In this document: piece after piece, positions 1 to 64,000 of the stretch
How the letters are laid out: every line of letters starts with the position of its first letter
How positions within the stretch are numbered: position 1 is the first letter of the stretch
DNA from: Streptomyces yatensis
Lineage (GTDB): Bacteria; Actinomycetota; Actinomycetes; Streptomycetales; Streptomycetaceae
Direction: 5' to 3'
Assembly: GCF_018069625.1 (NCBI RefSeq)
Contig: NZ_CP072941.1
Coordinates: forward strand, 1,984,001 to 2,048,000
DNA length: 64,000 nucleotides
Position numbers and translations under genes: made by a program
The notes under the pieces: model-generated
Seen by the model: only the letters and a program-made list of their open reading frames with translations
Database searches by the model: none
What the model was told of the DNA's origin: nothing

Positions 1-1
1 C

Positions 2-412
2 GCGGTGCGCGGTGCCGTCCGCCAGGGCGTGGTGGACTACCTGCTCAAGCCCTTCGACTACGAGGATCTGCAGCCCCGCCTCGAACGCTATGCGACCCAG
101 CGTGGACGGCTGCTCACCACGGTCGTCCGTGGTCAGGCGGATGTGGACCGGGTCCTGGCCGGGGCGTTCGCGCCTCCGGCGGGCGGCGCCCTCCCGAAGG
201 GCCTGAGTGTGGAGACGGCCCAGCTCGTCGAGCGTGCCCTCCGCGAAGCGGACGGCACCGTCTCCGCCGCCGAGGCGGCCACCACGATCGGCATCTCCCG
301 GGTCAGCGCCCGCCGTTATCTGGAGTACTTCCACGCCACCGGCACCGCCGACGTCGCTCTGCGCTACGGCACCACCGGCCGCCCGGAGCGCCGCTACACC
401 TGGCGGGCGTAG
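2..412 (+). CDS. Response regulator, CitB/DcuR type (3' part only)
   Basis: The gene enters from the left edge, so its start and phospho-acceptor Asp are not visible. The visible part begins in the end of the receiver domain: the motif LLKPF (about residue 20 of the fragment) holds the conserved Lys-Pro of beta5. A linker follows, then a C-terminal helix-turn-helix (GISRVSARRYLEYF) of the kind found in CitB/DpiA/DcuR regulators of carboxylate uptake. Such regulators answer a membrane kinase that senses citrate or C4-dicarboxylates and usually control a nearby transporter. The broken MHS transporter just downstream fits that role. The partner kinase is presumably upstream, outside the window. 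Family assignment is firm; the ligand is inference. Confidence 0.85.
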   Translation, partial: AVRGAVRQGVVDYLLKPFDYEDLQPRLERYATQRGRLLTTVVRGQADVDRVLAGAFAPPAGGALPKGLSVETAQLVERALREADGTVSAAEAATTIGISRVSARRYLEYFHATGTADVALRYGTTGRPERRYTWRA

Positions 413-544
413 CAACCCCGGTCCGGTGCACGCCGGTTCGCATCCGGCCCGGCGGACGGCGACACGTGGCGAGACGGCCGAACGAGCCTTGTCATGACCC
501 TTGACGCGGCTCGGCGCGTCCATCAAGATCCCACTGGAACCGAT

Positions 545-700
545 TCCGTGACTCCTCCACCCCTTGATGGGGGTGGCTTTTCGCTAGGCCGGTTGGGCTT
601 CGCGACGGACCAGCCCGGCCCGTAGAACGTTGATCGCTCCCGCTGTGTCGGCGTGTATGTTGTGGCCGCACGAGACGCAGTGGAACTTTTCCTGTGTGGG
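545..700 (-). ncRNA. Candidate omegaRNA (TnpB guide RNA) at the tnpB 3' end
   Basis: TnpB proteins of IS605-type elements use a guide RNA made from the 3' end of tnpB and the right end of the element, with the guide supplied by the flanking DNA. Here this would be a minus-strand RNA covering the last ~110 bp of tnpB and the hairpin at 557–576, and reading into the flank left of about 555. The placement rests on the known layout of the family and the intact tnpB. I cannot fold it or fix its ends, so the coordinates are a guess. Confidence 0.3.
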
Positions 701-1792
701 CCGGTTCTCCTTGGCGGTGTGCCTACATGCGGGGCACCGCCGGGAGGTGTTGCGGGGGTCCACGGCCATCACTTCCCGTCCGGCGCTTTCAGCCTTGGCG
801 TTCAGGATCGCGAGGAACACCCCCCATCCGGCATCGGCGATCGAGCGGTTCAGCCCGGCCTTCGAACTGGCCCCGTTGGGCAGGAAGTTGCCCGGCTGGT
901 TGGGGTCGGGCTTCGGGGCAGGGGCCTTGCTCATGTTGCGGATCTTGAGGTCTTCGTACGCGATGAAGTCGTGCTCACGGACCAGGTTGAGGGCGGTCTT
1001 GTGCGCGTGGTCGAGGCGCTGGCGCCGGACCTTGCCGTGGAGCTTGGCTACCTTCTCCACGGCACGCTGGTGGTTGGCAGTCCGATCGTAGGCCTTGCGG
1101 CGCGGAGACAGCGCCCGTTGAGCGGCTTCGAGCTTCTCGGCAGCCTTCCTGCCGTGGCGCGGGTTGGAGACGAAGGAGCCGCTCGAGTCGGCGAGGAAGT
1201 TGGCGATCCCCAGATCGATACCGACCACCGAGCCGGTCGGCGCAAGCGGTTCGGGCCGGGCCTGCTCGGCGGTCAGCACAACGAACCACTTACGGCCCTC
1301 GCGCTTGACGGACACGGTCTTGACGTTGCCGACAACTGCCCGGTGCTGGTGCACCTTTACATGCCCGACGCCTTGAAATCGGACGCGGGTAACGGGGGCG
1401 TGCGGGGTGGAATCCCAGCGGCAGCCGTCGCCGTCCTTGGGAAAGTCGACCGTATCGAACCAGTTGACCCCGCGAAAGCGCGGATAACCGGGTATCTCGC
1501 CAGATTTGACCCGCCGGAAGAATGCCGCGAACGCTTTGTCGAGACGGCGCAGCGTCGCCTGCTGCGAGGAGAAGGACCAGCGCCCCTGACACTCCGGGTC
1601 GCATGCCCGGATCTCCTTGAGCTGCGCGGACTGTATCCCGTACGCGATGTTCGTCTTCGACGGGTGCCGGTAGGCGTCGCGGCGTTCCTGCAACGCCCCG
1701 TTGTACAGCGAGCAGTGATCGCGCAGCATCTCGCCGAGCGCCTGCTCCTGCCGGACGGTGGGCCGCATGAGGAACTTGTACGCCCGGATCAT
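584..1792 (-). CDS. tnpB: TnpB RNA-guided nuclease (IS605 accessory protein)
   Basis: A 402-residue protein of usual TnpB length. The start is the ATG at 1792, seven bases after a strong AGGAGGT-like site; the reading frame stays open upstream but that part overlaps tnpA. The RuvC triad appears intact: Asp in GIDLG (about residue 192), Glu in YEDLK (about 280) and Asp in HADTAGA (about 384). A zinc ribbon with two CxxC pairs (CPAC at about 349 and CVSC) lies between the last two. TnpB is a programmable DNA nuclease, ancestral to Cas12, that cuts the empty donor site and so helps the element persist. No frameshift or stop is seen, so it may be active. Confidence 0.93.
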   Translation of the reverse strand: MIRAYKFLMRPTVRQEQALGEMLRDHCSLYNGALQERRDAYRHPSKTNIAYGIQSAQLKEIRACDPECQGRWSFSSQQATLRRLDKAFAAFFRRVKSGEIPGYPRFRGVNWFDTVDFPKDGDGCRWDSTPHAPVTRVRFQGVGHVKVHQHRAVVGNVKTVSVKREGRKWFVVLTAEQARPEPLAPTGSVVGIDLGIANFLADSSGSFVSNPRHGRKAAEKLEAAQRALSPRRKAYDRTANHQRAVEKVAKLHGKVRRQRLDHAHKTALNLVREHDFIAYEDLKIRNMSKAPAPKPDPNQPGNFLPNGASSKAGLNRSIADAGWGVFLAILNAKAESAGREVMAVDPRNTSRRCPACRHTAKENRPTQEKFHCVSCGHNIHADTAGAINVLRAGLVRREAQPA

Positions 1793-1842
1793 CCAGCCCA
1801 CCTCCTGCGTGCCGATTCCGTCAATCACACTAGACTTGGTGC

Positions 1843-2271
1843 ATGTCACCACGCTGGGACCCAAACCCCAAGGTGCGGCGCGGCCGTCACGTAGTCTACA
1901 ACCTTCACGCACATTTGGTGTTTCTCACCAAATACCGGCGGGATGTCTTCAACGACGAGATGCTGACGCGCTGCGCAGAGATCATGCGGGGCGTGTGCAC
2001 CGACTTCGGAGCGGACCTGATCGAGTTCAACGGTGAAGAGGACCATGTCCACCTGCTCGTGCTCTACCCACCGAAAGTCGCCCTCTCCAGCCTGGTCAAC
2101 AGCCTCAAGGGCGTCAGCTCGCGGTATCTGCGCGCCGAGTTCACCAGCCGCGTCGACCGCGCAACCATGCACGGCCGCTTCTGGTCCGGCTCCTACTTCG
2201 CCGGATCATGTGGCGGCGCACCACTTCAGATGGTGAAGGACTACATCGAGAACCAGAAGCGGCCTACCTGA
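1843..2271 (+). CDS. tnpA: IS200/IS605 Y1 transposase TnpA
   Basis: A 142-residue HUH/Y1 single-strand transposase of usual length. The metal-binding HVH motif (EEDHVHLLV) lies at residues 68–70, and the catalytic Tyr is in the helix MVKDYIENQK at residue 134. TnpA cuts and rejoins single-stranded element ends at subterminal hairpins during replication. It starts with ATG 50 bp from the divergent tnpB start, so both promoters must lie in or near 1793–1842, where a TAGACT box precedes the start. The protein looks complete and competent. Only about 20 bp separate its stop from the interrupted transporter, leaving little room for an element end beyond the gene. Confidence 0.93.
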   Translation: MSPRWDPNPKVRRGRHVVYNLHAHLVFLTKYRRDVFNDEMLTRCAEIMRGVCTDFGADLIEFNGEEDHVHLLVLYPPKVALSSLVNSLKGVSSRYLRAEFTSRVDRATMHGRFWSGSYFAGSCGGAPLQMVKDYIENQKRPT

Positions 2272-2290
2272 CCGTCACGACGAAGAGACA

Positions 2291-3547
2291 GAGAACTACG
2301 ACTTCGTCGCCTACGGCACCGCGTCCGCCCTGTATTTCGGCGACGCGTTCTTCCCCAACTCGGACCCGGTGGTCGGCACCCTGCTGGCCTTCGTCACCCT
2401 CGGCGTCGGCTTTCTGATGCGCCCGATCGGCGGGGCCATCGGCGGCTATCTCGGCGACCGCCACGGCCGTAAACCGGTCCTGGTCGCGGCCCTGTTGACG
2501 ATGGGCATCGCCACCGTCCTGATCGGCATGCTGCCCACCTACCAGCAGGTCGGGGTGTTCGCGCCCGTCCTGCTGGTGGTCATCCGCTGCATTCAGGGGC
2601 TGGCGTTCGGCGCCGAGTGGGGCAGCGCCGTGATGATGACGTACGAGCACGCGCCCCGCGCCCGCCGGGGCCTGTACTCGGCGATACCGCAGGCCGGAAA
2701 CCCGCTGGGCATCGCGCTCGCCAACATCGCCTTCCTGCTCTCCTCCACCCTCGACTCCGACTGGGCCTGGCGGCTGCCCTTCCTGGCCAGCGCCCTGCTG
2801 ATCGTGGCCGGAGTGGTCATCCGGATGAAGCTCACCGAGTCCCCGGAGTTCGAGGCCGCCAGGGCGAAGGGCACCACCGTCCGCAACCCGCTGCTCAGCG
2901 TGGTGCGCGAGGACTGGCGCAACATCCTGCGCATCATCGCCCTGCGCGTCGTGGAGTCCTGCGCCTACTACCTGACCGCCACCTATCTCCTGTCCTACAT
3001 CACCGACCGCGACTCGGGCGACCGTGGTGTGGCACTGGCCGGTGTGGTCACCGCCAGTCTGCTCGCCACCGCCACCACCGTGCTCTCCGGCGCGCTCACG
3101 GACCGCGTGGGCCGCCGCACGGTCTATCTCGTGGCCTGTGTGCTGGCCGCGGTCTTCGGCTTCCCGATGTTCCTGATGGCCAACTCCGGGGCTCCGGTGC
3201 TCCTCGTGCTGATCTTCCTGATCGGCATCGGGGTGATCCACGCGGCGCTGACGGGCACTCAAGCGGCCTGGTTCGCCGAGCTGTTCAACACCGCCACCCG
3301 CACCTCCGGGGCCTCGCTGGGCTACCAGACGGCGGCGTCGGTGGCCGGTTTCGCGCCGTTCCTCGCCGTCCTGCTCGCGGAGTCCTTCGGCTGGGCGGGC
3401 CCGGCCGGGCTCTATGTGTGCATCGCGCTGGTGGGACTCGCCGGTGTGCTGTCCACCCGCGAGACCTGGGGTCCCGGGCAGCGCACGGCCCTCGCAGCCG
3501 ATCAGCCGCGGCGCGTGGCCGACCGGGAGCGGCATCCTTCGCGCTGA
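2291..3547 (+). pseudogene. MHS-family MFS transporter, 5' end removed by the insertion sequence
   Basis: The product is a metabolite:H+ symporter of the shikimate/proline-betaine/citrate group. Transporter sequence is recognisable from ENYDFVAYG onward, the end of the first helix region, and continues through GDRHGRKP (the loop 2-3 signature) to about ten more membrane segments. The cytoplasmic N terminus and start of helix 1 are missing. The longest ORF would begin at an internal GTG (2369), inside helix 1, without a convincing ribosome site. The IS element lies directly upstream, and possible N-terminal codons remain near 494–550 on its far side. I therefore call it a broken gene. It was probably the target of the CitB-type regulator. 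Precise excision of the element could restore it. Confidence 0.75.
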
Positions 3548-3638
3548 GGGCAGCCGGTGAGCGGGGGTCCCTCGCACTGAGAGCAGCCGGGGAGCGTCGT
3601 CCCTCGCGCTGACGGCCGGCCGGTGAACGGCATCCCTC
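3541..3638 (+). repeat. Three 32–33-bp direct repeats spanning the transporter stop codon
   Basis: Units begin at 3541, 3574 and 3606 and share the pattern GCRCTGA…GCCGG.GA.CG…CCCTC. The first holds the transporter stop (TGA 3545–3547), and the same TGA recurs in each later copy at 3578 and 3610. A weaker copy precedes the stop inside the coding region (GACCGGGAGCGGCATCCTTC). The array lies between convergent genes, just before a strong terminator hairpin. Confidence 0.7.
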
Positions 3639-3672
3639 GCCGAGGAGTGGTCGGGGGCCCGGACACGGCGCC

Positions 3673-3723
3673 GGGCCCGCCGGTGCGTGCCGCGGTGACG
3701 CGGCCGCCCGCACCGGCGGGCCC
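3673..3723. terminator. Bidirectional terminator between convergent genes
   Basis: A perfect 15-bp inverted repeat: arm GGGCCCGCCGGTGCG at 3673–3687 and its complement at 3709–3723. The 21-nt loop contains a nested 6-bp stem (GCCGCG/CGCGGC). It lies between the plus-strand transporter and the minus-strand methyltransferase and would serve both. Confidence 0.75.
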
Positions 3724-3751
3724 ATGGCGGGCGGACGCCTGAGAAACGACG

Positions 3752-4567
3752 TCAGGGCTTGCGGGCCACCGCTCCGTACATGGCGATGTCCTCGTCCTTG
3801 ATGGTTTCGGTGGAGGTGCCGTCCGGGCGCCACTTGTGGACCTGGGTGAGGCCGGGCTCGACCAGATCGAGGCCGTCGAAGAACCGCTCGGCCTCGGCCT
3901 CGGTGCGCAGCCGCATGGGCATGTCGCGGGCCGCGTACTCGCGGGCGACCCGGGCCACCTCGTCCGGTGCGAAGTCGGCGGTGCCGATGGACATCGCCAG
4001 ATAGCTCCCGGAGGGCAGCGGCTCCAGGAGGCGGTTGACGATTCCGTAGGCGTCGTCCTTGTCCAGGACGAAGTGCACGATGGCGATGACCGTCAGGGCG
4101 ACCGGGCGGCCGAGGTCGAGGGTCTCGCGGAGCTCGGGGGCCTCCAGGATGGAGGCGGGCTCGCACATGTCCGCCTCGACGTAGGCGGTCCGGCCCTCGG
4201 GTGTGCTGGCGAGCAGCCCCTGGGAGAGGGTGAGGACGATGGGGTCGTTGTCCACGTAGACGACCCGGGAGTCCGGGGCGACCGCCTGGGCGATCTCATG
4301 GAGGTTGGGCGAGGTCGGGATGCCGGTCCCGATGTCGAGGAACTGCCGGATCCCCGCCTCTTCGGCCAGATAGCGCACGGCCCGGTTCATGAAGTCGCGG
4401 TTGGCCCGCATATGGATCGGGAGGGCGGGCCACTCCCGGGACATGGCGATGCCCGCTTCCTTGTCGGCCGGGTAGTAGTCCTTACCGCCGAGGATGTAGT
4501 CGTAGATACGTGCCGAATGCGCGTTCTCGGTGTCGATGCGGTCGGCCGACCATCCGTTGTCGCTCAA
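3752..4567 (-). CDS. SAM-dependent methyltransferase, DUF574 family
   Basis: A 271-residue protein of the DUF574/actinobacterial SAM methyltransferase family, recognised by the N-terminal signature ARIYDYILGGKDYYPAD, which these proteins carry close to the start, and by the Rossmann motif LDIGTGIPT (about residue 70). YVDNDPIV, a little further on, would bind SAM. The substrates of this family are unknown; members are numerous in Streptomyces. I choose the TTG at 4567 because a GGAGGGG site lies five bases upstream and the protein then begins SDNGWSADRID, as family members do; the frame is open further upstream without a signal. It follows the DUF397 gene on the same strand, but a hairpin separates them, so it is probably transcribed alone. 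Confidence 0.88.
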   Translation of the reverse strand: MSDNGWSADRIDTENAHSARIYDYILGGKDYYPADKEAGIAMSREWPALPIHMRANRDFMNRAVRYLAEEAGIRQFLDIGTGIPTSPNLHEIAQAVAPDSRVVYVDNDPIVLTLSQGLLASTPEGRTAYVEADMCEPASILEAPELRETLDLGRPVALTVIAIVHFVLDKDDAYGIVNRLLEPLPSGSYLAMSIGTADFAPDEVARVAREYAARDMPMRLRTEAEAERFFDGLDLVEPGLTQVHKWRPDGTSTETIKDEDIAMYGAVARKP

Positions 4568-4623
4568 GGCGTCCCCTCCCAGTGGATCGTCACGTGGATC
4601 GTCAGTTCGCTGTCGGTGTGGCC

Positions 4624-4663
4624 CCCCGTCCGTGCGGGGCCGGGCGGCCTCGCACGGACGGGG
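4624..4663 (-). terminator. Terminator downstream of the XRE–DUF397 operon
   Basis: A perfect 13-bp inverted repeat (CCCCGTCCGTGCG at 4624–4636 and its complement at 4651–4663) with a 14-nt loop lies 21 bp past the DUF397 stop, between it and the methyltransferase start. Confidence 0.7.
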
Positions 4664-4683
4664 AAGGTTGCGGTGCCGTGGCG

Positions 4684-4920
4684 CTAGCAGAGGAAGTCGG
4701 CGTCGCCCGCCTTCACCCCTGCCAGAAACCGGGTCATCTCGTTCGTGGTGAAAACCAGCGCGGGGCCCTCGGGGTCGGTCGACTGACGCAGCGCCACCCG
4801 CCCGTCGTGCAGCTTCTTGGCTTCGACGCAGGCGCCCCCGGCGTCGTCGCTCCACGGCTTGGACCAGCCCCTGGTGCCGAGATCGTGGGAGGGCATGCCG
4901 CTGCGTATGTGGTGGTGCAC
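4684..4920 (-). CDS. DUF397 small protein, partner of the upstream XRE regulator
   Basis: A 78-residue DUF397 protein. It has the usual core, with WSK near the N terminus, a segment CVEAKKLHDGRVALRQSTDPEGP, and the C-terminal FTTNEMTRFLAGVKAGDADFL. The GTG start at 4920 lies one base after the regulator's stop, with AAGGAG inside the end of the upstream gene, so the two are translationally coupled. DUF397 proteins nearly always sit beside XRE/DUF5753 regulators in Streptomyces (bldB/abaA/whiJ-type loci). They are thought to antagonise or modulate that regulator during development and antibiotic production. The pairing is clear; the mechanism is inference. Confidence 0.9.
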   Translation of the reverse strand: MHHHIRSGMPSHDLGTRGWSKPWSDDAGGACVEAKKLHDGRVALRQSTDPEGPALVFTTNEMTRFLAGVKAGDADFLC

Positions 4921-4921
4921 T

Positions 4922-5797
4922 TCAGAGCTCCTTGCGAATGGCGCCGAGGACGGCCTCGGTTTTCCTGGCGGGCACCGACTGGGCGCCCATCCGGTCCAGG
5001 ACCTCGCGATACACCACCACGTCTTCCTCCTTGTCCAGATACACCGCGCCGACCAGGCCGCTGAGGTAGACGATGTCGGGCAACTCCGCGGCCCTGAACC
5101 GGAAGACATGGAACGCACCGGCCCGCATGGCCGGATGCGGACCGCTTCCGAACGGCATGATCTGCACGGTCACATGAGGGAGGGCGCTGATCTCGATCAG
5201 GTGGTCGATCTGGGCGCGCATCACGGCCGCGCCGCCCACCGGCCACCTCAGCACGGTCTCGTCCATCACGACCCACAGCCGGGGAGGGGAATCCCGGGAC
5301 AGCAGTTCCTGGCGCTGCATGCGCAGGGCGACCCGGCGCTCGGTGGCCTCCGCCGGAGCGTGCGGGTTACCGGCGCTGAGCAGCGCACGGGCGTAGTCCT
5401 CGGTCTGCAGCAGCCCGTGGACGAACTGCGCCTCGTAGGCACGGATCTGAAGGGCCGCCTGCTCCAGGTTCAGATACGCGGCGAACCAGTCCGGCATCAC
5501 ATCGCGGTAGGTGTGCCACCAGCCGCGCTTGTTGGCCTCGCGGACCGACTTCAGGAAGGTGTCGATCTCATGCCGGTCGGTGACGCCGTAGGTCTGGAGC
5601 AGCTTCTCCACGTCCGCGAGCCTGAGCCGCGCCACCTTGGCGGCTTCCATCCTGCGGATCGTGGAGTGGCTGACCCCGATCGCCGCGCCCGCCTGGTCGT
5701 AGGTGAGGCCGGCGCGGGTCCGCAGCTCCTCCAGCTGCCTGCCGAGGATCATGCGGAGGACAGAGGGTGCACCGCCCCATGCGGATTCCGCGGCCAA
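4922..5797 (-). CDS. XRE-family DNA-binding regulator with DUF5753 domain
   Basis: A 291-residue regulator. An N-terminal helix-turn-helix (LTYDQAGAAIGVSHSTIRRME, about residues 35–55) is followed by a DUF5753 C-terminal domain of about 180 residues (from HTYRDVMPDWFAAYLNLEQ to the end), the standard WhiJ-like form. I choose the TTG at 5797 because GGGAGGT lies at correct spacing before it; a longer GTG start at 5815 would overlap that site. It forms an operon with the DUF397 gene and diverges from an ATP-binding regulator, the layout of the abaA/whiJ-type loci that affect sporulation and antibiotic production. Its operator is probably the TTGCAA pair in the shared upstream region. Confidence 0.9.
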   Translation of the reverse strand: MAAESAWGGAPSVLRMILGRQLEELRTRAGLTYDQAGAAIGVSHSTIRRMEAAKVARLRLADVEKLLQTYGVTDRHEIDTFLKSVREANKRGWWHTYRDVMPDWFAAYLNLEQAALQIRAYEAQFVHGLLQTEDYARALLSAGNPHAPAEATERRVALRMQRQELLSRDSPPRLWVVMDETVLRWPVGGAAVMRAQIDHLIEISALPHVTVQIMPFGSGPHPAMRAGAFHVFRFRAAELPDIVYLSGLVGAVYLDKEEDVVVYREVLDRMGAQSVPARKTEAVLGAIRKEL

Positions 5798-5879
5798 CGC
5801 TCTACCTCCCCACACCGGGCTTCACCGCTGCAGTCTGTCACGGTCGCCGGACCGGACAAGCGGAACCCCCGATGGCAAC

Positions 5880-5920
5880 TTGCAATTTCCAATTTACCGC
5901 TTGCAACTCGTTCGTTGCAC
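5880..5920. promoter_or_regulatory. Paired TTGCAA operator in the divergent control region
   Basis: Between the divergent XRE and ATPase genes lies an unusually AT-rich stretch. Two palindromic TTGCAA boxes (5880–5885 and 5901–5906) are exactly 21 bp apart, two helical turns, and a further GTTGCAC follows at 5914. Such spacing suits two dimers of a helix-turn-helix protein on one DNA face. The obvious candidate is the adjacent XRE regulator acting on both promoters. No binding data are available here. Confidence 0.5.
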
Positions 5921-6042
5921 CTGTCACAGTGGTCACACCGTCCGATCACGGTGGGAACGCTTGCGTGGGTACGTCCGTAGGCACTGCGCAGTGCGGGAAC
6001 GGCACGGTCCATGACGCGCAGGCAGACGAAAGGCGGCCGCTC

Positions 6043-6504
6043 GTGGCTCCCCTCGCCCTCCCCCTGACTCCCCTTCGGACGTCCCGGGAGCGGGACACGC
6101 ATCCGGCGGTCGCCTTACGGCTGCCGGCCATCGCCTCCTCGGTGAGCACGGTGCGCACGGCCGTGCGCGAGCGGCTGCTCGCCTGGGGCATCGGCGCCCA
6201 TGTGCGCGACGACGCACTCCTCGTGGTCTCCGAGCTGGTCACCAACGTGATCACACATACCCTCAGCGATCATGTGGAGTGCAGGCTGAGCATCCGCGCG
6301 GGACATCTGCGCCTCGAGGTCGAGGAAGAGATCCGGGCCCACACCCTCCCCGCGCCGCGCACCCCCGACCCCGATGAGCACGGCGGACGAGGGCTGCTGC
6401 TGGTCGGCGCGGTGAGCAGCGCCTGGGGCGTCCGGGACGCCCCGCACGGGCCGGGTCGGATCATCTGGGCCGAGCTGCCGGCGCGCACGGAAGAGTGTCA
6501 CTGA
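6043..6504 (+). CDS. ATP-binding regulatory protein (HATPase_c_2, anti-sigma-like)
   Basis: A 153-residue GHKL-type ATPase domain protein like SpoIIAB/RsbW. The N box is ELVTNVITH (about residue 64) and the G box DEHGGRGLLLV (about residue 111). In Streptomyces these proteins accompany XRE/DUF397 pairs and may be protein kinases or sequestering partners of regulators. The frame is open back to 5767, but the 5870–5950 stretch looks like AT-rich control DNA, so I place the start at GTG 6043, nine bases after GAAAGG; ATG 5872 is the alternative. A TTA leucine codon at 6115–6117 makes translation likely to depend on the bldA tRNA, so the product may appear only in late growth. Confidence 0.8.
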   Translation: MAPLALPLTPLRTSRERDTHPAVALRLPAIASSVSTVRTAVRERLLAWGIGAHVRDDALLVVSELVTNVITHTLSDHVECRLSIRAGHLRLEVEEEIRAHTLPAPRTPDPDEHGGRGLLLVGAVSSAWGVRDAPHGPGRIIWAELPARTEECH

Positions 6505-6507
6505 CTG

Positions 6508-6954
6508 ATGGACCGACAGTTTGTCGCCCCCGAGGCGCCATCACTCAGCGCGCCCAACCGCTGGCGAGGCCACGGCGGCCGGCTGTGCCTGCCGGACGGA
6601 CTGCCCGCCAGGCTGGGATACGACGCGGTGGGGATGCCCGCGGACATCGGCCGGCGGGTCATGAAGTGCCTGCCCCGCATCGGCTGTGTCTTCGCCGACG
6701 ATCACCGGTGGTGGTGGATCGTGCCGTCCGGATCGCATATCGACGTCGCCTGGCCGTCGTTCACCAGCTATGCGGTCGGGGCCCAGATGACCGACGTGAG
6801 CGCCTGCTCCCGCCTCCCGCGCCTGGTCCATCATCCCCAGGACGACTCGCCGTACACGCCGCCGATTCCGCTGTACTTCATGACCTGCCATATCGCCGGT
6901 ATCCGGCCCCACTGGTCACCGGGGGACGCCACCGGGCCGTCCCGAGCGGTGTGA
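6508..6954 (+). CDS. Conserved hypothetical protein
   Basis: A 148-residue protein that I cannot assign to a functional family. It starts with ATG three bases after the ATPase stop and is surely co-transcribed with it. It is soluble, with no signal peptide or membrane segment, and is rich in Trp, Pro and Cys (RIGCVFADDHRWWWIVPSG; YFMTCHIAG). Similar small proteins next to ATP-binding regulators are common in Streptomyces, but I know of no function. Codon use resembles that of its neighbours, so it is likely a real gene. Confidence 0.7.
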   Translation: MDRQFVAPEAPSLSAPNRWRGHGGRLCLPDGLPARLGYDAVGMPADIGRRVMKCLPRIGCVFADDHRWWWIVPSGSHIDVAWPSFTSYAVGAQMTDVSACSRLPRLVHHPQDDSPYTPPIPLYFMTCHIAGIRPHWSPGDATGPSRAV

Positions 6955-7009
6955 GCCGGACCGTACCGCCCCCCGCACGCTGATGCTCCGCACGAGGCCC
7001 AGCAAGGCC

Positions 7010-7035
7010 GACAACGTTGTCCCAGCTATGGACAA
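7010..7035. promoter_or_regulatory. LacI-type palindrome upstream of the GH2 gene
   Basis: GACAACGTTGTC at 7010–7021 is a perfect 12-bp palindrome with the central CG typical of LacI-family operators. It overlaps a second inverted repeat, TTGTCC-N7-GGACAA (7017–7035). Both lie 100–130 bp before the GH2 start, where an operator controlling sugar-induced expression would be expected. No LacI gene lies in this window. Confidence 0.45.
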
Positions 7036-7138
7036 ACACCGGTTGTGAATGCTCTGGTATTCGTGCAGCAAGTGTTCCCTGTGGAAGAGTTCCGCCGCCC
7101 ACCGGGCGGCGGCGCCAACCGGACCATGGAGCAGCAGC

Positions 7139-9508
7139 GTGCTGAAACACTTGTTCCTCCGCTTCCCCTCCCTTCTCCGTCCAAGACGGACCTGGCGGCG
7201 GCGCGTTGCCGCCGCCGTGGTCCCCGCGCTGGCCGCCACCGCCCTGCTCGTCTCCGGTGCCGGTCCCTCCCACGCCGCCCCGGCCTGGGACCCCAAACCC
7301 TCCCCGATGACGACTCCGTGGACGAACCAGGTCCCGGTCGACCACCCGCTGCCGGAGTATCCGCGCCCGCAGCTCACCCGGCCCGACTGGGCCGATCTCA
7401 ACGGCATTTGGGACTTCGCGGTCACCTCGCGCGACGCCGGACAGCCGACCACGTTCGGCGAGCAGATCCGGGTGCCGTTCGTGCCCGAGTCCGCGCTCTC
7501 CGGCGTCCAGCGCAAGATCACCCAGAATGACAAGCTCTGGTACAAGCGCACCTTCACGGTGCCCTCCGGCTGGAGCGGCCGCCACATCCAGCTCAACTTC
7601 GGCGCGTCCGACTGGGAAACCACGGTCTGGGTCAACGGCCGGCAGGCCGGCGCCGCCCACCGCGGCGGCTACGACGCCTTCTCGTACGACATCACGCCCC
7701 TGCTCAACGGCGGCACCAACACCATCGTCATCTCCGTGTACGACCCGACGGAGACCGGCGGCCAGGCCATCGGCAAGCAGCGCATCCAGGACGTCACCCC
7801 GCACCCCGGCAAGAGCATCGTCTACACCGCCTCGTCCGGGATCTGGCAGACCGTCTGGCTGGAGCCCACCGCCACCGCGCACATCACCCGCCTGGACATG
7901 GTCCCGCGCCTGGAGGACAACACCCTGCGGGTCACCGTGCGCGGCGCCGGAGGAGCGGACGGTACGAGCGTCAAGGTCACCGTCTCCAGTGGCGGCACGA
8001 CCGTCGGCAGCGCCACCGGCACGGTGGGCACCGAACTCTCCGTACCGGTGCCGGGCGCCCACCTGTGGACGCCGGAGGATCCGTTCCTCTACGACGTCAC
8101 GGCCGAACTGACCGGCACCGGCGCCGACAAGGTCGGCTCCTACACCGGAATGCGGTCGATCGCGGTGAAGGACGTGGGCGGGGTCCGGCGGCCGGTGCTC
8201 AACGGCAGGTTCGTCTTCCAGACCGGCACCCTGGACCAGGGCTACTGGCCGGACGGCATCTACACCGCGCCCACCGACGAGGCCCTCAAGTACGACCTGC
8301 AGAAACACAAGGACCTGGGCTTCAACATGGTCCGCAAGCACATCAAGGTCGAGCCGCAGCGCTGGTTCTACTGGGCGGACCGGCTCGGGCTGCTGGTGTG
8401 GCAGGACATGCCCTCCATGGACAGCGGCAAGACCCCGGACACCGCGGCCCGAACCCAGTGGGAGAGCGAATACCGCGCCATCATCGACCAGCACCGCAGC
8501 TCGCCCTCGCTCATCCAGTGGGTGGACCAGAACGAGGGCTGGGGCCAGTACGACCAGGCCCGCATCGCGGACATGGTCAAGGCGTACGACCCCTCCCGCC
8601 TGGTCGACAACATGAGCGGCGTCAACTGCTGCGCCGCCAAGGACGGCGGCAACGGCGACGTCATCGACAACCACAACTACGTCGGGCCGGGCAACACCCC
8701 GACCGAGCCGGTGCGCGCCTCGGTGCTCGGGGAGTACGGCGGCCTCGGCTACAAGGTGCCCGGCCATGAGTGGTACCCGGGCGGCGGGTTCAGCTACGAG
8801 GACCAGCCCACCACGACCGCGCTCAACAACCGGCTCATCGGCCTGCTCGACGGGATGCGGGAGAACACCATGCCCGCGGGCGGCCTGTCGGCCTCCGTGT
8901 ACACCCAGATCACCGACGTCGAGAACGAAGCCAACGGGCTCATGTCCTACGACCGCCAGGTGGTCAAGGTCGACCAGGCCCGGGTCCGGGCCGCCAACCA
9001 GGCCCTCATCGCCGCCTCCCGGTCACTGGGCGCGACGGTGAAACTGCCGGTCGGGCAGAAGGTGTCGCTCCGGGTCACCACACCCGGCTACACCGACCGC
9101 TACATCCGCCACTACGACGGGCTGGGCTTCACCGAGGTGGTCAACGCCACCAGCGGCGACCTGCTGAAACAGGACGCCACCTGGACGGTCAGGCAGGGTC
9201 TTGCGAACAAGCTCTGCTACTCCTTCGAGTCCCGCAACTACCCGGGCGAATACCTGCGCCACCGCGAATTCCGCGTCCGGCGCGAGGCGCCCGACGGCTC
9301 CACGGTGTCCAAGGAGGACGCGACCTGGTGCCCGGTCCAGGGCAGCGGGGGCGTCCGGATGTCGGCCGCGGGCTTCCCCGGCCAGTATCTGCGGCATATC
9401 AACGCCGAGCTGTGGCTGGCCCAAGCGGGCGGCGCCCACACCTGGGACAACCCGGCCGGCTTCACCGAGGACACCACCTGGGCGATCGAGCCACCCTGGG
9501 CTCCCTGA
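7139..9508 (+). CDS. Secreted glycoside hydrolase family 2 with C-terminal AbfB domain
   Basis: A 789-residue exported GH2 enzyme. The N terminus has a long twin-arginine/Sec signal (RRTWRRRVAAAVV… ending near SHAA). The sugar-binding jelly roll (WYKRTFTVP; INGR-like VNGRQAG) and immunoglobulin-like domain follow. The barrel carries the acid/base Glu in DQNEGWG (about residue 465) and the nucleophile Glu in GEYGG (about 531). Residues ~634–789 form an AbfB (CBM42-like) beta-trefoil with YIRHYDG and YLRH repeats, which in other proteins binds arabinofuranose side chains. I choose GTG 7139, preceded by GGAG. GH2 covers beta-galactosidase, beta-mannosidase and beta-glucuronidase; the exact sugar is not decided. 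It heads a run of three secreted hydrolases. Confidence 0.88.
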   Translation: MLKHLFLRFPSLLRPRRTWRRRVAAAVVPALAATALLVSGAGPSHAAPAWDPKPSPMTTPWTNQVPVDHPLPEYPRPQLTRPDWADLNGIWDFAVTSRDAGQPTTFGEQIRVPFVPESALSGVQRKITQNDKLWYKRTFTVPSGWSGRHIQLNFGASDWETTVWVNGRQAGAAHRGGYDAFSYDITPLLNGGTNTIVISVYDPTETGGQAIGKQRIQDVTPHPGKSIVYTASSGIWQTVWLEPTATAHITRLDMVPRLEDNTLRVTVRGAGGADGTSVKVTVSSGGTTVGSATGTVGTELSVPVPGAHLWTPEDPFLYDVTAELTGTGADKVGSYTGMRSIAVKDVGGVRRPVLNGRFVFQTGTLDQGYWPDGIYTAPTDEALKYDLQKHKDLGFNMVRKHIKVEPQRWFYWADRLGLLVWQDMPSMDSGKTPDTAARTQWESEYRAIIDQHRSSPSLIQWVDQNEGWGQYDQARIADMVKAYDPSRLVDNMSGVNCCAAKDGGNGDVIDNHNYVGPGNTPTEPVRASVLGEYGGLGYKVPGHEWYPGGGFSYEDQPTTTALNNRLIGLLDGMRENTMPAGGLSASVYTQITDVENEANGLMSYDRQVVKVDQARVRAANQALIAASRSLGATVKLPVGQKVSLRVTTPGYTDRYIRHYDGLGFTEVVNATSGDLLKQDATWTVRQGLANKLCYSFESRNYPGEYLRHREFRVRREAPDGSTVSKEDATWCPVQGSGGVRMSAAGFPGQYLRHINAELWLAQAGGAHTWDNPAGFTEDTTWAIEPPWAP

Positions 9509-9517
9509 ACCACCGCC

Positions 9518-9541
9518 GCGGGCCCGCGCCGACGGGCCCGC
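9518..9541 (+). terminator. Terminator after the GH2 gene
   Basis: A perfect 9-bp stem, GCGGGCCCG (9518–9526) and CGGGCCCGC (9533–9541), with a 6-nt loop, ten bases after the GH2 stop. It suggests GH2 is transcribed separately from GH76. Confidence 0.65.
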
Positions 9542-9635
9542 ACCCTCCGGCGGCCGCCGCTTCGCCCGGGCGGCCGCCATTTCTCTCCTCCCCCACGCTC
9601 ATGCGCACGGCCCCCTACGGAAAGGCGGGTACGTC

Positions 9636-11486
9636 ATGTCAGCGCGGCTCCACCGTGTCCTTCGCGGACTCCTGACCCTGGCCATCGCCCTGGCCGGACT
9701 GGTCCTCCTCCCCACCCCGTCCCGTGCCGCGACCCCCGTCTGCGCACTGGCATGCGACACCCTCGACCCCTCGAAGGCGCAGCGCGACACCTTCCCCGTA
9801 CCGCAGGTGAACCTGAACGGCCGGATCCTGAAGCTGCATGTGTCCGACCCCGACAGCATGGCCTGGGCCGGCATCGACAACGGTGTGAACGGCGACTCGG
9901 TCTGGCTCGACCGCTCCTGGGACCGGGGCAAGACCTGGGACGGCCTGCTCGGCAAGGCGAGCATCCCCGGCACCTGGACCGGCACCCGCACCCTGATGTA
10001 CAACCTCACCGACCCGGTGGGACACCGGCGCGGCTGGATCCGCGCCTGCGGTGACGCCGCCGGTGTCACCTGCACCGACTGGGCCTACCCGACGGTGTGC
10101 GACGGCACCTCCTGCGACGGCGCCGACCCCGCCACCGCGGCCGGCGACGACCGCCCGGTGCCGAACACCAGCCTCTTCGGGCGCACCATCAGCCTCCATG
10201 TCGACCAGAAGAACGCCATGGCGTGGGGCGTCATCGAAAGCGGTGGCGCGGGCGACGAGATCTGGCTCGACCGCTCCTGGGACAACGGCGCCACCTGGCC
10301 CGAGGGCTCCTCCCTCGGCCGTACGAGCGTGGCCCCGGGCAAGACCACGACGCGCACGGCCATGTTCGCCACCCGGGATCCGCGCGGGCTGATGTTCGGC
10401 GGCGCGGTCCGGGCCTGCGGCCGGGAAGCCGCCCACCAGGAGGGCGCCTGCACGGCCTGGGTGCGGCCCGCGCCGAGCCGGGCACGCGCCGCGGCGGACG
10501 CGCTGATGGCGTCGTACCAGACCTACGAGGGCTGGTGGCGCAGCAGTTGGTGGAACTCGGCCGTCGCGGTCACCTCGCTCATCGACTTCGCCCAGCGCAC
10601 CGGGCGGCACGACTACGACTGGGCCATCGCCCGCACCTTCGAGCAGAACCGCGGCACCTTCCCGGCCGGGGTGCGCAGCTCCGACGCGGTGGAGGGCCAT
10701 TTCATCAGCCGCGCCATCGACGACGCGGCCTGGTGGGGAGTGGCCTGGCTGGCCGCGTACGACCACACCCATGAGCGGCGCTATCTGGACGAGGCGGTCA
10801 CCATCGCGGGTTACGTCCACCAGTACTGGGACACCGGCAGCTGCGGCGGCGGTGTGTGGTGGGACCGGGAGCGCACCTACAAGAACGCGGTGACCAACGG
10901 GCTCTACCTGTGGCTCACCACCGCACTGCACCAGCGGATCTCCGGCGACACCGTATGGGGCGACCGGGCGGCCACGGCCGCCACCTGGTACCAGCGCAGC
11001 GGGTTGATCAACGGCGCGGGCCTGGTCAACGACGGGCTGACCGGCGACTGCCGCAACAACGGCCAGACCGTGTGGAGTTACAACCAGGGCCTGGCCATCG
11101 GCGCCTTCACCCAGCTGTGGCGGTCCACCGGCAACGGCCAGTACCTGGACACCGCCCGCCGCCTGGCCGATGCCGCGATCACCTCGACGGCGCTGACCCG
11201 CGACGGCGTGCTCACCGAATCCTGCGACACCGGCACCAACACGTGCGACGACAACCAGAAGCAGTTCAAGGGCATCTTCATGCGCCACTTCGCCGACCTC
11301 GCGGACGCCACCGGATCGGCCACCTACCGGGCGTACATCACCAGGCAGGCCGACTCGATCTGGGCCACCGACCGCGACCCCCTCAACCGGCTCGGCCAGC
11401 GCTGGGCGGGCACCACCCCGAACCAGGCGGACTGGCGCACCCAGGCCGGCGCACTCGGCGCGCTGACGGCCGCGGACGGCCTGTGA
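9636..11486 (+). CDS. Secreted glycoside hydrolase family 76 (alpha-1,6-mannanase-like)
   Basis: A 616-residue exported enzyme. The signal peptide runs to about residue 31 (LLPTPSRAA). Two tandem copies of a ~115-residue module follow: one around residues 35–150 (VNLNGRILKLHV…VWLDRSWDRGKTW) and one around 155–285 (GRTISLHV…IWLDRSWDNGATW), so the N-terminal half is an internal duplication. The GH76 (alpha/alpha)6 domain occupies ~290–616, with the catalytic Asp pair in AIDDAAWW (about residue 361). GH76 enzymes cleave alpha-1,6-mannan backbones, as in yeast and fungal mannoprotein. Start: ATG 9636 after GGAAAGG; longer frames upstream overlap the GH2 gene. The duplicated module probably binds substrate, by inference. 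Confidence 0.88.
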   Translation: MSARLHRVLRGLLTLAIALAGLVLLPTPSRAATPVCALACDTLDPSKAQRDTFPVPQVNLNGRILKLHVSDPDSMAWAGIDNGVNGDSVWLDRSWDRGKTWDGLLGKASIPGTWTGTRTLMYNLTDPVGHRRGWIRACGDAAGVTCTDWAYPTVCDGTSCDGADPATAAGDDRPVPNTSLFGRTISLHVDQKNAMAWGVIESGGAGDEIWLDRSWDNGATWPEGSSLGRTSVAPGKTTTRTAMFATRDPRGLMFGGAVRACGREAAHQEGACTAWVRPAPSRARAAADALMASYQTYEGWWRSSWWNSAVAVTSLIDFAQRTGRHDYDWAIARTFEQNRGTFPAGVRSSDAVEGHFISRAIDDAAWWGVAWLAAYDHTHERRYLDEAVTIAGYVHQYWDTGSCGGGVWWDRERTYKNAVTNGLYLWLTTALHQRISGDTVWGDRAATAATWYQRSGLINGAGLVNDGLTGDCRNNGQTVWSYNQGLAIGAFTQLWRSTGNGQYLDTARRLADAAITSTALTRDGVLTESCDTGTNTCDDNQKQFKGIFMRHFADLADATGSATYRAYITRQADSIWATDRDPLNRLGQRWAGTTPNQADWRTQAGALGALTAADGL

Positions 11487-11560
11487 CCCGCCGCGCCGAC
11501 ACGGGGACCACCCGGCCCGGACCCCACCAGTGGTACGCACATCGACGCCAGGAGGCGCCC

Positions 11561-13048
11561 ATGCACCCCCGCACCACCCGCCGCCACGCGGCACTGCTCA
11601 CCGCCCTGCTGGCCATCGGGTGGGGCCTACTCTCCGCCCCACCCGCCGCCACCGCGGCCCCGTCCGCCGCCAAAGGAACACCGCACACCGCCGCCGCGAC
11701 ACCCCACACCGCCGCCGCGGGCACCTTCCGCAACCCCCTCAACACCGGCCCCGACCCGTATCTGACCGTCTGGAACGGCAACTACTACCTCACCACCACA
11801 CAGGGCGACAGCATCCGGATGTGGCGCTCCTCCTCGCTCGGCACCCTGCTCGAAGCCGACCCCATCACCGTGTGGACGGACACCGACCCCTCCCGCGACC
11901 AGCACATCTGGGCACCGGAGTTCTACCGCTTCGGCGACCGCTGGTACCTCTACTACACCGCCGACGACGGGGTCGACGACCACCACAGGCTCTATGTGCT
12001 GGAGTCGGACCGCGACGACCCGGCCGGCCCCTACCACTTCAAGTCCCGGCTGACGCCGCCCAACCACGCCTCCGACTTCGCCATCGACCCCGGCATCCTC
12101 CAGCACAACGGGCGCCTCTACCTCGCCTACTCCGGCATCAACCAGTACCAGCACAACGGCATCAACATCGCCCCCCTGTCCAACCCCTACACCGTCTCCG
12201 GCAACGCCGTCGCCCTGAACGCGGCCGGTGGCTGCCCCGAGGTGCGCGAGGGCGCCGAATTCCTCTACCGCAACGGCCGCACCTGGATGACGTACTCCAC
12301 CTGCGACACCGGCAAACCGGACTACCAGGTGTGGATGATGTCCCTGCCCTCCGGCGCCGACCCGCTCGTGCCCGGCAACTGGACCCAGCACTCCGGCGCG
12401 CGGTTCGCCCGCGCCGACGACCACGGCGTCTACGGCCCCGGCCACCACGCCTTCTTCCGCTCCCCCGACGGCACCGAGGACTGGATCGTCTACCACGCCA
12501 AGTCCACGTCGGTGAACACCTACAGCGACCGCACCACCCGCGCCCAGAAGATCACCTGGAACGCCGACGGCAGCCCCAACCTGGGCCGCCCGCTCGCCGC
12601 GGGCGCCACCCAGGACCTGCCGTCCGGCGACCCGGGAGCGGGCACCTACTGGATCAACGACGACGGCCGGTCCAGCGGCGACGGAAGCGCCACCTTCACC
12701 GGCTCCTGGAACTCGGGGACCGGCTGCGCCACCCAGTGCTTCTGGGGCGACGACCACTGGAGCGACCAGGCGGGCAACACCGCCACCTTCTCCTTCACCG
12801 GCACCCGGATCGCCCTGCTCTCGGTCCGCGACACCGGCAACGGCATCGCCGCCCTCAGCGTCGACGGCGGCCCCGAACAACGCCGGGACTTCTACGGCGC
12901 GATCCGCACCGGCGAGACCCTCCAGTACCTCAGCCCCCGGCTCCCCTACGGCCGGCACACCCTGCGCATCCGCGTGACCGGTGAGCACAACGCCCAGTCG
13001 GGAGCCTCGTTCGTGAGCGTGGACCGTGCGGAGGTGTACACCCGCTAG
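11561..13048 (+). CDS. Secreted glycoside hydrolase family 43
   Basis: A 495-residue exported GH43 enzyme (arabinanase, arabinofuranosidase or xylosidase class). A signal peptide (LLSAPPAATAAPSA) is followed by a short A/T/H-rich linker and a five-bladed propeller. The propeller starts at GPDPYLTVWNGNYYL, with the catalytic-base Asp at about residue 64; AIDPGI and the acid Glu in REGAEFLY follow. Residues ~365–495 make a separate beta-sandwich (FTGTRIALLSVRDTGNG… VSVDRAEVYTR) that looks like a carbohydrate-binding module. ATG 11561 has AGGAGG eight bases upstream. With the AbfB domain on the GH2 protein this suggests arabinose-decorated substrates. It lies 74 bp after GH76 and may share its transcript. 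Confidence 0.87.
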   Translation: MHPRTTRRHAALLTALLAIGWGLLSAPPAATAAPSAAKGTPHTAAATPHTAAAGTFRNPLNTGPDPYLTVWNGNYYLTTTQGDSIRMWRSSSLGTLLEADPITVWTDTDPSRDQHIWAPEFYRFGDRWYLYYTADDGVDDHHRLYVLESDRDDPAGPYHFKSRLTPPNHASDFAIDPGILQHNGRLYLAYSGINQYQHNGINIAPLSNPYTVSGNAVALNAAGGCPEVREGAEFLYRNGRTWMTYSTCDTGKPDYQVWMMSLPSGADPLVPGNWTQHSGARFARADDHGVYGPGHHAFFRSPDGTEDWIVYHAKSTSVNTYSDRTTRAQKITWNADGSPNLGRPLAAGATQDLPSGDPGAGTYWINDDGRSSGDGSATFTGSWNSGTGCATQCFWGDDHWSDQAGNTATFSFTGTRIALLSVRDTGNGIAALSVDGGPEQRRDFYGAIRTGETLQYLSPRLPYGRHTLRIRVTGEHNAQSGASFVSVDRAEVYTR

Positions 13049-13065
13049 CACCGGACACTCCGGGG

Positions 13066-13704
13066 CTAAGGCGTCTCCGGCGCGTCGGCCGCCGGGACGA
13101 GCAGACCGTGCAGGGCGTACTCCACCAGCTTGCGCACCTCCTCGGGGGCCAGCGACTCATGCCCGGCCATCAGGCGGAACGCCGGCGCGCCCAGCAGCAC
13201 GTCCGTGGCCGTCGCGGCGTCCACACCCCGCCTGGTCAGCCCCGCCTCGGCGGCCCGGGCCCAGTACGGCTCCAGGGCCGCCCTGCGGGGCGCCAGGAAG
13301 AACTCGTGGAAGTACGGCGCCGCCTGCGGCTCGGTCGCGCAGGCGGCCAGCAACTGGCCGAAGACGCCGCCTTCCGGACTGGTGTAGTAGGTCAGCAGGT
13401 CGGTCGCGAAGGTGACCAGATCCTCGACGGGACGGCCGGTGTCCGGGACCACCACCGCCTCGGCCGCATCCCGGCCGAACGCCTCCGCCATGATCGCCGC
13501 CTTGCAGGGCCAGTGCTTGTAGATGGTGGCCGTGCTCACCCCCGACCGGCCCGCGATGCGGTCGATGGTGACCCCGGCCGTGCCCACCTCGCGCATGAGC
13601 GCGCTGGTGGCGGTCAGCACCGCGTCATGCGCCCGGATGCTGCGCGGGCGCCGGGGACGGTCCTGAGTGCGGGGCGCACCGGGTGCGTCGGCGGTGGTGT
13701 CCAC
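13066..13704 (-). CDS. TetR-family transcriptional regulator
   Basis: A 212-residue TetR regulator with the N-terminal helix-turn-helix at about residues 38–65 (AGVTIDRIAGRSGVSTATIYKHW) and a helical ligand-binding C-terminal domain of the AcrR type. The GTG start at 13704 follows GGGAGG at good spacing. It diverges from the NIPSNAP gene, and a perfect 8-bp inverted repeat stands between them, so it very likely represses both itself and that gene. Its 3' end converges on GH43 with only 17 bp between stops. Ligand unknown. Confidence 0.92.
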   Translation of the reverse strand: MDTTADAPGAPRTQDRPRRPRSIRAHDAVLTATSALMREVGTAGVTIDRIAGRSGVSTATIYKHWPCKAAIMAEAFGRDAAEAVVVPDTGRPVEDLVTFATDLLTYYTSPEGGVFGQLLAACATEPQAAPYFHEFFLAPRRAALEPYWARAAEAGLTRRGVDAATATDVLLGAPAFRLMAGHESLAPEEVRKLVEYALHGLLVPAADAPETP

Positions 13705-13741
13705 GGATGGCCTCCCTCTGCGGTTGCTCGCTTGCCCCCTG

Positions 13742-13762
13742 AAGTGAAGTGATGCTTCACTT
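13742..13762. promoter_or_regulatory. TetR operator between the TetR and NIPSNAP genes
   Basis: AAGTGAAG-N5-CTTCACTT (13742–13749 and 13755–13762) is a perfect inverted repeat 38 bp before the TetR start and about 80 bp before the NIPSNAP start. It is AT-rich against its surroundings and has the size and symmetry of a TetR-dimer site. Confidence 0.75.
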
Positions 13763-13844
13763 TAGTTTCGGGAGACCGACGGCGCAAACCCGACCGCCGG
13801 AAACCCCCGCGAACCGCGACAAAGGAACGGTCAGGACGTCGACC

Positions 13845-14459
13845 ATGCTCTATGAACTCGCCACCCTTTCGCTCAAGCTGCGCACGGTCCCGAAGGCGCT
13901 GTCCGCGCTGGAGACCTACACCACCAGCGACGCCACCGGCGGCCGGCTGCTCGGCTGCTGGGAGCCCGAACACGGCGTCATCGTCGGGCAGTTGCTCCTG
14001 CTGCGCGGCTTCGAGAACGCCGAGGAACTCACCGAGGAGCGCACCCGCGTACTCACCAGCGCCGACCCGTTCGGCATCGGGGAGCACCTGGCCGGCTTCC
14101 AGGTGGAGAGCTACGCCCCGTTCCCCTTCCTGCCCCCGGTCGAGCCGGGCCACTACGGCTCCGTGTACGAGTTCCGCACCTACCACCTCAAGGTCGGCGG
14201 CCTGGTGCCCACCATGGCCGGCTGGGAGGCCGCGGTGCCGGAGCGCACCCGGCTCCACCCGCTGACGACCGCCATGTACGGCCTGGACGGCGTCCCCCGT
14301 ATCACCCACATCTGGCCGTTCCCCGACCTCAACGCCCGGCTGGAGATCCGCCGCGAGTCCTACGAACGCGGCATCTGGCCCCCGGAGAACGGCCCGGAGA
14401 ACATCGCCCACGCCACCTCCACGATCGCCCTGCCCACCCCCATCTCCCCACTGGCCTGA
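13845..14459 (+). CDS. NIPSNAP-family protein
   Basis: A 204-residue protein with two NIPSNAP (dimeric alpha/beta barrel) repeats: one from MLYELATLSLKLRTVPKAL and one from VYEFRTYHLKVGGL (about residue 108). Each starts with the family's Y-E-L/F-R-T pattern. NIPSNAP proteins are small ferredoxin-like folds without an agreed reaction; bacterial ones sit near dehydrogenases or regulators. I choose ATG 13845 because the protein then begins as family members do, with AGGA nearby. Probably repressed by the divergent TetR regulator through the inverted repeat upstream. The following LysR gene is only 81 bp away but is separated by a hairpin. Confidence 0.87.
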   Translation: MLYELATLSLKLRTVPKALSALETYTTSDATGGRLLGCWEPEHGVIVGQLLLLRGFENAEELTEERTRVLTSADPFGIGEHLAGFQVESYAPFPFLPPVEPGHYGSVYEFRTYHLKVGGLVPTMAGWEAAVPERTRLHPLTTAMYGLDGVPRITHIWPFPDLNARLEIRRESYERGIWPPENGPENIAHATSTIALPTPISPLA

Positions 14460-14492
14460 CCCCGTGGGCGGTTGCCGGGGCAGCCGCCGGAG

Positions 14493-14513
14493 CCGGGCGG
14501 AGATGACGCCCGG
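14493..14513 (+). terminator. Possible terminator after the NIPSNAP gene
   Basis: A 7-bp perfect stem CCGGGCG/CGCCCGG with a 7-nt loop, 33 bp past the NIPSNAP stop. The short stem makes this only a modest call. Confidence 0.4.
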
Positions 14514-14540
14514 CGCAATCCCTCCGGGACATCCCTTACC

Positions 14541-15497
14541 GTGGCGCAGGTGGATCTCAACTTGCTCGTGGCGCTCGACGCGCTGCTGGAGGAGAACAGC
14601 GTGACCGCCGCGGCGGACCGGCTGCGCCTCTCGCCACCCGCCATGAGCCGGACGCTGGCCCGGATCCGGCGCGCGACCGGCGACGACATCCTGGTGCGCG
14701 CCGGCCGCACCATGGTCCCGACCCCGCGCGCGCTCGAACTGCGCGAGGAGACCCGCGAACTGGTCCGGCGGGCCACCGCCGTGCTCACCCCCGTACGCCG
14801 ACTCGACCTGGCCCGCCTGAACCGGCACTTCACGGTGCGCGGTCATGACGCGCTGCTGGCGGCCCTCGCCGCCCCGCTGATCGCGAGGATCGGCGCCACG
14901 GCCCCGCACCTCCACCTGAGCCTGCTCGCCGAGTCCTCCGCCGACCGGCCCGACCTCATCCGGGGCCAGGTCGACCTGGAGATCGGCGCCAACGAGCCGG
15001 GGCGCCCGGAGATCTCCTCCGAGGTGGTGGGCAGCGACCGGATGGTCCTGGCCCTGCGGCGGGAGCATCCCCTCGCCAAGGGCAGGGTCGACATCGACAA
15101 GCTCCTCCGTATGACCTTCGTGACCGTCTCGCGCCGGGGCCGGCTGCACGACGCCGTCGACGACGCGCTTGCCGAACGCGGCCTGCGGAGGCGGGTGCTC
15201 GCGTCCCTGCCGACGAGCACCGCGGCGCTGGACGTGGTCTCCCGCTCGGACGCCGTGGCCGTCGTCGCCGAGCGGGTCTGCCGGCCCGCCTCGGCGCGGC
15301 TCGGCCTGGTCACCCGGCGGCTCCCACTGGAGCTGCCGCCGACCCAGGTGGTCGTCACCTGGCATCACCGGCACGACAGCGATCCCGCGCATGCGTGGCT
15401 GCGCGACCAGGTGCGGGACGTGCTCCGCGAGGCGACCGACGGCACGGCCGGGCGCCGGCCCGCGACCGGGCCCGGTGACCCGGCCGCATCCGCGTGA
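14541..15497 (+). CDS. LysR-family transcriptional regulator
   Basis: A 318-residue LysR regulator. The winged helix lies at residues ~5–65 (VDLNLLVALDALLEENSVTAAADRLRLSPPAMSRTLARIR) and the effector-binding domain, two alpha/beta lobes, from about 90. GTG 14541 puts the conserved LNLL motif at the usual distance from the start; no good ribosome site is visible, so it might be leaderless, and a longer TTG start at 14472 is open. LysR proteins of this NodD/PcpR-like type often control a neighbouring gene. Here the nearest same-strand gene is the NIPSNAP protein; the operon downstream is convergent. Confidence 0.88.
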   Translation: MAQVDLNLLVALDALLEENSVTAAADRLRLSPPAMSRTLARIRRATGDDILVRAGRTMVPTPRALELREETRELVRRATAVLTPVRRLDLARLNRHFTVRGHDALLAALAAPLIARIGATAPHLHLSLLAESSADRPDLIRGQVDLEIGANEPGRPEISSEVVGSDRMVLALRREHPLAKGRVDIDKLLRMTFVTVSRRGRLHDAVDDALAERGLRRRVLASLPTSTAALDVVSRSDAVAVVAERVCRPASARLGLVTRRLPLELPPTQVVVTWHHRHDSDPAHAWLRDQVRDVLREATDGTAGRRPATGPGDPAASA

Positions 15498-15584
15498 CCC
15501 CGGGGCCCGGCGCGAGAGGTGCATGCGACCACGGATCGTCAGCCGCTTGGCACACTATTCCGATTCAGCGGTCTTCGGCGGCCG

Positions 15585-16895
15585 TCAGCTGCCGAGGGTG
15601 GCGCGCAGCCCGGGCTGCAGCCGTTCGGCGTGTGCGCGCACCATGTCGTCGCACAGCTCCCAGATCTGCTCGACGCGCAGGGCGGCGGCGGTCGCCGGGT
15701 CGGTCATGGCGGCGTGCCGGATGTGGCGCGGCTCGTCCTCCAGGGCGGCGCGCACCACGAGGTCGTTCATGCTGAGGTAGGTGCGGTTGAGCGCGGCGAG
15801 CTGCGGGGGCAGCGCTCCGGCCCGGGTCGGCTGGACACCGGACCGGTCGACCAGACACGGCACCTCGACCACGCCGTGGGCGGGGAGGTTCTCGATGAGG
15901 CCGTGGTTGGGCACATTGCCGTAGACGGTCCTGGGGGTGCCGGTCACCATCGAGTGGATGATCTGCGGGGCGTACTCCATGGTCCCCTCGACGTCGATGC
16001 AGGCACCGGCCGCGAGGTCGTCGCGGGTCCGCTCGTAGGCGGCGACGTTCTCGTCCACGATGCCGAGATAGGCGCCGATGGGCAGCCGCAGCCGCTCGAT
16101 CTCGCTGTCGTGGTGCAGATACCAGGGCACATACTCGGAGGAGTGCTCGCTGGTCTCGGTCGGGTAGTGGCCGAGCCGCCGGTACATGTCGACGCGCACC
16201 CGGCGCCGCAGCTGCTCGTTCTCGGCGATCAGCGCGTCCAGCCGGGGGTACAGGTCGGTGCCGTCGTGCTCGAAACGGAGCACCCACGCCTGGTGGTTGA
16301 CCCCGGCGGCGCGGTAGGTGATCTCGTCGAAGGGGACGTTCAGCAGGGCGCACAGGTCGTGCATGGTCCAGTACACCGAATGGCAGAGGCCGACCACCCG
16401 GGTCAGGCCGGTGGCCGCGGTGAGGTACTGCACGTTCATGGCCATCGGGTTGGTGTAGTTGAGCAGCCATGCCGCGGGGCATACGGCGGCGATGTCCTCG
16501 CCGAGCGCCTTGAGGAACGGGAAGGTGCGCAGGGCGCGGAAGATGCCGCCGACGCCGAGGGTGTCGCCGATGGTCTGCCGCACACCGTGGCGCGCGGGGA
16601 TCTCGAAGTCGGTGCGGGTGGCCTCCCCCATGCCGATCTGGACGAGGTTGATGACGAAGTCGGCGCCGTCGAGTGCCGCGCGCCGGTCGGCGTGTGCGGT
16701 GATGTGCGCGTCGGCGCCCCGCCGCTCGGCGATGTACCGGGCGGCGGCCTCGGCGGTGGCCAGGCGTTCCGCGTCGATGTCGTGCAGGGCGATCCGCGCG
16801 GTCTTCAGCTCCGGGAAGGCGAAGAGGTCCGCCAGCAGGCCCTGGGTGAAGACGACGCTTCCGGCGCCGATCAGCACGATTTTGGGATTGGTCAT
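15585..16895 (-). CDS. Glycoside hydrolase family 4 (alpha-galactosidase/alpha-glucosidase-like)
   Basis: A 436-residue cytoplasmic GH4 enzyme of usual length. The N-terminal NAD site is KIVLIGAGSVVF, and the metal-site motifs NYTNPMAM and GLCHSVYW give the Cys and His expected for Mn2+ binding. VGVDY-equivalent residues follow in AAGVNHQAWVL. GH4 enzymes use NAD+ and Mn2+ in an oxidation–elimination mechanism, usually on phosphorylated or free alpha-linked sugars taken up by the cell. The ATG at 16895 overlaps the PfkB stop by 4 bp (ATGA), so the two are translationally coupled. It is the last gene of the sugar operon, so it likely cuts the imported oligosaccharide. MelA-type substrate (galactose) is likely but not proven. 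Confidence 0.88.
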   Translation of the reverse strand: MTNPKIVLIGAGSVVFTQGLLADLFAFPELKTARIALHDIDAERLATAEAAARYIAERRGADAHITAHADRRAALDGADFVINLVQIGMGEATRTDFEIPARHGVRQTIGDTLGVGGIFRALRTFPFLKALGEDIAAVCPAAWLLNYTNPMAMNVQYLTAATGLTRVVGLCHSVYWTMHDLCALLNVPFDEITYRAAGVNHQAWVLRFEHDGTDLYPRLDALIAENEQLRRRVRVDMYRRLGHYPTETSEHSSEYVPWYLHHDSEIERLRLPIGAYLGIVDENVAAYERTRDDLAAGACIDVEGTMEYAPQIIHSMVTGTPRTVYGNVPNHGLIENLPAHGVVEVPCLVDRSGVQPTRAGALPPQLAALNRTYLSMNDLVVRAALEDEPRHIRHAAMTDPATAAALRVEQIWELCDDMVRAHAERLQPGLRATLGS

Positions 16896-17848
16896 GACGG
16901 GCTGTCTCCGTTGACGGTGAGGTGGGTGAGGGCTTCTTCCCAGGTGGGCTGGGCGGTGGTGCCGCCCGCGGCGCGGGTGGACAGCGCACCGCAGGCGGCG
17001 GCGAGGTCGAGTGCCTCGGCGATGGGCCGGCCCGCGAGCCGTGCGGCGAGGAAGCCCGCGTTGAAACTGTCGCCCGCGCCGACGGCGTCCTTTGGTGTCA
17101 CGCGGATGCCGGCGGTGGTGAGCAGGGTCCGGCCGTCGTGGCACAGGGCGCCGTCCGCACCGTTCTTGACGGCCACCAGCGGCACCTGGTGCGCGAGGAG
17201 TTCGGCGGCGGCCGCGACGGATGTGCCGTCGGTGCCGGCCAGCCGGTGCGCCTCGGCGGCGTTGGGCAGCAGGATGTCGGTCCGGGCGAGCACGGGCGCC
17301 AGCGCCGCGCGGTCCCATCGGCCGGAGGGGTCGTCGTTGGTGTCGAGCGAGGTGGTGACGCCCGCCGCGCGGGCGGTGTCGAAGAGGCCCGGCAGATCGG
17401 CGGCGAGCCCCGGCAGCAGGAAGTAGGACGCGGCGTGGACGTGCCGGGCCGAGGTCAGCAGGTGCTCGGGCACATCGCGCCCCGAGGTCGCGGCGAGGGT
17501 GCCCGGCGCGGTGAGGATGGCCCGGTCCTCCCCGCGGGTCACGATGACGGTGAGCGGTGTCGGCAGGCTCGGGTCCAGGTGCAGCCCGCTGATGTCGACG
17601 CCTTGTGCCGCGAGGCGGTCGCGCATGTAGTGTCCGGCGCCGTCGTCCCCGACGCGTCCGGCGAAGGCCACCCGCAGCCCCAGCCGGGCGGCGCCGCACG
17701 CGGTGATCGCGGCGGAGCCGCCGAGGGTGAGCGCGCCGCTGTCGATGAGCTGTTCGCGCTGGCCGAAGGCGAGTGGGGTGGTGAGCGGTCCGACGATGAC
17801 GTCCGGGTTGGCGTCCCCGATGACGAGCAGGTCGAAGGTGGGCGGCAT
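16892..17848 (-). CDS. PfkB-family carbohydrate kinase
   Basis: A 318-residue ribokinase-fold kinase. The N-terminal sugar-binding region contains GGSAAITACGAARLG (about residue 42), and the C-terminal signature DAVGAGDSFNAGFLA (about residue 248) carries the anion hole and catalytic Asp. PfkB kinases phosphorylate sugars such as fructose, ribose, tagatose or 2-keto-deoxygluconate with ATP. It overlaps the GH4 gene by 4 bp and follows the ABC permeases, so it should phosphorylate a sugar released after import. ATG 17848 begins MPPTFDLLVIGDANPDVIV, the usual family start. Substrate unknown. Confidence 0.9.
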   Translation of the reverse strand: MPPTFDLLVIGDANPDVIVGPLTTPLAFGQREQLIDSGALTLGGSAAITACGAARLGLRVAFAGRVGDDGAGHYMRDRLAAQGVDISGLHLDPSLPTPLTVIVTRGEDRAILTAPGTLAATSGRDVPEHLLTSARHVHAASYFLLPGLAADLPGLFDTARAAGVTTSLDTNDDPSGRWDRAALAPVLARTDILLPNAAEAHRLAGTDGTSVAAAAELLAHQVPLVAVKNGADGALCHDGRTLLTTAGIRVTPKDAVGAGDSFNAGFLAARLAGRPIAEALDLAAACGALSTRAAGGTTAQPTWEEALTHLTVNGDSPS

Positions 17849-17894
17849 ACGGCTTCCTGACGAGTGGTGACGGAGGGGCGGTGCGGGGCGGTGG

Positions 17895-18806
17895 TCAGCC
17901 CTTGAGGCCGGTGGAGGTGATGGACCGGACGAAGGTCTTCTGGGCCGCGAGGAAAGCGAGCAGCACCGGCAGGACGGTGATGACGTTTCCCGCCATCACG
18001 GCCGACCACTGGGTGTGGTGCTGGCCCCGGAAGGTGGTCAGGCCCAGTTGGAGGGTGTAGTTGGCGTCGTGGTTCAGGGCGATGAGCGGCCACGACAGGT
18101 CGTTCCAGGTGGTGAGGAAGGTGAGGACGGCGACGGTGCTCAGCGCGGGGCGGGACAGCGGGACCACGATCTGGAACAGCACCCGCAGCCGCGAACACCC
18201 GTCGATCCAGGCGGCCTCCTCCAGTTCCCTGGGCAGGGAGAGGAAGAACTGCCGCAGCAGGAACACCGCGAACGGCGTCACCAGGGACGGCACGATCAGC
18301 GCCCCGAGGGTGTCGACGAGGCCCAGCTTCCGCATGACCAGAAAGGTCGGGATCATCGTCAGCTGGAATGGGATGGCCATGGTGGCCAGCATCAGGACCA
18401 GCAGCACCCGGGACCCGCCGAACCGCATCCGGGCGAAGGCGTAGCCGCCCAGCGTCCCCAGCAGCAGGTTCGACACGACCGCGACGGCCGAGACGATCAG
18501 GGAGTTGGCGAACCAGCGCGGGAACATCGCGTTGCCGAGGACGAAGCGGTAGCCGCCCAGATGGATCCCGGAGGGCCAGAGCGCCGGCGGGAACCGGTTG
18601 ATCTCCGCGTCGCTCATCACGGAACTGAGCCCCAGCCAGATCAGCGGCACGGCGAAGAGCAGCGCCAGTGGCGCGAGCAGCAGATGCCACGGGCTGAACG
18701 GCAGCCGGAACCGGCGCCGTGGGCGGGCCACGGGCTCCCCGGTGGTCCGGCCGACCGGCCGGAGCCGGTCGGTGGCGCTCCCGGGGAGGTGGGACAGGTC
18801 CGTCAT
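17895..18806 (-). CDS. Sugar ABC transporter permease, MalG type
   Basis: A 303-residue inner-membrane permease with six predicted helices (first at FSPWHLLLAPLALLFAVPLIW) and the EAA loop EEAAWIDGCSRLRVLFQIVVP (about residue 195), which contacts the ATPase. It is the second of two carbohydrate-uptake (CUT1) permeases; its ATG overlaps the preceding permease stop by 4 bp. No ATPase gene is present; in Streptomyces a shared ATPase such as MsiK commonly serves several such systems. Confidence 0.92.
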   Translation of the reverse strand: MTDLSHLPGSATDRLRPVGRTTGEPVARPRRRFRLPFSPWHLLLAPLALLFAVPLIWLGLSSVMSDAEINRFPPALWPSGIHLGGYRFVLGNAMFPRWFANSLIVSAVAVVSNLLLGTLGGYAFARMRFGGSRVLLVLMLATMAIPFQLTMIPTFLVMRKLGLVDTLGALIVPSLVTPFAVFLLRQFFLSLPRELEEAAWIDGCSRLRVLFQIVVPLSRPALSTVAVLTFLTTWNDLSWPLIALNHDANYTLQLGLTTFRGQHHTQWSAVMAGNVITVLPVLLAFLAAQKTFVRSITSTGLKG

Positions 18807-19753
18807 GACGTGGCTCCCTCGATGCGGCGGTCGTCGCGGCGCCGGACCAGCCGCAGCCCGGCGGCGACCACGAGCAGGGCGACGCCGAGGACGTAGGCCG
18901 CCGCGGCCCCGTATCCGGCGGTGAAGTTACGGAAGGCCTGCTCCCACACGAAGTAGACGATCACGGTGGTGGATCCGAGCGGACCGCCCTTCGTCGTCAC
19001 GTACACCAGGTCGAAGACCTGCAGCGCGCTGATCGTCTGCCAGAGCAGCAGGAACACACTGACCGGCGCGATGGTGGGCAGGGTGACATGGCGCAGCACA
19101 TGGCGGCGTTCCGCGCCGTCGAGGGTGGCGGCCTCGATGAGTTCCTTGGGTACGTCCTGGAGGGCGGCGAGGTAGATCACGACGCAGAAGCCGGTGCCGC
19201 TCCACAACGAGATGGCCACCAGGACCAGCAGGGCCTGGGCCGGATCGGACAGGAACCCCTGTGGGGAGAGCCCGAGCCGGTGCAGCAGCGCGTTGGCCGC
19301 GCCGAACTCCGGGTCGAGGATGAAGGAGAACAGGACGCCCTGGGCGGCGGCGGAGACCACGAACGGCACGAAGAGCAGGGTGCGGTACAGCCCGGAGAAC
19401 CGGATGCGGCGGTTGAGGACCAGCGCGAGCGCCAGTCCCAGGCCGATGCTCAGCGGCACATACAGCGCGGTGTACACCAGGGTGTTGCGCACGGCCTGGG
19501 CGAACTGCGGATCGTCCGCGAGCTGGCGGTAGTTGTCCCAGCCCACCCAGACGCTCGGGGTGAGGAGGTCGCTGTACTGGAACGACAGCAGCAGCGACCA
19601 CAGGACGGGGACGACGCTCAGGCCCAGGATGACCAGGACGGAGGGGAGGACGAACGCCCAGGCCGTCGCGGCCTCCCGGCGGCCCCTGCGGCGTGCGGGC
19701 CCGGCCGGTGTTCGCGGCGCCGGGCGGGTGATGGGGGTGGGCAGACGGGACAT
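18803..19753 (-). CDS. Sugar ABC transporter permease, MalF type
   Basis: A 316-residue CUT1 permease with six membrane helices and the EAA motif EAATLDGAERRHVLRHVTLP (about residue 205). An Arg/Pro-rich cytoplasmic N terminus (residues 1–30) precedes helix 1 (AFVLPSVLVILGLSVVPVL). It follows the binding protein by 10 bp and overlaps the next permease by 4 bp, so the three are co-transcribed and made in matched amounts. It forms the membrane pore with its MalG partner. Confidence 0.92.
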   Translation of the reverse strand: MSRLPTPITRPAPRTPAGPARRRGRREAATAWAFVLPSVLVILGLSVVPVLWSLLLSFQYSDLLTPSVWVGWDNYRQLADDPQFAQAVRNTLVYTALYVPLSIGLGLALALVLNRRIRFSGLYRTLLFVPFVVSAAAQGVLFSFILDPEFGAANALLHRLGLSPQGFLSDPAQALLVLVAISLWSGTGFCVVIYLAALQDVPKELIEAATLDGAERRHVLRHVTLPTIAPVSVFLLLWQTISALQVFDLVYVTTKGGPLGSTTVIVYFVWEQAFRNFTAGYGAAAAYVLGVALLVVAAGLRLVRRRDDRRIEGATS

Positions 19754-19763
19754 GTGTCGCTCC

Positions 19764-21092
19764 TCAACGCACCTTGGCCATGGCGGCGTTGGCTTCGTCC
19801 GCGCACCGCCGCAGCGCCTTCGCCGGGGTGCTCTTCCCGAGCAGGACGGCGGTGATGGCCTCGCCGAACGGCATGGAGATCTTGGGGTAGGCCCGGTCGA
19901 CGGGCCGTACCCGCGCGGTCTGAAGCACCTCGGTGAACACCGAGAGACCGGGCACCTCGGCCGCGTGCTTCCGCCACTTCGGTCGGCGCTCGGCGGCCCG
20001 GCTCTGCGGCAGGCTGCCCGCCTCGGAGTCCCACTGGTAGGCCTGTTCGGGCTCCATGAGCCAGCCGATGAAGGTCCGGGCGGCCTTCAGCCGCGCGGAG
20101 CCGTTGTCGAACACGCTCCAGGTGTCGGGTCCTGAGATCGTCACCGACCGGCCGTGGAAGCCGGGCAGCGGGACGACGTGATAGTCGATCTTCGCCTGGC
20201 GGATGTCGGGCAGCTGCCAGGGGCCGGTGCCGACCATGCCCAGCCGGCCGGTGGCGAACGCCTGGTACATCTGCTCACCGCCGGGCTTGGGGTCGACGTA
20301 GACGCTGCGGTCCCGGGCGAGCGCGGCGAGCACATCGAGGGAGCGGACACCGGGTTCGCCCGCGAATCCGATCTCCCGCTTGCCCTTGGCGATGACCTCA
20401 CCGCCCAGGTCCCAGATCATGGGCCACATCCGCCACACCGTGTCCTCGTCGCCCGCGCCGGGCCAGCCGGTGCCGAACGTGCCCTTGCCGCGGTCGGTGA
20501 GCTTCCGGGCCATGTCGATGAAGTCCTGCCAGGTCCAGCCCGGTGCGGGCAGCTCCAGCCGGGCCTCGCGGAAGAGCTTCTTGTTGCACACCACGGCGAG
20601 CGAGTCCAGCACCGCGGGCACCGCACGGACCACACCGTCGACCATGACGCCCTCCCGGGCGGCCGGCCAGTACTGGTTCCAGGGCACCGGCTGGGACTCC
20701 ACGACCGATGTCATGTCCGCGAGCTGGGGACTTCTGGCGACGCTCGCCAGGTCGGAGCCGAAGATGTAGGCCACGTCGGGTGGCGACTGGGCGACGAGAC
20801 CGGCCATCACCTTCTGCAGCATGTCGTCGGCCAGCACCCCGCCGCCGATGTCGACCCGTATCCCGGGGTGGCTTCGGTGGAAGGTGGCCACGAGCCGTTT
20901 GAACGCCTTCAGCGAGGGGCCGTTCTGCCCGTGCCACACCTCGATGTGGACGGTTCCGTCGGAGTCCACGCCCAGGCCGGTCCCGCATCCCGCCACCGCC
21001 GTACCCGCTGCCGCGGTGAGCGCCAGCGCGCCGCCACCGCGCAGGATGCCACGGCGCGAGGGCCCGCCCCGGCCGCTGCGGACCGCGTCCAT
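19764..21092 (-). CDS. Extracellular sugar-binding lipoprotein
   Basis: A 442-residue family 1 solute-binding lipoprotein. The N terminus has twin arginines (SRRGILRGGGALAL) and a lipobox AVAGC (Cys at about residue 35), so it may be exported by Tat and anchored by lipid. The mature part begins VHIEVWHGQNGPSLKAFKRLVATFH, typical of sugar-binding proteins, and contains the family's late motif FIGWLMEPEQAYQW. I choose ATG 21092, preceded by GGAGG five bases upstream; the frame is open to 21356 but lacks signals there. It heads the operon with two permeases, a PfkB kinase and GH4. The oligosaccharide it binds is not known; the adjacent GH114 points to galactose or galactosamine. Confidence 0.92.
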   Translation of the reverse strand: MDAVRSGRGGPSRRGILRGGGALALTAAAGTAVAGCGTGLGVDSDGTVHIEVWHGQNGPSLKAFKRLVATFHRSHPGIRVDIGGGVLADDMLQKVMAGLVAQSPPDVAYIFGSDLASVARSPQLADMTSVVESQPVPWNQYWPAAREGVMVDGVVRAVPAVLDSLAVVCNKKLFREARLELPAPGWTWQDFIDMARKLTDRGKGTFGTGWPGAGDEDTVWRMWPMIWDLGGEVIAKGKREIGFAGEPGVRSLDVLAALARDRSVYVDPKPGGEQMYQAFATGRLGMVGTGPWQLPDIRQAKIDYHVVPLPGFHGRSVTISGPDTWSVFDNGSARLKAARTFIGWLMEPEQAYQWDSEAGSLPQSRAAERRPKWRKHAAEVPGLSVFTEVLQTARVRPVDRAYPKISMPFGEAITAVLLGKSTPAKALRRCADEANAAMAKVR

Positions 21093-21118
21093 GTCTGCCT
21101 CCAGAAGTTCGCTGGATA

Positions 21119-21147
21119 TGTGGCCGCCGCGGTTCGCGGCGGCCACA
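21119..21147 (-). terminator. Terminator between GH114 and the sugar operon
   Basis: A perfect 12-bp stem, TGTGGCCGCCGC (21119–21130) and its complement (21136–21147), with a 5-nt loop, lies 17 bp past the GH114 stop and 27 bp before the binding-protein start. It should end most GH114 transcripts or attenuate readthrough into the operon. Confidence 0.7.
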
Positions 21148-21163
21148 CCGTCCCCGGCCAGGA

Positions 21164-22003
21164 CTACGGGCAGGTCTTGCGGACGTAGCCGTCCTCGCCC
21201 TTGGGCAGCACATCGCGGTCGCGCTGGACGACGCTCACCCGGTCGCCGTACTCGCAGGCGTTCTTCATCCCGGCGTTCGTGTACTCGATGAAGATGGCGT
21301 GGTCCCCGAACTCCGCCACGTAGTCGGCGCACTCGTTGTAATCGGGGTTGCCGCACTCCTCGGCGATGGCGAAGTCGAGGCCGTTGGCCGCGTGATTCCC
21401 GGCCAGCTCCACGGTGTTCTTCTGACCGACCGCAAGGCCCTTGCCGTGACCGTAGGCGGACAGCATCCGGATGTAGGTCTGGGCGTGCTCCTCGGTGATC
21501 CGGCCCTCGACGACATCACGGGTGAAGGTGTCGAAGTTGTCCAGCTCCAGCGCGTTGAAGCCCTTGGCGGCGCATTCGTCGATCTGGGCGTCGATCCTCT
21601 CCGCGATGCCCTCGCGCTTCTTCTCGGTGGTGATGTCGAGGATCGCCTCGTCCCAGTCCGTGTCGATGATGACGTCACCGTCGTCGTTCTTGAGCAGCAG
21701 GTCGGAGGGCCAGTCATCCGGGCCGCCGGGCTGGCCGGTCTTCTGCGTCTGGAAGGCGTTGACGTAACAGATGTTGTACAGACCGGGCGCCGGGGAGGCG
21801 CTGTGGTCACGGCTGACGACCCGCACCCCGGACGGCGGGGTGTACGCCCCGCCGATCTGGTAGTCGAAGCCGGCGTGGACCGGCGGAAGGGCGGCCGAGG
21901 TGGCCGAGGCGGGGGCGGGGGCGAGAACGCCGGCCGCGGCGGCCGCGGCGCATGCCACGGCGGCGCCCACAGTGGTACGGATGCGCGAACGGTTCAGGCT
22001 CAT
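21164..22003 (-). CDS. Secreted endo-alpha-1,4-polygalactosaminidase-like protein (GH114)
   Basis: A 279-residue exported TIM-barrel protein. The signal peptide (residues ~1–40) is rich in Ala (VACAAAAAAGVLAPAPASA). The GH114/TM1410-type core shows FDYQIGG, YNICYVNAFQTQK, then DWDEAILDITTEKKREGI, and the family's FNALELDNFDTF with the acidic pair, followed by GLDFAIAEECG. Cysteines suggest disulfides. GH114 enzymes cut alpha-1,4-galactosamine, as in fungal galactosaminogalactan. I choose ATG 22003 because GGAG lies at correct spacing before it, while ATG 22018 has no site. It lies just upstream of a sugar-uptake operon, though a strong hairpin separates them. Confidence 0.82.
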   Translation of the reverse strand: MSLNRSRIRTTVGAAVACAAAAAAGVLAPAPASATSAALPPVHAGFDYQIGGAYTPPSGVRVVSRDHSASPAPGLYNICYVNAFQTQKTGQPGGPDDWPSDLLLKNDDGDVIIDTDWDEAILDITTEKKREGIAERIDAQIDECAAKGFNALELDNFDTFTRDVVEGRITEEHAQTYIRMLSAYGHGKGLAVGQKNTVELAGNHAANGLDFAIAEECGNPDYNECADYVAEFGDHAIFIEYTNAGMKNACEYGDRVSVVQRDRDVLPKGEDGYVRKTCP

Positions 22004-22308
22004 CGCTGAGAGCTCCATGATCCGTGGGCACGGCCCCGCCTCGGTCGCAGACAGCGACCTGGCGACTCGGGCCGGACTCGCGGCGGGGCCGCATACCGGC
22101 TGGGCGTACCTCTGTCGCCGAGCATTCGACATCGGCGTGCCAGGGAGTAAACCGATCAAACCGAGCCACGTCAAGAGCGTGAAACTGCTCAGTGTCGGCT
22201 CGGAACACGCACAAGCGATCAGCACGGAGGGGCGCCACGGCGGACATCACGCACAGATGCGGACATGCCGACGCGCGGGAACCCGTCGGTCCCCGCGCGC
22301 CGAACACA
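22004..22308. other. Control region upstream of GH114; no gene seen
   Basis: About 305 bp between the GH114 start and the end of the DUF742 gene. The stretch 22140–22215 is AT-richer (AGTAAACCGATCAAACC…GTGAAACTGCTC) and is the likely promoter area for GH114. I see no convincing small gene and no strong terminator for the conservon transcript. Confidence 0.4.
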
Positions 22309-22923
22309 CTAGATCCGCCGGAGTCCCACCAGCACTCTCTCCATCAGGGCGCGGTCCGGCGCGGCACCCTCCTCGGAGGCGGTCCGGTGCACGACGATCA
22401 GCCCGCGCTCGGCCAGGTCGCCGAGCAGGACCTTGGCCACCCCCAGCGGCACCAGGAGCATGGCCGCCACCTCGGCCACCGACCTCGGCTCCTGACACAG
22501 CGCGATCACCGGGCGGTGGTCGGCCTGCACGACGTCGGTGGAGCGGTGACCCAGCTCGGTGGTGGTCACCAGGGTCTCGACCTCGAAGTGGTGGTGGGAC
22601 CTGGTCCGGCCGCCCGTCCATGAGTAGGCGCGCACGAGCGCGGCCGGGCCCTGGCTCTCGTCGTGCTCGGACTCCCAGGCAGCCGGCCCCTCGTCCTCCG
22701 GCGACGCCCTCGGGAAGGATCCCCCGGGCTCCTCGGGACGGCCGTCCCCGCCCTCACGGCGGGCCGGGGACTCCGGCGTGCCGTCGGACCGGGATGCCTT
22801 CCGCCCGCGTCGCCCTTTGCCGAAGCTGAAGGCGTTGAGCACGTCGGCGAAGGTCTGTTCGTCCTCCGCCCCCTGTTCTCTCCCAGGTCCCTGCCCGGAA
22901 GGGCCTTCACCGGTGCTCATCAT
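22309..22923 (-). CDS. cvnC: DUF742 protein, conservon component CvnC
   Basis: A 204-residue DUF742 protein. The N-terminal ~95 residues are charged and Pro/Gly-rich, and the DUF742 winged-helix-like domain occupies ~95–204 (LVRAYSWTGGRT, then VIALCQEPRSVAEVAAMLLVPLGVAKVLLGDLAERGLIVVH). In conservons this protein works with a membrane kinase (CvnA), a roadblock protein (CvnB) and a GTPase (CvnD) as a membrane-associated, G-protein-like complex that affects development and antibiotic production. Two ATGs are adjacent (22923, 22920), both very close to GGGGAG, so the second may be used. It lies 13 bp after the roadblock gene. The expected CvnD does not follow. Confidence 0.88.
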   Translation of the reverse strand: MMSTGEGPSGQGPGREQGAEDEQTFADVLNAFSFGKGRRGRKASRSDGTPESPARREGGDGRPEEPGGSFPRASPEDEGPAAWESEHDESQGPAALVRAYSWTGGRTRSHHHFEVETLVTTTELGHRSTDVVQADHRPVIALCQEPRSVAEVAAMLLVPLGVAKVLLGDLAERGLIVVHRTASEEGAAPDRALMERVLVGLRRI

Positions 22924-22936
22924 CTCCCCGTCCGGC

Positions 22937-23386
22937 CTATTGGGCTGCTGTCCGCTTCACGCCCTGCAGGTTCAGCTGCTGCAGCTCAGCGCGGAGCTCC
23001 GGGGTCAGCATCTCGCCGACCTGGTCGACCAGTACGGTCATCTCGTAGGCCACCTGACCGATCTCGCAGTCCGGCGCCGCCAGCACCACGAGGCATGAGC
23101 CGTCCTCGATCGACATCAGGAGCATGTTCCCGAGCTCCATCTGGATGACCGAGGACCGCACATCACCGGTCATCAGGCACTGCGCGGCGCCCTGGATCAG
23201 GCTGATGGCCCCCGCGGCAATGGTGGCGACCTGCTCGGCCCGCTCGGCCGCCAGCCCGTCCGACGCGGTGAGCAACAGTCCGTCGGCCGAGACCACCACG
23301 GCGTGCGCCACATTGGGCACACGCTCGGTGAAATTGGTGACCAGCCATCCGAACTGGCTCACCTCCCGCAGCTGGGGTGAGGTCAT
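22937..23386 (-). CDS. cvnB: Roadblock/LC7-domain protein, conservon component CvnB
   Basis: A 149-residue protein, nearly all one roadblock/LC7 domain (GWLVTNFTERVPNVAHAVVVSADGLLLTASDGL… IQMELGNMLLMSIEDGSCLVVLAAPDCEIGQVAYEMTVLV). Bacterial roadblock proteins regulate small GTPases and dimerise. It sits 30 bp after the sensor kinase and 13 bp before cvnC on the same strand, the standard conservon order. The absence of the GTPase gene leaves its usual partner unknown here. Confidence 0.92.
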   Translation of the reverse strand: MTSPQLREVSQFGWLVTNFTERVPNVAHAVVVSADGLLLTASDGLAAERAEQVATIAAGAISLIQGAAQCLMTGDVRSSVIQMELGNMLLMSIEDGSCLVVLAAPDCEIGQVAYEMTVLVDQVGEMLTPELRAELQQLNLQGVKRTAAQ

Positions 23387-23416
23387 GGGTTCTTCCTGTC
23401 CATCTTCGCTGAGACC

Positions 23417-26278
23417 TTATGTCTCGTCGCGTCCGTCGGGCTGACCCCGGCGGATGCCCGACTGGTAATTGCTGAGGAACGAATGGGTGCGGCCGGCGTT
23501 CCGCCGCGCGGATTCCTCGTCCCCGGCTCCACGCGGCTTCGGGCGCTCTTCGGTGGCGCGCGGCTTGGGCCGTTCCGTGCCCGGGCCCTGGCGCGGCACC
23601 CGCCGGGGCAGCCCGGCCTGCGTGGTTCCGCCCGCGTCCGCGGCGCCCGGCCGCTCGTGGACGATCTGGCCGGAGTCATCGGCGGCGTCCGGCCGGCTCT
23701 CGCCGCCGGGCGCGGGCGCGGCGGGAACGGGCCGCCGGGGGAGCTCGGACGCCGGGAGGCCCGCCGGCTTCCGGCTCTCGGCCCGCTCCTCGGCCGGGGG
23801 GCCCGCCGGGGCCGACTCGGCCTCGGCCGACGCGAACCACGGCGAGGGGGCGTCGCCTTGAGCGGCCGGACGCGAACGCCGCGGTGGCAGCGGGGGCTGT
23901 CCCGGCGGCGGTACGGCACGGCGGTCGGCGGGGGCGTTGCCGTTCCCCGGCCCGTTGCCGGGCCCGTCGCCGTTGCCGAGGGCGGCCGCCTTCCCCGGGG
24001 CGTCCTCGCCGGCCGCGGCGGGCCGGCCGGCCTTGGCGGGTGGTATCCGGCGCGGCAGTCCACCGGGCTGCGAGGCGTCCACGAACGCCCGGGAGCCGCT
24101 GGGGCGGGTCGGCAGGGAGCGGCCCGTGTCGCCGGAGCCGACCGAGGAGTCCCCGGCACTCAGCGAGCGGGCGCCGTCGGTCGCGCGGCGCGGCAGCGGC
24201 GCCGCCGGGGCCGCGCCGGTCTCCCGGCGAGTGCCCACCGGCTCGGCCGACTTGGAGCTCCGCCGGACGGGCAGGGAGCTCTCCCGGCCCGCGAGGGCGG
24301 GCTTGTCCCCGAGCATCAGCCTGGCCGGGACCAGCACACCCGCGCGCAGCCCACCGCCGGTGTCGCGCTCGGAGATCAGCTCCACGGTGACGCCGTGGCG
24401 ACGGGCCAGGCGGCCGACGACGGTCAAGCCCATCTGCCGGGACGTAGGTACCTCCACGGATACGTCCCCCGCTACGCGCCGATGAGCCTTGGCCAATTCG
24501 GCCCCGCTCATCCCGAATCCCTCGTCGCGGACCTCGATCAGTGCGGAACCGTCCAGGCGCAGTGTATTGCTGACGACCACTTGGGTCTCCGGCGGGGAGA
24601 ACGCGGTGGCGTTGTCCAGCAGCTCAGCGATCATTCGCGCCAGGTCACCGGCAGCGTACCCGATCACTTCGGCGTCGTGAACGGGCTCCACCACCACCCG
24701 CCGGTAGTGCTCGATCTCGGAGACCGAGGCCCGCAGCACATTGTCGAGCGGCACCCGCTGCTCGGAGGGGCGGACCGGGGTGCTGCCGCACAGGACCATG
24801 AGGTTCTCGTTGTTGCGCCGCATCCGGGTCGCCAGGTGGTCCAGCTTGAAGAAGCTGGCCAGCTGGTCCGGGTCCTCTTCGTGCAGTTCGAGCTGTTCCA
24901 TCAGCCGCAGCAGCCGGTCCACCAGGCTCTGGCTGCGCCGGGAGAGGTTGACCAGGGTGTCGCGCAGGTCGCCGCGGAGCGCGGCCTGTTCGGCGGCCAG
25001 CCGTACGGCCTGGCCGTGCACCGCGTCGAAGGCCCGCGCGAGCTGTCCGAACTCCTCGGTGGTGTGGACGGGCACGGCGCTGATCGAGGTGGTCGCCATC
25101 TCGCCCTCGCGGATGCTCGACACCGCTTCGGGCAGCCGGCGCTCGGCCACGTCGAGCGCGGTGGAGCGCAGCACGGTCAGCGACCGCAGCAGATGCCGGG
25201 CGATGGCGATACCGATGGCGAAGGCGAGCAGGAGCACCGCGAAGAGCAGCACGGACTCCGCACCGGCCCGGTCGCTCGTCTCGTCCTGCAGCTTGGCGGA
25301 GGTCACCCGGAGCCGGTCGGCAAGCCGCTTCTCCACGGTGTTGATGAGGGTGCCGGTCGCCTCCGAACTGCGGTTCCAGTCGCGGACGGCGAACGGCGCG
25401 CCGTCGGCGGTGTTCTGCCCGGCGCTCTGCGACCCCGTCCGGGACAGCACGCCGTCCAGCAGCCGGGCGCGCCGCTGGACCTCCGGGCCGGTGACCGTCC
25501 GCTGGTAGGCGCGCTGGTCCCCCTTGGTGGCCACGGCGCGGAAGTCGCTCAGCTTGTCCCGCATGCGGATGTCGGACTCCTGGAGCGCCCTGATGTGCTT
25601 GGGGTCCGAAAGCGTGCCGGGGTCGGACGCCTCCATGACGATCACGTGCTGGAGGTGGACCTGTTCCTGGGCCAGCTCCAGGTCGTACAGCGCGGTGGCC
25701 GGTCCGGAGAGCTGGGGTTCACCGAACCGGCTGCCCAGCGCCTGGTCCAGGTCGAGCAGACCGTTGATGATCTTGCTGTACTCGGTCAACGCGGTCCACG
25801 AGCCGATGTCCGTGGACGTCACCTGCTTGCGCAGCGCGGGCAGTCCGTCCAGCAGCTTGAACGCGTCGCGATAGCGGTTGGCCGAAACCCCTTCGAGGCC
25901 CTGTGCCCGCTTGGTGGTGTGTGCGACGGCGGCCTGCGCGCGGTCGACGCGCTGGTTCTGCTGCCGGAGCATGGCCGGATCGGCGGAGGCGTGGTCCCCT
26001 CTCAGCCGCTCGGCCGACATCGTCCGTTCCATCTGCAGATCGCTGATCAACGGCATCAGCCCAGCGCGCAGTCTGACCAGCCGCTGCACGTCCGCGTAGG
26101 TGTTCGCGCGCTGGACGTCGCGTTGGATCTGCACGACGCCCAAGGCGACGGCGAGCAGAGCGGGCACCACCAGAACGGCACCCAGCTTCACGGGCAGCCG
26201 CCAGTTGCGCCATTCCACGACGCCGGCCCACCACGACGGTGAGCGATCGCGCGCGGCCGCATGCCTGCCCGGGGTCAT
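23417..26278 (-). CDS. cvnA: Nitrate/sulfonate-sensor-type histidine kinase, conservon component CvnA
   Basis: A 953-residue membrane kinase. TM1 is at about residues 30–48 (LGAVLVVPALLAVALGVV). A large extracellular NIT-type helical sensor domain (~60–335) follows, then TM2 (~343–362, LLFAVLLLAFAIGIAIA), HAMP, a dimerisation helix with the phospho-acceptor His in KLDHLATRMRRNNEN (about 479), and the ATPase domain with N box ELLDNA (about 553) and DEGFGMS. Residues ~650–953 are a disordered Pro/Arg/Gly-rich tail containing RSLPTRPSG and repeated LPRR motifs. That tail is typical of conservon kinases, which usually lack a response regulator. It heads the cvnA–cvnB–cvnC operon. The signal is unknown. 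Confidence 0.92.
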   Translation of the reverse strand: MTPGRHAAARDRSPSWWAGVVEWRNWRLPVKLGAVLVVPALLAVALGVVQIQRDVQRANTYADVQRLVRLRAGLMPLISDLQMERTMSAERLRGDHASADPAMLRQQNQRVDRAQAAVAHTTKRAQGLEGVSANRYRDAFKLLDGLPALRKQVTSTDIGSWTALTEYSKIINGLLDLDQALGSRFGEPQLSGPATALYDLELAQEQVHLQHVIVMEASDPGTLSDPKHIRALQESDIRMRDKLSDFRAVATKGDQRAYQRTVTGPEVQRRARLLDGVLSRTGSQSAGQNTADGAPFAVRDWNRSSEATGTLINTVEKRLADRLRVTSAKLQDETSDRAGAESVLLFAVLLLAFAIGIAIARHLLRSLTVLRSTALDVAERRLPEAVSSIREGEMATTSISAVPVHTTEEFGQLARAFDAVHGQAVRLAAEQAALRGDLRDTLVNLSRRSQSLVDRLLRLMEQLELHEEDPDQLASFFKLDHLATRMRRNNENLMVLCGSTPVRPSEQRVPLDNVLRASVSEIEHYRRVVVEPVHDAEVIGYAAGDLARMIAELLDNATAFSPPETQVVVSNTLRLDGSALIEVRDEGFGMSGAELAKAHRRVAGDVSVEVPTSRQMGLTVVGRLARRHGVTVELISERDTGGGLRAGVLVPARLMLGDKPALAGRESSLPVRRSSKSAEPVGTRRETGAAPAAPLPRRATDGARSLSAGDSSVGSGDTGRSLPTRPSGSRAFVDASQPGGLPRRIPPAKAGRPAAAGEDAPGKAAALGNGDGPGNGPGNGNAPADRRAVPPPGQPPLPPRRSRPAAQGDAPSPWFASAEAESAPAGPPAEERAESRKPAGLPASELPRRPVPAAPAPGGESRPDAADDSGQIVHERPGAADAGGTTQAGLPRRVPRQGPGTERPKPRATEERPKPRGAGDEESARRNAGRTHSFLSNYQSGIRRGQPDGRDET

Positions 26279-26422
26279 GAGGCGCGCTCCGCGCTCGGAC
26301 CGGCTTGCCCACAGGGATGTATCACGATGCCGTTTCTCCTGGGATTTCCCCGGCTGGGGAAAGTCGAACGCCCGGCAGCGCGCCGGTACATCGCTTGCGG
26401 CGATGCGCCGGCGCGCCTGCCT

Positions 26423-26566
26423 TTACTCGAACAACTTGCTGCTCTTCTCGGCCAGTTGGTAAAGACCGTACAGAAACGGCACAGCCACCCACAGCCATGC
26501 CACGACCATGACCACGGGAGAACCCGTCCTGGCCACGTCCGGCGAAGGGCTGTCTGCGTCAGTCAC
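26423..26566 (-). CDS. MFS transporter small subunit (47 residues)
   Basis: A 47-residue, single-span membrane protein just downstream of the OFA-type MFS carrier. After a short Ser/Pro/Asp-rich N terminus it has one hydrophobic helix (VVMVVAWLWVAVPFLYGLYQL) and ends AEKSSKLFE. The GTG start at 26566 lies four bases past the carrier's stop, and the site GAGGCGG overlaps the end of the carrier gene, so translation is coupled. Tiny proteins with this W-L-W-V-x-V-P-x-x-Y-G-x-x-x-T/L-x-x-K pattern accompany OFA carriers in many actinobacteria and are listed as a small subunit. The role is unknown; it may stabilise or gate the carrier. Confidence 0.75.
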   Translation of the reverse strand: MTDADSPSPDVARTGSPVVMVVAWLWVAVPFLYGLYQLAEKSSKLFE

Positions 26567-26570
26567 CGGC

Positions 26571-27959
26571 TTACCGCCTCTCTACCGGAAGGGGGTCGGG
26601 GGTGTCCTCCGGGGACGCCGGCTCCGCGCTGGCCGCCGGCTCAGGTTCATGGAACTTCGGATTCACCGGACGCACCAGTTCGTTCGCGATGAAACCGATG
26701 ACAAGCAGCCCCATCATGAGAGTGAACGAAAAGGTGTAGAGGGCCGGGCCGGTGTCCCCGGACTCATGCGCGGAGTCCGCGATGGAGTCCACGATGAGCG
26801 GTCCGGCGACTCCGGCGACCGACCACGCGGTCAGCAGCCGGCCGTGGATCGCGCCGACCTGGTAGGTGCCGAAGAGATCCTTGAGGTAGGCCGGAACGGT
26901 GGCGAATCCACCGCCGTAGAACGACAGGATCACCATGGTCGAGGCGACGAACAGCGCGGTGCTGCTGTCCTTTTCGAGCATGATCGTCAGGTACAGCAGG
27001 GCACCGGCGCCCAGGTACAGGCGGTAGATGTTCTTCCGGCCGACCACGTCGGAGACCGAGGACCACACGAAGCGTCCGGCCATGTTGGCCAGGGACAGCA
27101 GCGCGACGAAGCCGGTGGCGGCGCTCGCGCTCACCGGACTGTCCGTGTCCTGGAAGAAGTCCTGGATCATCGGGGCGGCCTTCTCCAGGATCCCGATACC
27201 AGCAGTAACGTTCATGCACAGCACGACCCAGAGCAGCCAGAACTGGGGCGTGCGCACCGCGTTCCTCGCCGAGACGTTCGCGGTGGTGACCAGCGGCTTG
27301 GCCGCGTCGTCGCTCGGCGTCCAGCCGGCCGGCCGCCAGCCCTCGGGCGGCACCCGCACCAGCACCACGCCCAGCGACATGAAGGCGGCGTAGGCCAGGC
27401 CGTGCACCAGGAAGGTCTTCGCGATGCCGCTGGTGTCGCTGCCGAACGCCCCCAGCATCTCCGTGGACCAGGGGGAGGCGATCAGCGCGCCGCCGCCGAA
27501 ACCCATGATCGCCGTACCGGTGGCCATGCCCGGCCGGTCCGGAAACCACTTCATCAAGGTGGACACCGGGGCGATGTACCCGATGCCGAGCCCGACCCCG
27601 CCAATGCCGCCGTACCCGAGAACGACCAGCCAGTAATTGCGCGTGGCGACACCGAGGGCGGCGACCAGGAAGCCGGTGGAAAAGGCCACGAGCGAGACGA
27701 ACATGGCCCAGCGCGGGCCTTTTCTCTCGACCAGCGTTCCCCCGAACGCGGCGGAGAGCCCGAGCACCAGAATGCCGATCTGGAACGGGAGGGCGCTAGC
27801 CGTCCCGGAGATGTCTAGGGAATCTTCCAGAGGTATCTTAAAGACGCTCCAGGCGTACGCCTGGCCGATGGAGAAGTGGATCGCGAGCGCCGCCGGCGGA
27901 ATCAGCCAACGATTCCAGCCCGGCCCTGCGATGATGCGAGAGCGATCGAGGAAACCCAC
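26571..27959 (-). CDS. OFA-family MFS transporter (oxalate/formate antiporter-like)
   Basis: A 462-residue carrier with twelve predicted helices. The OFA signature appears early (RWLIPPAALAIHFSIGQAYAWSVF), followed by the MFS loop GTLVERKGPR and later GRFVWSSVSDVVGRKN. The family exchanges small carboxylates such as oxalate and formate; the actinobacterial branch is uncharacterised. GTG 27959 has GGAGGT ten bases upstream. The C-terminal ~25 residues are Pro/Glu-rich and cytoplasmic. It is followed by the 47-residue small partner and is divergent from the DUF485/acetate-symporter pair, which suggests joint control of carboxylate use. Confidence 0.88.
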   Translation of the reverse strand: MGFLDRSRIIAGPGWNRWLIPPAALAIHFSIGQAYAWSVFKIPLEDSLDISGTASALPFQIGILVLGLSAAFGGTLVERKGPRWAMFVSLVAFSTGFLVAALGVATRNYWLVVLGYGGIGGVGLGIGYIAPVSTLMKWFPDRPGMATGTAIMGFGGGALIASPWSTEMLGAFGSDTSGIAKTFLVHGLAYAAFMSLGVVLVRVPPEGWRPAGWTPSDDAAKPLVTTANVSARNAVRTPQFWLLWVVLCMNVTAGIGILEKAAPMIQDFFQDTDSPVSASAATGFVALLSLANMAGRFVWSSVSDVVGRKNIYRLYLGAGALLYLTIMLEKDSSTALFVASTMVILSFYGGGFATVPAYLKDLFGTYQVGAIHGRLLTAWSVAGVAGPLIVDSIADSAHESGDTGPALYTFSFTLMMGLLVIGFIANELVRPVNPKFHEPEPAASAEPASPEDTPDPLPVERR

Positions 27960-28498
27960 AGATCAACCTACCTCCGGCTTCTTGAGAGCACCCCCGCGGA
28001 CTGCATTTCCGAACCCATCCAAACACCTCGGGGGAGGCAGTGGCGAGCGCGGGGCTGCCGTCATATGCCAGCGGCAGACTCACTGCACAGCGGCACGCTC
28101 ACAGCACTCATGCTCACGCACGATGGGACGTTCCACCCGAGGTGAGGTTCTACCAGTGGCGACACTTGGGACACAACGCCGGGTCCCGAAATGTCCTCAA
28201 GGCGCAACCCTGGGCAGCCGCCGCCAACCTGACACCAAGTCAAAATGGACAACACGGGAAGGAGAGACAAAGTATTGGTTCAGCGACCACTCCCGCCATA
28301 TTCGAGATGGCGCCGAAGCCCGCCGCATACCATGACACCCGCCCACCTGCACCGCTGAGAGCGGGGGGCGGCGTTGACTGCGTCCGGCACCTCACTACAC
28401 TTGCGGCGTCAAGGGCCCGCCGGTCGCCCCTCACCATCTATCGCTCGAGCGCGGGCGCTCCGAACCGACGCCTCGTCAGAAATACCCCGGAGAAAACC
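27960..28498. promoter_or_regulatory. Divergent control region for the OFA carrier and the acetate symporter
   Basis: About 540 bp without a convincing gene. It must hold both divergent promoters. GC content drops in several stretches (28090–28110, 28190–28290). A short inverted repeat GGGAC…GTCCC flanks 28168–28187. I see no known operator or riboswitch. Short ORFs here lack ribosome sites and family resemblance. Confidence 0.45.
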
Positions 28499-28894
28499 AT
28501 GAATACATCGGTGCGACCGCCCGCTTCCTTGCCATCCGAGCGGGCCACCGGAACGGGGTTCGCCGATCGCGGTGCCGACATCGGGGAGCCCGATTTCGAG
28601 GCGATTCAGCAGAGCCCGGAGTTCAAACTTCTCCGCAGGAGACTGCTCTGGTTCATCTTCCCGATGAGCGCCTTCTTCTTGTGCTGGTACATGACCTTCG
28701 TGCTCTTCTCCGCCTACGACCACGACTTCATGAGCCGCAAGCTGTTCGGCGCGGTCAACACCGGCACCGTCTTCGGCCTGCTGCAGTTCGTGACGACGAT
28801 GGCGATCGTCCTGATGTACCGGCGCTTCGCGCGCAAGAAACTTGACCCGCAGGTGGACACGATCCACGAGCTGGCGGGAGTCGGCAAGGAATGA
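28499..28894 (+). CDS. DUF485 membrane protein, acetate symporter partner
   Basis: A 131-residue DUF485 protein. A ~50-residue hydrophilic N terminus is followed by two membrane helices (LLWFIFPMSAFFLCWYMTFVLFSAY and TGTVFGLLQFVTTMAIVLMY) separated by HDFMSRKLFG. DUF485 proteins (YjcH type) almost always precede an ActP-type symporter and are thought to assist it. ATG 28499 follows CGGAGAAAA. Its stop overlaps the symporter ATG (ATGA), so the two are co-translated. Confidence 0.92.
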   Translation: MNTSVRPPASLPSERATGTGFADRGADIGEPDFEAIQQSPEFKLLRRRLLWFIFPMSAFFLCWYMTFVLFSAYDHDFMSRKLFGAVNTGTVFGLLQFVTTMAIVLMYRRFARKKLDPQVDTIHELAGVGKE

Positions 28895-30486
28895 CATTGC
28901 AGATCGCAGCCCGCACGACCGGCAGCCCGATAATCAACCTGAGCGTCTTCTTCGCTTTCGTCATCATCACGCTGTTCGTCGTCTACAAGGCCACCAACAG
29001 AAACTCGACGACCTCCGACTACTACGCCGCGGGCAGTGCCTTCACCGGCGTCCAGAACGGCATCGCCCTGTCCGGCGACTTCCTCTCCGCGGCCTCGTTC
29101 CTCGGCATCTCGGGGGCGATCGCCGTCCACGGCTACGACGGGTTCCTCTACTCCGTGGGCTGGCTCGTGGCCTGGCTGGTCGCCCTCCTGCTCGTCGGGG
29201 AGCGGCTGCGCAACACCGGGCGGTTCACGGTCGGCGATGTGATGGCCTACCGCATGAAGCAGCGCCCGGTGCGCGCGGCGGCGGCCAACTCCACCCTGGT
29301 GATCACGTTCTTCTACATGCTCGCCCAGATGGCCGGCGCGGGTGGTCTGATCGCCCTGCTGCTCAATGTGAACAGCAAGAGCGGGCAGGCCCTCATCATC
29401 ACCGGCGTCGGCCTCGTCATGGTCTTCTACGTGCTGGTGGGCGGCATGAAGGGCACGACCTGGGTGCAGATCATCAAGGCGGGCCTGCTGCTGATCTGCG
29501 TGACCTTCATGAGCGTGTTCCTGCTCGGCAAGTTCGGGTTCAGCTTCTCGGCGATCCTCGACCAGGCGGCGCAGAACAGCCCGCTGGGCGGGGAGCTGCT
29601 CAACCCCGGTGGCTGGTACGGCGAGAACTCGATGACCAAGCTCGACTTCGTCTCGCTCTCCCTGTCGCTGGTCCTCGGCATCTCCAGCCTGCCGCACGTG
29701 CTGATGCGGTTCTACACCGTGCCCGACGCCAAGGAGGCCCGGCGTTCGGTGGTCTGGTGCTCCTGGTCGATGTTCATCTTCTATCTGTCGATCCTGATCG
29801 TCGGGTACGGCGCCACCGCGCTGGTCGGCTCGGACCGGATCGTGAGCGCCCCGGGCGGTGAGAACTCCGCCGCTCCCCTGCTCGCCTTCGAGATCGGCGG
29901 CGCGATGCTGCTGGGCGTCGTCTCCGCGGTGGCCTTCGCGACGATCCTCGCGGTGGTGGCCGGGCTGACCCTGGCCGCCTCGGCCTCGTTCGCCCATGAC
30001 GTGTACGCCAACGTGATCCGCGACGGCAAGGCCGACCCGCGCTCGGAGATCCGGGTCGCGCGGCTGACGGCGCTCGTGATCGGTTTCATGGCCATCCTCG
30101 GCGGCATCGTCACCAACGGCCAGAACGTGGCCTTCCTGGTGTCCTTGGCGCTGGCGCTCGCCGCGTCCGCCAATCTGCCGACGATCCTCTACACGCTGTT
30201 CTGGAAGCGGTTCAACACGACCGGGACGCTGTGGAGCATCTACGGCGGTCTGGGGTCCGGCCTGGTGCTCATCATCTTCTCGCCGGCGATCTCGGGCAGC
30301 TCCACGTCCGTCATCAAGGGCATGGACTTCCACTGGTTCCCCCTCACCAACCCCGGCCTGGTGTCGATTCCGCTCTCCTTCCTCTGCGGATTCCTCGGCA
30401 CGGTCTTCAGCAAGGAGTCCTCGGACTCCAAGAAGCAGGCGGAGATGGAAGTCCGGTCGCTGACCGGGATCGGCTCGAAGGCGTAA
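28891..30486 (+). CDS. actP: Cation/acetate symporter, SSS family (ActP-like)
   Basis: A 531-residue sodium:solute symporter with about thirteen helices. The ActP-like signature region is SDYYAAGSAFTGVQNGIALSGDFLSAASFLGISGAIAV, cut here for reference at residues ~40–78. VGDVMAYRMKQRPVRA and the late motif LTLAASASFAHDVYANVIR (about residue 360) also match. The protein takes up short-chain monocarboxylates such as acetate, propionate or glycolate with a cation. It overlaps the DUF485 gene by 4 bp. A 9-bp hairpin ends the operon at 30505. Substrate by homology only. Confidence 0.9.
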   Translation: MTLQIAARTTGSPIINLSVFFAFVIITLFVVYKATNRNSTTSDYYAAGSAFTGVQNGIALSGDFLSAASFLGISGAIAVHGYDGFLYSVGWLVAWLVALLLVGERLRNTGRFTVGDVMAYRMKQRPVRAAAANSTLVITFFYMLAQMAGAGGLIALLLNVNSKSGQALIITGVGLVMVFYVLVGGMKGTTWVQIIKAGLLLICVTFMSVFLLGKFGFSFSAILDQAAQNSPLGGELLNPGGWYGENSMTKLDFVSLSLSLVLGISSLPHVLMRFYTVPDAKEARRSVVWCSWSMFIFYLSILIVGYGATALVGSDRIVSAPGGENSAAPLLAFEIGGAMLLGVVSAVAFATILAVVAGLTLAASASFAHDVYANVIRDGKADPRSEIRVARLTALVIGFMAILGGIVTNGQNVAFLVSLALALAASANLPTILYTLFWKRFNTTGTLWSIYGGLGSGLVLIIFSPAISGSSTSVIKGMDFHWFPLTNPGLVSIPLSFLCGFLGTVFSKESSDSKKQAEMEVRSLTGIGSKA

Positions 30487-30504
30487 GCCGGACGGACCGC
30501 TGCG

Positions 30505-30526
30505 GGCGGCCCCGAGCGGGGCCGCC
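30505..30526. terminator. Bidirectional terminator between convergent genes
   Basis: A perfect 9-bp stem GGCGGCCCC (30505–30513) and GGGGCCGCC (30518–30526) with a 4-nt loop lies 18 bp past the symporter stop and touches the stop of the convergent anti-sigma gene. Confidence 0.65.
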
Positions 30527-31044
30527 TACGACCGGCGGATGGGGCCGGGGGCGGGGAGGGCGCCCCTCCGGCGCTCCGACGGTTCGACCCGCGCCGAGGA
30601 GCTCGGTGCGGTCGACCGCCCGCGCAGGGGCACGTCCCCGCTGTCCCGGGGGCCGGCCGTCTCGCCCCGGGGCCCGCGCGTGGCGCGCTGGCTGGGGGTC
30701 TTGGACGGCGCCGACGGAGTGGGCGACGCGGAGGGACGATCGGCGGGCGCCGACGGGAGCGGGGGCGTCGTACGGCCCGTCGCGGGCGGCGGGGCGAGCG
30801 GCACCGTCGGGCGCGCGGGTGCCTCCGGCGCCGCCAGACGCAGCGGCAGCGCGATGAGGGCGGCGACGGCGCAGGACACTCCGACCCCGGCCGCGGTGCG
30901 CAGCAGCCGGCGGCGGGCCGCGGCGCGGCGGATCGCCTCGTACCGGCCGGGGGGCGGGCCGAGGTAGTCGGGGGCGGGCCGCAGGATCACCGCGAGGGGG
31001 TCGTCGGGTTCCAGCTCCGGGCCGTCGTCAAAGTGTGGGGTCAA
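30526..31044 (-). CDS. Single-pass membrane protein, putative anti-sigma factor
   Basis: A 172-residue protein with a cytoplasmic N terminus (MTPHFDDGPELEPDDPLAVI…YEAIRRAAARRRLLR), one membrane helix at about residues 50–70 (AAGVGVSCAVAALIALPLRL) and an extracellular Pro/Ser/Thr-rich tail of ~100 residues. It overlaps the ECF sigma gene by 17 bp and starts with TTG after GAGGAG, five bases upstream. That position and topology are those of membrane anti-sigma factors, but I see no ZAS zinc motif (HxxxCxxC), so the assignment is inference from context. Confidence 0.65.
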   Translation of the reverse strand: MTPHFDDGPELEPDDPLAVILRPAPDYLGPPPGRYEAIRRAAARRRLLRTAAGVGVSCAVAALIALPLRLAAPEAPARPTVPLAPPPATGRTTPPLPSAPADRPSASPTPSAPSKTPSQRATRGPRGETAGPRDSGDVPLRGRSTAPSSSARVEPSERRRGALPAPGPIRRS

Positions 31045-31543
31045 GGCTTCTCCTCAGGTGGACGCGGAGCAGTTCTCTGGCCGCGTGGAGGTCGGCCTTG
31101 ACGGTTCCTTCCTTGCGCCCGGTCAGTACGGACACCTCCCGGATCGGCATGTCAGCGTAGTAGTGCAGCAGGATCGGCACGCGCAGCCGTTCCGGCAGCG
31201 ACTGTACGAGCAGGCGTACCGACGGGTCGGACTGTTCGGCGTGCGGGCGGAGGGCGGCTTCGGAGGTGACCCGGCGCATGGCCTTGCGCTCGCGCTCCAT
31301 CTTGCGCCAGTGGTCCCGGACGAGATTGGCCGCGGTGACGTAGAGGAAGCCACGGGGCTCCTCCACGGACGTCCAGCGGGCCCAGAGCCGGGTGAACGCC
31401 TCGGAGGCGATCTCATGGGCCGTCTCGTCGTCGTCGACGAGCCGGCGGCACCAGCCGGCGAGGCGTGGGTAGAGGGCGGCGAACAGCTCGGACGCCGCCC
31501 TGTCACGGGACCGTTTCAACGCGCTCCATGGTCGTGATGGCAC
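31028..31543 (-). CDS. ECF-type RNA polymerase sigma factor
   Basis: A 171-residue sigma-70 protein with only regions 2 and 4. Region 2 contains AHEIASEAFTRLWARW and GFLYVTAANLVRDHWRK (about residues 45–85). Region 4 contains PIREVSVLTGRKEGTVKADLHAARELLR (about 130–160), the helix-turn-helix that reads the -35 box. The SigE/SAM-like 'YVTAANLVRDHWRK' form is common in Streptomyces. It is followed directly by a membrane protein, its probable anti-sigma. Upstream on the same strand, 61 bp away, is a sortase gene. The GTG at 31543 lacks a clear site, and a TTG 24 bp inside is possible. Confidence 0.9.
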   Translation of the reverse strand: MPSRPWSALKRSRDRAASELFAALYPRLAGWCRRLVDDDETAHEIASEAFTRLWARWTSVEEPRGFLYVTAANLVRDHWRKMERERKAMRRVTSEAALRPHAEQSDPSVRLLVQSLPERLRVPILLHYYADMPIREVSVLTGRKEGTVKADLHAARELLRVHLRRSLDPTL

Positions 31544-31604
31544 TCGGAGGGGAAGACCCCGGGCCGCCGGTGTGGGTTCCGTGGGCCCGGGATCCAGGGG
31601 TGGG

Positions 31605-32216
31605 TCAGGAGCCGGCGGAGGTCAGCGCGGCGAAGGCGATCACGTTGTCGAGGTAGCCGTCGCCGGAACGCGGGCCGCCACAGGTGATCAGCCGCAACTC
31701 CGGGCGGTCCACGTCCCCGTAGACCTCGTCCGCCGGGAAGTCCGCCTTGGCCACCGTCCGTACGGCGGTGATGGCGAACTCCGCCGCCGTGCCGTTCTCC
31801 AGGCGCGCCACGACCCGGTCGCCCCGGCGCAGCCGCGCGAGACGACGGAAGACCCCGTCACCGTAGGCGCCGACCGTGACATGGCCGAGGATGACCGACG
31901 GGCCGACCTGCCCCGGTGTCGGGGAGTACCGGTACCAGCCCGCCTGGTCGTGCTCCGTGACCGGCGGCACCCGCACACTTCCGTCCGGCGCCAGCCCCAG
32001 CCCCATGACCGGGGTGTCGACGTCGATGGCCGGGATCCGCAGCCGGACCGGGACCGAACGCCCCAGGGGACGCGCCGTCTTCACGGGGGTCGAAGGCGGT
32101 GGCGTGCTCCCGGAACCGGGTCCGGCCGTGGTCTGCCGGGCCGGGTGGCCGCCGCAGCCCACGAGCAGCGAGGCCATCGCCGCCGTGGTGAACGCGCGCC
32201 TGGAGAACGGGGTCAT
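31605..32216 (-). CDS. Class F-like sortase
   Basis: A 203-residue exported sortase. The N terminus has RR and a lipobox-like LLVGC (about residue 21), followed by a Pro/Thr-rich linker. The beta-barrel contains the catalytic His in ILGHVTV (about residue 110), Cys in LITCGG (about 177) and a following Arg in GGPRSGDGY. Class F sortases in high-GC Gram-positives attach proteins to the wall or clean up envelope substrates. It overlaps the upstream small exported protein by 4 bp (ATGA), and that protein is its obvious substrate. ATG 32216 is the coupled start. Confidence 0.9.
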   Translation of the reverse strand: MTPFSRRAFTTAAMASLLVGCGGHPARQTTAGPGSGSTPPPSTPVKTARPLGRSVPVRLRIPAIDVDTPVMGLGLAPDGSVRVPPVTEHDQAGWYRYSPTPGQVGPSVILGHVTVGAYGDGVFRRLARLRRGDRVVARLENGTAAEFAITAVRTVAKADFPADEVYGDVDRPELRLITCGGPRSGDGYLDNVIAFAALTSAGS

Positions 32217-32623
32217 GCCCCGGTCGCCCGCCGGCGACGGACGACGAAGACCGCCGCGCCGCCCGCGACGAGCGCCGCGGCGGCGCCCCCGCCGATCAGT
32301 TGGCCCTCGGCCCCGGAGCCGGAGGACTCGGCCGTGACGCCGGTGTTGGGCGCGCCCCTCGGGATGACGCCGACCTGGCCGCGGTCGCGCGTCTTGGTCG
32401 GCTCCTCCTTCGGGGCCGGGGTGGCGGCGCCCGGCCGGGTCCGCTGCTGGCTCGGGACCGGGCTGGCGGCCGGGCCGCGGGCGGGCGCCGCGCTCTGGGC
32501 GGGGGCCGCGGCGGACGAGGGGTCGCGGGGGGCCGGGGTCTTCTCGTCGGCGAACGCGGGCGCGGTGCTCACCAGGACGGCGGCGCACGCGAGTGTCATC
32601 GCGCTGAGGACAGTTCGGCGCAT
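32213..32623 (-). CDS. Small exported protein with C-terminal anchor, probable sortase substrate
   Basis: A 136-residue protein. The signal peptide (residues 1–25, ending PAFADE) is followed by an Ala/Pro/Ser/Thr-rich stretch, a motif GAPNTGVT at about residue 90 that resembles LPxTG-type sorting signals, a Gly/Ala-rich membrane helix (LIGGGAAAALVAGGAAVFVV) and a positive tail RRRRATGA. This layout (motif, helix, Arg tail) is that of wall-anchored proteins. The downstream sortase overlaps it by 4 bp. ATG 32623. Function otherwise unknown; it may be a stalk or surface-exposed linker protein. Confidence 0.75.
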   Translation of the reverse strand: MRRTVLSAMTLACAAVLVSTAPAFADEKTPAPRDPSSAAAPAQSAAPARGPAASPVPSQQRTRPGAATPAPKEEPTKTRDRGQVGVIPRGAPNTGVTAESSGSGAEGQLIGGGAAAALVAGGAAVFVVRRRRATGA

Positions 32624-32644
32624 GAATCGCTCTCTTTCGTCGGT

Positions 32645-32667
32645 CCGCCCGCCAACTCGGCGGGCGG
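32645..32667. other. Hairpin in the leader of the sortase operon
   Basis: A perfect 9-bp stem CCGCCCGCC/GGCGGGCGG with a 5-nt loop, 22 bp upstream of the first gene of the sortase operon. It could be a transcription stop or attenuator in the leader; the sequence alone cannot tell. Confidence 0.4.
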
Positions 32668-32795
32668 GTTACGGATCGAGCGGAGAGACGAGGCAGCGGC
32701 GCGACGCGTTGTAAAGAGCCGGCAAAGTGTGTCGGCCGGCCCTGTTCGGGCCGGACGCCGGACGGAAGCCCGGGCTGAACTTCGGGCGCCAAAAG

Positions 32796-32827
32796 GTCCA
32801 GGCCGGCCCGTGGGGGCCGGCCTGGAC
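32796..32827 (-). terminator. Terminator of the furA–katG operon
   Basis: A perfect 14-bp stem (GTCCAGGCCGGCCC at 32796–32809, complement 32814–32827) with a 4-nt loop, 17 bp past the katG stop. Confidence 0.8.
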
Positions 32828-32843
32828 GTCGTGCTCAGATGTG

Positions 32844-35093
<2,250 letters not shown>

Positions 35094-35102
35094 TCATGGT
35101 GC

Positions 35103-35540
35103 TCAGGAACTCGTGGCGGTGGAACAGTCGGAGCACAGGCCCCAGTAGATGACTTCGGCCTCGTCGATCGAGAAGCCGTGGTCGTCGGACGCGGTCAGGC
35201 AGGGCGCCTCACCGGCGGCACAGTCGACGTCGGCGACGGCACCACACGACCGGCACACGACGTGGTGGTGGTTGTCGCCGACGCGTCCCTCGAACCGGAC
35301 GGGGTGGCCGGCCGGTTCGATGCGGCGTACGAGGCCCGCCGCGGTCATCGCGTGAAGGGCCTCGTACACGGCCTGCAGGGAGATGTGGCCGACGCGATCG
35401 CGTACCCCGGAGGCGATCGCCTCGACACCGAGGTGGTCACCGTCCCGGACGGTTTCGAGCAGCGCGACACGGGCGGCCGTCACCCGCAGGCCGGCACCGC
35501 GCAGCTCCTCGGCAGTGGTCGGAGTCTGGGATGCGGTCAT
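35103..35540 (-). CDS. furA: Fur-family regulator of katG (FurA/CatR type)
   Basis: A 145-residue Fur protein. The winged helix (LRVTAARVALLETVRDGDHLGVEAI…VGHISLQAVYEALHAM) lies at ~15–75, and the metal site motif HHHVVCRSCG is at about residue 95, followed by the C-terminal CSDCS, giving two CxxC-like pairs. FurA proteins are redox-sensing repressors of their own operon with katG. I choose ATG 35540; no ribosome site is seen, so it may be leaderless, and ATG 35561 is an alternative. Upstream, AACGC…GCGTT (about 35564–35594) may be part of its operator. KatG follows after 33 bp. Confidence 0.93.
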   Translation of the reverse strand: MTASQTPTTAEELRGAGLRVTAARVALLETVRDGDHLGVEAIASGVRDRVGHISLQAVYEALHAMTAAGLVRRIEPAGHPVRFEGRVGDNHHHVVCRSCGAVADVDCAAGEAPCLTASDDHGFSIDEAEVIYWGLCSDCSTATSS

Positions 35541-35654
35541 GACGCCAGAACCTACCCGCATAAACGCGAACGCTACAAGGAAACGAGGCGTTAAAGTCTG
35601 CCGCAACGCGGAAAAGCTTTGCCCGATTTTCGGGTGCTTTCTCCTTGCGGGTCC

Positions 35655-36716
35655 TCAGAGGCGCTTGGCGCTGCGGAAGAGCCCGGCGTAGAAGCCGTTG
35701 CCGTCGATACGGGAGACACCGCCGTTGTCGCCGATGGTGGGGCCGTTCTGCTCCTTGCGGCTGGAGACGAAGACCCGGTGGCCGTCGGTGTCCAGCCCCA
35801 GGTACAACGCGACATGGTCCATATGGTTGCCGGTGCGGTGATCCATCTTGAAGAACAGCAGGTCACCGGGTTGCAGTACATCGATGTTGGTCGGCCGGGT
35901 GTACCAGGGGTCGGGGCCCTGGATCTTGATGATGTCGACGCCGGTCTTGGAGCGGGCCATGCCGTCGGCGGTGCGCGGCAGACCGTCGCCGAGGACGTTG
36001 GTCGCCATCAGGGGGTAGCGGGCGCGGTAGCCCATCACCATGCGGATGAAACCGGAGCAGTCCAGTGCCCGGTAGCGGTCCTGGCGCGGGGCCAGCGTGG
36101 TGCCGTTGCGGAAGGTGTAGGAGATGCCCAGGTAGTCGTAGAAGTCGTTCTGCTCCAGACGGTCCACGCCGTCCGGCTTGAACGGCCCGAAGACCGCGTC
36201 GCCCGCGTACGGGATGCCCTGGGCGTCCTTCTTGACCGGCGCGCCCTGCACATACTGGAAGGCGATCGCGAAGAGATCCTCCTTCTTGCTGCCGTAGTTC
36301 TCCTTGAACCAGCTCTTGAACCACTGCTCCTTCTCGGCGCCCGCGGTCCACGGCTCCGGCATCAGCCGCACCCAGTCCTCGGTGATCACCTTGGACTTGG
36401 TGTTCGCGGGCTCGCTGAAGGTGCGGGAGGGGCCACGCAGGGTGGCGGTGCGGGCGCGGTCGGTGAAGGTGGCGAGGATCTGGCCGTTCTCACCGCGCAG
36501 GATGGTGCGCTCGGGGTTCTTCAGCCGCTCCCAGGTCTGCTTGCCGCTCTGCCGGCCGGTGCCGCCTTCCAGGGTGAGCTCGTCGATGACCGCCTGGGTG
36601 GCGGGCGTCTTGGCCTGCTCGTCCTTTCTGAGCTCCACGGTCAGATAGCCGCTGGCGCCGAGCAGCGCGAGCACGGTGACGGCGTGCAGGACGGGGCGTT
36701 TCTTCTTGGGTGGCAT
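35655..36716 (-). CDS. NlpC/P60-type cell-wall peptidase in the PGA locus
   Basis: A 353-residue protein with an N-terminal membrane anchor or signal (VLHAVTVLALLGASGYLTVEL) after a basic MPPKKKRP start. The C-terminal half is an NlpC/P60 fold: nucleophile Cys in ALDCSGFIRMVMGY (about residue 218) and His in HMDHVALYLG (about 297). Such enzymes cut gamma-D-glutamyl bonds in peptidoglycan, and related folds cut poly-gamma-glutamate. It lies 21 bp after pgsC and is the last gene of a poly-gamma-glutamate-type operon, so it could release or trim the polymer. The residues 60–200 region is unfamiliar to me. Confidence 0.83.
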   Translation of the reverse strand: MPPKKKRPVLHAVTVLALLGASGYLTVELRKDEQAKTPATQAVIDELTLEGGTGRQSGKQTWERLKNPERTILRGENGQILATFTDRARTATLRGPSRTFSEPANTKSKVITEDWVRLMPEPWTAGAEKEQWFKSWFKENYGSKKEDLFAIAFQYVQGAPVKKDAQGIPYAGDAVFGPFKPDGVDRLEQNDFYDYLGISYTFRNGTTLAPRQDRYRALDCSGFIRMVMGYRARYPLMATNVLGDGLPRTADGMARSKTGVDIIKIQGPDPWYTRPTNIDVLQPGDLLFFKMDHRTGNHMDHVALYLGLDTDGHRVFVSSRKEQNGPTIGDNGGVSRIDGNGFYAGLFRSAKRL

Positions 36717-36737
36717 GGGATCGGCTCCGGTCGTGGG

Positions 36738-37220
36738 TCAGGCGGACGGCATGACGCCGAGGAGGATTCCGGCGGTGAGGACGACATAGGCCATCAGCGT
36801 CACCGACCCGGTGGACAGCAGGGTGGCTCCCCTGGGCTGGCGGACCAGCTGGTAGGCGATGAGTCCGGGGACGATGAAGCCGAGGGTCTGGTTCGCGTAC
36901 ATCAGCGGGAACTCCAGCGACAGGATGATCATCACGGTCGCCTGGAGCGTCACACCGAGCAGCACGACCGCGGCGAACAGCCGCTTGCCGTAGAGGATCA
37001 CGAACTTCTGCATCAGCAGCGTGCCCACGTAGGTGAGCACGGTCACGCCGACCACCATCGCGGCCCGCTGCAGATCCTCGACGAGGGTCAGTGCCAGCCA
37101 GCCCGGGGTGATCATGCCGCCGGGCGAGAGGTTGGTGGTCAGATAGCACACCAGCGAGAAGAGCAGCCCGATCGCGATGCCGATGGCGGCGATCTCGGGG
37201 GTGAGGACGGCGGGGATCAA
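36738..37220 (-). CDS. pgsC: Poly-gamma-glutamate biosynthesis protein PgsC/CapC-like
   Basis: A 160-residue membrane protein with four or five helices (IAAIGIAIGLLFSLVCYL; GVTVLTYVGTLLMQKF; LFAAVVLLGVTLQATVMIIL; GSVTLMAYVVLTAGILLG). The motif GGMITPGWLAL near residue 35 is typical of CapC. It forms the membrane part of the PgsB–PgsC synthase that makes and exports poly-gamma-glutamate. The TTG start at 37220 overlaps the pgsB stop by 4 bases (TTGA), like the coupled genes in other cap operons. The frame is open far upstream but that part is a shadow of pgsB. Confidence 0.87.
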   Translation of the reverse strand: MIPAVLTPEIAAIGIAIGLLFSLVCYLTTNLSPGGMITPGWLALTLVEDLQRAAMVVGVTVLTYVGTLLMQKFVILYGKRLFAAVVLLGVTLQATVMIILSLEFPLMYANQTLGFIVPGLIAYQLVRQPRGATLLSTGSVTLMAYVVLTAGILLGVMPSA

Positions 37221-38746
37221 CGGTGCTGCTCTCCTGGGTTCTGCCCCTGCTGGGAGTCGTCGGCGGGCAGGGCGGGCGGGACACGCGGCTCGAACAGGCC
37301 GCGAGGCTGCGGGGAGTCGGGGGTCGGGATCACCAGGGGCCAGTGCTCCCGGGAGTCCTGGCCGTGGGTCTGCCGCGGGTACGGCTCCTCGGAGCCGCGC
37401 TGATGCGGTACGTGCGCCTGGGGCGCGTACCGGTTCTCGTAGGCCTCCGGGTACCGCTGGTAGGGGTCCAGGCGGGGCGCGTAGAGCTGCATCGTGTCCA
37501 CGTACTCGACAGGGCGCTCCTCGGCCTCCGGTGCCGACGGGGCCGCCGGGCCGTCCTCGGCGCTGTCGTCGGCCGGCAGCTCGGCGAGGTGCTCCAGGAG
37601 GAGCTCCCCCTGGCCGTGGATGTTGCCGATGGCCACCAGGGAGGAGTCGGGGCCGAGATGGCCGAGCAGCTCGGCCATGAACTCCTCGGGGTCCCGGCGG
37701 TCGCCGCCGAGGTCCACCGCCCGGCCCCGGTACTCGGCCGGGATGGCGTCGATGGCGGACTTGGCCGGATGCCCGATGACGAAGACCTGCTCGGGGTCGA
37801 GGTCGGGGATGATCTCGCCCATCTGGCCGTTGCGCTCGACGCGGTCGGGGCGGCAGTTGATGACGACGTTGAGCGGGCGGTGGATGGCGCCGAGGTCGAG
37901 CAGCTGGTTGATGTTCATCAGCGTCGACTCGGGGTCGTTGGCCGCGAAGACGTTGGCGAAGCGCAGCTTCTTGCCGTCCTCGGTGGCGTACCGCTCGACG
38001 GAGAGGACACCGGGGTCCGGCGGGGCGTCGTACATGCCCTGCAGCGCGGTCTCGCGGTCGACGCCCACCAGCTCGGCGACGGTGAGCGCGATGGCCACGT
38101 TCTCCTTGAAGGTGAACCAGCTGAAGCCGCGCAGCTCCTCGTCGCTGACCGTCTTGGGGTCGGCGTAGATCAACTGGCAGTTCCGGGCGTCCGCCTCCTC
38201 CTGGAGGATGTCGAAACGGTCCTGCTCGGCGGTGACGCAGATGCCGTTCTCGGGCATGGACCGGCACAGCGAGCGCGCCACGTCGTCCAGCGTCGGGCCC
38301 ATTTCGGCCAGGTGGTCCTCGCGGACGTTGCACAGCACGCCGATCGTGGAGCGGATCAGCTTGGACTGGTTGATCTCCTGGAGCGCCGGCATGACCGCCA
38401 TGCACTCGATGACGAGCGCCTCCGGGCTGTAGGCGGCGGCGCGGCGCACGATGCCGATCTGCTCGACCACGTTGGCGATGCCGAACTTGCGGTAGACCGG
38501 TTCCTCGGTGGCGTCCGGGTGGATGAAGCGGGCCGCCGTACCGGTGGTCTTGGCGACGGTGGTCAGACCGCCGCCGCGCAGGGCGCCCGCGCACAGCCGG
38601 GTGATGGAGGACTTGCCGCGGATGCCGTTGACCAGGACCCGGGTGGGGATCATGTCGAGGTTGGTCTGGTGCCGCCGCTGTTCGACGATGCCGGCGATCA
38701 GCAGGACGGCCTCGCACACCACGAGCACGGTGTAGAGGAAGAGCAC
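37217..38746 (-). CDS. pgsB: Poly-gamma-glutamate synthase PgsB/CapB-like
   Basis: A 509-residue Mur-ligase-like amide ligase. An N-terminal helix (LYTVLVVCEAVLLIAGIVE) tethers it to the membrane; the ATP loop VNGIRGKSSITRL (about residues 41–53) follows, then TTGTAARFIHPD and NVREDHLAEMGPT, all typical of CapB. It joins glutamate through gamma linkages, using ATP. The last ~100 residues form an extra Pro/Glu/Tyr-rich tail (RYPEAYENRYAPQAHVPHQ) not present in short CapB proteins, probably disordered. It overlaps pgsC by 4 bases and follows the receptor gene by 10 bp. PgsA/CapA is missing from this locus. Confidence 0.9.
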   Translation of the reverse strand: MLFLYTVLVVCEAVLLIAGIVEQRRHQTNLDMIPTRVLVNGIRGKSSITRLCAGALRGGGLTTVAKTTGTAARFIHPDATEEPVYRKFGIANVVEQIGIVRRAAAYSPEALVIECMAVMPALQEINQSKLIRSTIGVLCNVREDHLAEMGPTLDDVARSLCRSMPENGICVTAEQDRFDILQEEADARNCQLIYADPKTVSDEELRGFSWFTFKENVAIALTVAELVGVDRETALQGMYDAPPDPGVLSVERYATEDGKKLRFANVFAANDPESTLMNINQLLDLGAIHRPLNVVINCRPDRVERNGQMGEIIPDLDPEQVFVIGHPAKSAIDAIPAEYRGRAVDLGGDRRDPEEFMAELLGHLGPDSSLVAIGNIHGQGELLLEHLAELPADDSAEDGPAAPSAPEAEERPVEYVDTMQLYAPRLDPYQRYPEAYENRYAPQAHVPHQRGSEEPYPRQTHGQDSREHWPLVIPTPDSPQPRGLFEPRVPPALPADDSQQGQNPGEQHR

Positions 38747-38756
38747 GGTGAGAGCC

Positions 38757-40979
38757 TCAGTTCCTTCCGACTCCGGCGGGGGTCCGGCTGCCGCCGTCCC
38801 GTTTGCGGGGCTGCCCCTGGAGCTGCTGCCGGATCAGCTCCAGGCTGCGGACGACGGCGCCGACCTCGTCGTGGTGGCGCGGGAACAGCACGGTCTTGCG
38901 GTCGCCGGCGGCGAGCGCCTCGGCCTGTCCGGCCAGAGCGCGCAGGGGCCGTACGACGACGATGTGCAGCCAGCCCAGGCAGGCGGCCGCGGCGGTCAGC
39001 CCCAGCAGTCCGGCCAGTACGGTCCGGTTCTGCAGGCTGTACTCCGGGATCGCCAGACTGGACGCGGGCTGCCAGCTCGCCAGGGACCACTGGAGCGACT
39101 TGGCCGCGCCGCCCCCGCTGAACGGCGCGACGGCCGCGACCCGCACCGTGCCGCCGCGCTGGACGGTGGCATGCGCCCGCTTGGTGGCGAGCAGCGAGTT
39201 CAGGTACGAGGGCGCCTTCTCGAAGGCGAAGTAACCGGAGTCGCCGCCGATGACGCGGCCCTTGGCGTCCACGACGCGGACCTCGCCCATGCCCTGGCGG
39301 CCCAGCAGCGCGTTGACGAACTCGATGCGGAACTCGCCGACGACGGCGGCGCCGCCCCGGCCGGGCGCCTGTGCGGTGGCGGTGACGACGGGCTTCTTGC
39401 CGCCCTCGCCGGTCACCTCGAGGGCCTGCTTGGAGGGGGCCTTGCCGTCCGCGTGGTGCGGGGAGTGGCCGGCCCGCGCGAGGATCTCGCCGTCGGCGCC
39501 GAGGACGTACACCGACTCATAGCGGTCGTGGTCCTGCATGGTGCGCTCCAGCACCTGCTTCATGTCCTCGGGCGTGGTGCGGTCCCCGATCAGGGCGGCG
39601 ACCGCGGACAGGTCCGCGTGGCCCTCGTTGAGCGCGCGGCGGACCCGGTCGCTGAGGGTGATGGTGCGGGAGTTCTGGTCGTGGACGATCTGGACCGGGA
39701 CCTTGACGGCGGAGTCGGCGCGGTTGAGCAGCAGCATCAGCGGGACCGACCAGACGAGCAGCAGGACGGCGCAGACGGCGAGCAGGGCGCGGGCGCCCAG
39801 ACCCTTGCGCACGGCCGGGCCCTCGACGTCCGCGGGCTCGCCCTGGAGTTGGCGGCGCAGCCGCTCCAGGGCGGCGCCTACCCGGGCGGCCTCCCCGGCC
39901 CTCGGCACGCTCACCGGGCGGGCCAGATCGCCGCGGGTGAGGCGGCGGCTCTCCAGGAACAGCCGGATCAGCGGGCGCTGCACGGTGCCCAGCAGCACGA
40001 TCACCGCGAGCCCGCCGATGGCCAGCAGGGCGCCGGCGGCGGCCACCCCGAAGGCGGGGCGGGTGATCTGGGAGACCTTGGCCGAGACGTCGACCTCGGT
40101 GACCACGGTCAGGCCGAGGCTGCTGGCGGTGGTGGCGCCACCGGCCTGGGGGGCGGCGAGTGTGGCGTAGCCGCCGACGGTGCGGACCTCCTTGGCGGCG
40201 CCCCCGGTGAGGTGGCCGCTGACGCCGGTATAGCCGCCCGCGCCGGGCTCCTTGGCCTTGACGGGGTGCTGCCGGCCCTTGCGCGCGGCGGTCTTGGCGA
40301 ACGAGGTGAGCTGCTTCCGCGCCCGCTCGCTGTCCAGGGCGCCGTGGCTGGAGAGCAGATGGCCGGTGGAGTCGACGACGCCGATGGCACGGCCGGGGCC
40401 GAGGTCGACACCGGGGAAGCTGAGGGTGCTGGAGGCGACGAGCAGCTGCTGCGGCTGGCCCTTCCAGGACAGCAGGGCGACGATGATCAGCCGGGTCTGG
40501 CCGTTCTCCAGGCGCACCATGCGCGGGTCCAGCCCGTCGCTGCGGGTGAGCTTGGTGAGATCGATCGCGGTCAGCGGGACGTTCTCGCCGCGGGCGGCGA
40601 GCATCTTGCCCGATTTGATCTCGATGACGGCGGTACCGCGCCACTTCTGGTAGACGTTGCCGACCTTGTCGAGGACGGTGTCGGCGGAGACCGGCCGGCC
40701 CTCGTTGAAGAGGGTCGCGGTACTGGTGAGGTCGGTGACCGACTCGTCCAGTGACGCCCGCAGCGCGATGGCGCCGTCTTCGGCGACGTACTGCTGTGAG
40801 GTCAGGACCGCCTTGGGGACCAGGGCGTTGTCCGGTTTGCCCAGGGTGAGGGCGGTGATTCCCGCGAGGGAGAGGAGCAGCACCGACAGCACCGCTATGG
40901 GCGGCCGAATACCCCCCACTAGCGACATGTCGGCCCTTCGGCGGACCTTGTGCCGCCGCTTCGAGCGCGAAGCGGCCAC
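38757..40979 (-). CDS. Dual receptor with two membrane–extracellular–HAMP halves and no output domain
   Basis: A 740-residue membrane protein made of two similar halves. Each has a helix, a ~200–280-residue extracellular sensor region, a second helix and a HAMP segment. HAMP1 ends in LERLRRQLQGEP (about residue 390) and HAMP2 in LELIRQQLQGQP (about 722). Extracellular parts (STATLFNEG… and DRYESVYVLGADGEILARAG) resemble Cache-type sensors. No kinase, cyclase or methyl-accepting domain follows. I choose GTG 40979 because GAGAGGAG lies seven bases upstream and the start is then VAASRSKRRHKVR. It heads the operon with pgsB, pgsC and the NlpC/P60 gene and may regulate or scaffold polymer synthesis. 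Confidence 0.82.
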   Translation of the reverse strand: MAASRSKRRHKVRRRADMSLVGGIRPPIAVLSVLLLSLAGITALTLGKPDNALVPKAVLTSQQYVAEDGAIALRASLDESVTDLTSTATLFNEGRPVSADTVLDKVGNVYQKWRGTAVIEIKSGKMLAARGENVPLTAIDLTKLTRSDGLDPRMVRLENGQTRLIIVALLSWKGQPQQLLVASSTLSFPGVDLGPGRAIGVVDSTGHLLSSHGALDSERARKQLTSFAKTAARKGRQHPVKAKEPGAGGYTGVSGHLTGGAAKEVRTVGGYATLAAPQAGGATTASSLGLTVVTEVDVSAKVSQITRPAFGVAAAGALLAIGGLAVIVLLGTVQRPLIRLFLESRRLTRGDLARPVSVPRAGEAARVGAALERLRRQLQGEPADVEGPAVRKGLGARALLAVCAVLLLVWSVPLMLLLNRADSAVKVPVQIVHDQNSRTITLSDRVRRALNEGHADLSAVAALIGDRTTPEDMKQVLERTMQDHDRYESVYVLGADGEILARAGHSPHHADGKAPSKQALEVTGEGGKKPVVTATAQAPGRGGAAVVGEFRIEFVNALLGRQGMGEVRVVDAKGRVIGGDSGYFAFEKAPSYLNSLLATKRAHATVQRGGTVRVAAVAPFSGGGAAKSLQWSLASWQPASSLAIPEYSLQNRTVLAGLLGLTAAAACLGWLHIVVVRPLRALAGQAEALAAGDRKTVLFPRHHDEVGAVVRSLELIRQQLQGQPRKRDGGSRTPAGVGRN

Positions 40980-41226
40980 GGATGGGCTCCTCTCATGCAA
41001 CTCACACCACACAGAGCGCACTCGAGTGCGATCCGGACCGTCAGACAGCCAGACGGATCAAAGGGTTGCACATCTTAGAGAAATAACGAGAAAACCAGTT
41101 TGGCCATGACCAAGGCTGGGCAAACGACGGTCTTCTCTTCTTTGCCAGTCGTTCACCTGCGCGCCACTCTTCGCCCGCTCCATCCCGATATGCCCCCGTA
41201 AAGGGGGTCGTTACGATGGGACGGTC

Positions 41227-42189
41227 ATGGCGGAGATACGAACGAAGTCGATCACCGTGGCGGCCGTCACGGTCGCGTTCGGACTGCTTCTGGCGGCATT
41301 GAGCGCGCATACGATCGGCCGGTCGGGCGGGGACCCCGCCTCGGACGGTGCGGATGCCCCCGAGGTCCCGCTGGAGCGCAGGATCACCGACTTCACGGCC
41401 GGGTTCGGCCCCGACTCCGGCTACCGGGAGCCGCGCCGCGCCGAACGCCGGGCCGTCGCCGACGCGGTGGGCCTGATCCTCGACGGACACCCGGACCGCG
41501 CCCGCCCACCGCTCGCCGACGCCGGCTTCCGGCTCCGTACCCTCACCGACACCGGCACCGGCCGCCGCTACGCCGAACTGTCCGACCGCACCGAGGACGG
41601 ACCCGCCCCGCGCGGCTGGGGCCGGGTCTACGTGGACCTCTCCGCGCCCGCCCGCTGGTCGGTCCAGGTGCCGCACCCGGTCTCCGACGCGGACACCGAA
41701 CGGCTCGGCGCGCGCGTACTCCTGGACTCCCCCGGCGGCGTCCTGGTGCTCGCGGGCGCCCACCGCAGAGCCGGGGAGGACGATGCCGCGGACGCCGCCC
41801 ACCGTACGGACTCCGTCTTCGACGCCGTCTGCGACGAACTCGCCCGGCGCGGTCTGCCCGGCGTCCAGGTCCACGGTTTCGCCGACGACTCGGCGCCGGG
41901 CCGGGACGCCGTCGCCTCCACCGGCACGGGCTCCGCGGGCCGCCCGGACGCCCGCCGCCTCGCGTCCGCGCTGACCGCACGGCACCTCACCGTCTGCCGC
42001 GCCTGGGTCCGCGACTGCCCCCTGGAGGGCCGCGACAACGTCCAGGGCCGCAGGGCCGCCGCCGACCATGTGCCGTTCCTGCACGTGGAGTTCGCACGGT
42101 CGGTGCGCGCGAGCGACACGGGGATCCGGCGTGCGGCGGCGGCCATCGACACGGTGACCTCGCGGTGGGCGAAGGGGGACGCGGACTGA
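41227..42189 (+). CDS. Secreted conserved protein, possible metal-dependent hydrolase
   Basis: A 320-residue protein with an N-terminal signal/anchor (SITVAAVTVAFGLLLAALSA). I cannot name its family. A regular set of polar residues is visible: PHPVSDADTER (about residue 140), LVLAGAHRR, DAAHRTDSVFDAV, VHGFADDS, STGTG, a Cys, RDNVQGR and FLHVEFARS near residue 300. The recurring His/Asp/Glu in short beta–turn motifs resembles zinc-dependent amidohydrolases (N-formylglutamate amidohydrolase or PGA-hydrolase folds). It is divergent from the PGA operon, separated by 247 bp, so a role in polymer trimming is conceivable. It is followed directly by the 1.2-kb repeat region. Function is inference only. 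Confidence 0.65.
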   Translation: MAEIRTKSITVAAVTVAFGLLLAALSAHTIGRSGGDPASDGADAPEVPLERRITDFTAGFGPDSGYREPRRAERRAVADAVGLILDGHPDRARPPLADAGFRLRTLTDTGTGRRYAELSDRTEDGPAPRGWGRVYVDLSAPARWSVQVPHPVSDADTERLGARVLLDSPGGVLVLAGAHRRAGEDDAADAAHRTDSVFDAVCDELARRGLPGVQVHGFADDSAPGRDAVASTGTGSAGRPDARRLASALTARHLTVCRAWVRDCPLEGRDNVQGRRAAADHVPFLHVEFARSVRASDTGIRRAAAAIDTVTSRWAKGDAD

Positions 42190-42230
42190 CCACCCGGTGG
42201 ACCTTTCCCCACCCCGCCCCTTCCCACTAC

Positions 42231-43410
42231 CAGGGGCTCCGCCCCTGGACCCCAAAGTCCGCCGCGCAGCCCGCCACGCGGCGAAGCCGCATGGCGGCGG
42301 CAGGGAGGGTCGGAGCCCGGCTCCGGGGTGGAGGGCAGAACCCCTGGGGCGGAGCCCTGGGGCGGGGTCAGGGGCCGGAGCCTCGGGCCAGGGTCAGGGG
42401 CGCAACCCCGATCCGGGGTCCGGGGCAGAACCCTGGGCCAGGGGCCGGGGCGGAACCCTGGGCCAGGGGCCGGGGCGGAGCCTCGGACCGGAGCCAGGGG
42501 CACAACCCCCAGCAGCCCCGGCTTCGGGGCCCAAGGCGCAGCCCCGATCCGGGGTCTGGGGCGGAGCCCTGGGCCGTGGCCCGGGACGCAGCCCCATCTC
42601 GGGGGCCAGGGCACAACCCCCCAAGCCGGAGCCCCTCGGAGCCCGGGGCACAACCCCAAGCCGGGCCCGGGGCACAGCCCCGATCCAGGACCCGGGACGC
42701 AGCCCTAGGCCGGAGCCCGGGGCACACCCCCGATCCAGGGTCCAGGGCGCAACCCCGATCCAGGACCCGGGACGCAGCCCTAGGCCGGAGCCCGGGGCAC
42801 ACCCCCGATCCAGGACCCGGGGCGCAGCCCCGATCTCAGGGCCGGGGCACAACCACCAAGCCGGAGCCCGGGGCACACCCCCGATCCGGGGTCCAGGGCG
42901 CAACCCCGATCCGGGACCCGGGGCGCAGCCCTAGGCCGGAGCCCGGGGCACACCCCCGATCCAGGACTCGGGACACAGCCCCGATCTCGGGGCCGGGGCA
43001 CAACCACCAAGCCGGAGCCCGGGGCACAACCCCGATCCAGGACTCGGGACACAGCCCCGATCTCGGGGCCGGGGCACAACCACCAAGCCGGAGCCCGGGG
43101 CACAACCCCGATCCAGGGTCCAGGGCACAGCCCCGATCCGGGACCCGGGGCGCAGCCCTAGGCCGGAGCCCGGGGCACACCCCCGATCCAGGACTCGGGA
43201 CACAGCCCCGATCTCGGGGCCGGGGCACAACCCCCAAGCCGGAGCCCGGGGCACAACCCCGATCCAGGGTCCAGGGCACAGCCCCGATCCGGGACCCGGG
43301 GCGCAGCCCTAGGCCGGAGCCCGGGGCACAGCCCCGATCCGGGACCCGGGGCGCAGCCCCGGTTTCGGGGGCTGGGGCGGAGCCCCAGTTTCGGGAAGGG
43401 GCGGGGAGGG
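42231..43410. repeat. 1.2-kb array of 25–26-bp GC-rich imperfect palindromic repeats
   Basis: About 45 tandem units of ~25–26 bp lie between two convergent genes. Each holds a GGGGC-NNN-GCCCC-type hairpin core (for example GGGGCGCAGCCCC or GGGGCACAACCCC) joined by short variable linkers such as GATCCAGG or AAGCCGGA. Units group into a higher-order ~75-bp period: CCAAGCCGGAGCCCGGGG recurs near 43009 and 43083, and again near 42857 and 43236. The array begins with CCAGGGGCTCCGCCCCTGG (42231–42249), the familiar Streptomyces terminator-like hairpin, so it may have grown from a terminator. All six frames stay open through much of it because stop codons are absent from the units; I regard these ORFs as artefacts. 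Confidence 0.9.
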
Positions 43411-43431
43411 GAACGGCGCGCCGCAGGCGGA

Positions 43432-45678
43432 CTAGCCGCGGGCCCCGGCCACCGTGAACGCGCTCTTCACGGTCTGCGTCACCGCGTTGCCGTCCGCGTC
43501 GGTCCCGGTGACACGCAGAGACGCGTCCCGGCCCGCCGCCGAGTCCGGCGTGGTCCAGTCCGCGCGGAACCGGCCCTTGCCGAGCGCGGTGATGGACGCC
43601 GCGGTCCACCGCTCGCCGTCGTCGAAGGACACCTCGACCCGCGCCTTGGTGACCGCGGGCGGGGCCACCACGCCCGGCACATGCCCGAAGCCGACGACGA
43701 GATGGCCGGCACCGGCCGGGCTCGTACCGTCCAGCCCGGCATCCAGCCGGTAGTGCGGAACGACGACCGGAAGCGCCGAGCACTCGGCGGGCCCGTCGTA
43801 CTCGCCCGCCTCCGACACACACGTCCAGTTGTCCGGCACGGTCTGGCCGCCCGAGTGTCCCGAGGCGAAGGTCCACTCGGTGTGGGTGGTCAGCGACTGG
43901 CGGAAGTCGCCGTTCGTCCTGGTCTGGTCGTACACCACCGTGTACGGGGCCTGCCCGGGCGGCACGGTCAGCACACCGCCGGGGACGCCGTCGCCCTCGT
44001 ACAGGGTCGTGTCACCGGAGACCACCGCGAAGTGCGAGGAGGTGATGTCGGACGGGACCGCGAGGACGTGGTGTCCGGCGGAGTCCATGACCGTGGCCGC
44101 GCCCAGGGAGAAGGTGAGGGCGTCGCCCTTGCGGCACGCCGAGCAGTACCACGTCTCGTCCGCCGCGGCGCCCCGCGCGGGCTCGGTGAAGCCCGGCACC
44201 AGCGGTCCGCGCAGCCAGTCGACCGTGGTGGTCCGGCCGGGCACGAGGGGCTGCTCCTGGGACACGAAGCGCCGCTCCCCCGCCTTGAGCCAGTCCGCGT
44301 AGGAGGCACCGGCGGAGCCGCCGACGTACTCGGTCCGCCGCGCCGGGGTCTTGAACGGCTCGGACAGCGCCTCACCACTGGTCTCGTACGGCAGGTACAT
44401 CAGGCGCGCGACCTCCTGGGCGCGGCCCGGCGTATCGCTGTGGTAGTTGGTGCGCACTGTGGCCAGTTGGCGCCCGGTGACCTTGTAGTGCTGGTTCCTC
44501 GCGATCGTGCCGGCGGGGTTGGCCAGCTTGAGGTCGTAGGAGTACGGCGTGGCCGCGTCCGCGGGCGCCTTGCGGTGGGTGTACACGTTGAAGCGCAGGT
44601 CGCCGGTGGTGACGGGGCGGCTGGAGGGCTGCACCTGGACGGGCGCGCCGCCGGAGACGCCGACGCCGCCGTTGACCGCCACCGCGCGCTTCGCGTCCTG
44701 GCGCAGGTAGTGGAGGATCAGCTGGTGTTCCTCCGCGGGCCTCGGGGTCGAGAAGGTGACCCGCTCGGTCGCCTTGCGCAGATCGAGCACGGCCTCGGTG
44801 CCGGTGCCGCCGTCGGGGACGGTGAACTCGGCGGTGGCCATGCGTACACCCGCCGGCTCACCGGCGCTGTCGAAGGCCGGGGCGGAGACCATGGCGGTGT
44901 AGTGGCCCGCGGGGACCTCGACCCGCGCCTCGCCGTCCACGGCATCGAGGAACGGCTCCTGGTAGAGGGCGGCGTCGTCGGCGTTGGCCAGCGCGAACGA
45001 CGTGGTGCCCGGGAGGGGTTTGCCGTCCGAACCGAGCACGGTGACCTTCACCGAGTGGTCCGCCCGCACCGACGAGCGCGAAGTGTCCCGTACGCCGTCG
45101 GTGGCGACCGCCGGTGCGACGGAGGTGACGCCGCCGAACAGCGGGCCCTCGCCCACGGTTCCCTTCGCCGCCTCGGCGCCGATCTGCCGCGCCAGCGCCG
45201 CGCCGAAGGCGGGGCCAGAGGGCGGTGCCGTGGCGCCCGCGGTGGCCTCGACCCGCACCGGGGTGGTGGTCACCCGGGCCGCGGCGAGGGCGGAGACGTT
45301 GAACAGCGCGGGGTCCAGGGTGCGGCCCAGATACGGCAGCGCGGTCAGCGGAATGACGAAGACATCGTTGTCCAACCGCCGGGTGACATAGTCCGCTTCG
45401 GCACCCGGCCGCGGCGCCACGACGACGCTCCCGTCCACGCGGAGCGTGACCCGCTCGCCGGTGACCAGGGTGACGGTGCGGGCCGTCGTCCCGGGTGCGA
45501 CCGGTACGGCGGACGCGGCCGTGGTGGTGCCTCGCACCGGGGCGGGGGCGGCCAGGGCCCCGGGCGCGGGGGCGGCCGCCAGCCCGAGGGCGGCCAGGAC
45601 ACAGCCGGACACGAGGGCGCGGGCGCCGCGCGCTCCGGCGCGGCGCACTGCGGTCTGTCCGATCCGTCGGTACCACAT
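43432..45678 (-). CDS. Secreted S8-peptidase-like protein lacking the protease domain
   Basis: A 748-residue exported protein. The signal peptide (ALVSGCVLAALGLAAAPAPGALA) is followed by a region that matches the propeptide of large Streptomyces subtilases: TVTLVTGERVTLRVDGSVVV and DVFVIPLTALPYLGRTLDPALFNVSAL (about residues 70–130). The Asp/His/Ser protease domain that normally follows is absent. Instead the protein passes straight into beta-sandwich sequence like the C-terminal half of those enzymes, ending with an immunoglobulin-like domain (ARVEVSFDDGERWTAASI… LRVTGTDADGNAVTQTV). ATG 45678 follows AAGGAAGGA. It is probably a binding or structural surface protein; family and function are uncertain. 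Confidence 0.75.
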   Translation of the reverse strand: MWYRRIGQTAVRRAGARGARALVSGCVLAALGLAAAPAPGALAAPAPVRGTTTAASAVPVAPGTTARTVTLVTGERVTLRVDGSVVVAPRPGAEADYVTRRLDNDVFVIPLTALPYLGRTLDPALFNVSALAAARVTTTPVRVEATAGATAPPSGPAFGAALARQIGAEAAKGTVGEGPLFGGVTSVAPAVATDGVRDTSRSSVRADHSVKVTVLGSDGKPLPGTTSFALANADDAALYQEPFLDAVDGEARVEVPAGHYTAMVSAPAFDSAGEPAGVRMATAEFTVPDGGTGTEAVLDLRKATERVTFSTPRPAEEHQLILHYLRQDAKRAVAVNGGVGVSGGAPVQVQPSSRPVTTGDLRFNVYTHRKAPADAATPYSYDLKLANPAGTIARNQHYKVTGRQLATVRTNYHSDTPGRAQEVARLMYLPYETSGEALSEPFKTPARRTEYVGGSAGASYADWLKAGERRFVSQEQPLVPGRTTTVDWLRGPLVPGFTEPARGAAADETWYCSACRKGDALTFSLGAATVMDSAGHHVLAVPSDITSSHFAVVSGDTTLYEGDGVPGGVLTVPPGQAPYTVVYDQTRTNGDFRQSLTTHTEWTFASGHSGGQTVPDNWTCVSEAGEYDGPAECSALPVVVPHYRLDAGLDGTSPAGAGHLVVGFGHVPGVVAPPAVTKARVEVSFDDGERWTAASITALGKGRFRADWTTPDSAAGRDASLRVTGTDADGNAVTQTVKSAFTVAGARG

Positions 45679-46003
45679 GAGGCGGATCCTTCCTTGACGG
45701 TGGATCAACGTGACGGGGAGCAACCCGAAAAAAATGACGGCAAGGCGAAGTGACGGGGGCTCAGTGGGCACTTTTACGCCCGCAGGTTCGCCACCGGAAG
45801 AGATCACTGCCAGGTACGAACCAAAGGTGGCCGAAAAGCGCCGCTTTGAGGCGTTAACCGAGCGCGCGAAGTGCGGTGCGAGGGCCGGGCGACCCCCGGT
45901 GCTGGAGCGGCCACAGTGAATTCGGCTCGCATCCCTGCGGAATTCACCGATCCGCCAAGGCAAAGGGAAATGATCTTTCCCCTTTCCCAGGCAGGAGGAG
46001 CCG
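45679..46003. promoter_or_regulatory. Divergent control region with two inverted repeats; no gene
   Basis: About 325 bp between divergent genes. It contains GTGAATTC-N16-GAATTCAC (45916–45923 and 45940–45947), a perfect 8-bp inverted repeat 57–88 bp before the plus-strand operon, and a hairpin GGGAAA-N5-TTTCCC (45965–45981) in its likely leader. Both are AT-richer than the surroundings and are good operator or leader candidates. GGAGGAG lies just before the GTG at 46004. Confidence 0.5.
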
Positions 46004-47251
46004 GTGACCGCAGAAAGACCCCATGCGGAGGAGCCACGCTTAGCCATCCGCGGCCCCTCGCGACGCCTCCCCCTGCGGGGCCGCACCCTCCGTTCGCTCG
46101 TGACCGCGCTCGTCTTTCCCGTGGCCGGGCTGCTGGCGCTCACCGCGGGAGGGCATCTGCTGCTCCCCTTCGACGGGGTCACCACGCTCGAAGGCAAGAT
46201 CGCCTCCAAGTCGGAGTTCTTCGAGGACGAGAAGGTCCAGCGCCTCCTGATGAAACACGGCATCAGGGTGCACATCACCCGCATGGGTTCCCGGGACATC
46301 GCCACCACCGGCTTCGACGGATACGACTTCGCCTTTCCGTCCGGCCAGCCCGCGGCCGACTTGATCAAGAACGACCGCAAGCGGAAGAACGCGTACGCGA
46401 AGGGGCACTCCGCCTTCGTCAGCCCCATCGTCCTCGCCACCTACCGCGAATACGCCGAAACCCTGCGGGACCACGGTCTCGCCACACCACGGCAGGGCGT
46501 CAGCGCGGACGGGAGCAGCACGCTCTACTACACCCTCAACATGAAGCGGTTCATCGAGCTGAGCGCGGAGGGGACGAGATGGGACGATCTCAATATCAAG
46601 AAATACCGGACGGAGAACAGCAACAGGATTCTGGCCCAGACGTCGAACGTCTGCGAGGCGAACCACGCCGGGACGTATCTGGGGCTGGTCGCCTTCGTCG
46701 AGAACGGCAACACCGTTCCGACGGACAACGCGGCGGCGGACCGCGTGGCCCGGAAGATCAAACCGACGCTCGTCTCCCAGGGGCTTCCCTCGGAGCAGAT
46801 GTTCCAGACCTACGAGGTGCCCGAGGGAAAGGGCCTGGCCCCGATCGTGGTGGTCTATGAGCACCAGTACTTCGCCTACCAGATCCGGCAGCGGCAGCAG
46901 ACCGGAAAGCCCGACTCGCAGCGGGTGCTGCTCTACCCCTCGACGCAGTTCCTGACCGAGCCCGAGTACATCGCGCTCACCCCCAAGGGCGACCGGCTCG
47001 GGGAACTGATCGAGAACGATGACCAGCTCCAGCGCCGCGCGATGGAACTGGGCTTCCGCGTCCTGGACTCCAGCGGCAAGGCGACCAGCACCGAGCTGTA
47101 CCGGTTCCTGGAGGACCAGGGCATCGCGGCGCCCGCCTCGGCGGCCAATGACACCAAGGCGACGCTGCCGAGCCTGCCGCTGCTGGAACGGATGATCACC
47201 TCCGTCGGCGACTGCCCGCCGCCGACGAGCACCCCCGGGACGTCCTCATGA
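46004..47251 (+). CDS. Membrane-anchored substrate-binding-like protein
   Basis: A 415-residue protein with one N-terminal helix (LVTALVFPVAGLLALTAGGHLLL, about residues 28–50) and a large extracellular domain. The fold hints at a periplasmic type 2 binding protein (GYDFAFPSGQPAADLIK; AFVSPIVLATYREYAETL; VVVYEHQYFAYQIRQ). It contains no VWA domain. A TTA codon at 46040–46042 makes expression likely to depend on bldA. GTG 46004 follows GGAGGAG. It overlaps the next gene by 4 bp (ATGA) and forms a three-gene operon with a binding-protein/VWA lipoprotein and a membrane protein. Function unknown. Confidence 0.75.
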   Translation: MTAERPHAEEPRLAIRGPSRRLPLRGRTLRSLVTALVFPVAGLLALTAGGHLLLPFDGVTTLEGKIASKSEFFEDEKVQRLLMKHGIRVHITRMGSRDIATTGFDGYDFAFPSGQPAADLIKNDRKRKNAYAKGHSAFVSPIVLATYREYAETLRDHGLATPRQGVSADGSSTLYYTLNMKRFIELSAEGTRWDDLNIKKYRTENSNRILAQTSNVCEANHAGTYLGLVAFVENGNTVPTDNAAADRVARKIKPTLVSQGLPSEQMFQTYEVPEGKGLAPIVVVYEHQYFAYQIRQRQQTGKPDSQRVLLYPSTQFLTEPEYIALTPKGDRLGELIENDDQLQRRAMELGFRVLDSSGKATSTELYRFLEDQGIAAPASAANDTKATLPSLPLLERMITSVGDCPPPTSTPGTSS

Positions 47252-48831
47252 GGCGGCGTCCGCACCGCCACCTGGTTCTCGCGCTCTGTCTGGCCCTGCT
47301 CGCCACCGCCACCGCCACCGCCTGCGGCTCCGGTGACGACGAGTCCACCACCCTGCGGGTGCTGGCGAGTTCGGAGCTGAGGGACATGGAGCCACTGCTC
47401 GACGACCTCCGCCGGGACACGGGGGTGGACCTGGAGATGGAGTACGAGGCCGGCGTGGACGCCGGGAACGGGCTGACGCCCGGTGAGTACCACCACGACC
47501 TCGCCTGGCTCTCCTCCGACCGCTACTTCCAGCTCCGGCTCAAGGAGTCCAGGAGCACCGCCAAACCGCTCGCCACCACGACCATGCTCTCCCCCGTGGT
47601 CGTCGGCGTGAAGCCGGAGACGGCGAAGGCCCTGCGGTCCAGGGCCAAGGGCGGGCAGGTGTCCTGGGCGGACATCGCCGACGCCGCCGCCGCGGGCTCG
47701 GTGCGCTTCGGCATGGCCGACCCGAAACGCACCAACAGCGGCCTGTCCGCGCTCGTCGGCGTCGCGACCGCCGCGGCCGGGACCGGCAGCGCGCTGCGCG
47801 CCGAGGACATCTCGTGCGACCGGCTGCGCGGCTTCCGCACCGGCCAGAAGCTGACCGCGGACAGCAGCGCGGACCTGCGCGAGCAGTACATCGCCCACCA
47901 GGACCGGCTCGACGCCCTGATCACCTACGAATCGGAGCTGCTCTCGCTCAACGCGAGCGGCAAGCTCCACGAGAAGCTGGAGATCGTCTACCCGAAGGAC
48001 GGCATGGTGCTGTCCGACTATCCGCTGCTCCTCCTCGACCCGCACAAGCGCGAGGCGTACGACAAGGTGGCGGACTGGCTCAGAAGCCCGTCGGCACAGA
48101 AGAAGATCATGGAACGCACGCTGCGCCGGCCGCTCGGCGCACAGGTGCGCAGGGACCCCCGGCTGCGGGCGGACATCGGCAACGCGCTGTACTTCCCCGA
48201 CCAGCGGGCGGTGGTGGACCGACTCGTCGAGGACTACGGCGACCCCCGGTTGCCCACCGCCCACCACGTGATCTTCCTCCTCGACTTCTCCACCTCGATG
48301 CGGGGCGCGCGGGTGGCCTCGCTGCGCTCGACGTTCGCCGGACTCAGCGGTGCCGACACCTCCGCCACGGGGAAGTTCGTGCGGTTCTACCAGGGGGAGA
48401 AGATCACCGTCATGCGCTTCGGCGGCAGAGTGCTCGCCGAGCGGGATGTCACCGTCGACGGGCGGCGGGCCCTGGACTCCGTGAAGTCCTTCGTCGGGGC
48501 GGACGACTTCGACAACTCCACCGCCATCTGGTCCGCGCTCGACCACGCCTACCGGAAGGCATCCGGCATCGCCGAGAACCATCCCGGACAGCCCATTTCC
48601 ATCGTCCTCATGACCGATGGCGAGAACACCTCCGGCATCGGTCTGAAGGAGTTCCAGCGCCGTTACGCGGCACAGCCGGAGGCGGTCCGCGACGTCCCCA
48701 CCTTTCCGCTCCGGTTCGGCGAGGCGGACACCGCGGAGCTGACCCGGGCGGCGCGTACGACCGGCGGGCGCATGGTGGACGCGGGCGCCCGCTCCCTCCC
48801 CGACGCCTTCAAGGAGATCCGTGGCTGTTGA
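47248..48831 (+). CDS. Lipoprotein with substrate-binding and von Willebrand factor A domains
   Basis: A 527-residue lipoprotein (lipobox TATAC near residue 28). Residues ~35–325 form a molybdate/sulfate-binding-like type 2 domain (TTLRVLASSELRDMEPLLDDL… GVKPETAKALRSRAKGGQVSWADIADA). Residues ~338–520 form a VWA domain with an intact metal site DFSTSMRGA (about residue 345) and the later MTDGENTSGIG. VWA domains bind partners through a divalent cation. It overlaps its neighbours on both sides, so all three are co-translated. The combined architecture is a recognised actinobacterial family without a known role. Confidence 0.88.
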   Translation: MRRRPHRHLVLALCLALLATATATACGSGDDESTTLRVLASSELRDMEPLLDDLRRDTGVDLEMEYEAGVDAGNGLTPGEYHHDLAWLSSDRYFQLRLKESRSTAKPLATTTMLSPVVVGVKPETAKALRSRAKGGQVSWADIADAAAAGSVRFGMADPKRTNSGLSALVGVATAAAGTGSALRAEDISCDRLRGFRTGQKLTADSSADLREQYIAHQDRLDALITYESELLSLNASGKLHEKLEIVYPKDGMVLSDYPLLLLDPHKREAYDKVADWLRSPSAQKKIMERTLRRPLGAQVRRDPRLRADIGNALYFPDQRAVVDRLVEDYGDPRLPTAHHVIFLLDFSTSMRGARVASLRSTFAGLSGADTSATGKFVRFYQGEKITVMRFGGRVLAERDVTVDGRRALDSVKSFVGADDFDNSTAIWSALDHAYRKASGIAENHPGQPISIVLMTDGENTSGIGLKEFQRRYAAQPEAVRDVPTFPLRFGEADTAELTRAARTTGGRMVDAGARSLPDAFKEIRGC

Positions 48832-49609
48832 CAACGGAATGTGGTGGAGCGTCTGGTGGCCCTGGATGCTCGTGTGGACGGCGACCGCCGTGAGCGTGAT
48901 CGCCGTCGTGGTCTGGCTGGCGGTCCGCCTCCAGCGATATCGCAGACGCTTCCGGCCGAACCCCGAGAAGCCGACCGAAGGCATCTGCCTCTACCTCCAT
49001 GACCGGGCCATCATGAACCTGTACGAGATGGGCCGTTACGAGAAGGCGCTGGAGCGGGAGGTCGAGCAGCGGATCACCCGCACCACGGACGGATCGCTGC
49101 GGGCCCGGTTCTTCGGCGCGGGCGTCAGCGGCGGCAGGAACGTCAGCCGCGAGGAAATCAGCATGTACATCGAGAGCGCCCGGCCCATCACGGCGATCGG
49201 CCTCATCGTGGACACCCTGGAGCGGACCGACGCCATCGTCCACGGCGATCTCAGGACCGGCACCATCACCTGGAACCACGCCCTGGCCCGGGCGCTGGAC
49301 ACGGTCGACCGCCCCGGTCCGGGGGCAGCCGACAGCGTCCGGCTGCGCGACATCGAGGACTTCGTCTCCATACGGGGCCGGTTCCGCAAGGCCCGGCAGA
49401 CCCCCGAGCGCACCGTCTTCCTCGCCCCGTACGGCGACCCGGAGGATCCGGCCGAGGGGCCGCAGGTCCGTGTCCTGTGCGCCACGGACGGGCTGCGCAA
49501 CGACGACAGCCACGAGGGCACGTTCCCGGCGCGCTGTCTGGGCAAGGTGCGCGACTGGAACCCGGGGACCGGTGAACTGACCATCGAGGCCATCGCGATC
49601 TTCAGCTGA
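48821..49609 (+). CDS. Single-pass membrane protein with conserved cytoplasmic domain
   Basis: A 262-residue protein. One Trp-rich N-terminal helix (MWWSVWWPWMLVWTATAVSVIAVVVWL is the region at residues ~7–33) anchors it, and a ~225-residue cytoplasmic domain follows (GICLYLHDRAIMNLYEMG… REEISMYIESARPITAIGLIVDTL… GKVRDWNPGTGELTIEAIAIF). I do not recognise the domain; the YLHDRAIMNLYEMGRYEKAL and later IVHGD parts recall DUF families found next to VWA proteins. GTG 48821 overlaps the upstream gene by 11 bp. Its position suggests it links the extracellular pair to the cell interior. Confidence 0.7.
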   Translation: MAVDNGMWWSVWWPWMLVWTATAVSVIAVVVWLAVRLQRYRRRFRPNPEKPTEGICLYLHDRAIMNLYEMGRYEKALEREVEQRITRTTDGSLRARFFGAGVSGGRNVSREEISMYIESARPITAIGLIVDTLERTDAIVHGDLRTGTITWNHALARALDTVDRPGPGAADSVRLRDIEDFVSIRGRFRKARQTPERTVFLAPYGDPEDPAEGPQVRVLCATDGLRNDDSHEGTFPARCLGKVRDWNPGTGELTIEAIAIFS

Positions 49610-49615
49610 CGTGCC

Positions 49616-49693
49616 GTGCCCCGGGGAGGTGTTCAGCGCCCCCCGGGGAGTGTTCAGCGCCTCCCCGGGGGAGTTCAGCGCCCGCGGGGCGCC
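49616..49693. repeat. 21-bp direct repeats over the diiron-oxygenase stop codon
   Basis: Three 21-bp units start at 49631, 49652 and 49673 (GTTCAGCGCC…GGG.GA), with a partial copy before them. Read on the minus strand each unit contains GCGCTGAAC, so the oxygenase's stop (TGA at 49677–49675) recurs at 49656 and 49635. The period is exactly seven codons. Inner CCCCGGGG palindromes can form short hairpins between the convergent genes. Confidence 0.75.
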
Positions 49694-50643
49694 CCCGGGT
49701 GCGTTCGGCCGAGCAGCAGGCTCCGGCGCCACAGCGGGCGCTGGAGCGCGGTGATCATTCCGGCGTCGGTGAGGAAGGCGACCAGGCGCTCGCCCGCCCA
49801 GCGCATGGTCCGCCGGAAGTGCGGATTGGCGCGGGCCTCGCGGGCGGCGCGGCGCGGGTCGAGGCCCACGGCCCGGTAGATCGGGGCGTTGGTGTACGTG
49901 CTCATGGCCAGCATCGCGCACCAGGCGGTCAGCTGCCGGTGGAACTCCAGGACGGCCCCCGGCCTGCGGCGCGTGGCGTCCAGGAGTTCGGAGTGGGCGA
50001 AGCGGATATGCCGCGACTCCTCCACCACATGCAGGCGCGACACCTGCCGTACGAGGGGCTGCAGCCGCTCGTCGCCCATGGCCTCCCGCTGGAAGCGGTC
50101 GTAGACCTCCTCGATCAGCAGCGCGGCCGCGAACAGGCTCGCGCCGCGCAGCTGCGGGAGCACCGCCCGGCCCAGGTGCCGGACGAGGGCGGGCGGCCGG
50201 TAGGCCGGGCAGCCGAGGGTGCCGAGGGCCCGGCCGAACATGGCGACGTGGCGCGTCTCGTCGGCCACCTCGCTCAGCGCGTAGTGGGTGCGTGGCGACG
50301 CCGGATCGCGGGCGGTCAGCTGGCCGGTGAGCATCTGCATCAAGGTCAGCTCGAACCAGGTGGCCATGCTGATCATGTTGGCCCATTCGCTGCGGGAGAG
50401 CGCGAGGCGCCGCTCCTCGCTCAGCCGGTGCCAGGTGGGGGTGGCGTACAGCGACATCCGCTCCGGCTGGAGATACCAGTGACCGGGCTCGGGCGGGGCG
50501 TCCCAGTCGATGGCGAGGGCCGGGTCGTAGGTGTGCTTGGCCGCGGTGCGCAGCAGCCGTCCGGCCACCTCGGCCGGTGTCTGGCGTGGCGTGCCCGTGG
50601 GGGCGGGCGCGGACCGGCCCCTCCGCGGCTGTGGTTCGCTCAC
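49675..50643 (-). CDS. AurF-like diiron oxygenase
   Basis: A 322-residue protein of the AurF/p-aminobenzoate N-oxygenase family. The two ligand motifs are EVADETRHVAMFG (about residue 126) and HVVEESRHIRFAHSELL (about 208), with further Glu in EWANMISMATWFE and IEEVYDRF. AurF oxidises an aromatic amine; family members in other clusters hydroxylate or desaturate carbon chains. The start overlaps the PKS stop by 4 bp (GTGA/ATGA type), so it is translated with the PKS and should act on its product, either bound to the carrier protein or after release. The C-terminal ~20 residues and stop lie in a 21-bp repeat array. Confidence 0.85.
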   Translation of the reverse strand: MSEPQPRRGRSAPAPTGTPRQTPAEVAGRLLRTAAKHTYDPALAIDWDAPPEPGHWYLQPERMSLYATPTWHRLSEERRLALSRSEWANMISMATWFELTLMQMLTGQLTARDPASPRTHYALSEVADETRHVAMFGRALGTLGCPAYRPPALVRHLGRAVLPQLRGASLFAAALLIEEVYDRFQREAMGDERLQPLVRQVSRLHVVEESRHIRFAHSELLDATRRRPGAVLEFHRQLTAWCAMLAMSTYTNAPIYRAVGLDPRRAAREARANPHFRRTMRWAGERLVAFLTDAGMITALQRPLWRRSLLLGRTHPGAPRGR

Positions 50644-53600
50644 CGCGCACCGCCTGCCGTGACCGAGCGGTCCGGTCCGGCCTGGGCCGGGACGGGCAGC
50701 GGTCCTGCTGGGGCTTGGACTTCGGTGGCGGCGGGGGATTCCGTCGCGGGGCCGTGGATGCCCGGGCCGGGGATGCCCGGGCCGGGGATGCCCGGGCCGG
50801 GGATCCCAGGGCCCGGCGGGGCCCCGGGGGGAGCCGTGACCTGCAGTCCCAGCCGGAGCTGCACGATCCTGGCGAACTCGGCGATGGTGCCGTTGCTGCG
50901 CAGCAGTTCCATGGGCGGGATGTCGAGTTCGTAGCGCTGATTGAGCGAGACGAGCACCTGAGCGGCCATCAGGGAGTCCATGCCGTACGAGTCCAGGCGC
51001 CGGTGCGGGTCGAGTGCCTCGTGATCCATCTGCAGGACCTCCGCGAGCAGGCGGGTGAGCTGGTCCACGAGGTGGGCGAGGGCGGTCTCCTCATCCATGA
51101 GGGAGAGCCGGCGCAGGAGTTCCTCGCGAGTGGCCTCCCCGTCCCCCACCTGGGGCGGTACGAGGTCGCCGAGGCGCGGGGCGCGCAGCAGGGGCAGCAG
51201 AACGGCGGCGCGCGACCAGTCCGTCCGGGAGACGCCCACCACCGCGGGGGCGTCCGGCCGGTCGTCGCCGAGCAGCCGTCGGCCGTGGTCGAGGGCGGTG
51301 TGCGGGGCCAGGGGCTCGATGCCCAGGCCGAGGAGGGAGTCGAGCAGGTCGTTGCGGGCCGCGTAACCGATCTCGCCGATGGCGCCCCAGGCGAGGGTGA
51401 GCGCCGCCTCGCCGTGCCGGCGGCGCAGCCGGGCCAGGCCCTCCAGATAGAGGTTGCCCGCCGTATAGGCCGACTGCTTGAAGTTGCCCACCATGGCGGT
51501 CGTGGAGGAGTAGCACAGGAAGAAGTCCAGCGGACGCCCTCGGGTCAGGGTGTCCAGGACATGAGCTCCGGCGATCTTGGGCCGCAGGACGGCGCTCATC
51601 CGCTCGGCGGTCAGCTCGGCGAGGGGTGCGTCGTCCAGGGCCATGGCCGCGTGGACCACACCGCGCAGCGGACGGCCGTTCTCGTCGATGTCCTTCAGCA
51701 CCCGGCGCATCGCCTCCACGTCGGCGACGTCCGCGGCGTACGCGGTGACCCGCACCCCGTCCGGGGCGAGCGCGTCGCGCACGGCGGCGGCCTCCGGACC
51801 GTGGGCGCCACTGCGGCTCACCAGGGCGAGGTGCCGGGCGCCGAGCCCGGCGAGCCATCGCGCGGTGGCCGCGCCGAAGCCGCTGGTGCCGCCCGTGACG
51901 AGATAGGAGGCGTTCGGGTCGAGTTGGGGTGTGCGGGGCGTGGCGGACGTCGCCCGTGCGGGTGGACAGGTGGACGAGTCGGCGGGTTCGACGGCGCAGG
52001 GCTCGTCCAGCGGGTCGAACGTGACGACGACCTTGCCGATATGGCGTGAGTGGCGCATCAGCACGAAGGCGTCCGCCACGCGGGCGGCGGGGAAGACGGT
52101 GTGCGGCAGCGGCTGGAACTCCGGGCCTTCCCCCGGCGCCTGGCCGTCCCCCAGGGTCCGCCCCACGCCCCCCAGGGTCCGGCCCACGTCCTCCAGAAGG
52201 TCACCCAGCAGCCGGGGGTCGCGCAGCACGGTGGTCAGATCCACGCCGTGGAAGGAGATATGGGAGCCGAAGGGGCGCAGCGGCAGGGTCCGGTCCTCGT
52301 AGAAGTCGCGCTTGCCGAGTTCGATGAAGCGGCCGCCGGGGCGGAGCACTTCCAGGCCCCGCGCCAGGGCCTGTCCGGAGAGGGAGTTGAGGACGATGTC
52401 CACTCCCCTGCCGTCGGTCACGTCCATGACCTGGACGGTGAAGTCCAGCGAGCGCGAGTCGAGGACGTGTTCCACACCGAGTGCGCGCAGCAGGTCGCGT
52501 TTGGGCTCGCTGCCCGCCGTGGCGATGACGGTGGCGCCGTGCGCCCGTGCGGAGTGGAGGGCGGCCAGGCCGACGCCACCGGCCGCGCCGTGCACGAGCA
52601 CGGTCTCCCCCGCCCGCATCCGGGCGGTGTACAGCAGGCTGTAGTGGACGGTGCACAGGGCGACGGGCACGCTCGCGGCCTCCGCGAAGGTGACGCCCGC
52701 GGGGATCGGCCACAGGTTTCGGGCCGGGCTGACCACATGGGACGAGAGCGCCCCGGCCAGCAGCCCGACGACCCGGTCCCCGGGCGCGAAGCGGTCCACG
52801 CCGGGCCCGCAGGCGGTGACCACGCCCGCGCATTCGAGTCCGAGGTTCTCCTCGCGTGGACTGCCGGCCAGTGCCTCCGTGGGCAGCAGCCCGACCGTCT
52901 GCATGATGTCCCGGTAGTTCAGGGCGGCCGCGCGCACCTCGACGATCACCTCTCCGGGGCCCGCGACCGGCGGGGGGATCTCCTGCCAGGCGAGGCGGTA
53001 GGAGAGGCCGGGCCTGCGCACGCGGAGGGCGAACGGCGGCGGGGTCGCGCCGTCGGCGAGGGGGACGGCGGGCGGCAGGGCGCGCTCGCGCGGGACGAAG
53101 CGGTCGTGCGCGGTGAGCACGATCTCGTCCTCGTCGTCGGCGTCGGCGGTACCGGGGGCCTTGGTGTCGAGCAGTTCGCGGACCAGCCGGGTGGCGTCCG
53201 CGGCCGGGTCACCGCCCCGGCACAGGCTCAGGCGGCGCCCGCGCAGATCGGGTTCCTCGTTGGCCAGGCAGCGTGCCACGCCCCAGGCGGCGGCGTCGGT
53301 GGGGTGGGTGATCGGTCCGGGGGTGGCCTCGCCGCCGTGCGGCCGGGTGACGAGCCACAGCCGGACCCCGGCCGGCGAACCGAGGGACCGGTGCGCCTCC
53401 GCGACGGCCCGCAGCGTCTGACCGGCGTGGGTGGCGCGGGCGACGGCCTCCTCGGCGTCGTCGGGTTCGGCGCCGCCCAGGATCAGGACGACGGTCGTCT
53501 CGCCGGTGCCGGCCCCGCTCAGCGCCCGGCCCCACGCGGCGGCGTCGGTGTGGGCGTCGGTGAGGACGCTGTGCCCGGCGCCGTGTGCGGTCAGCGCCTC

Positions 53601-56600
53601 GGTGACGGCGAGGGGCAGCGGGTCGTCGGCCGTGTCGCCGCAGACGATGTACGCGGCGGACGGGGCGGGGGGCGGCGGTGCGGCGGCGGGGGCGGGGGTG
53701 CCACCGGCCGCGGCGAGGAAGACGGAGGCGTGGTCGCGTCCGGGCTGCTCGCTGTCGCCGGTGCGGGCACAGGAGGTGAAGCCGCACCGGCGCAGGAGCG
53801 CGGGCCACTGCTCGCGGGTCAGCAGCGGGGAGCCGGGCCGCAGGCCGGTGTCGGTGCGGTGGTGGAAGCTGTCGAGGGCGCCGAAGACGGGGAGCAGGAG
53901 CTCCGGCTCGTGGCATTCGAAGGCCAGCAGGTGTCCGCCGGGCGCGAGGAGCGAGGCCACGCGGCCGAGGGCGGGCTCCAGGTCCTTGGCCGTGTGCAGT
54001 GCGTTGGCGGCGATGACGAGGTCGAAGCCCTGTGGGTGGTAGCCCTGTTCGGCGAGGTCCCGGTCCAGGTCGAAGGTGCCGTACTCGACGAAGTCGTAGT
54101 CGCCGAAGCGGTTGCGGGCGCGGGCCGGATAGGCCGGTGAGACATCGGTGTAGCGGTAGCGGGTGCGGTCGGCGGGCAGCAGGGGCAGCAGCGCCGCGGC
54201 CATGCCGCCGGTGCCGGCGCCGATCTCCAGGACGCGCAGCGCGCGGTCGGCGGGCCAGTGGGCGAGCAGGGTGCGGAGCAGGGCCTGGGCGAGGCGGTTG
54301 TGGAAGCGGGAGGCCGGCGCGGTGTCGTAGTACTGCTCCAGGAGGTGCCCGGCCGATTCGGCGCTGAGCAGTGCCAGGGCGTTCGCGCGGCCGGTGAGGA
54401 CGTCCGCCAGGTGCCGGGTCAGATGTGTCGCCAGGGCGATCCGGTGCACATCCCCGGGGGCCCGGACGAGGGCCTCGCGCACCGGCGGCGGGGTGTGGCG
54501 GGCGTCGGGGGTCAGGCACCGGCCACCGCCGGGGGTCTCGGTGAGCAGGCCGCGGCGCAGCAGGAGGGGTTCGAGCAGGGCGAACAGGGGGCGGTGGCGC
54601 TCCTCCATACCGGCCGCCACGAGGTCGTCGGCGGTGAACGGCGCCGCGGGGTCGGGCAGCAGCCGGGCCAGTGCGGCGGCGGCCGAGCGCGCGGTCAGCT
54701 CCTCGTCATGACGCGAGGTCAGGTCGTAGCGGGCCTCGCGCCACCGCTCCCGTACGGCGTCCAGGCGCGGGGCGGCGTCCCGGAGGATCGCCTCGGGCGG
54801 CGGCAGGGGTGAGGGCGCGGCCGGGAGATGGGGGCGGGGAGCGGCCCGCGGAACGGTGTGGTGGAGGGTGACGGGGGTGGTGCGGGCGATCGGGAACAGG
54901 CGCAGCCGGCACTCCTCCAGGCGTGCCGTGACGGTGCCGTCGGCGTCCGCGACCGTGATGTCCCAGCAGACCTCGCTGTCGGTGGCCTCGCGTTCGGTGA
55001 CCCACATGATCCCGGTGGGCGACGGCGCCGACCACACCCGCACCGCGCCGATGGACGCGGGCAGATAGGCGCCCCGGTCCCGCAGCCGGTCGTGGAGGAG
55101 GGCGACACCGGTCTGGAGGGCTCCGTCGAGCAGCGCCGGATGCGCGGTGTACGGGGCGCCCGGGGCCTCGTGGCGGTAGGTGGCGACCGAGGTCCGCGCC
55201 CCCAGGCGCACCTCGTCCAGCGTCCGGAAGGCGGGCCCGTAGACGAGCCCCACCTCGGCGCAGGCGGCGTAGTGTGCCTCGCCGCTGATGCGTGTCGTGC
55301 ACCGGGCGCGCAGCCGCTCCGGGTCCACCGGCCCGGGCCGGGGACTCAGCAGCGGGCGCACCCGGGCCCGTGCGTGTGCCCGTGGCTCCGGGCCGCGCTC
55401 GTCGGTGCTGGTGACGGTGGCGAGGGTGGTGTCGGGGTCGAGGCCGACCCGCAGCCGTACGGCGGAGGCGTCGGCCCAGGGCACCACGAGGCTGGCGCTG
55501 ACGTCGAGGTGTGCCACCTCGACCGGCCGTCCGTGCACGGCGCGCCCCGCGGCGAGGAGCGCTTCGGCGTATCCGGTGGCCGGCATGACGACCGATCCGC
55601 CGAGCCGGTGGTCGGCGAGCCAGGGCACGAGGACGGGCTCGATCGCGCCTTCCCAGCTGGGGACGGCGGTGGGCATGCGCTCGCCGAGGAGAGGGTGGAC
55701 GATGACGCCGTCACCGCTGGAGTTGGCCCAGGAGCGGGGGGTGCCGGACCAGTGGCGCTCGTACTGCCATGGGTAGGCGGGGAGCCGGGTGACCCGGCCC
55801 GGCACCGGGAAGTGCCGGGTGAGATCGGCCGAGGCCCCGGCCGCGAGCGCTCCGGCCGCCGCCGCGCCGAGGGCGGCGGGACCGTCCGCCCCGCGGCGCA
55901 GGGTCGGCAGGACGACGGTGCGGCCGGTGCGGGTGCCGGAGCCGGTCCCCCTGCCGGCCTTTCCGCTCCGGGACGTGAGGCGCCGGAGGTAGGCGCGCAG
56001 GACGGGATGGGGGCCGATCTCCAGGAGGATGCCGGCCCCGTCCGCGAGGGCGCGCCGCACCGCGTCCGCGAAGAGGACCGGGCGGCGTACGTTCTGCCAC
56101 CAGTACGCCGCGTCGAGATCGGTGCCGCGGGCGCGGAAGCCGGTGACGGTCGAGTAGAACGGCACCCGGACCGGCGACGGCGTCACCTCGGCCAAGCGGG
56201 AGCGGAGTTCGTCCTCGGTGGGGTCCATGTGGCGGCTGTGGAAGGCGTAGTCGAGGCCCAGGTCGCGGAAGAAGACACCCTCGGCGGCGAGTTCCGCGCC
56301 GAGCAGGTCGAGGGCGGCGGCGTCACCGGCCACCGTGACGTCCTCGGCGCTGTTGACCCCGGCGATCTCCAGCTTCTCCCCGTACCCGGCGAGAGCCTTC
56401 GCGGCCCGGTCGGCGGACAGCCCGACGGCGGCCATCCGGCCACTACCGGCCGTGGTCCCCTGCACCCGGCCACGTTCGGCGATCACCCGCGCCGCGTCCG
56501 GCAGGGACAGCGCTCCGCAGATGTGGGCGGCGGCCACTTCCCCGACGCTGTGGCCGACGACCATGGCGGGCTCGATCCCCCGGGCACGCAGCACCGCGGT

Positions 56601-58661
56601 GATGCCCAACTGCACGACGAAGAGGAGGGGCTGGGCCACCTCCGTCGCCCCGAGGTCCGCCTCCCCGGCGGGCGCGGTGAGACGATCGGCCACCGACCAG
56701 CCCAGACGCGGCGCGAGCTCGGCGTCGGCCTCGCAGACGGCACGACGGAAGACGGCATCGGCGTCGAAGAGATCCGCCCCCATGCCCGCCCATTGCGAGC
56801 CGTTCCCACAGAACACGAAGGCGACACGCCCGCTATCGGCGGCGGGACTCACCGCGCCGGGGGCGGGGACGGCTGGCGCCCGGGTGGGGGCGGCGGTCGA
56901 GGGCTTGGCGGGCGCGGCGGGTGTGCCGGTGGGCGTGGCCGGTGTGTCGTCGGCTGCGGCCGACTGCCCGCCGGGCGCGGCCGATTCTCCGTCTGGCGGG
57001 GTCGGCTGCCCGGTGGGCGCGGTCGGCTCCCCAGTGGGCGCGGCCGACTCTCCGGCGGGCGCAACCGGCTCCCCACCAGCCCCGCCGGCACGCGGCAGCC
57101 CCGGCTCGGGGTCCGGCGCCGTCAAGGCGCGCAGCCCCCGCGCCGCTTCCCCAGGCGTGGTGGCCCAGACGACGGCGCGGTGTTCGTGGCGGCCGCGGCG
57201 GAGGCAGGAGGTGTGGGCCAGGTCGTAGAAATCGGCGGGGGGCGTTTCGTCCAGGTGTGCGGCGGTGGCCTCGGCCGCCTCCGACAGGGCCTTGGCGGTG
57301 CGGGCCGAGACGAGCAGGGGCACCGGTGAGCTGGGGGGTTGCGGGCGGTTCGGCGGGGGCGGGGGGTCGGCCACGATGGCGTGGGCGTTGGCGCCGCCGA
57401 AGCCGAAGGAGTTGACCCCGGCCACGGCGCGCCCGCCGGTCGCGGCGGGGGCGAGGGCCGTGGGCCGGGTGGTGAGCCGCAGTCCGAGGCCCTCGAAGTC
57501 GATGTCGGGGTGCGGCGGTTCGGCGTGGAGGGAGGCCGGTGCGGTGCGGTGTCGCAGCACCATGAGGGCCTTGAGCAGACCGGCCATGCCGGACGCGGGC
57601 TCCAGATGGCCGAGGTTGGTCTTCACCGAGCCGAGCGGGAGGGCACCGGAGATCCGGCGTACGCCGAGGGCCCGGCCGATGGCGAGGGCCTCCAGCGGGT
57701 CGCCGACCGGGGTGCCGGTGCCGTGCGCCTCGAAGTACACCAGCTCGTCGGGGTGCACCCGGGCGCGGTCGTAGACCTCGCGCAGCAGCCGCTCCTGCGC
57801 CTCGGGGCTGGGCAGTGCGAGCCCCATGGTCCTGCCGTCGCTGTTGCTGCCGGTGCCCAGGACGAGCCCGTGGATCCGGTCGCCGTCGGCCACCGCGTCC
57901 GCCAGCCGTTTCAGCAGCACCACGCCGCCGCCCTCGGCCCGGACGAAGCCGTCCGCGTGTGCCGAGAAGGAGGCGCACCGGCCCCGCTGGGAGAGCATCG
58001 ACGCCTGGGAGAACCCCACGTAGTGGAACGGGCTGAGCAGCACATTGACCCCGCCGCAGACGGCGGCCCGGCCACCGCCCTCCCACAGCGTGCGGCAGGC
58101 GCGGTCGAGGGCCACCAGGGAGGAGGAGCAGGCGGTGTCGATCGCCATGCTGGGCCCGCGCAGATCGAAGGCGTGTGAGAGCCGGTTGGCGGCGATCGAC
58201 GAGGCGGCGCCCGACATCGTGTAGGCGCCCACCGTGCGCAGCGCGGACATCTGGAGCGCACCGTAGGAGGCGTCCGAGATGCCGACGAACACCGCGGTGT
58301 CCGAACCGGCCAGCGTGGCGGGGTCCACGGCGGCGTCGTCCAGCGCCTCGGCGGTCATCTCCAGCAGCAGCCGGTGCTGAGGGTCCATGTGGGCCGCTTC
58401 CTTGGGGGAGATCCCGAAGTAGGCGGCGTCGAATCCGGCCACGTCCTCGAGGAAACCCCCGGCCGCGGTGTACGACTTGCCCCGGCGCGGCACGGCGGGG
58501 TCGGTGAACAGGCGGGCGTCGAACCGGTCCGCGGGCACCTCCGCCACCAGGTCCCTGCCCTGCTCCAGGGCCTCCCAGAGCCCGTCAAGGTCCCGGATGC
58601 CGCCGGGAAGCCGGCAGGCCGCCCCCACCACCGCGATCGGTTCGGCCTCGTCCTGACGCAT
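50640..58661 (-). CDS. Highly reducing iterative type I polyketide synthase (KS-AT-DH-MT-ER-KR-ACP)
   Basis: A 2,673-residue single-module PKS. KS ~7–435: Cys178 in DTACSSS, then EAHGTGTPVGD and KTNLGH. A Pro/Thr/Gly-rich linker (~500–600). AT ~620–910: GHSVGE near 702 and AFHS, malonyl-type. DH ~985–1260: DHRLGG…P and HPALLDGAL. MT ~1330–1660: LEIGAGTGG near 1484. ER ~1860–2180: ALNYRDIM, GAAGGVG. KR ~2245–2430: TGGTSGFGAA and catalytic Tyr in SAYTAGN. ACP ~2520–2600: Ser in YGMDSLM. No thioesterase. The order is that of fungal-like highly reducing PKSs, so the product should be a reduced, possibly methyl-branched chain. Four GPGIP repeats end the protein. ATG 58661; the AurF gene overlaps its end. 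Confidence 0.93.
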   Translation of the reverse strand: MRQDEAEPIAVVGAACRLPGGIRDLDGLWEALEQGRDLVAEVPADRFDARLFTDPAVPRRGKSYTAAGGFLEDVAGFDAAYFGISPKEAAHMDPQHRLLLEMTAEALDDAAVDPATLAGSDTAVFVGISDASYGALQMSALRTVGAYTMSGAASSIAANRLSHAFDLRGPSMAIDTACSSSLVALDRACRTLWEGGGRAAVCGGVNVLLSPFHYVGFSQASMLSQRGRCASFSAHADGFVRAEGGGVVLLKRLADAVADGDRIHGLVLGTGSNSDGRTMGLALPSPEAQERLLREVYDRARVHPDELVYFEAHGTGTPVGDPLEALAIGRALGVRRISGALPLGSVKTNLGHLEPASGMAGLLKALMVLRHRTAPASLHAEPPHPDIDFEGLGLRLTTRPTALAPAATGGRAVAGVNSFGFGGANAHAIVADPPPPPNRPQPPSSPVPLLVSARTAKALSEAAEATAAHLDETPPADFYDLAHTSCLRRGRHEHRAVVWATTPGEAARGLRALTAPDPEPGLPRAGGAGGEPVAPAGESAAPTGEPTAPTGQPTPPDGESAAPGGQSAAADDTPATPTGTPAAPAKPSTAAPTRAPAVPAPGAVSPAADSGRVAFVFCGNGSQWAGMGADLFDADAVFRRAVCEADAELAPRLGWSVADRLTAPAGEADLGATEVAQPLLFVVQLGITAVLRARGIEPAMVVGHSVGEVAAAHICGALSLPDAARVIAERGRVQGTTAGSGRMAAVGLSADRAAKALAGYGEKLEIAGVNSAEDVTVAGDAAALDLLGAELAAEGVFFRDLGLDYAFHSRHMDPTEDELRSRLAEVTPSPVRVPFYSTVTGFRARGTDLDAAYWWQNVRRPVLFADAVRRALADGAGILLEIGPHPVLRAYLRRLTSRSGKAGRGTGSGTRTGRTVVLPTLRRGADGPAALGAAAAGALAAGASADLTRHFPVPGRVTRLPAYPWQYERHWSGTPRSWANSSGDGVIVHPLLGERMPTAVPSWEGAIEPVLVPWLADHRLGGSVVMPATGYAEALLAAGRAVHGRPVEVAHLDVSASLVVPWADASAVRLRVGLDPDTTLATVTSTDERGPEPRAHARARVRPLLSPRPGPVDPERLRARCTTRISGEAHYAACAEVGLVYGPAFRTLDEVRLGARTSVATYRHEAPGAPYTAHPALLDGALQTGVALLHDRLRDRGAYLPASIGAVRVWSAPSPTGIMWVTEREATDSEVCWDITVADADGTVTARLEECRLRLFPIARTTPVTLHHTVPRAAPRPHLPAAPSPLPPPEAILRDAAPRLDAVRERWREARYDLTSRHDEELTARSAAAALARLLPDPAAPFTADDLVAAGMEERHRPLFALLEPLLLRRGLLTETPGGGRCLTPDARHTPPPVREALVRAPGDVHRIALATHLTRHLADVLTGRANALALLSAESAGHLLEQYYDTAPASRFHNRLAQALLRTLLAHWPADRALRVLEIGAGTGGMAAALLPLLPADRTRYRYTDVSPAYPARARNRFGDYDFVEYGTFDLDRDLAEQGYHPQGFDLVIAANALHTAKDLEPALGRVASLLAPGGHLLAFECHEPELLLPVFGALDSFHHRTDTGLRPGSPLLTREQWPALLRRCGFTSCARTGDSEQPGRDHASVFLAAAGGTPAPAAAPPPPAPSAAYIVCGDTADDPLPLAVTEALTAHGAGHSVLTDAHTDAAAWGRALSGAGTGETTVVLILGGAEPDDAEEAVARATHAGQTLRAVAEAHRSLGSPAGVRLWLVTRPHGGEATPGPITHPTDAAAWGVARCLANEEPDLRGRRLSLCRGGDPAADATRLVRELLDTKAPGTADADDEDEIVLTAHDRFVPRERALPPAVPLADGATPPPFALRVRRPGLSYRLAWQEIPPPVAGPGEVIVEVRAAALNYRDIMQTVGLLPTEALAGSPREENLGLECAGVVTACGPGVDRFAPGDRVVGLLAGALSSHVVSPARNLWPIPAGVTFAEAASVPVALCTVHYSLLYTARMRAGETVLVHGAAGGVGLAALHSARAHGATVIATAGSEPKRDLLRALGVEHVLDSRSLDFTVQVMDVTDGRGVDIVLNSLSGQALARGLEVLRPGGRFIELGKRDFYEDRTLPLRPFGSHISFHGVDLTTVLRDPRLLGDLLEDVGRTLGGVGRTLGDGQAPGEGPEFQPLPHTVFPAARVADAFVLMRHSRHIGKVVVTFDPLDEPCAVEPADSSTCPPARATSATPRTPQLDPNASYLVTGGTSGFGAATARWLAGLGARHLALVSRSGAHGPEAAAVRDALAPDGVRVTAYAADVADVEAMRRVLKDIDENGRPLRGVVHAAMALDDAPLAELTAERMSAVLRPKIAGAHVLDTLTRGRPLDFFLCYSSTTAMVGNFKQSAYTAGNLYLEGLARLRRRHGEAALTLAWGAIGEIGYAARNDLLDSLLGLGIEPLAPHTALDHGRRLLGDDRPDAPAVVGVSRTDWSRAAVLLPLLRAPRLGDLVPPQVGDGEATREELLRRLSLMDEETALAHLVDQLTRLLAEVLQMDHEALDPHRRLDSYGMDSLMAAQVLVSLNQRYELDIPPMELLRSNGTIAEFARIVQLRLGLQVTAPPGAPPGPGIPGPGIPGPGIPGPGIHGPATESPAATEVQAPAGPLPVPAQAGPDRSVTAGGAR
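50755..50815 (-). repeat. 15-bp repeats encoding GPGIP at the PKS C terminus
   Basis: Three near-perfect CCCGGGCCGGGGATG units (50761, 50776, 50791) plus partial flanking units encode a Gly-Pro-Gly-Ile-Pro tail after the ACP. The tail is not part of any PKS domain and is likely flexible. Confidence 0.75.
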
Positions 58662-59096
58662 ACCGGGGCCTTTCTCCAGTCACTTCGCGACACCGGCGGG
58701 AAGCCCGCGTCACGCTCTCGGCAGCGACGCACACTAGGCCAGACGGACGACCGCCGAGGCCCTCTGTACACCCGTTGGAGGGAACGGCGGCGAAGTGCAC
58801 TCGGTGAGGTGAACGGAGCCGACCCGGACCGCTTAGCCCATTCGGGTGATGTACGTCGACAGGCCCCTGCAGAGCGCGCGTACAGAGCGTGCATGTGGCG
58901 GGCCGGGCGGCGCGGCGGGGTGCGGTCGGTGTGATGTCCTCGGCACGCGCCCCGGCGCGCTCACCGGCGCGATCACCCGCGCGGTCACCGCGCGGTGGGA
59001 ACCGCCACCGCAGCGCGTGCCCCCTCGGATCCGCCGCCGGATCGCCCCGCCGGATCCCCATGCCCCGCACCCGCCCTTCGACGTCTGGAGCCCGCC
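58662..59096. promoter_or_regulatory. Divergent control region of the polyketide cluster; no gene
   Basis: About 435 bp between the divergent PKS and reductase genes. It must hold both promoters. GC content is lower at 58735–58780 and 58845–58890 than in the coding DNA. I see no clear operator or riboswitch. Small ORFs here have no ribosome site and no family resemblance. No regulator gene is found in the cluster. Confidence 0.4.
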
Positions 59097-60251
59097 ATGG
59101 CCGTACTCTTCACCGGCGCGACCGGTTTCCTCGGCAGCCGCATCCTGCGCCACCTGCTCGCCGAGGACGGCGACGACCGGCCCGTCACCGTCCTCGGCCG
59201 GGGAGGGGAAGGGAGTCTGCGGGCGCGGGTCGAGACGGCCCTCGACGGGCTCGACGGCCTGGCGGGCGCCGCGACGCCGCGCGGGCGGCTGCGGTACGTG
59301 TCCGCCGACCTCACCCTGCCCGGCCTCGGCCTCACCGACGGCGAGCGCCGCGCCCTCACCGACGCGTGCTCGGTGGTCTGGCACTGTGCCGCGCACCTCG
59401 CACTGCACGACGACCCGGTGCCGCTGTTCAAGGCGAACGTCCTCGGCACCCGGCGCGTCCTCGACCTGGCCACGGAAGCGGCCGGGGCGCGGGTCGTCCA
59501 CCTGAGCACCGCGTACGTCGCCGGAGGCCGCGCCGAGGGACACATCCGCGAGGACGACCTGGACGGCGGCCACGGCTTCCTGACGCCGTACGAGGAGAGC
59601 AAGTACACCGCCGAACGCGCGGTGCACGCCTGGAGCGCCCGTACCGGCCGGGGCGCCACGATCCTGCGGCCGTCGCTGCTCGTCTCCGACCGGCCCGTCC
59701 ACGGCAGCGGACAGCGCCAGCCGCTGGCGGTGCTGGCGTTCCTCATCCACGAGGCGCTGCGCCGCAGGGCCGAGGACGACCCGGCGCTCGCCTCGCTCCT
59801 CGACGGTGGCGACGCCCACGGCAGCGGTCTGCGGGTGCGGGTCCGCGCGGGGAGCGGCGGGGCGCTCAACCTGGTCCCGGTGGAGTACGCGGCCCACGCG
59901 GCGGTGTGCGCCGCGCGAGCGGCGGCCCGCCCGGGCGCCCCGGCGGGGGTGCGCACCGTGCATCTGACCCATCCGCACAACACCCCCTTCGCCACCGCCG
60001 TGAAGGTCCTGGAGCGGCTGTACCCGGGGCTGACCCTGGACCTCGTGGACGAGCTGGACGACCCGGACCCCTACGAGTCGCTGTTCGCGCACCACCTGGC
60101 CTCGCTGCTGGTCTTCACCGCGCAACGCAGGACGTACGACCGGAGCAACCTGCTGCACGACACCGCGGGCCTGCCCGACCCCGAGCCCCTGGACGCCACC
60201 TACCTCGCCGACGCCGCCGGAGAGGCGGTGGCACCCGCCCCGGCCGCCTGA
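59097..60251 (+). CDS. Thioester-reductase-type SDR (NAD-binding 4 family)
   Basis: A 384-residue protein with the N-terminal NADP site LFTGATGFLG (residues 4–13) and active Tyr–Lys pair in YEESKYTAE (about residue 165), the signature of extended SDRs that reduce carrier-bound or CoA thioesters, such as the reductase domains of NRPSs and fatty acyl-CoA reductases. It would release the chain from the PKS as an aldehyde or alcohol, which the PKS itself cannot do because it lacks a thioesterase. ATG 59097 follows GGAG; earlier frames lack a site. Its C-terminal ~35 residues (LPDPEPLDATYLADAAGEAV) are repeated twice downstream, after the stop. Confidence 0.85.
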   Translation: MAVLFTGATGFLGSRILRHLLAEDGDDRPVTVLGRGGEGSLRARVETALDGLDGLAGAATPRGRLRYVSADLTLPGLGLTDGERRALTDACSVVWHCAAHLALHDDPVPLFKANVLGTRRVLDLATEAAGARVVHLSTAYVAGGRAEGHIREDDLDGGHGFLTPYEESKYTAERAVHAWSARTGRGATILRPSLLVSDRPVHGSGQRQPLAVLAFLIHEALRRRAEDDPALASLLDGGDAHGSGLRVRVRAGSGGALNLVPVEYAAHAAVCAARAAARPGAPAGVRTVHLTHPHNTPFATAVKVLERLYPGLTLDLVDELDDPDPYESLFAHHLASLLVFTAQRRTYDRSNLLHDTAGLPDPEPLDATYLADAAGEAVAPAPAA

Positions 60252-60599
60252 CGAGTCCCCCACGACTCGGCGGCCCGTCGGGGCACGGAGGTGGCGAGGC
60301 CAACGCTGCTCCACGACACCGACTGGCCGCCCGACCCCAAACCCCTGGACGCCGTTTACCCCGTCGACGCGGCCGGAGAGGCGGTGGCACCCGCCCCGGC
60401 AGCCTGACCGGTCCCCCACGACTCGGCAGCCGCCGGGGCACGGAGGCGGCGAAGCCAAGCCCGGGACGTACGCCCAGAGCAAGCTGTCCGAGGACACGGC
60501 GGGCCTGCCGGACCCCAGGCCCCTGGACGCCGCCTACCTCGCCGACGCCGCCGGAGAGGCGGTGGCATCCGCCCCGGCCGCCTGACCCCTCCCCCACGG
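60131..60599. repeat. Triplicated 3' end of the reductase gene
   Basis: The last ~120 bp of the reductase gene, its stop and the following ~45 bp occur three times in tandem. The stops are at 60249, 60405 and 60583 (periods 156 and 178 bp). Copies 2 and 3 still read as a reductase tail (LLHDT…PLDA.Y…DAAGEAVAPAPAA, then LPDPRPLDAAYLADAAGEAV). The spacer CCCCCACGACTCGGC also recurs. Copy 3 encodes, on the other strand, the end and stop of the acyltransferase (60534–60536, TAG); the same antisense stop is present in copy 1 at 60200–60202. So the array expanded from a point where the two convergent genes overlapped. Confidence 0.85.
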
Positions 60600-62009
60600 C
60601 CCCGCCGTGGCCAGCACCCGCAACTCCCCCAGCCAGGCGTCCGCGAACGACTCGGCGACCCGGCGCGGCTCGGAGGTGGTGAAGCCGGCCACGGCCCGGC
60701 CCTGGGCGGTGGCCAGGACGGCGGACATGCGGTGTCCGGCCGGGAGGAAGTTCAGCGGCAGTACGCGCAGGACCCGCCGCCCGGCCACCACCAGCGGGGA
60801 CGAGGGGCCCCGCACATTGCTGGCGAGCAGGGTGGCGCGGGCCGGGTCGAAGTACCGCTCGAAACACCATCCCCCGGCCGCGGCGGGGACGGACCGGAAC
60901 ACCGCGCGCACCAGCGGATGGCGCAGTGCGCGGGCGCGGCCCGCCGTGCGGGCGGCGACGAGGGCGAGGCGGCGTCCGGCGTCGGGCTCCGCCACGGGGA
61001 GCGGGATCCGGAGCGGGATATGGCGGTTGCGCAGCACGGCCGCGTCCCCGGGCCCGCGGACGTTCACCGGGACCAGGGCGCGCGACTGCCCATGGGGGCC
61101 GTGGAGTTCGGGCCGGGTGCGCAGCGCGCCGCTCAGGGCGGCGAGGTAGACGTCGTTGACGGTCGTGCCGTGGCGGCGGGCGATGCCACGCAGCAGGCCG
61201 AGGTCGGTCTCCACGCAGGCGTAGGAGAGGGTGGCGGGCGGGCCACCGGCGGCTTCCGCCACGTTCCCCCGGCGCCGCGCCAGCAGGGGCGTCCCGCACA
61301 GCCAGGCCGCGCGCAGCGGATCGGTGACGGCGCGGTGCGGGGCGCCGCGCGCCCGCCAGGGTTCGGCCCGCGCGGGGGAGGCCGTGGCGGTGTCCGGGCC
61401 ATGGGCCTCTGGGCCATGAGCGCCCGAGCCAAGGGCCGCCGAGCCATGTGCGCCCGAGCCATGAGCGCCCGTGCCAAGCGCACCCGGACCGTGAGCGCCC
61501 GGCCCAAGGGCCGCCGAGCCATGAGCGCCCGAGCCATGAGCGCCCGTCCAGGCGGCGAGTAGGCCGACCACTCCCGCCCCGTCGAGCAGCCGGTGGTCCG
61601 CCCGCCACACCAGGGCGGACGTGTCGCCCTGCAGCCCCGCCACCGTGGAGCAGGACCAGCGGTGCGGCTCCAGCGGCCTCGCCAGCGCCTCGTGCGCCAC
61701 GTCGGACAGCCCCCGCTCCGGACCGGCCTCGGCGTTCCCGTCCGCGCCACTCCATGGGTCGCCGTCCGAGGGCCCGGTGCCCAGCAGTTCCGTCACCGGC
61801 CGTAGCGAGGCGGCGAGTTGGCGCCGGTCGGGAGGCGGGCCCTCCAGCTCCAGCACCACGCCGATGGTCAGTCCGGTGCCGGGGTGCGCCTTCCCGTACG
61901 CCACGAGAGCCGCGTCCGGAAACGGCAGTTTCCCGGTCGGCTTCCCCGCCGCCGTCCCGGTCGACTTCCCCACCAGCCCTCCGGTCGGCTTCCCACGCTT
62001 GCCCGTCAT
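60534..62009 (-). CDS. WS/DGAT-like acyltransferase (condensation fold)
   Basis: A 491-residue protein of the wax-ester-synthase/diacylglycerol-acyltransferase and condensation-domain superfamily. The active-site motif is WRADHRLLDGAG (about residue 137), a variant of HHxxxDG whose second, catalytic His is kept. Late motifs VNDVYLAALSGALR, LVPVNVRG and ASNVRGPSSPL match the family's NDVVLA, PVSxR and NVPGP. A ~50-residue Gly/Ala/His repeat is inserted at ~150–200. It probably joins the reduced polyketide alcohol and an acyl-CoA into an ester. ATG 62009 abuts GGAGG, so an earlier GTG near 62042 may be used. Its last ~17 residues lie in the repeat copies of the neighbouring gene. Confidence 0.78.
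   Translation of the reverse strand: MTGKRGKPTGGLVGKSTGTAAGKPTGKLPFPDAALVAYGKAHPGTGLTIGVVLELEGPPPDRRQLAASLRPVTELLGTGPSDGDPWSGADGNAEAGPERGLSDVAHEALARPLEPHRWSCSTVAGLQGDTSALVWRADHRLLDGAGVVGLLAAWTGAHGSGAHGSAALGPGAHGPGALGTGAHGSGAHGSAALGSGAHGPEAHGPDTATASPARAEPWRARGAPHRAVTDPLRAAWLCGTPLLARRRGNVAEAAGGPPATLSYACVETDLGLLRGIARRHGTTVNDVYLAALSGALRTRPELHGPHGQSRALVPVNVRGPGDAAVLRNRHIPLRIPLPVAEPDAGRRLALVAARTAGRARALRHPLVRAVFRSVPAAAGGWCFERYFDPARATLLASNVRGPSSPLVVAGRRVLRVLPLNFLPAGHRMSAVLATAQGRAVAGFTTSEPRRVAESFADAWLGELRVLATAGPWGRGQAAGADATASPAASAR
61395..61560 (-). repeat. 15–30-bp repeats encoding a Gly/Ala/His insert in the acyltransferase
   Basis: Units of GAGCCATGAGCGCCC and AGCCAAGGGCCGCC type repeat about ten times and encode GAHGSGAHGSAALGPG-like sequence. 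The insert lies between the catalytic motif and the next conserved block, so it is probably a surface loop. The repeat sequence is nearly identical between units, which suggests recent expansion. Confidence 0.75.
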
Positions 62010-62280
62010 CCTCCACCACCCCTCCGCCGGTGCCACCGACCGGCAGCCGGAACAACGCCCGGGCGGCGCCCAAGTCACCGCCCTGCGTTGCCGCTTCACC
62101 GTCCGGGGCAGCCGCGTCAGCGGTTGGCGGGCGCCTTCACGACAACGGGTACACCTTGGTGACCGTGCGGGTGAATCACCCGCACGGACCAACGGCCACG
62201 CCTCCCCCGGCCGCCATCATCGGACGGATCAACCATCGGAAGCGGCCACCCCTTCGTGTGGCCCGAGCTGGGAGAAGTGT

Positions 62281-62877
62281 GTGACTTCAGCGAACGGGCG
62301 CAGGCGCGCCCTCGTCCATACGGCGGCCCTGGGACTGCTGGCGGCCTCGGCGACCGCCGTGGCCTTACTGGGGCAGCAGCCCCCGGCCCGCGCGGCCGCC
62401 GAAGCCCCGGCCGTGCCCCTGCCGTTGACCTGCAAGGGCACGGCCACGGTGGAGCCCACCAACCCCGACCTGGTGCTCGTGCGCGACCAGAGCGGCGTCG
62501 CGGGCTACCGGGCCACCATCACCGGAAACTGCCTCGGCTCCGCCGTGGTCTCCAAGGTGCGGGTCACCCTGGAGGGCATGGCCGAGGGCACCTGTGCCGC
62601 GGCCATCGGCACCGGCACCGGCACGGCGGAGTGGATCGGGCCGGGCGGTGCGCGGGTCGGCACCAGCACCGGTGGCGGCAAGCTCCACTTCACCAACGAC
62701 GCCGACGGCAACGTCACCTTCCGGGCCGAGAACGTGCAGATCGCCAGGGGCCTCTTCGCAGGCTCCGTGGGCGTCGACATCACGGTGAACGACCGCGGTG
62801 TGGGCCGGGACTGCTGGACGCAGGGCAGGCTGGCCGGCGGCTCGGGCAGCGGCTCAGCGCGGCTGACGTTCGGCTGA
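62281..62877 (+). CDS. Small secreted protein
   Basis: A 198-residue exported protein. A signal peptide (ALVHTAALGLLAASATAVALLG) precedes a single ~150-residue beta-rich domain with two cysteines likely to form disulfides (LTCKGTATVEPTNPD, TGNCLGSAVV, EGTCAAAIG, RDCWTQGRL). I cannot name the family; the layout is that of actinobacterial secreted beta-sandwich proteins. GTG 62281 follows GGGAGAAG. A TTA codon at 62365–62367, in the signal peptide, makes it a bldA-dependent candidate. Its 3' end overlaps the convergent MMPL gene by 24 bp. Confidence 0.72.
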   Translation: MTSANGRRRALVHTAALGLLAASATAVALLGQQPPARAAAEAPAVPLPLTCKGTATVEPTNPDLVLVRDQSGVAGYRATITGNCLGSAVVSKVRVTLEGMAEGTCAAAIGTGTGTAEWIGPGGARVGTSTGGGKLHFTNDADGNVTFRAENVQIARGLFAGSVGVDITVNDRGVGRDCWTQGRLAGGSGSGSARLTFG

Positions 62878-64000
62878 CGCCCCGGCGGGGGCCGGAAGCC
62901 GTGCCGCGTGTTCCGGGGCGGCCTCCGGTCGCCCGCCCTTGCCGGTACGCCATTTCCGCCCGCCCTTACCCGAACGGGACTTCCCGGCCGTGCCGGAGCT
63001 CCGAGAGAAGGGCCACCACCAGTTCGCCGCGCCGAGCAGCCGCATCACGGCGGGTACCAGGACCGCCCGTACGAGCACCGCATCGATCAGCACCGCCAGG
63101 AAGACACCGACGCAGATCTCCTTCACCATGACCACGCTGCTGGTCGCGAAGCAGGCCGTCACCACCAGAACGGCCGCCGCTGCGGCGCTGATCACCCGCC
63201 CCGAGCGCTCGATCCCCACCGCCACCGACTCCCGGTCGTCCCCGAGCAGGCGGTACTGCTCCCGGATGCGCAGCAGCAGGAACAGTTCGTAGTCCATGGA
63301 CACCGCGATGAGGAGGAACAGCATGACGATGGGGGCCAGCGCGTCCACGTAACCCGTCGGTTCGGCGCCGAGCGGCCGGCTGGCGTGTCCGTCCTGGAAG
63401 ATCCAGGTGAGGGCGCCGAAGGAGGCGCCGATGGACAGGCCGTTCATCACCAGCGCCTTGAGGGGAAGTACGAGCGAGCGCAGGGCGACGGTGAGCAGCA
63501 CCAAGCTCGTGATCACCATGAAGGCCAGCACCCGGGGCAGCAGCCGGTAGAAGGTGTCCATGGTGTCCACGGCGAGGGCCGACGCGCCGCCCACCAGCAC
63601 ACCGCTGCCGCCGGGTACGGGCAGCGCGCGCACGGCCCGTACCAGTGACTTGGCCGATTCACTCTCCACCCGCTGGTCCTGGCCGACGTAGACGACGGCC
63701 TTGTTCCCGGTGGTCCCGGCCACCAGCACCCCACGGGCGCCGGGGAGTCCGGAGACGTGCCGCGTCCAGGTCAGCAGGTCGGCGTGGCCCCGGCCGCGGT
63801 CCACGGGGTGGTCGAAGGTGGCGATGGCCTGCAGGGTGCCGAGGCCGGAGACGGCGAAGTCGTGTTCCATGCGTTCGGCCGCCACCCGGGCCGGCGCCCC
63901 GGCGGGCAGCATCCGCTGGTCCGGGAAGCCGATGACGGTGTGCAGGAACGGCACCGCGAGGGCGAGCAGCAGCGCGGAGACGGCGCAGGTGTAGGCGATG
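62854..64000 (-). CDS. MMPL/RND-family transporter (C-terminal part, cut by the window edge)
   Basis: The visible 381 residues are the C-terminal half of an MMPL-type transporter; the start lies beyond the window. They comprise a membrane helix at the edge (AVSALLLALAVPFL), an extracellular domain, and a six-helix bundle (LPRVLAFMVITSLVLLTVALRSLVLPLKALVMNGLSIGASFGAL in pieces). The signature AVSMDYELFLLLRIREQY (about residue 220 of the fragment) holds the Asp-Tyr pair used for proton relay. A basic tail (SGKGGRKWRTGKGG) ends it. MMPL proteins export lipids or polyketides in actinobacteria, so this one may move the polyketide ester made next door. Confidence 0.9.
   Translation of the reverse strand, partial: IAYTCAVSALLLALAVPFLHTVIGFPDQRMLPAGAPARVAAERMEHDFAVSGLGTLQAIATFDHPVDRGRGHADLLTWTRHVSGLPGARGVLVAGTTGNKAVVYVGQDQRVESESAKSLVRAVRALPVPGGSGVLVGGASALAVDTMDTFYRLLPRVLAFMVITSLVLLTVALRSLVLPLKALVMNGLSIGASFGALTWIFQDGHASRPLGAEPTGYVDALAPIVMLFLLIAVSMDYELFLLLRIREQYRLLGDDRESVAVGIERSGRVISAAAAAVLVVTACFATSSVVMVKEICVGVFLAVLIDAVLVRAVLVPAVMRLLGAANWWWPFSRSSGTAGKSRSGKGGRKWRTGKGGRPEAAPEHAARLPAPAGASAERQPR

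Follow-up and report, generated by a model that had tools for sequence, protein, structure and literature searches.

Mycobacterial lipid loci of the MAS/Pks2-PapA-MmpL kind bring together a lipid polyketide synthase (PKS), an acyltransferase and an MMPL exporter, a combination typical of mycobacterial lipids, and PapA5 acting with mycocerosic acid synthase (MAS) provides a precedent for acyl transfer from a PKS to an acceptor. MAS is not known to have a C-methyltransferase domain or a stand-alone reductase, and Pks12 of M. tuberculosis consists of two modules. Bacterial iterative type I PKSs have reportedly been treated by Wang et al. (2020, PNAS). Many iterative bacterial PKSs are now known (PMC12134224, section 9); the available part of that source presents the sphingolipid synthase PfSgaA, likewise a single-module iterative bacterial PKS, although its Sga partner is an alpha-oxoamine synthase and the gene set reported here is not described in that part.

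The swf clusters of sponge symbionts, encoding the PKS/FAS SwfA and the reductase-sulfotransferase SwfB, also combine one mono-modular reducing PKS, for which the published domain order shows no thioesterase, with a thioester reductase and a potential capping transferase (PMC3908369). In contrast to the present locus, SwfA is ordered KS-AT-DH-ER-KR-ACP, without a methyltransferase domain, the sulfotransferase is fused to the reductase, a radical SAM partner is present, and no WS/DGAT, AurF or MMPL protein is mentioned in the available part of that paper (PMC3908369). Similarly, Pks12 is a reducing PKS without a chain-terminating domain, for which reductive release by an adjacent reductase (SDR)-phosphotransferase fusion has been hypothesised, but the cap is a phosphate and the system serves alkyl-phosphate lipids, according to the part of PMC11574752 that was available. 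By analogy, the logic of the locus described here resembles that of the swf and Pks12-reductase-phosphotransferase systems, but with a proposed acyl cap. A literature search, covering mostly non-subscription papers, did not turn up any characterised cluster that combines these genes, in line with the sequence-only reading, which had recognised none.

Gene set and synthase architecture

The window, i.e. the whole 64,000-nucleotide stretch of Streptomyces yatensis DNA that was analysed, was found to contain all previously reported ORFs at the positions first assigned to them. The single-module, highly reducing type I PKS (50640..58661, minus strand; 2673 aa) yielded Pfam matches to KS, AT, PS-DH, methyltransferase, ADH_N/ADH_zinc_N (ER), KR and PP-binding, and no thioesterase match within its length. 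The corresponding minus-strand segments are the ketosynthase with its C-terminal extension (residues 7-497; 57171..58643; TACSS, EAHGTGT and KTNLGH), acyltransferase (615-927; 55881..56819; GHSVG and YAFHS), dehydratase (989-1257; 54891..55697; HRLGGSVVMP, with DGALQ from the translation), C-methyltransferase (1456-1628; 53778..54296; LEIGAGTG and ANALH), enoylreductase (1901-2213; 52023..52961; VLVHGAAGGVG), ketoreductase (2251-2429; 51375..51911; TGGTSGFG, with LDD and SAYTAGN from the translation) and acyl carrier domain (2533-2598; 50868..51065; GMDSL). The order KS-AT-DH-MT-ER-KR-ACP without thioesterase, as originally proposed, was thus reproduced by Pfam and motifs.

Since some motif patterns matched outside the intended domains, those of the window PKS were verified against its translation. 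The catalytic motifs look intact: LEIGAGTG and ANALH of the methyltransferase line up with CurJ and LovB, and alignment and motif search revealed no visible inactivation of the MT, ER or KR domain, the finding that would have spoken against the original interpretation. Visibly dead MT, ER or KR domains were ruled out on the basis of these motifs. The synthase likely operates iteratively, as it comprises a single module and the conserved block encodes no partner PKS.

The architecture had been called fungal-like and rare in bacteria. The former description holds for the domain order but not for the sequence, as the best solved relative in a PDB sequence match is MAS, with LovB ranking lower; unlike a Pks2-type synthase, the window PKS falls below the NCBIfam NF041183 cut-off (1022 versus 2400). 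Rarity was not borne out: at least 39 of the 295 Streptomyces genomes searched carry strong matches (E up to 1e-55), a lower bound because only six to nine candidates were scored per genome, and the DH-MT part was matched by 1206 of 8000 scored proteins, all those named among the 120 matches listed being actinobacterial. In this Streptomyces-centred survey, these counts rule out rarity of the architecture within the genus.

Divergent from the PKS gene lies that of a stand-alone thioester reductase (59097..60251, plus strand; 384 aa), with its most likely start at the ATG near 59097, a position that is identical in all four copies aligned. The protein is an NAD(P)-binding SDR of the NAD_binding_4 type (PF07993; E 1e-36; 126.9 bits versus a cut-off of 20.1) and its GxxGxxG, ST and YxxxK motifs aligned with the MxaA reductase domain; it scored below the NCBIfam TIGR01746 cut-off (108.6 versus 213.35). 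A scan of named organisms with the reductase returned at least one locus among the matches listed. A WS/DGAT-like acyltransferase with a variable low-complexity insert follows (60534..62009, minus strand); the protein-database start gives 491 aa, i.e. 62009-60534, in agreement with the end assigned initially.

An MMPL family exporter (62854..63999, minus strand; Pfam E 6.8e-29) is represented by its C-terminal part, the gene extending ~1.1 kb past the window edge (N-terminal part at L023 3-1091). Between it and the acyltransferase gene, a small ORF (about 62281..62877, plus strand) of uncertain membership, with a signal-like N terminus as judged by eye, is kept in two relatives and had no Pfam match. 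Together with the AurF-type gene described below, Pfam and ORF positions confirm the proposed components, namely a synthase without thioesterase, AurF-type protein, reductase, WS/DGAT-like acyltransferase and MMPL protein. Sulfotransferase matches were absent from the seven proteins scanned with Pfam. From the AurF-type gene to the MMPL gene, the strands run -, -, +, -, +, -, so that the set is not one operon and its layout does not by itself imply co-expression.

Linkage of synthase, reductase and acyltransferase genes

Across the 295 genomes, 17 of 44 reductase relatives were located within 20 kb of a methyltransferase match of a highly reducing PKS (~0.24 expected), and nine of 46 acyltransferase relatives within 20 kb of a reductase (0.12 expected), the expectations assuming 8.5-Mb genomes and random placement and ignoring relatedness. 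Both the 17 and the nine include three pairs from the window's own group. The first count was based on 57 methyltransferase matches (E up to 1e-55) and four weaker ones added from loci of interest; strong matches alone gave 14 of 44. Two contig-end reductase loci (G213:C254 and G121:C66) were scored as misses despite a KS adjoining the reductase, and one of the 17 (G213:C66) was scored via a PKS 18 kb away, although another PKS adjoins it (L143). The neighbourhood of PKS, reductase and acyltransferase is not due to chance. These counts, along with the distant cores described below, bear out the genetic coupling of the reductase and acyltransferase to the PKS.

Among 40 loci selected by PKS similarity, which account for 41 of the 54 strong matches not belonging to the window's own group and leave out 13, a strong reductase match was present in 10 and missing from 30, MMPL was present in eight, and neither acyltransferase nor AurF was observed within the fetched 17-20 kb. 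Genes in fetched loci were called by a GC-based heuristic. In a midpoint-rooted KS-AT tree of 47 sequences (limited to frames of at least 1900 aa, and without L144 or L106, the latter lacking a KS motif), the reductase accompanied all ten tips of the window's clade, five of which (L068, L071, L072, L074 and L082) had been chosen without regard to the reductase. In L071, a member of this clade, a thioesterase gene directly follows the PKS, so that release there could be hydrolytic.

Distant PKS-reductase-acyltransferase cores were observed at L138, L139 and L143; as these were fetched for the proximity of their reductase and acyltransferase, they show existence, not frequency. The PKS and acyltransferase genes of L139 overlap at ATGA, and the acyltransferase gene of L147 overlaps that for MMPL, while L140-L142 pair reductase and acyltransferase without such a PKS. 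Pattern searches did not recover the MT SAM motif in L138 and L139, the ER motif in L138, or the DH and MT-His patterns in L143, indicating that neither methylation nor full reduction is a fixed feature of such cores. The block is also syntenic in two more genomes (82-96% identity), but synteny with these close relatives was rejected as proof of coupling, because the flanking genes are equally syntenic. The locus provides testable sequence evidence that PKS, reductase and acyltransferase recur as a unit in Streptomyces, where single-module PKSs of this kind are common, although the literature search yielded no product for the present one.

Proposed acyl capping and competing interpretations

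The acyltransferase passed the Pfam cut-offs for WS_DGAT_C (31.6 bits versus 20.7) and WS_DGAT_cat (24.5 versus 23.6), and remained below that of the NCBIfam WS/DGAT model TIGR02946 (112 versus 309.95). Instead of HHxxxDG, its active-site motif reads DHRLLDG, the first His being replaced: among 28 aligned sequences, this position is Asp in the window protein and the 12 nearest rows and His in the other 15, while the second His, Asp and Gly are invariant in 28 of 28. The top fold matches of its predicted model (pLDDT 75) by E-value were the wax synthases AbWSD1 and MaWSD (7nxg and 6chj), with modest scores (TM 0.47-0.50) that condensation domains match by TM.

With a probability of about 0.5, we interpret the locus as a compact lipid-type cluster of the S. 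violaceusniger group. The iterative PKS would build a reduced, possibly C-methylated chain on its own ACP, its length and methyl pattern being predictions. As the PKS has no thioesterase, the coupled neighbouring reductase would release the chain as aldehyde or alcohol, the coupled WS/DGAT-like enzyme may esterify the alcohol with an activated acyl group, and the MMPL protein would export the lipid. The AurF-like enzyme may oxidise the chain or a product nitrogen, though no obvious nitrogen-supplying gene is present in the cluster. The product name 'wax ester', as proposed initially, is a prediction. Such a cluster would be a natural source of parts for producing reduced or branched alcohols and esters.

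A mycobacterial-type route, in which the WS/DGAT-like enzyme moves the PKS acyl chain onto a sugar, alcohol or other acceptor for MMPL export and the reductase performs a side or later step, is a credible but distinctly less favoured interpretation. Consistent with it, MAS is the best match to the PKS among solved structures, the PKS and acyltransferase genes of L139 overlap, and the joining of lipid PKS, acyltransferase and MMPL in the window matches the mycobacterial lipid pattern; production of branched long-chain esters in E. coli by means of a mycobacterial PKS-based system has, moreover, been reported (PMC5064953, available part). However, among the PKS-picked loci the reductase is a more constant partner than the acyltransferase, and the reductase-acyltransferase pairs without such a PKS better fit an alcohol plus an acyl group.

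The alternating strands, the wider synteny in the two closest relatives and the absence of the acyltransferase from the 40 PKS-picked loci would fit a true unit of AurF-PKS plus reductase, with acyltransferase, small ORF and MMPL as ordinary neighbours. This is unlikely given the distant three-gene cores, one with overlapping genes, and the nine of 46 acyltransferase-reductase pairs, evidence that bears on the acyltransferase, to a lesser extent on MMPL and not on the small ORF.

The AurF-type gene

The ferritin-like diiron protein (49675..50643, minus strand; 322 aa; PF11583, E 2.2e-82) is encoded directly at the end of the PKS gene, as originally noted, its GTG start overlapping the PKS stop by 4 bp (GTGA). 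As it had no PDB sequence match at 0.001, a fold model was made, of which the best matches were CmlI, an arylamine oxygenase according to its PDB title, and AurF. The protein shares PF11583 and the ferritin-like fold with AurF, CmlI and the CylC-type dimetal halogenases, and DExxH (as DETRH) with AurF, but its second motif is HxxEExxH in 21 of 21 aligned sequences, as opposed to the HxxDExxH that accompanies DExxH at the AurF metal site (PMC12101540, available part). CylC-type dimetal halogenases carry QExxH where the window protein has DETRH (PMC8406957, available part).

These fold matches, together with the N-oxygenase activity of AurF and AzoC (PMC12101540; PMC6783550, parts available), would suit conversion of the reductase aldehyde to an amine by a transaminase encoded elsewhere, followed by AurF-like N-oxygenation and N or O acylation, a route that is rather improbable because no aminotransferase, NRPS or amine-forming domain was detected among the seven scanned proteins and Streptomyces samsunensis keeps PKS, reductase and acyltransferase without AurF.

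Returning to the lipid-type cluster with reductive release and acyl capping, a tentative extension is that a mobile PKS-reductase-acyltransferase core might define a class of polyketide esters in Streptomyces that has so far gone unrecognised, and that the HxxEExxH AurF branch which joined this core would act on lipid-chain carbon or aldehyde, not nitrogen. We know of no such reaction for AurF-type oxygenases. The otherwise similar clusters with and without AurF form a natural pair, making the role of this diiron subfamily directly testable. The AurF gene, which the S. samsunensis copy lacks, was apparently acquired late and as an optional element in one sub-lineage. At three loci (L029, L032 and L034), an AurF relative with 47-48% identity directly follows the MMPL gene.

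Layout of the cluster and frequency of its synthase

The window covers bases 1984001-2048000 of one 10.36-Mb contig, and its close proteins are named for S. violaceusniger, S. malaysiensis, S. sp. 11-1-2, S. antimycoticus and S. melanosporofaciens, indicating membership of the S. violaceusniger group. Translation and a Pfam scan confirmed the ORFs, Pfam domains and domain order of the sequence-only reading. The PKS was shown to be a single-module protein of 2673 aa without a thioesterase, whose catalytic motifs, including those of the MT, ER and KR domains, are intact: KS (TACSS, EAHGTGT and KTNLGH), AT (GHSVG and YAFHS), DH (HxxxGxxxxP and DGALQ), MT (LEIGAGTG and ANALH), ER (VLVHGAAGGVG), KR (TGGTSGFG, LDD and SAYTAGN) and ACP (GMDSL), as identified by pattern search or, for DGALQ, LDD and SAYTAGN, read directly in the translation. 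The AT motif pair presumably leans to malonyl-CoA, though not decisively. CurJ and LovB could be aligned with the MT domain across the SAM motif and histidine. The AurF start codon sits within the PKS stop codon, and the reductase ATG near 59097 is common to four aligned copies.

The fungal-like highly reducing (HR) architecture had been regarded as rare in bacteria, a claim that fails within the genus Streptomyces. In a DH-MT search, 1206 of 8000 scored candidates matched at E≤0.001, the best 120 of these being mostly proteins of ~2500 aa that share this Pfam domain content. A search of 295 Streptomyces genomes with an MT fragment, giving lower bounds as six candidates were scored per genome, returned matches in at least 89 genomes at 1e-25; at least 57 matches, in at least 39 genomes, reached 1e-55, with open frames of at least 2400 aa containing 48 of the 57.

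Association of reductase, acyltransferase and synthase

The reductase would release the PKS product reductively, which is the best supported step, and the acyltransferase would form an ester, making the cap an acyl group; this second step is deduced from the type of the acyltransferase as well as from its recurrent pairing with reductase and PKS. We further infer a strict-sense wax ester product, methyl branching of the chain, export through the MMPL protein and a reaction of the AurF-like protein. The same logic is apparent for swf (PMC3908369) and for Pks12 with its reductase-phosphotransferase (PMC11574752), whereas the window's cap would be acyl.

Of the 54 strong matches not belonging to the window's own group, 41 fall in the 40 loci (L068-L107) that were chosen by PKS similarity alone. 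A strong reductase match was present in ten of these loci (L068, L071, L072, L074, L077, L082, L094, L099, L102 and L107; L090, L093, L095, L097 and L101, with weak reductase-like matches scoring 49-57 bits, were left out) and MMPL in eight, while neither AurF nor the acyltransferase occurred in any of the 40 within the 17-20 kb covered. Searches of the 295 genomes gave 44 reductase matches, in 40 genomes, and 46 matches to the acyltransferase C-terminus, in 43. An HR-PKS match lies within 20 kb of 17 of the 44 reductases (0.24 expected; 14 if strong PKS matches alone are counted), and a reductase within 20 kb of 9 of the 46 acyltransferases (0.12 expected), with the window's own group supplying three pairs in each of these two counts. 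Against the reading, 27 of these reductases have no HR-PKS match and 37 of these acyltransferases no reductase within 20 kb by this count, and a thioesterase gene directly follows the PKS in L071. The PKS-adjacent reductase of L074 (14526-15669) is split over two frames, so that the gene is either disrupted or misread in sequencing.

In a KS-AT tree of 47 sequences, the reductase accompanies all ten members of the window's clade (L138, L071, L072, L074, L082, L068, L037, L025, L026 and the window), five of which were picked irrespective of it; a second reductase-bearing part comprises L139/L143 and L094/L099. L025 is without an AurF label in the tree purely because its stretch ends, AurF being present in L024 from the same genome.

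Among more distant stretches, L138 shares the window layout of PKS(-), reductase(+) and acyltransferase(-) at 40-70% identity. L139 carries reductase, PKS and acyltransferase on the same strand, with a PKS/acyltransferase ATGA overlap, and L143 has these genes in line. A further cluster of this kind seems to be divided between L145 and L153, which are short contigs from a single genome. Reductase and acyltransferase are paired without this HR-PKS type in L140-L142; acyltransferase and MMPL share a stretch in L146, L147 and L149, overlapping in L147; and in L029, L032 and L034 MMPL is directly followed by an AurF relative (47-48% identity) with a KS-like gene nearby, Pfam confirming a FabH-type gene for L029 only. 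Thus, each of the five main genes, but not the small ORF, has relatives paired with another of the set elsewhere. Of the small KS-like/MMPL/AurF clusters, that of L029 also holds an ACP-like ORF, as judged by eye. Pattern search found MT or ER patterns absent in L138 and L139, and some absent in L143, and these cores may therefore differ in chain chemistry. The L138 core is flanked by inverted, 100% identical 1690-bp copies (3426-5115 and 16791-18480) encoding a 423-aa transposase-like ORF (IS110-like by eye), as if it could be movable.

Active-site conservation and predicted structures

All 21 aligned AurF relatives retain E98, DExxH, E178/E179 and HxxEExxH. AurF itself has an aspartate in place of the first glutamate of HxxEExxH, and CylC halogenases carry QExxH rather than DExxH (PMC12101540). 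The predicted model of the AurF-like protein (pLDDT 90) matched the folds of CmlI and AurF best (TM ~0.6).

All 28 aligned acyltransferases retain the ND pair and, within HHxxxDG, the second His, the Asp and the Gly. Ranked by E-value, the best fold matches of the predicted model (pLDDT 75, with low confidence across a low-complexity insert) are the wax synthases 7nxg and 6chj (TM ~0.5); condensation-type domains come next and reach similar TM. Tandem repeats of 15-, 30- and 75-bp units at 61394-61554 encode this insert, whose length varies strongly among orthologues. One acyltransferase (P0252), sharing 80% identity with that of the window, carries the label Stenotrophomonas sp. NPDC087984 and comes from a 1.1-Mb contig; this is more likely to reflect mislabelling or mixing in the assembly than gene transfer.

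Probable cluster border and apparent recent gain of the AurF gene

Among the matches listed for the 295 genomes, an AurF orthologue (95%) occurs in two genomes beyond the window's own, and the remaining matches are at most 48% identical. Both genomes keep the AurF-PKS-reductase-acyltransferase-small ORF-MMPL block, and the genes at 46.0-49.6 kb are reduced to short remnants or absent in both, which suggests a left cluster border near 49.67 kb.

S. samsunensis (L037) possesses PKS, reductase and acyltransferase with no AurF adjoining the PKS, its draft genome containing AurF relatives at 43 and 21% only; its MMPL position would fall past the contig end. PKS and acyltransferase orthologues lie on equal-sized contigs in S. 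tremellae and strain NPDC047002, and no AurF relative between 53 and 97% identity was found among the best 120 of 263 matches (8000 candidates scored). Based on these comparisons, AurF looks like a recent, optional addition. Beside the S. samsunensis cluster, as in the two close relatives, the genes at 46004-49609 are likewise short remnants or missing.

The small ORF (62281-62877) encodes a conserved protein whose N terminus looks signal-like by eye and which has no Pfam match; the ORF is convergent with MMPL, overlapping its 3' end. At 42346-43369, GC-rich tandem repeats (periods of e.g. 25, 151 and 227 bp) extend over approximately 1 kb.
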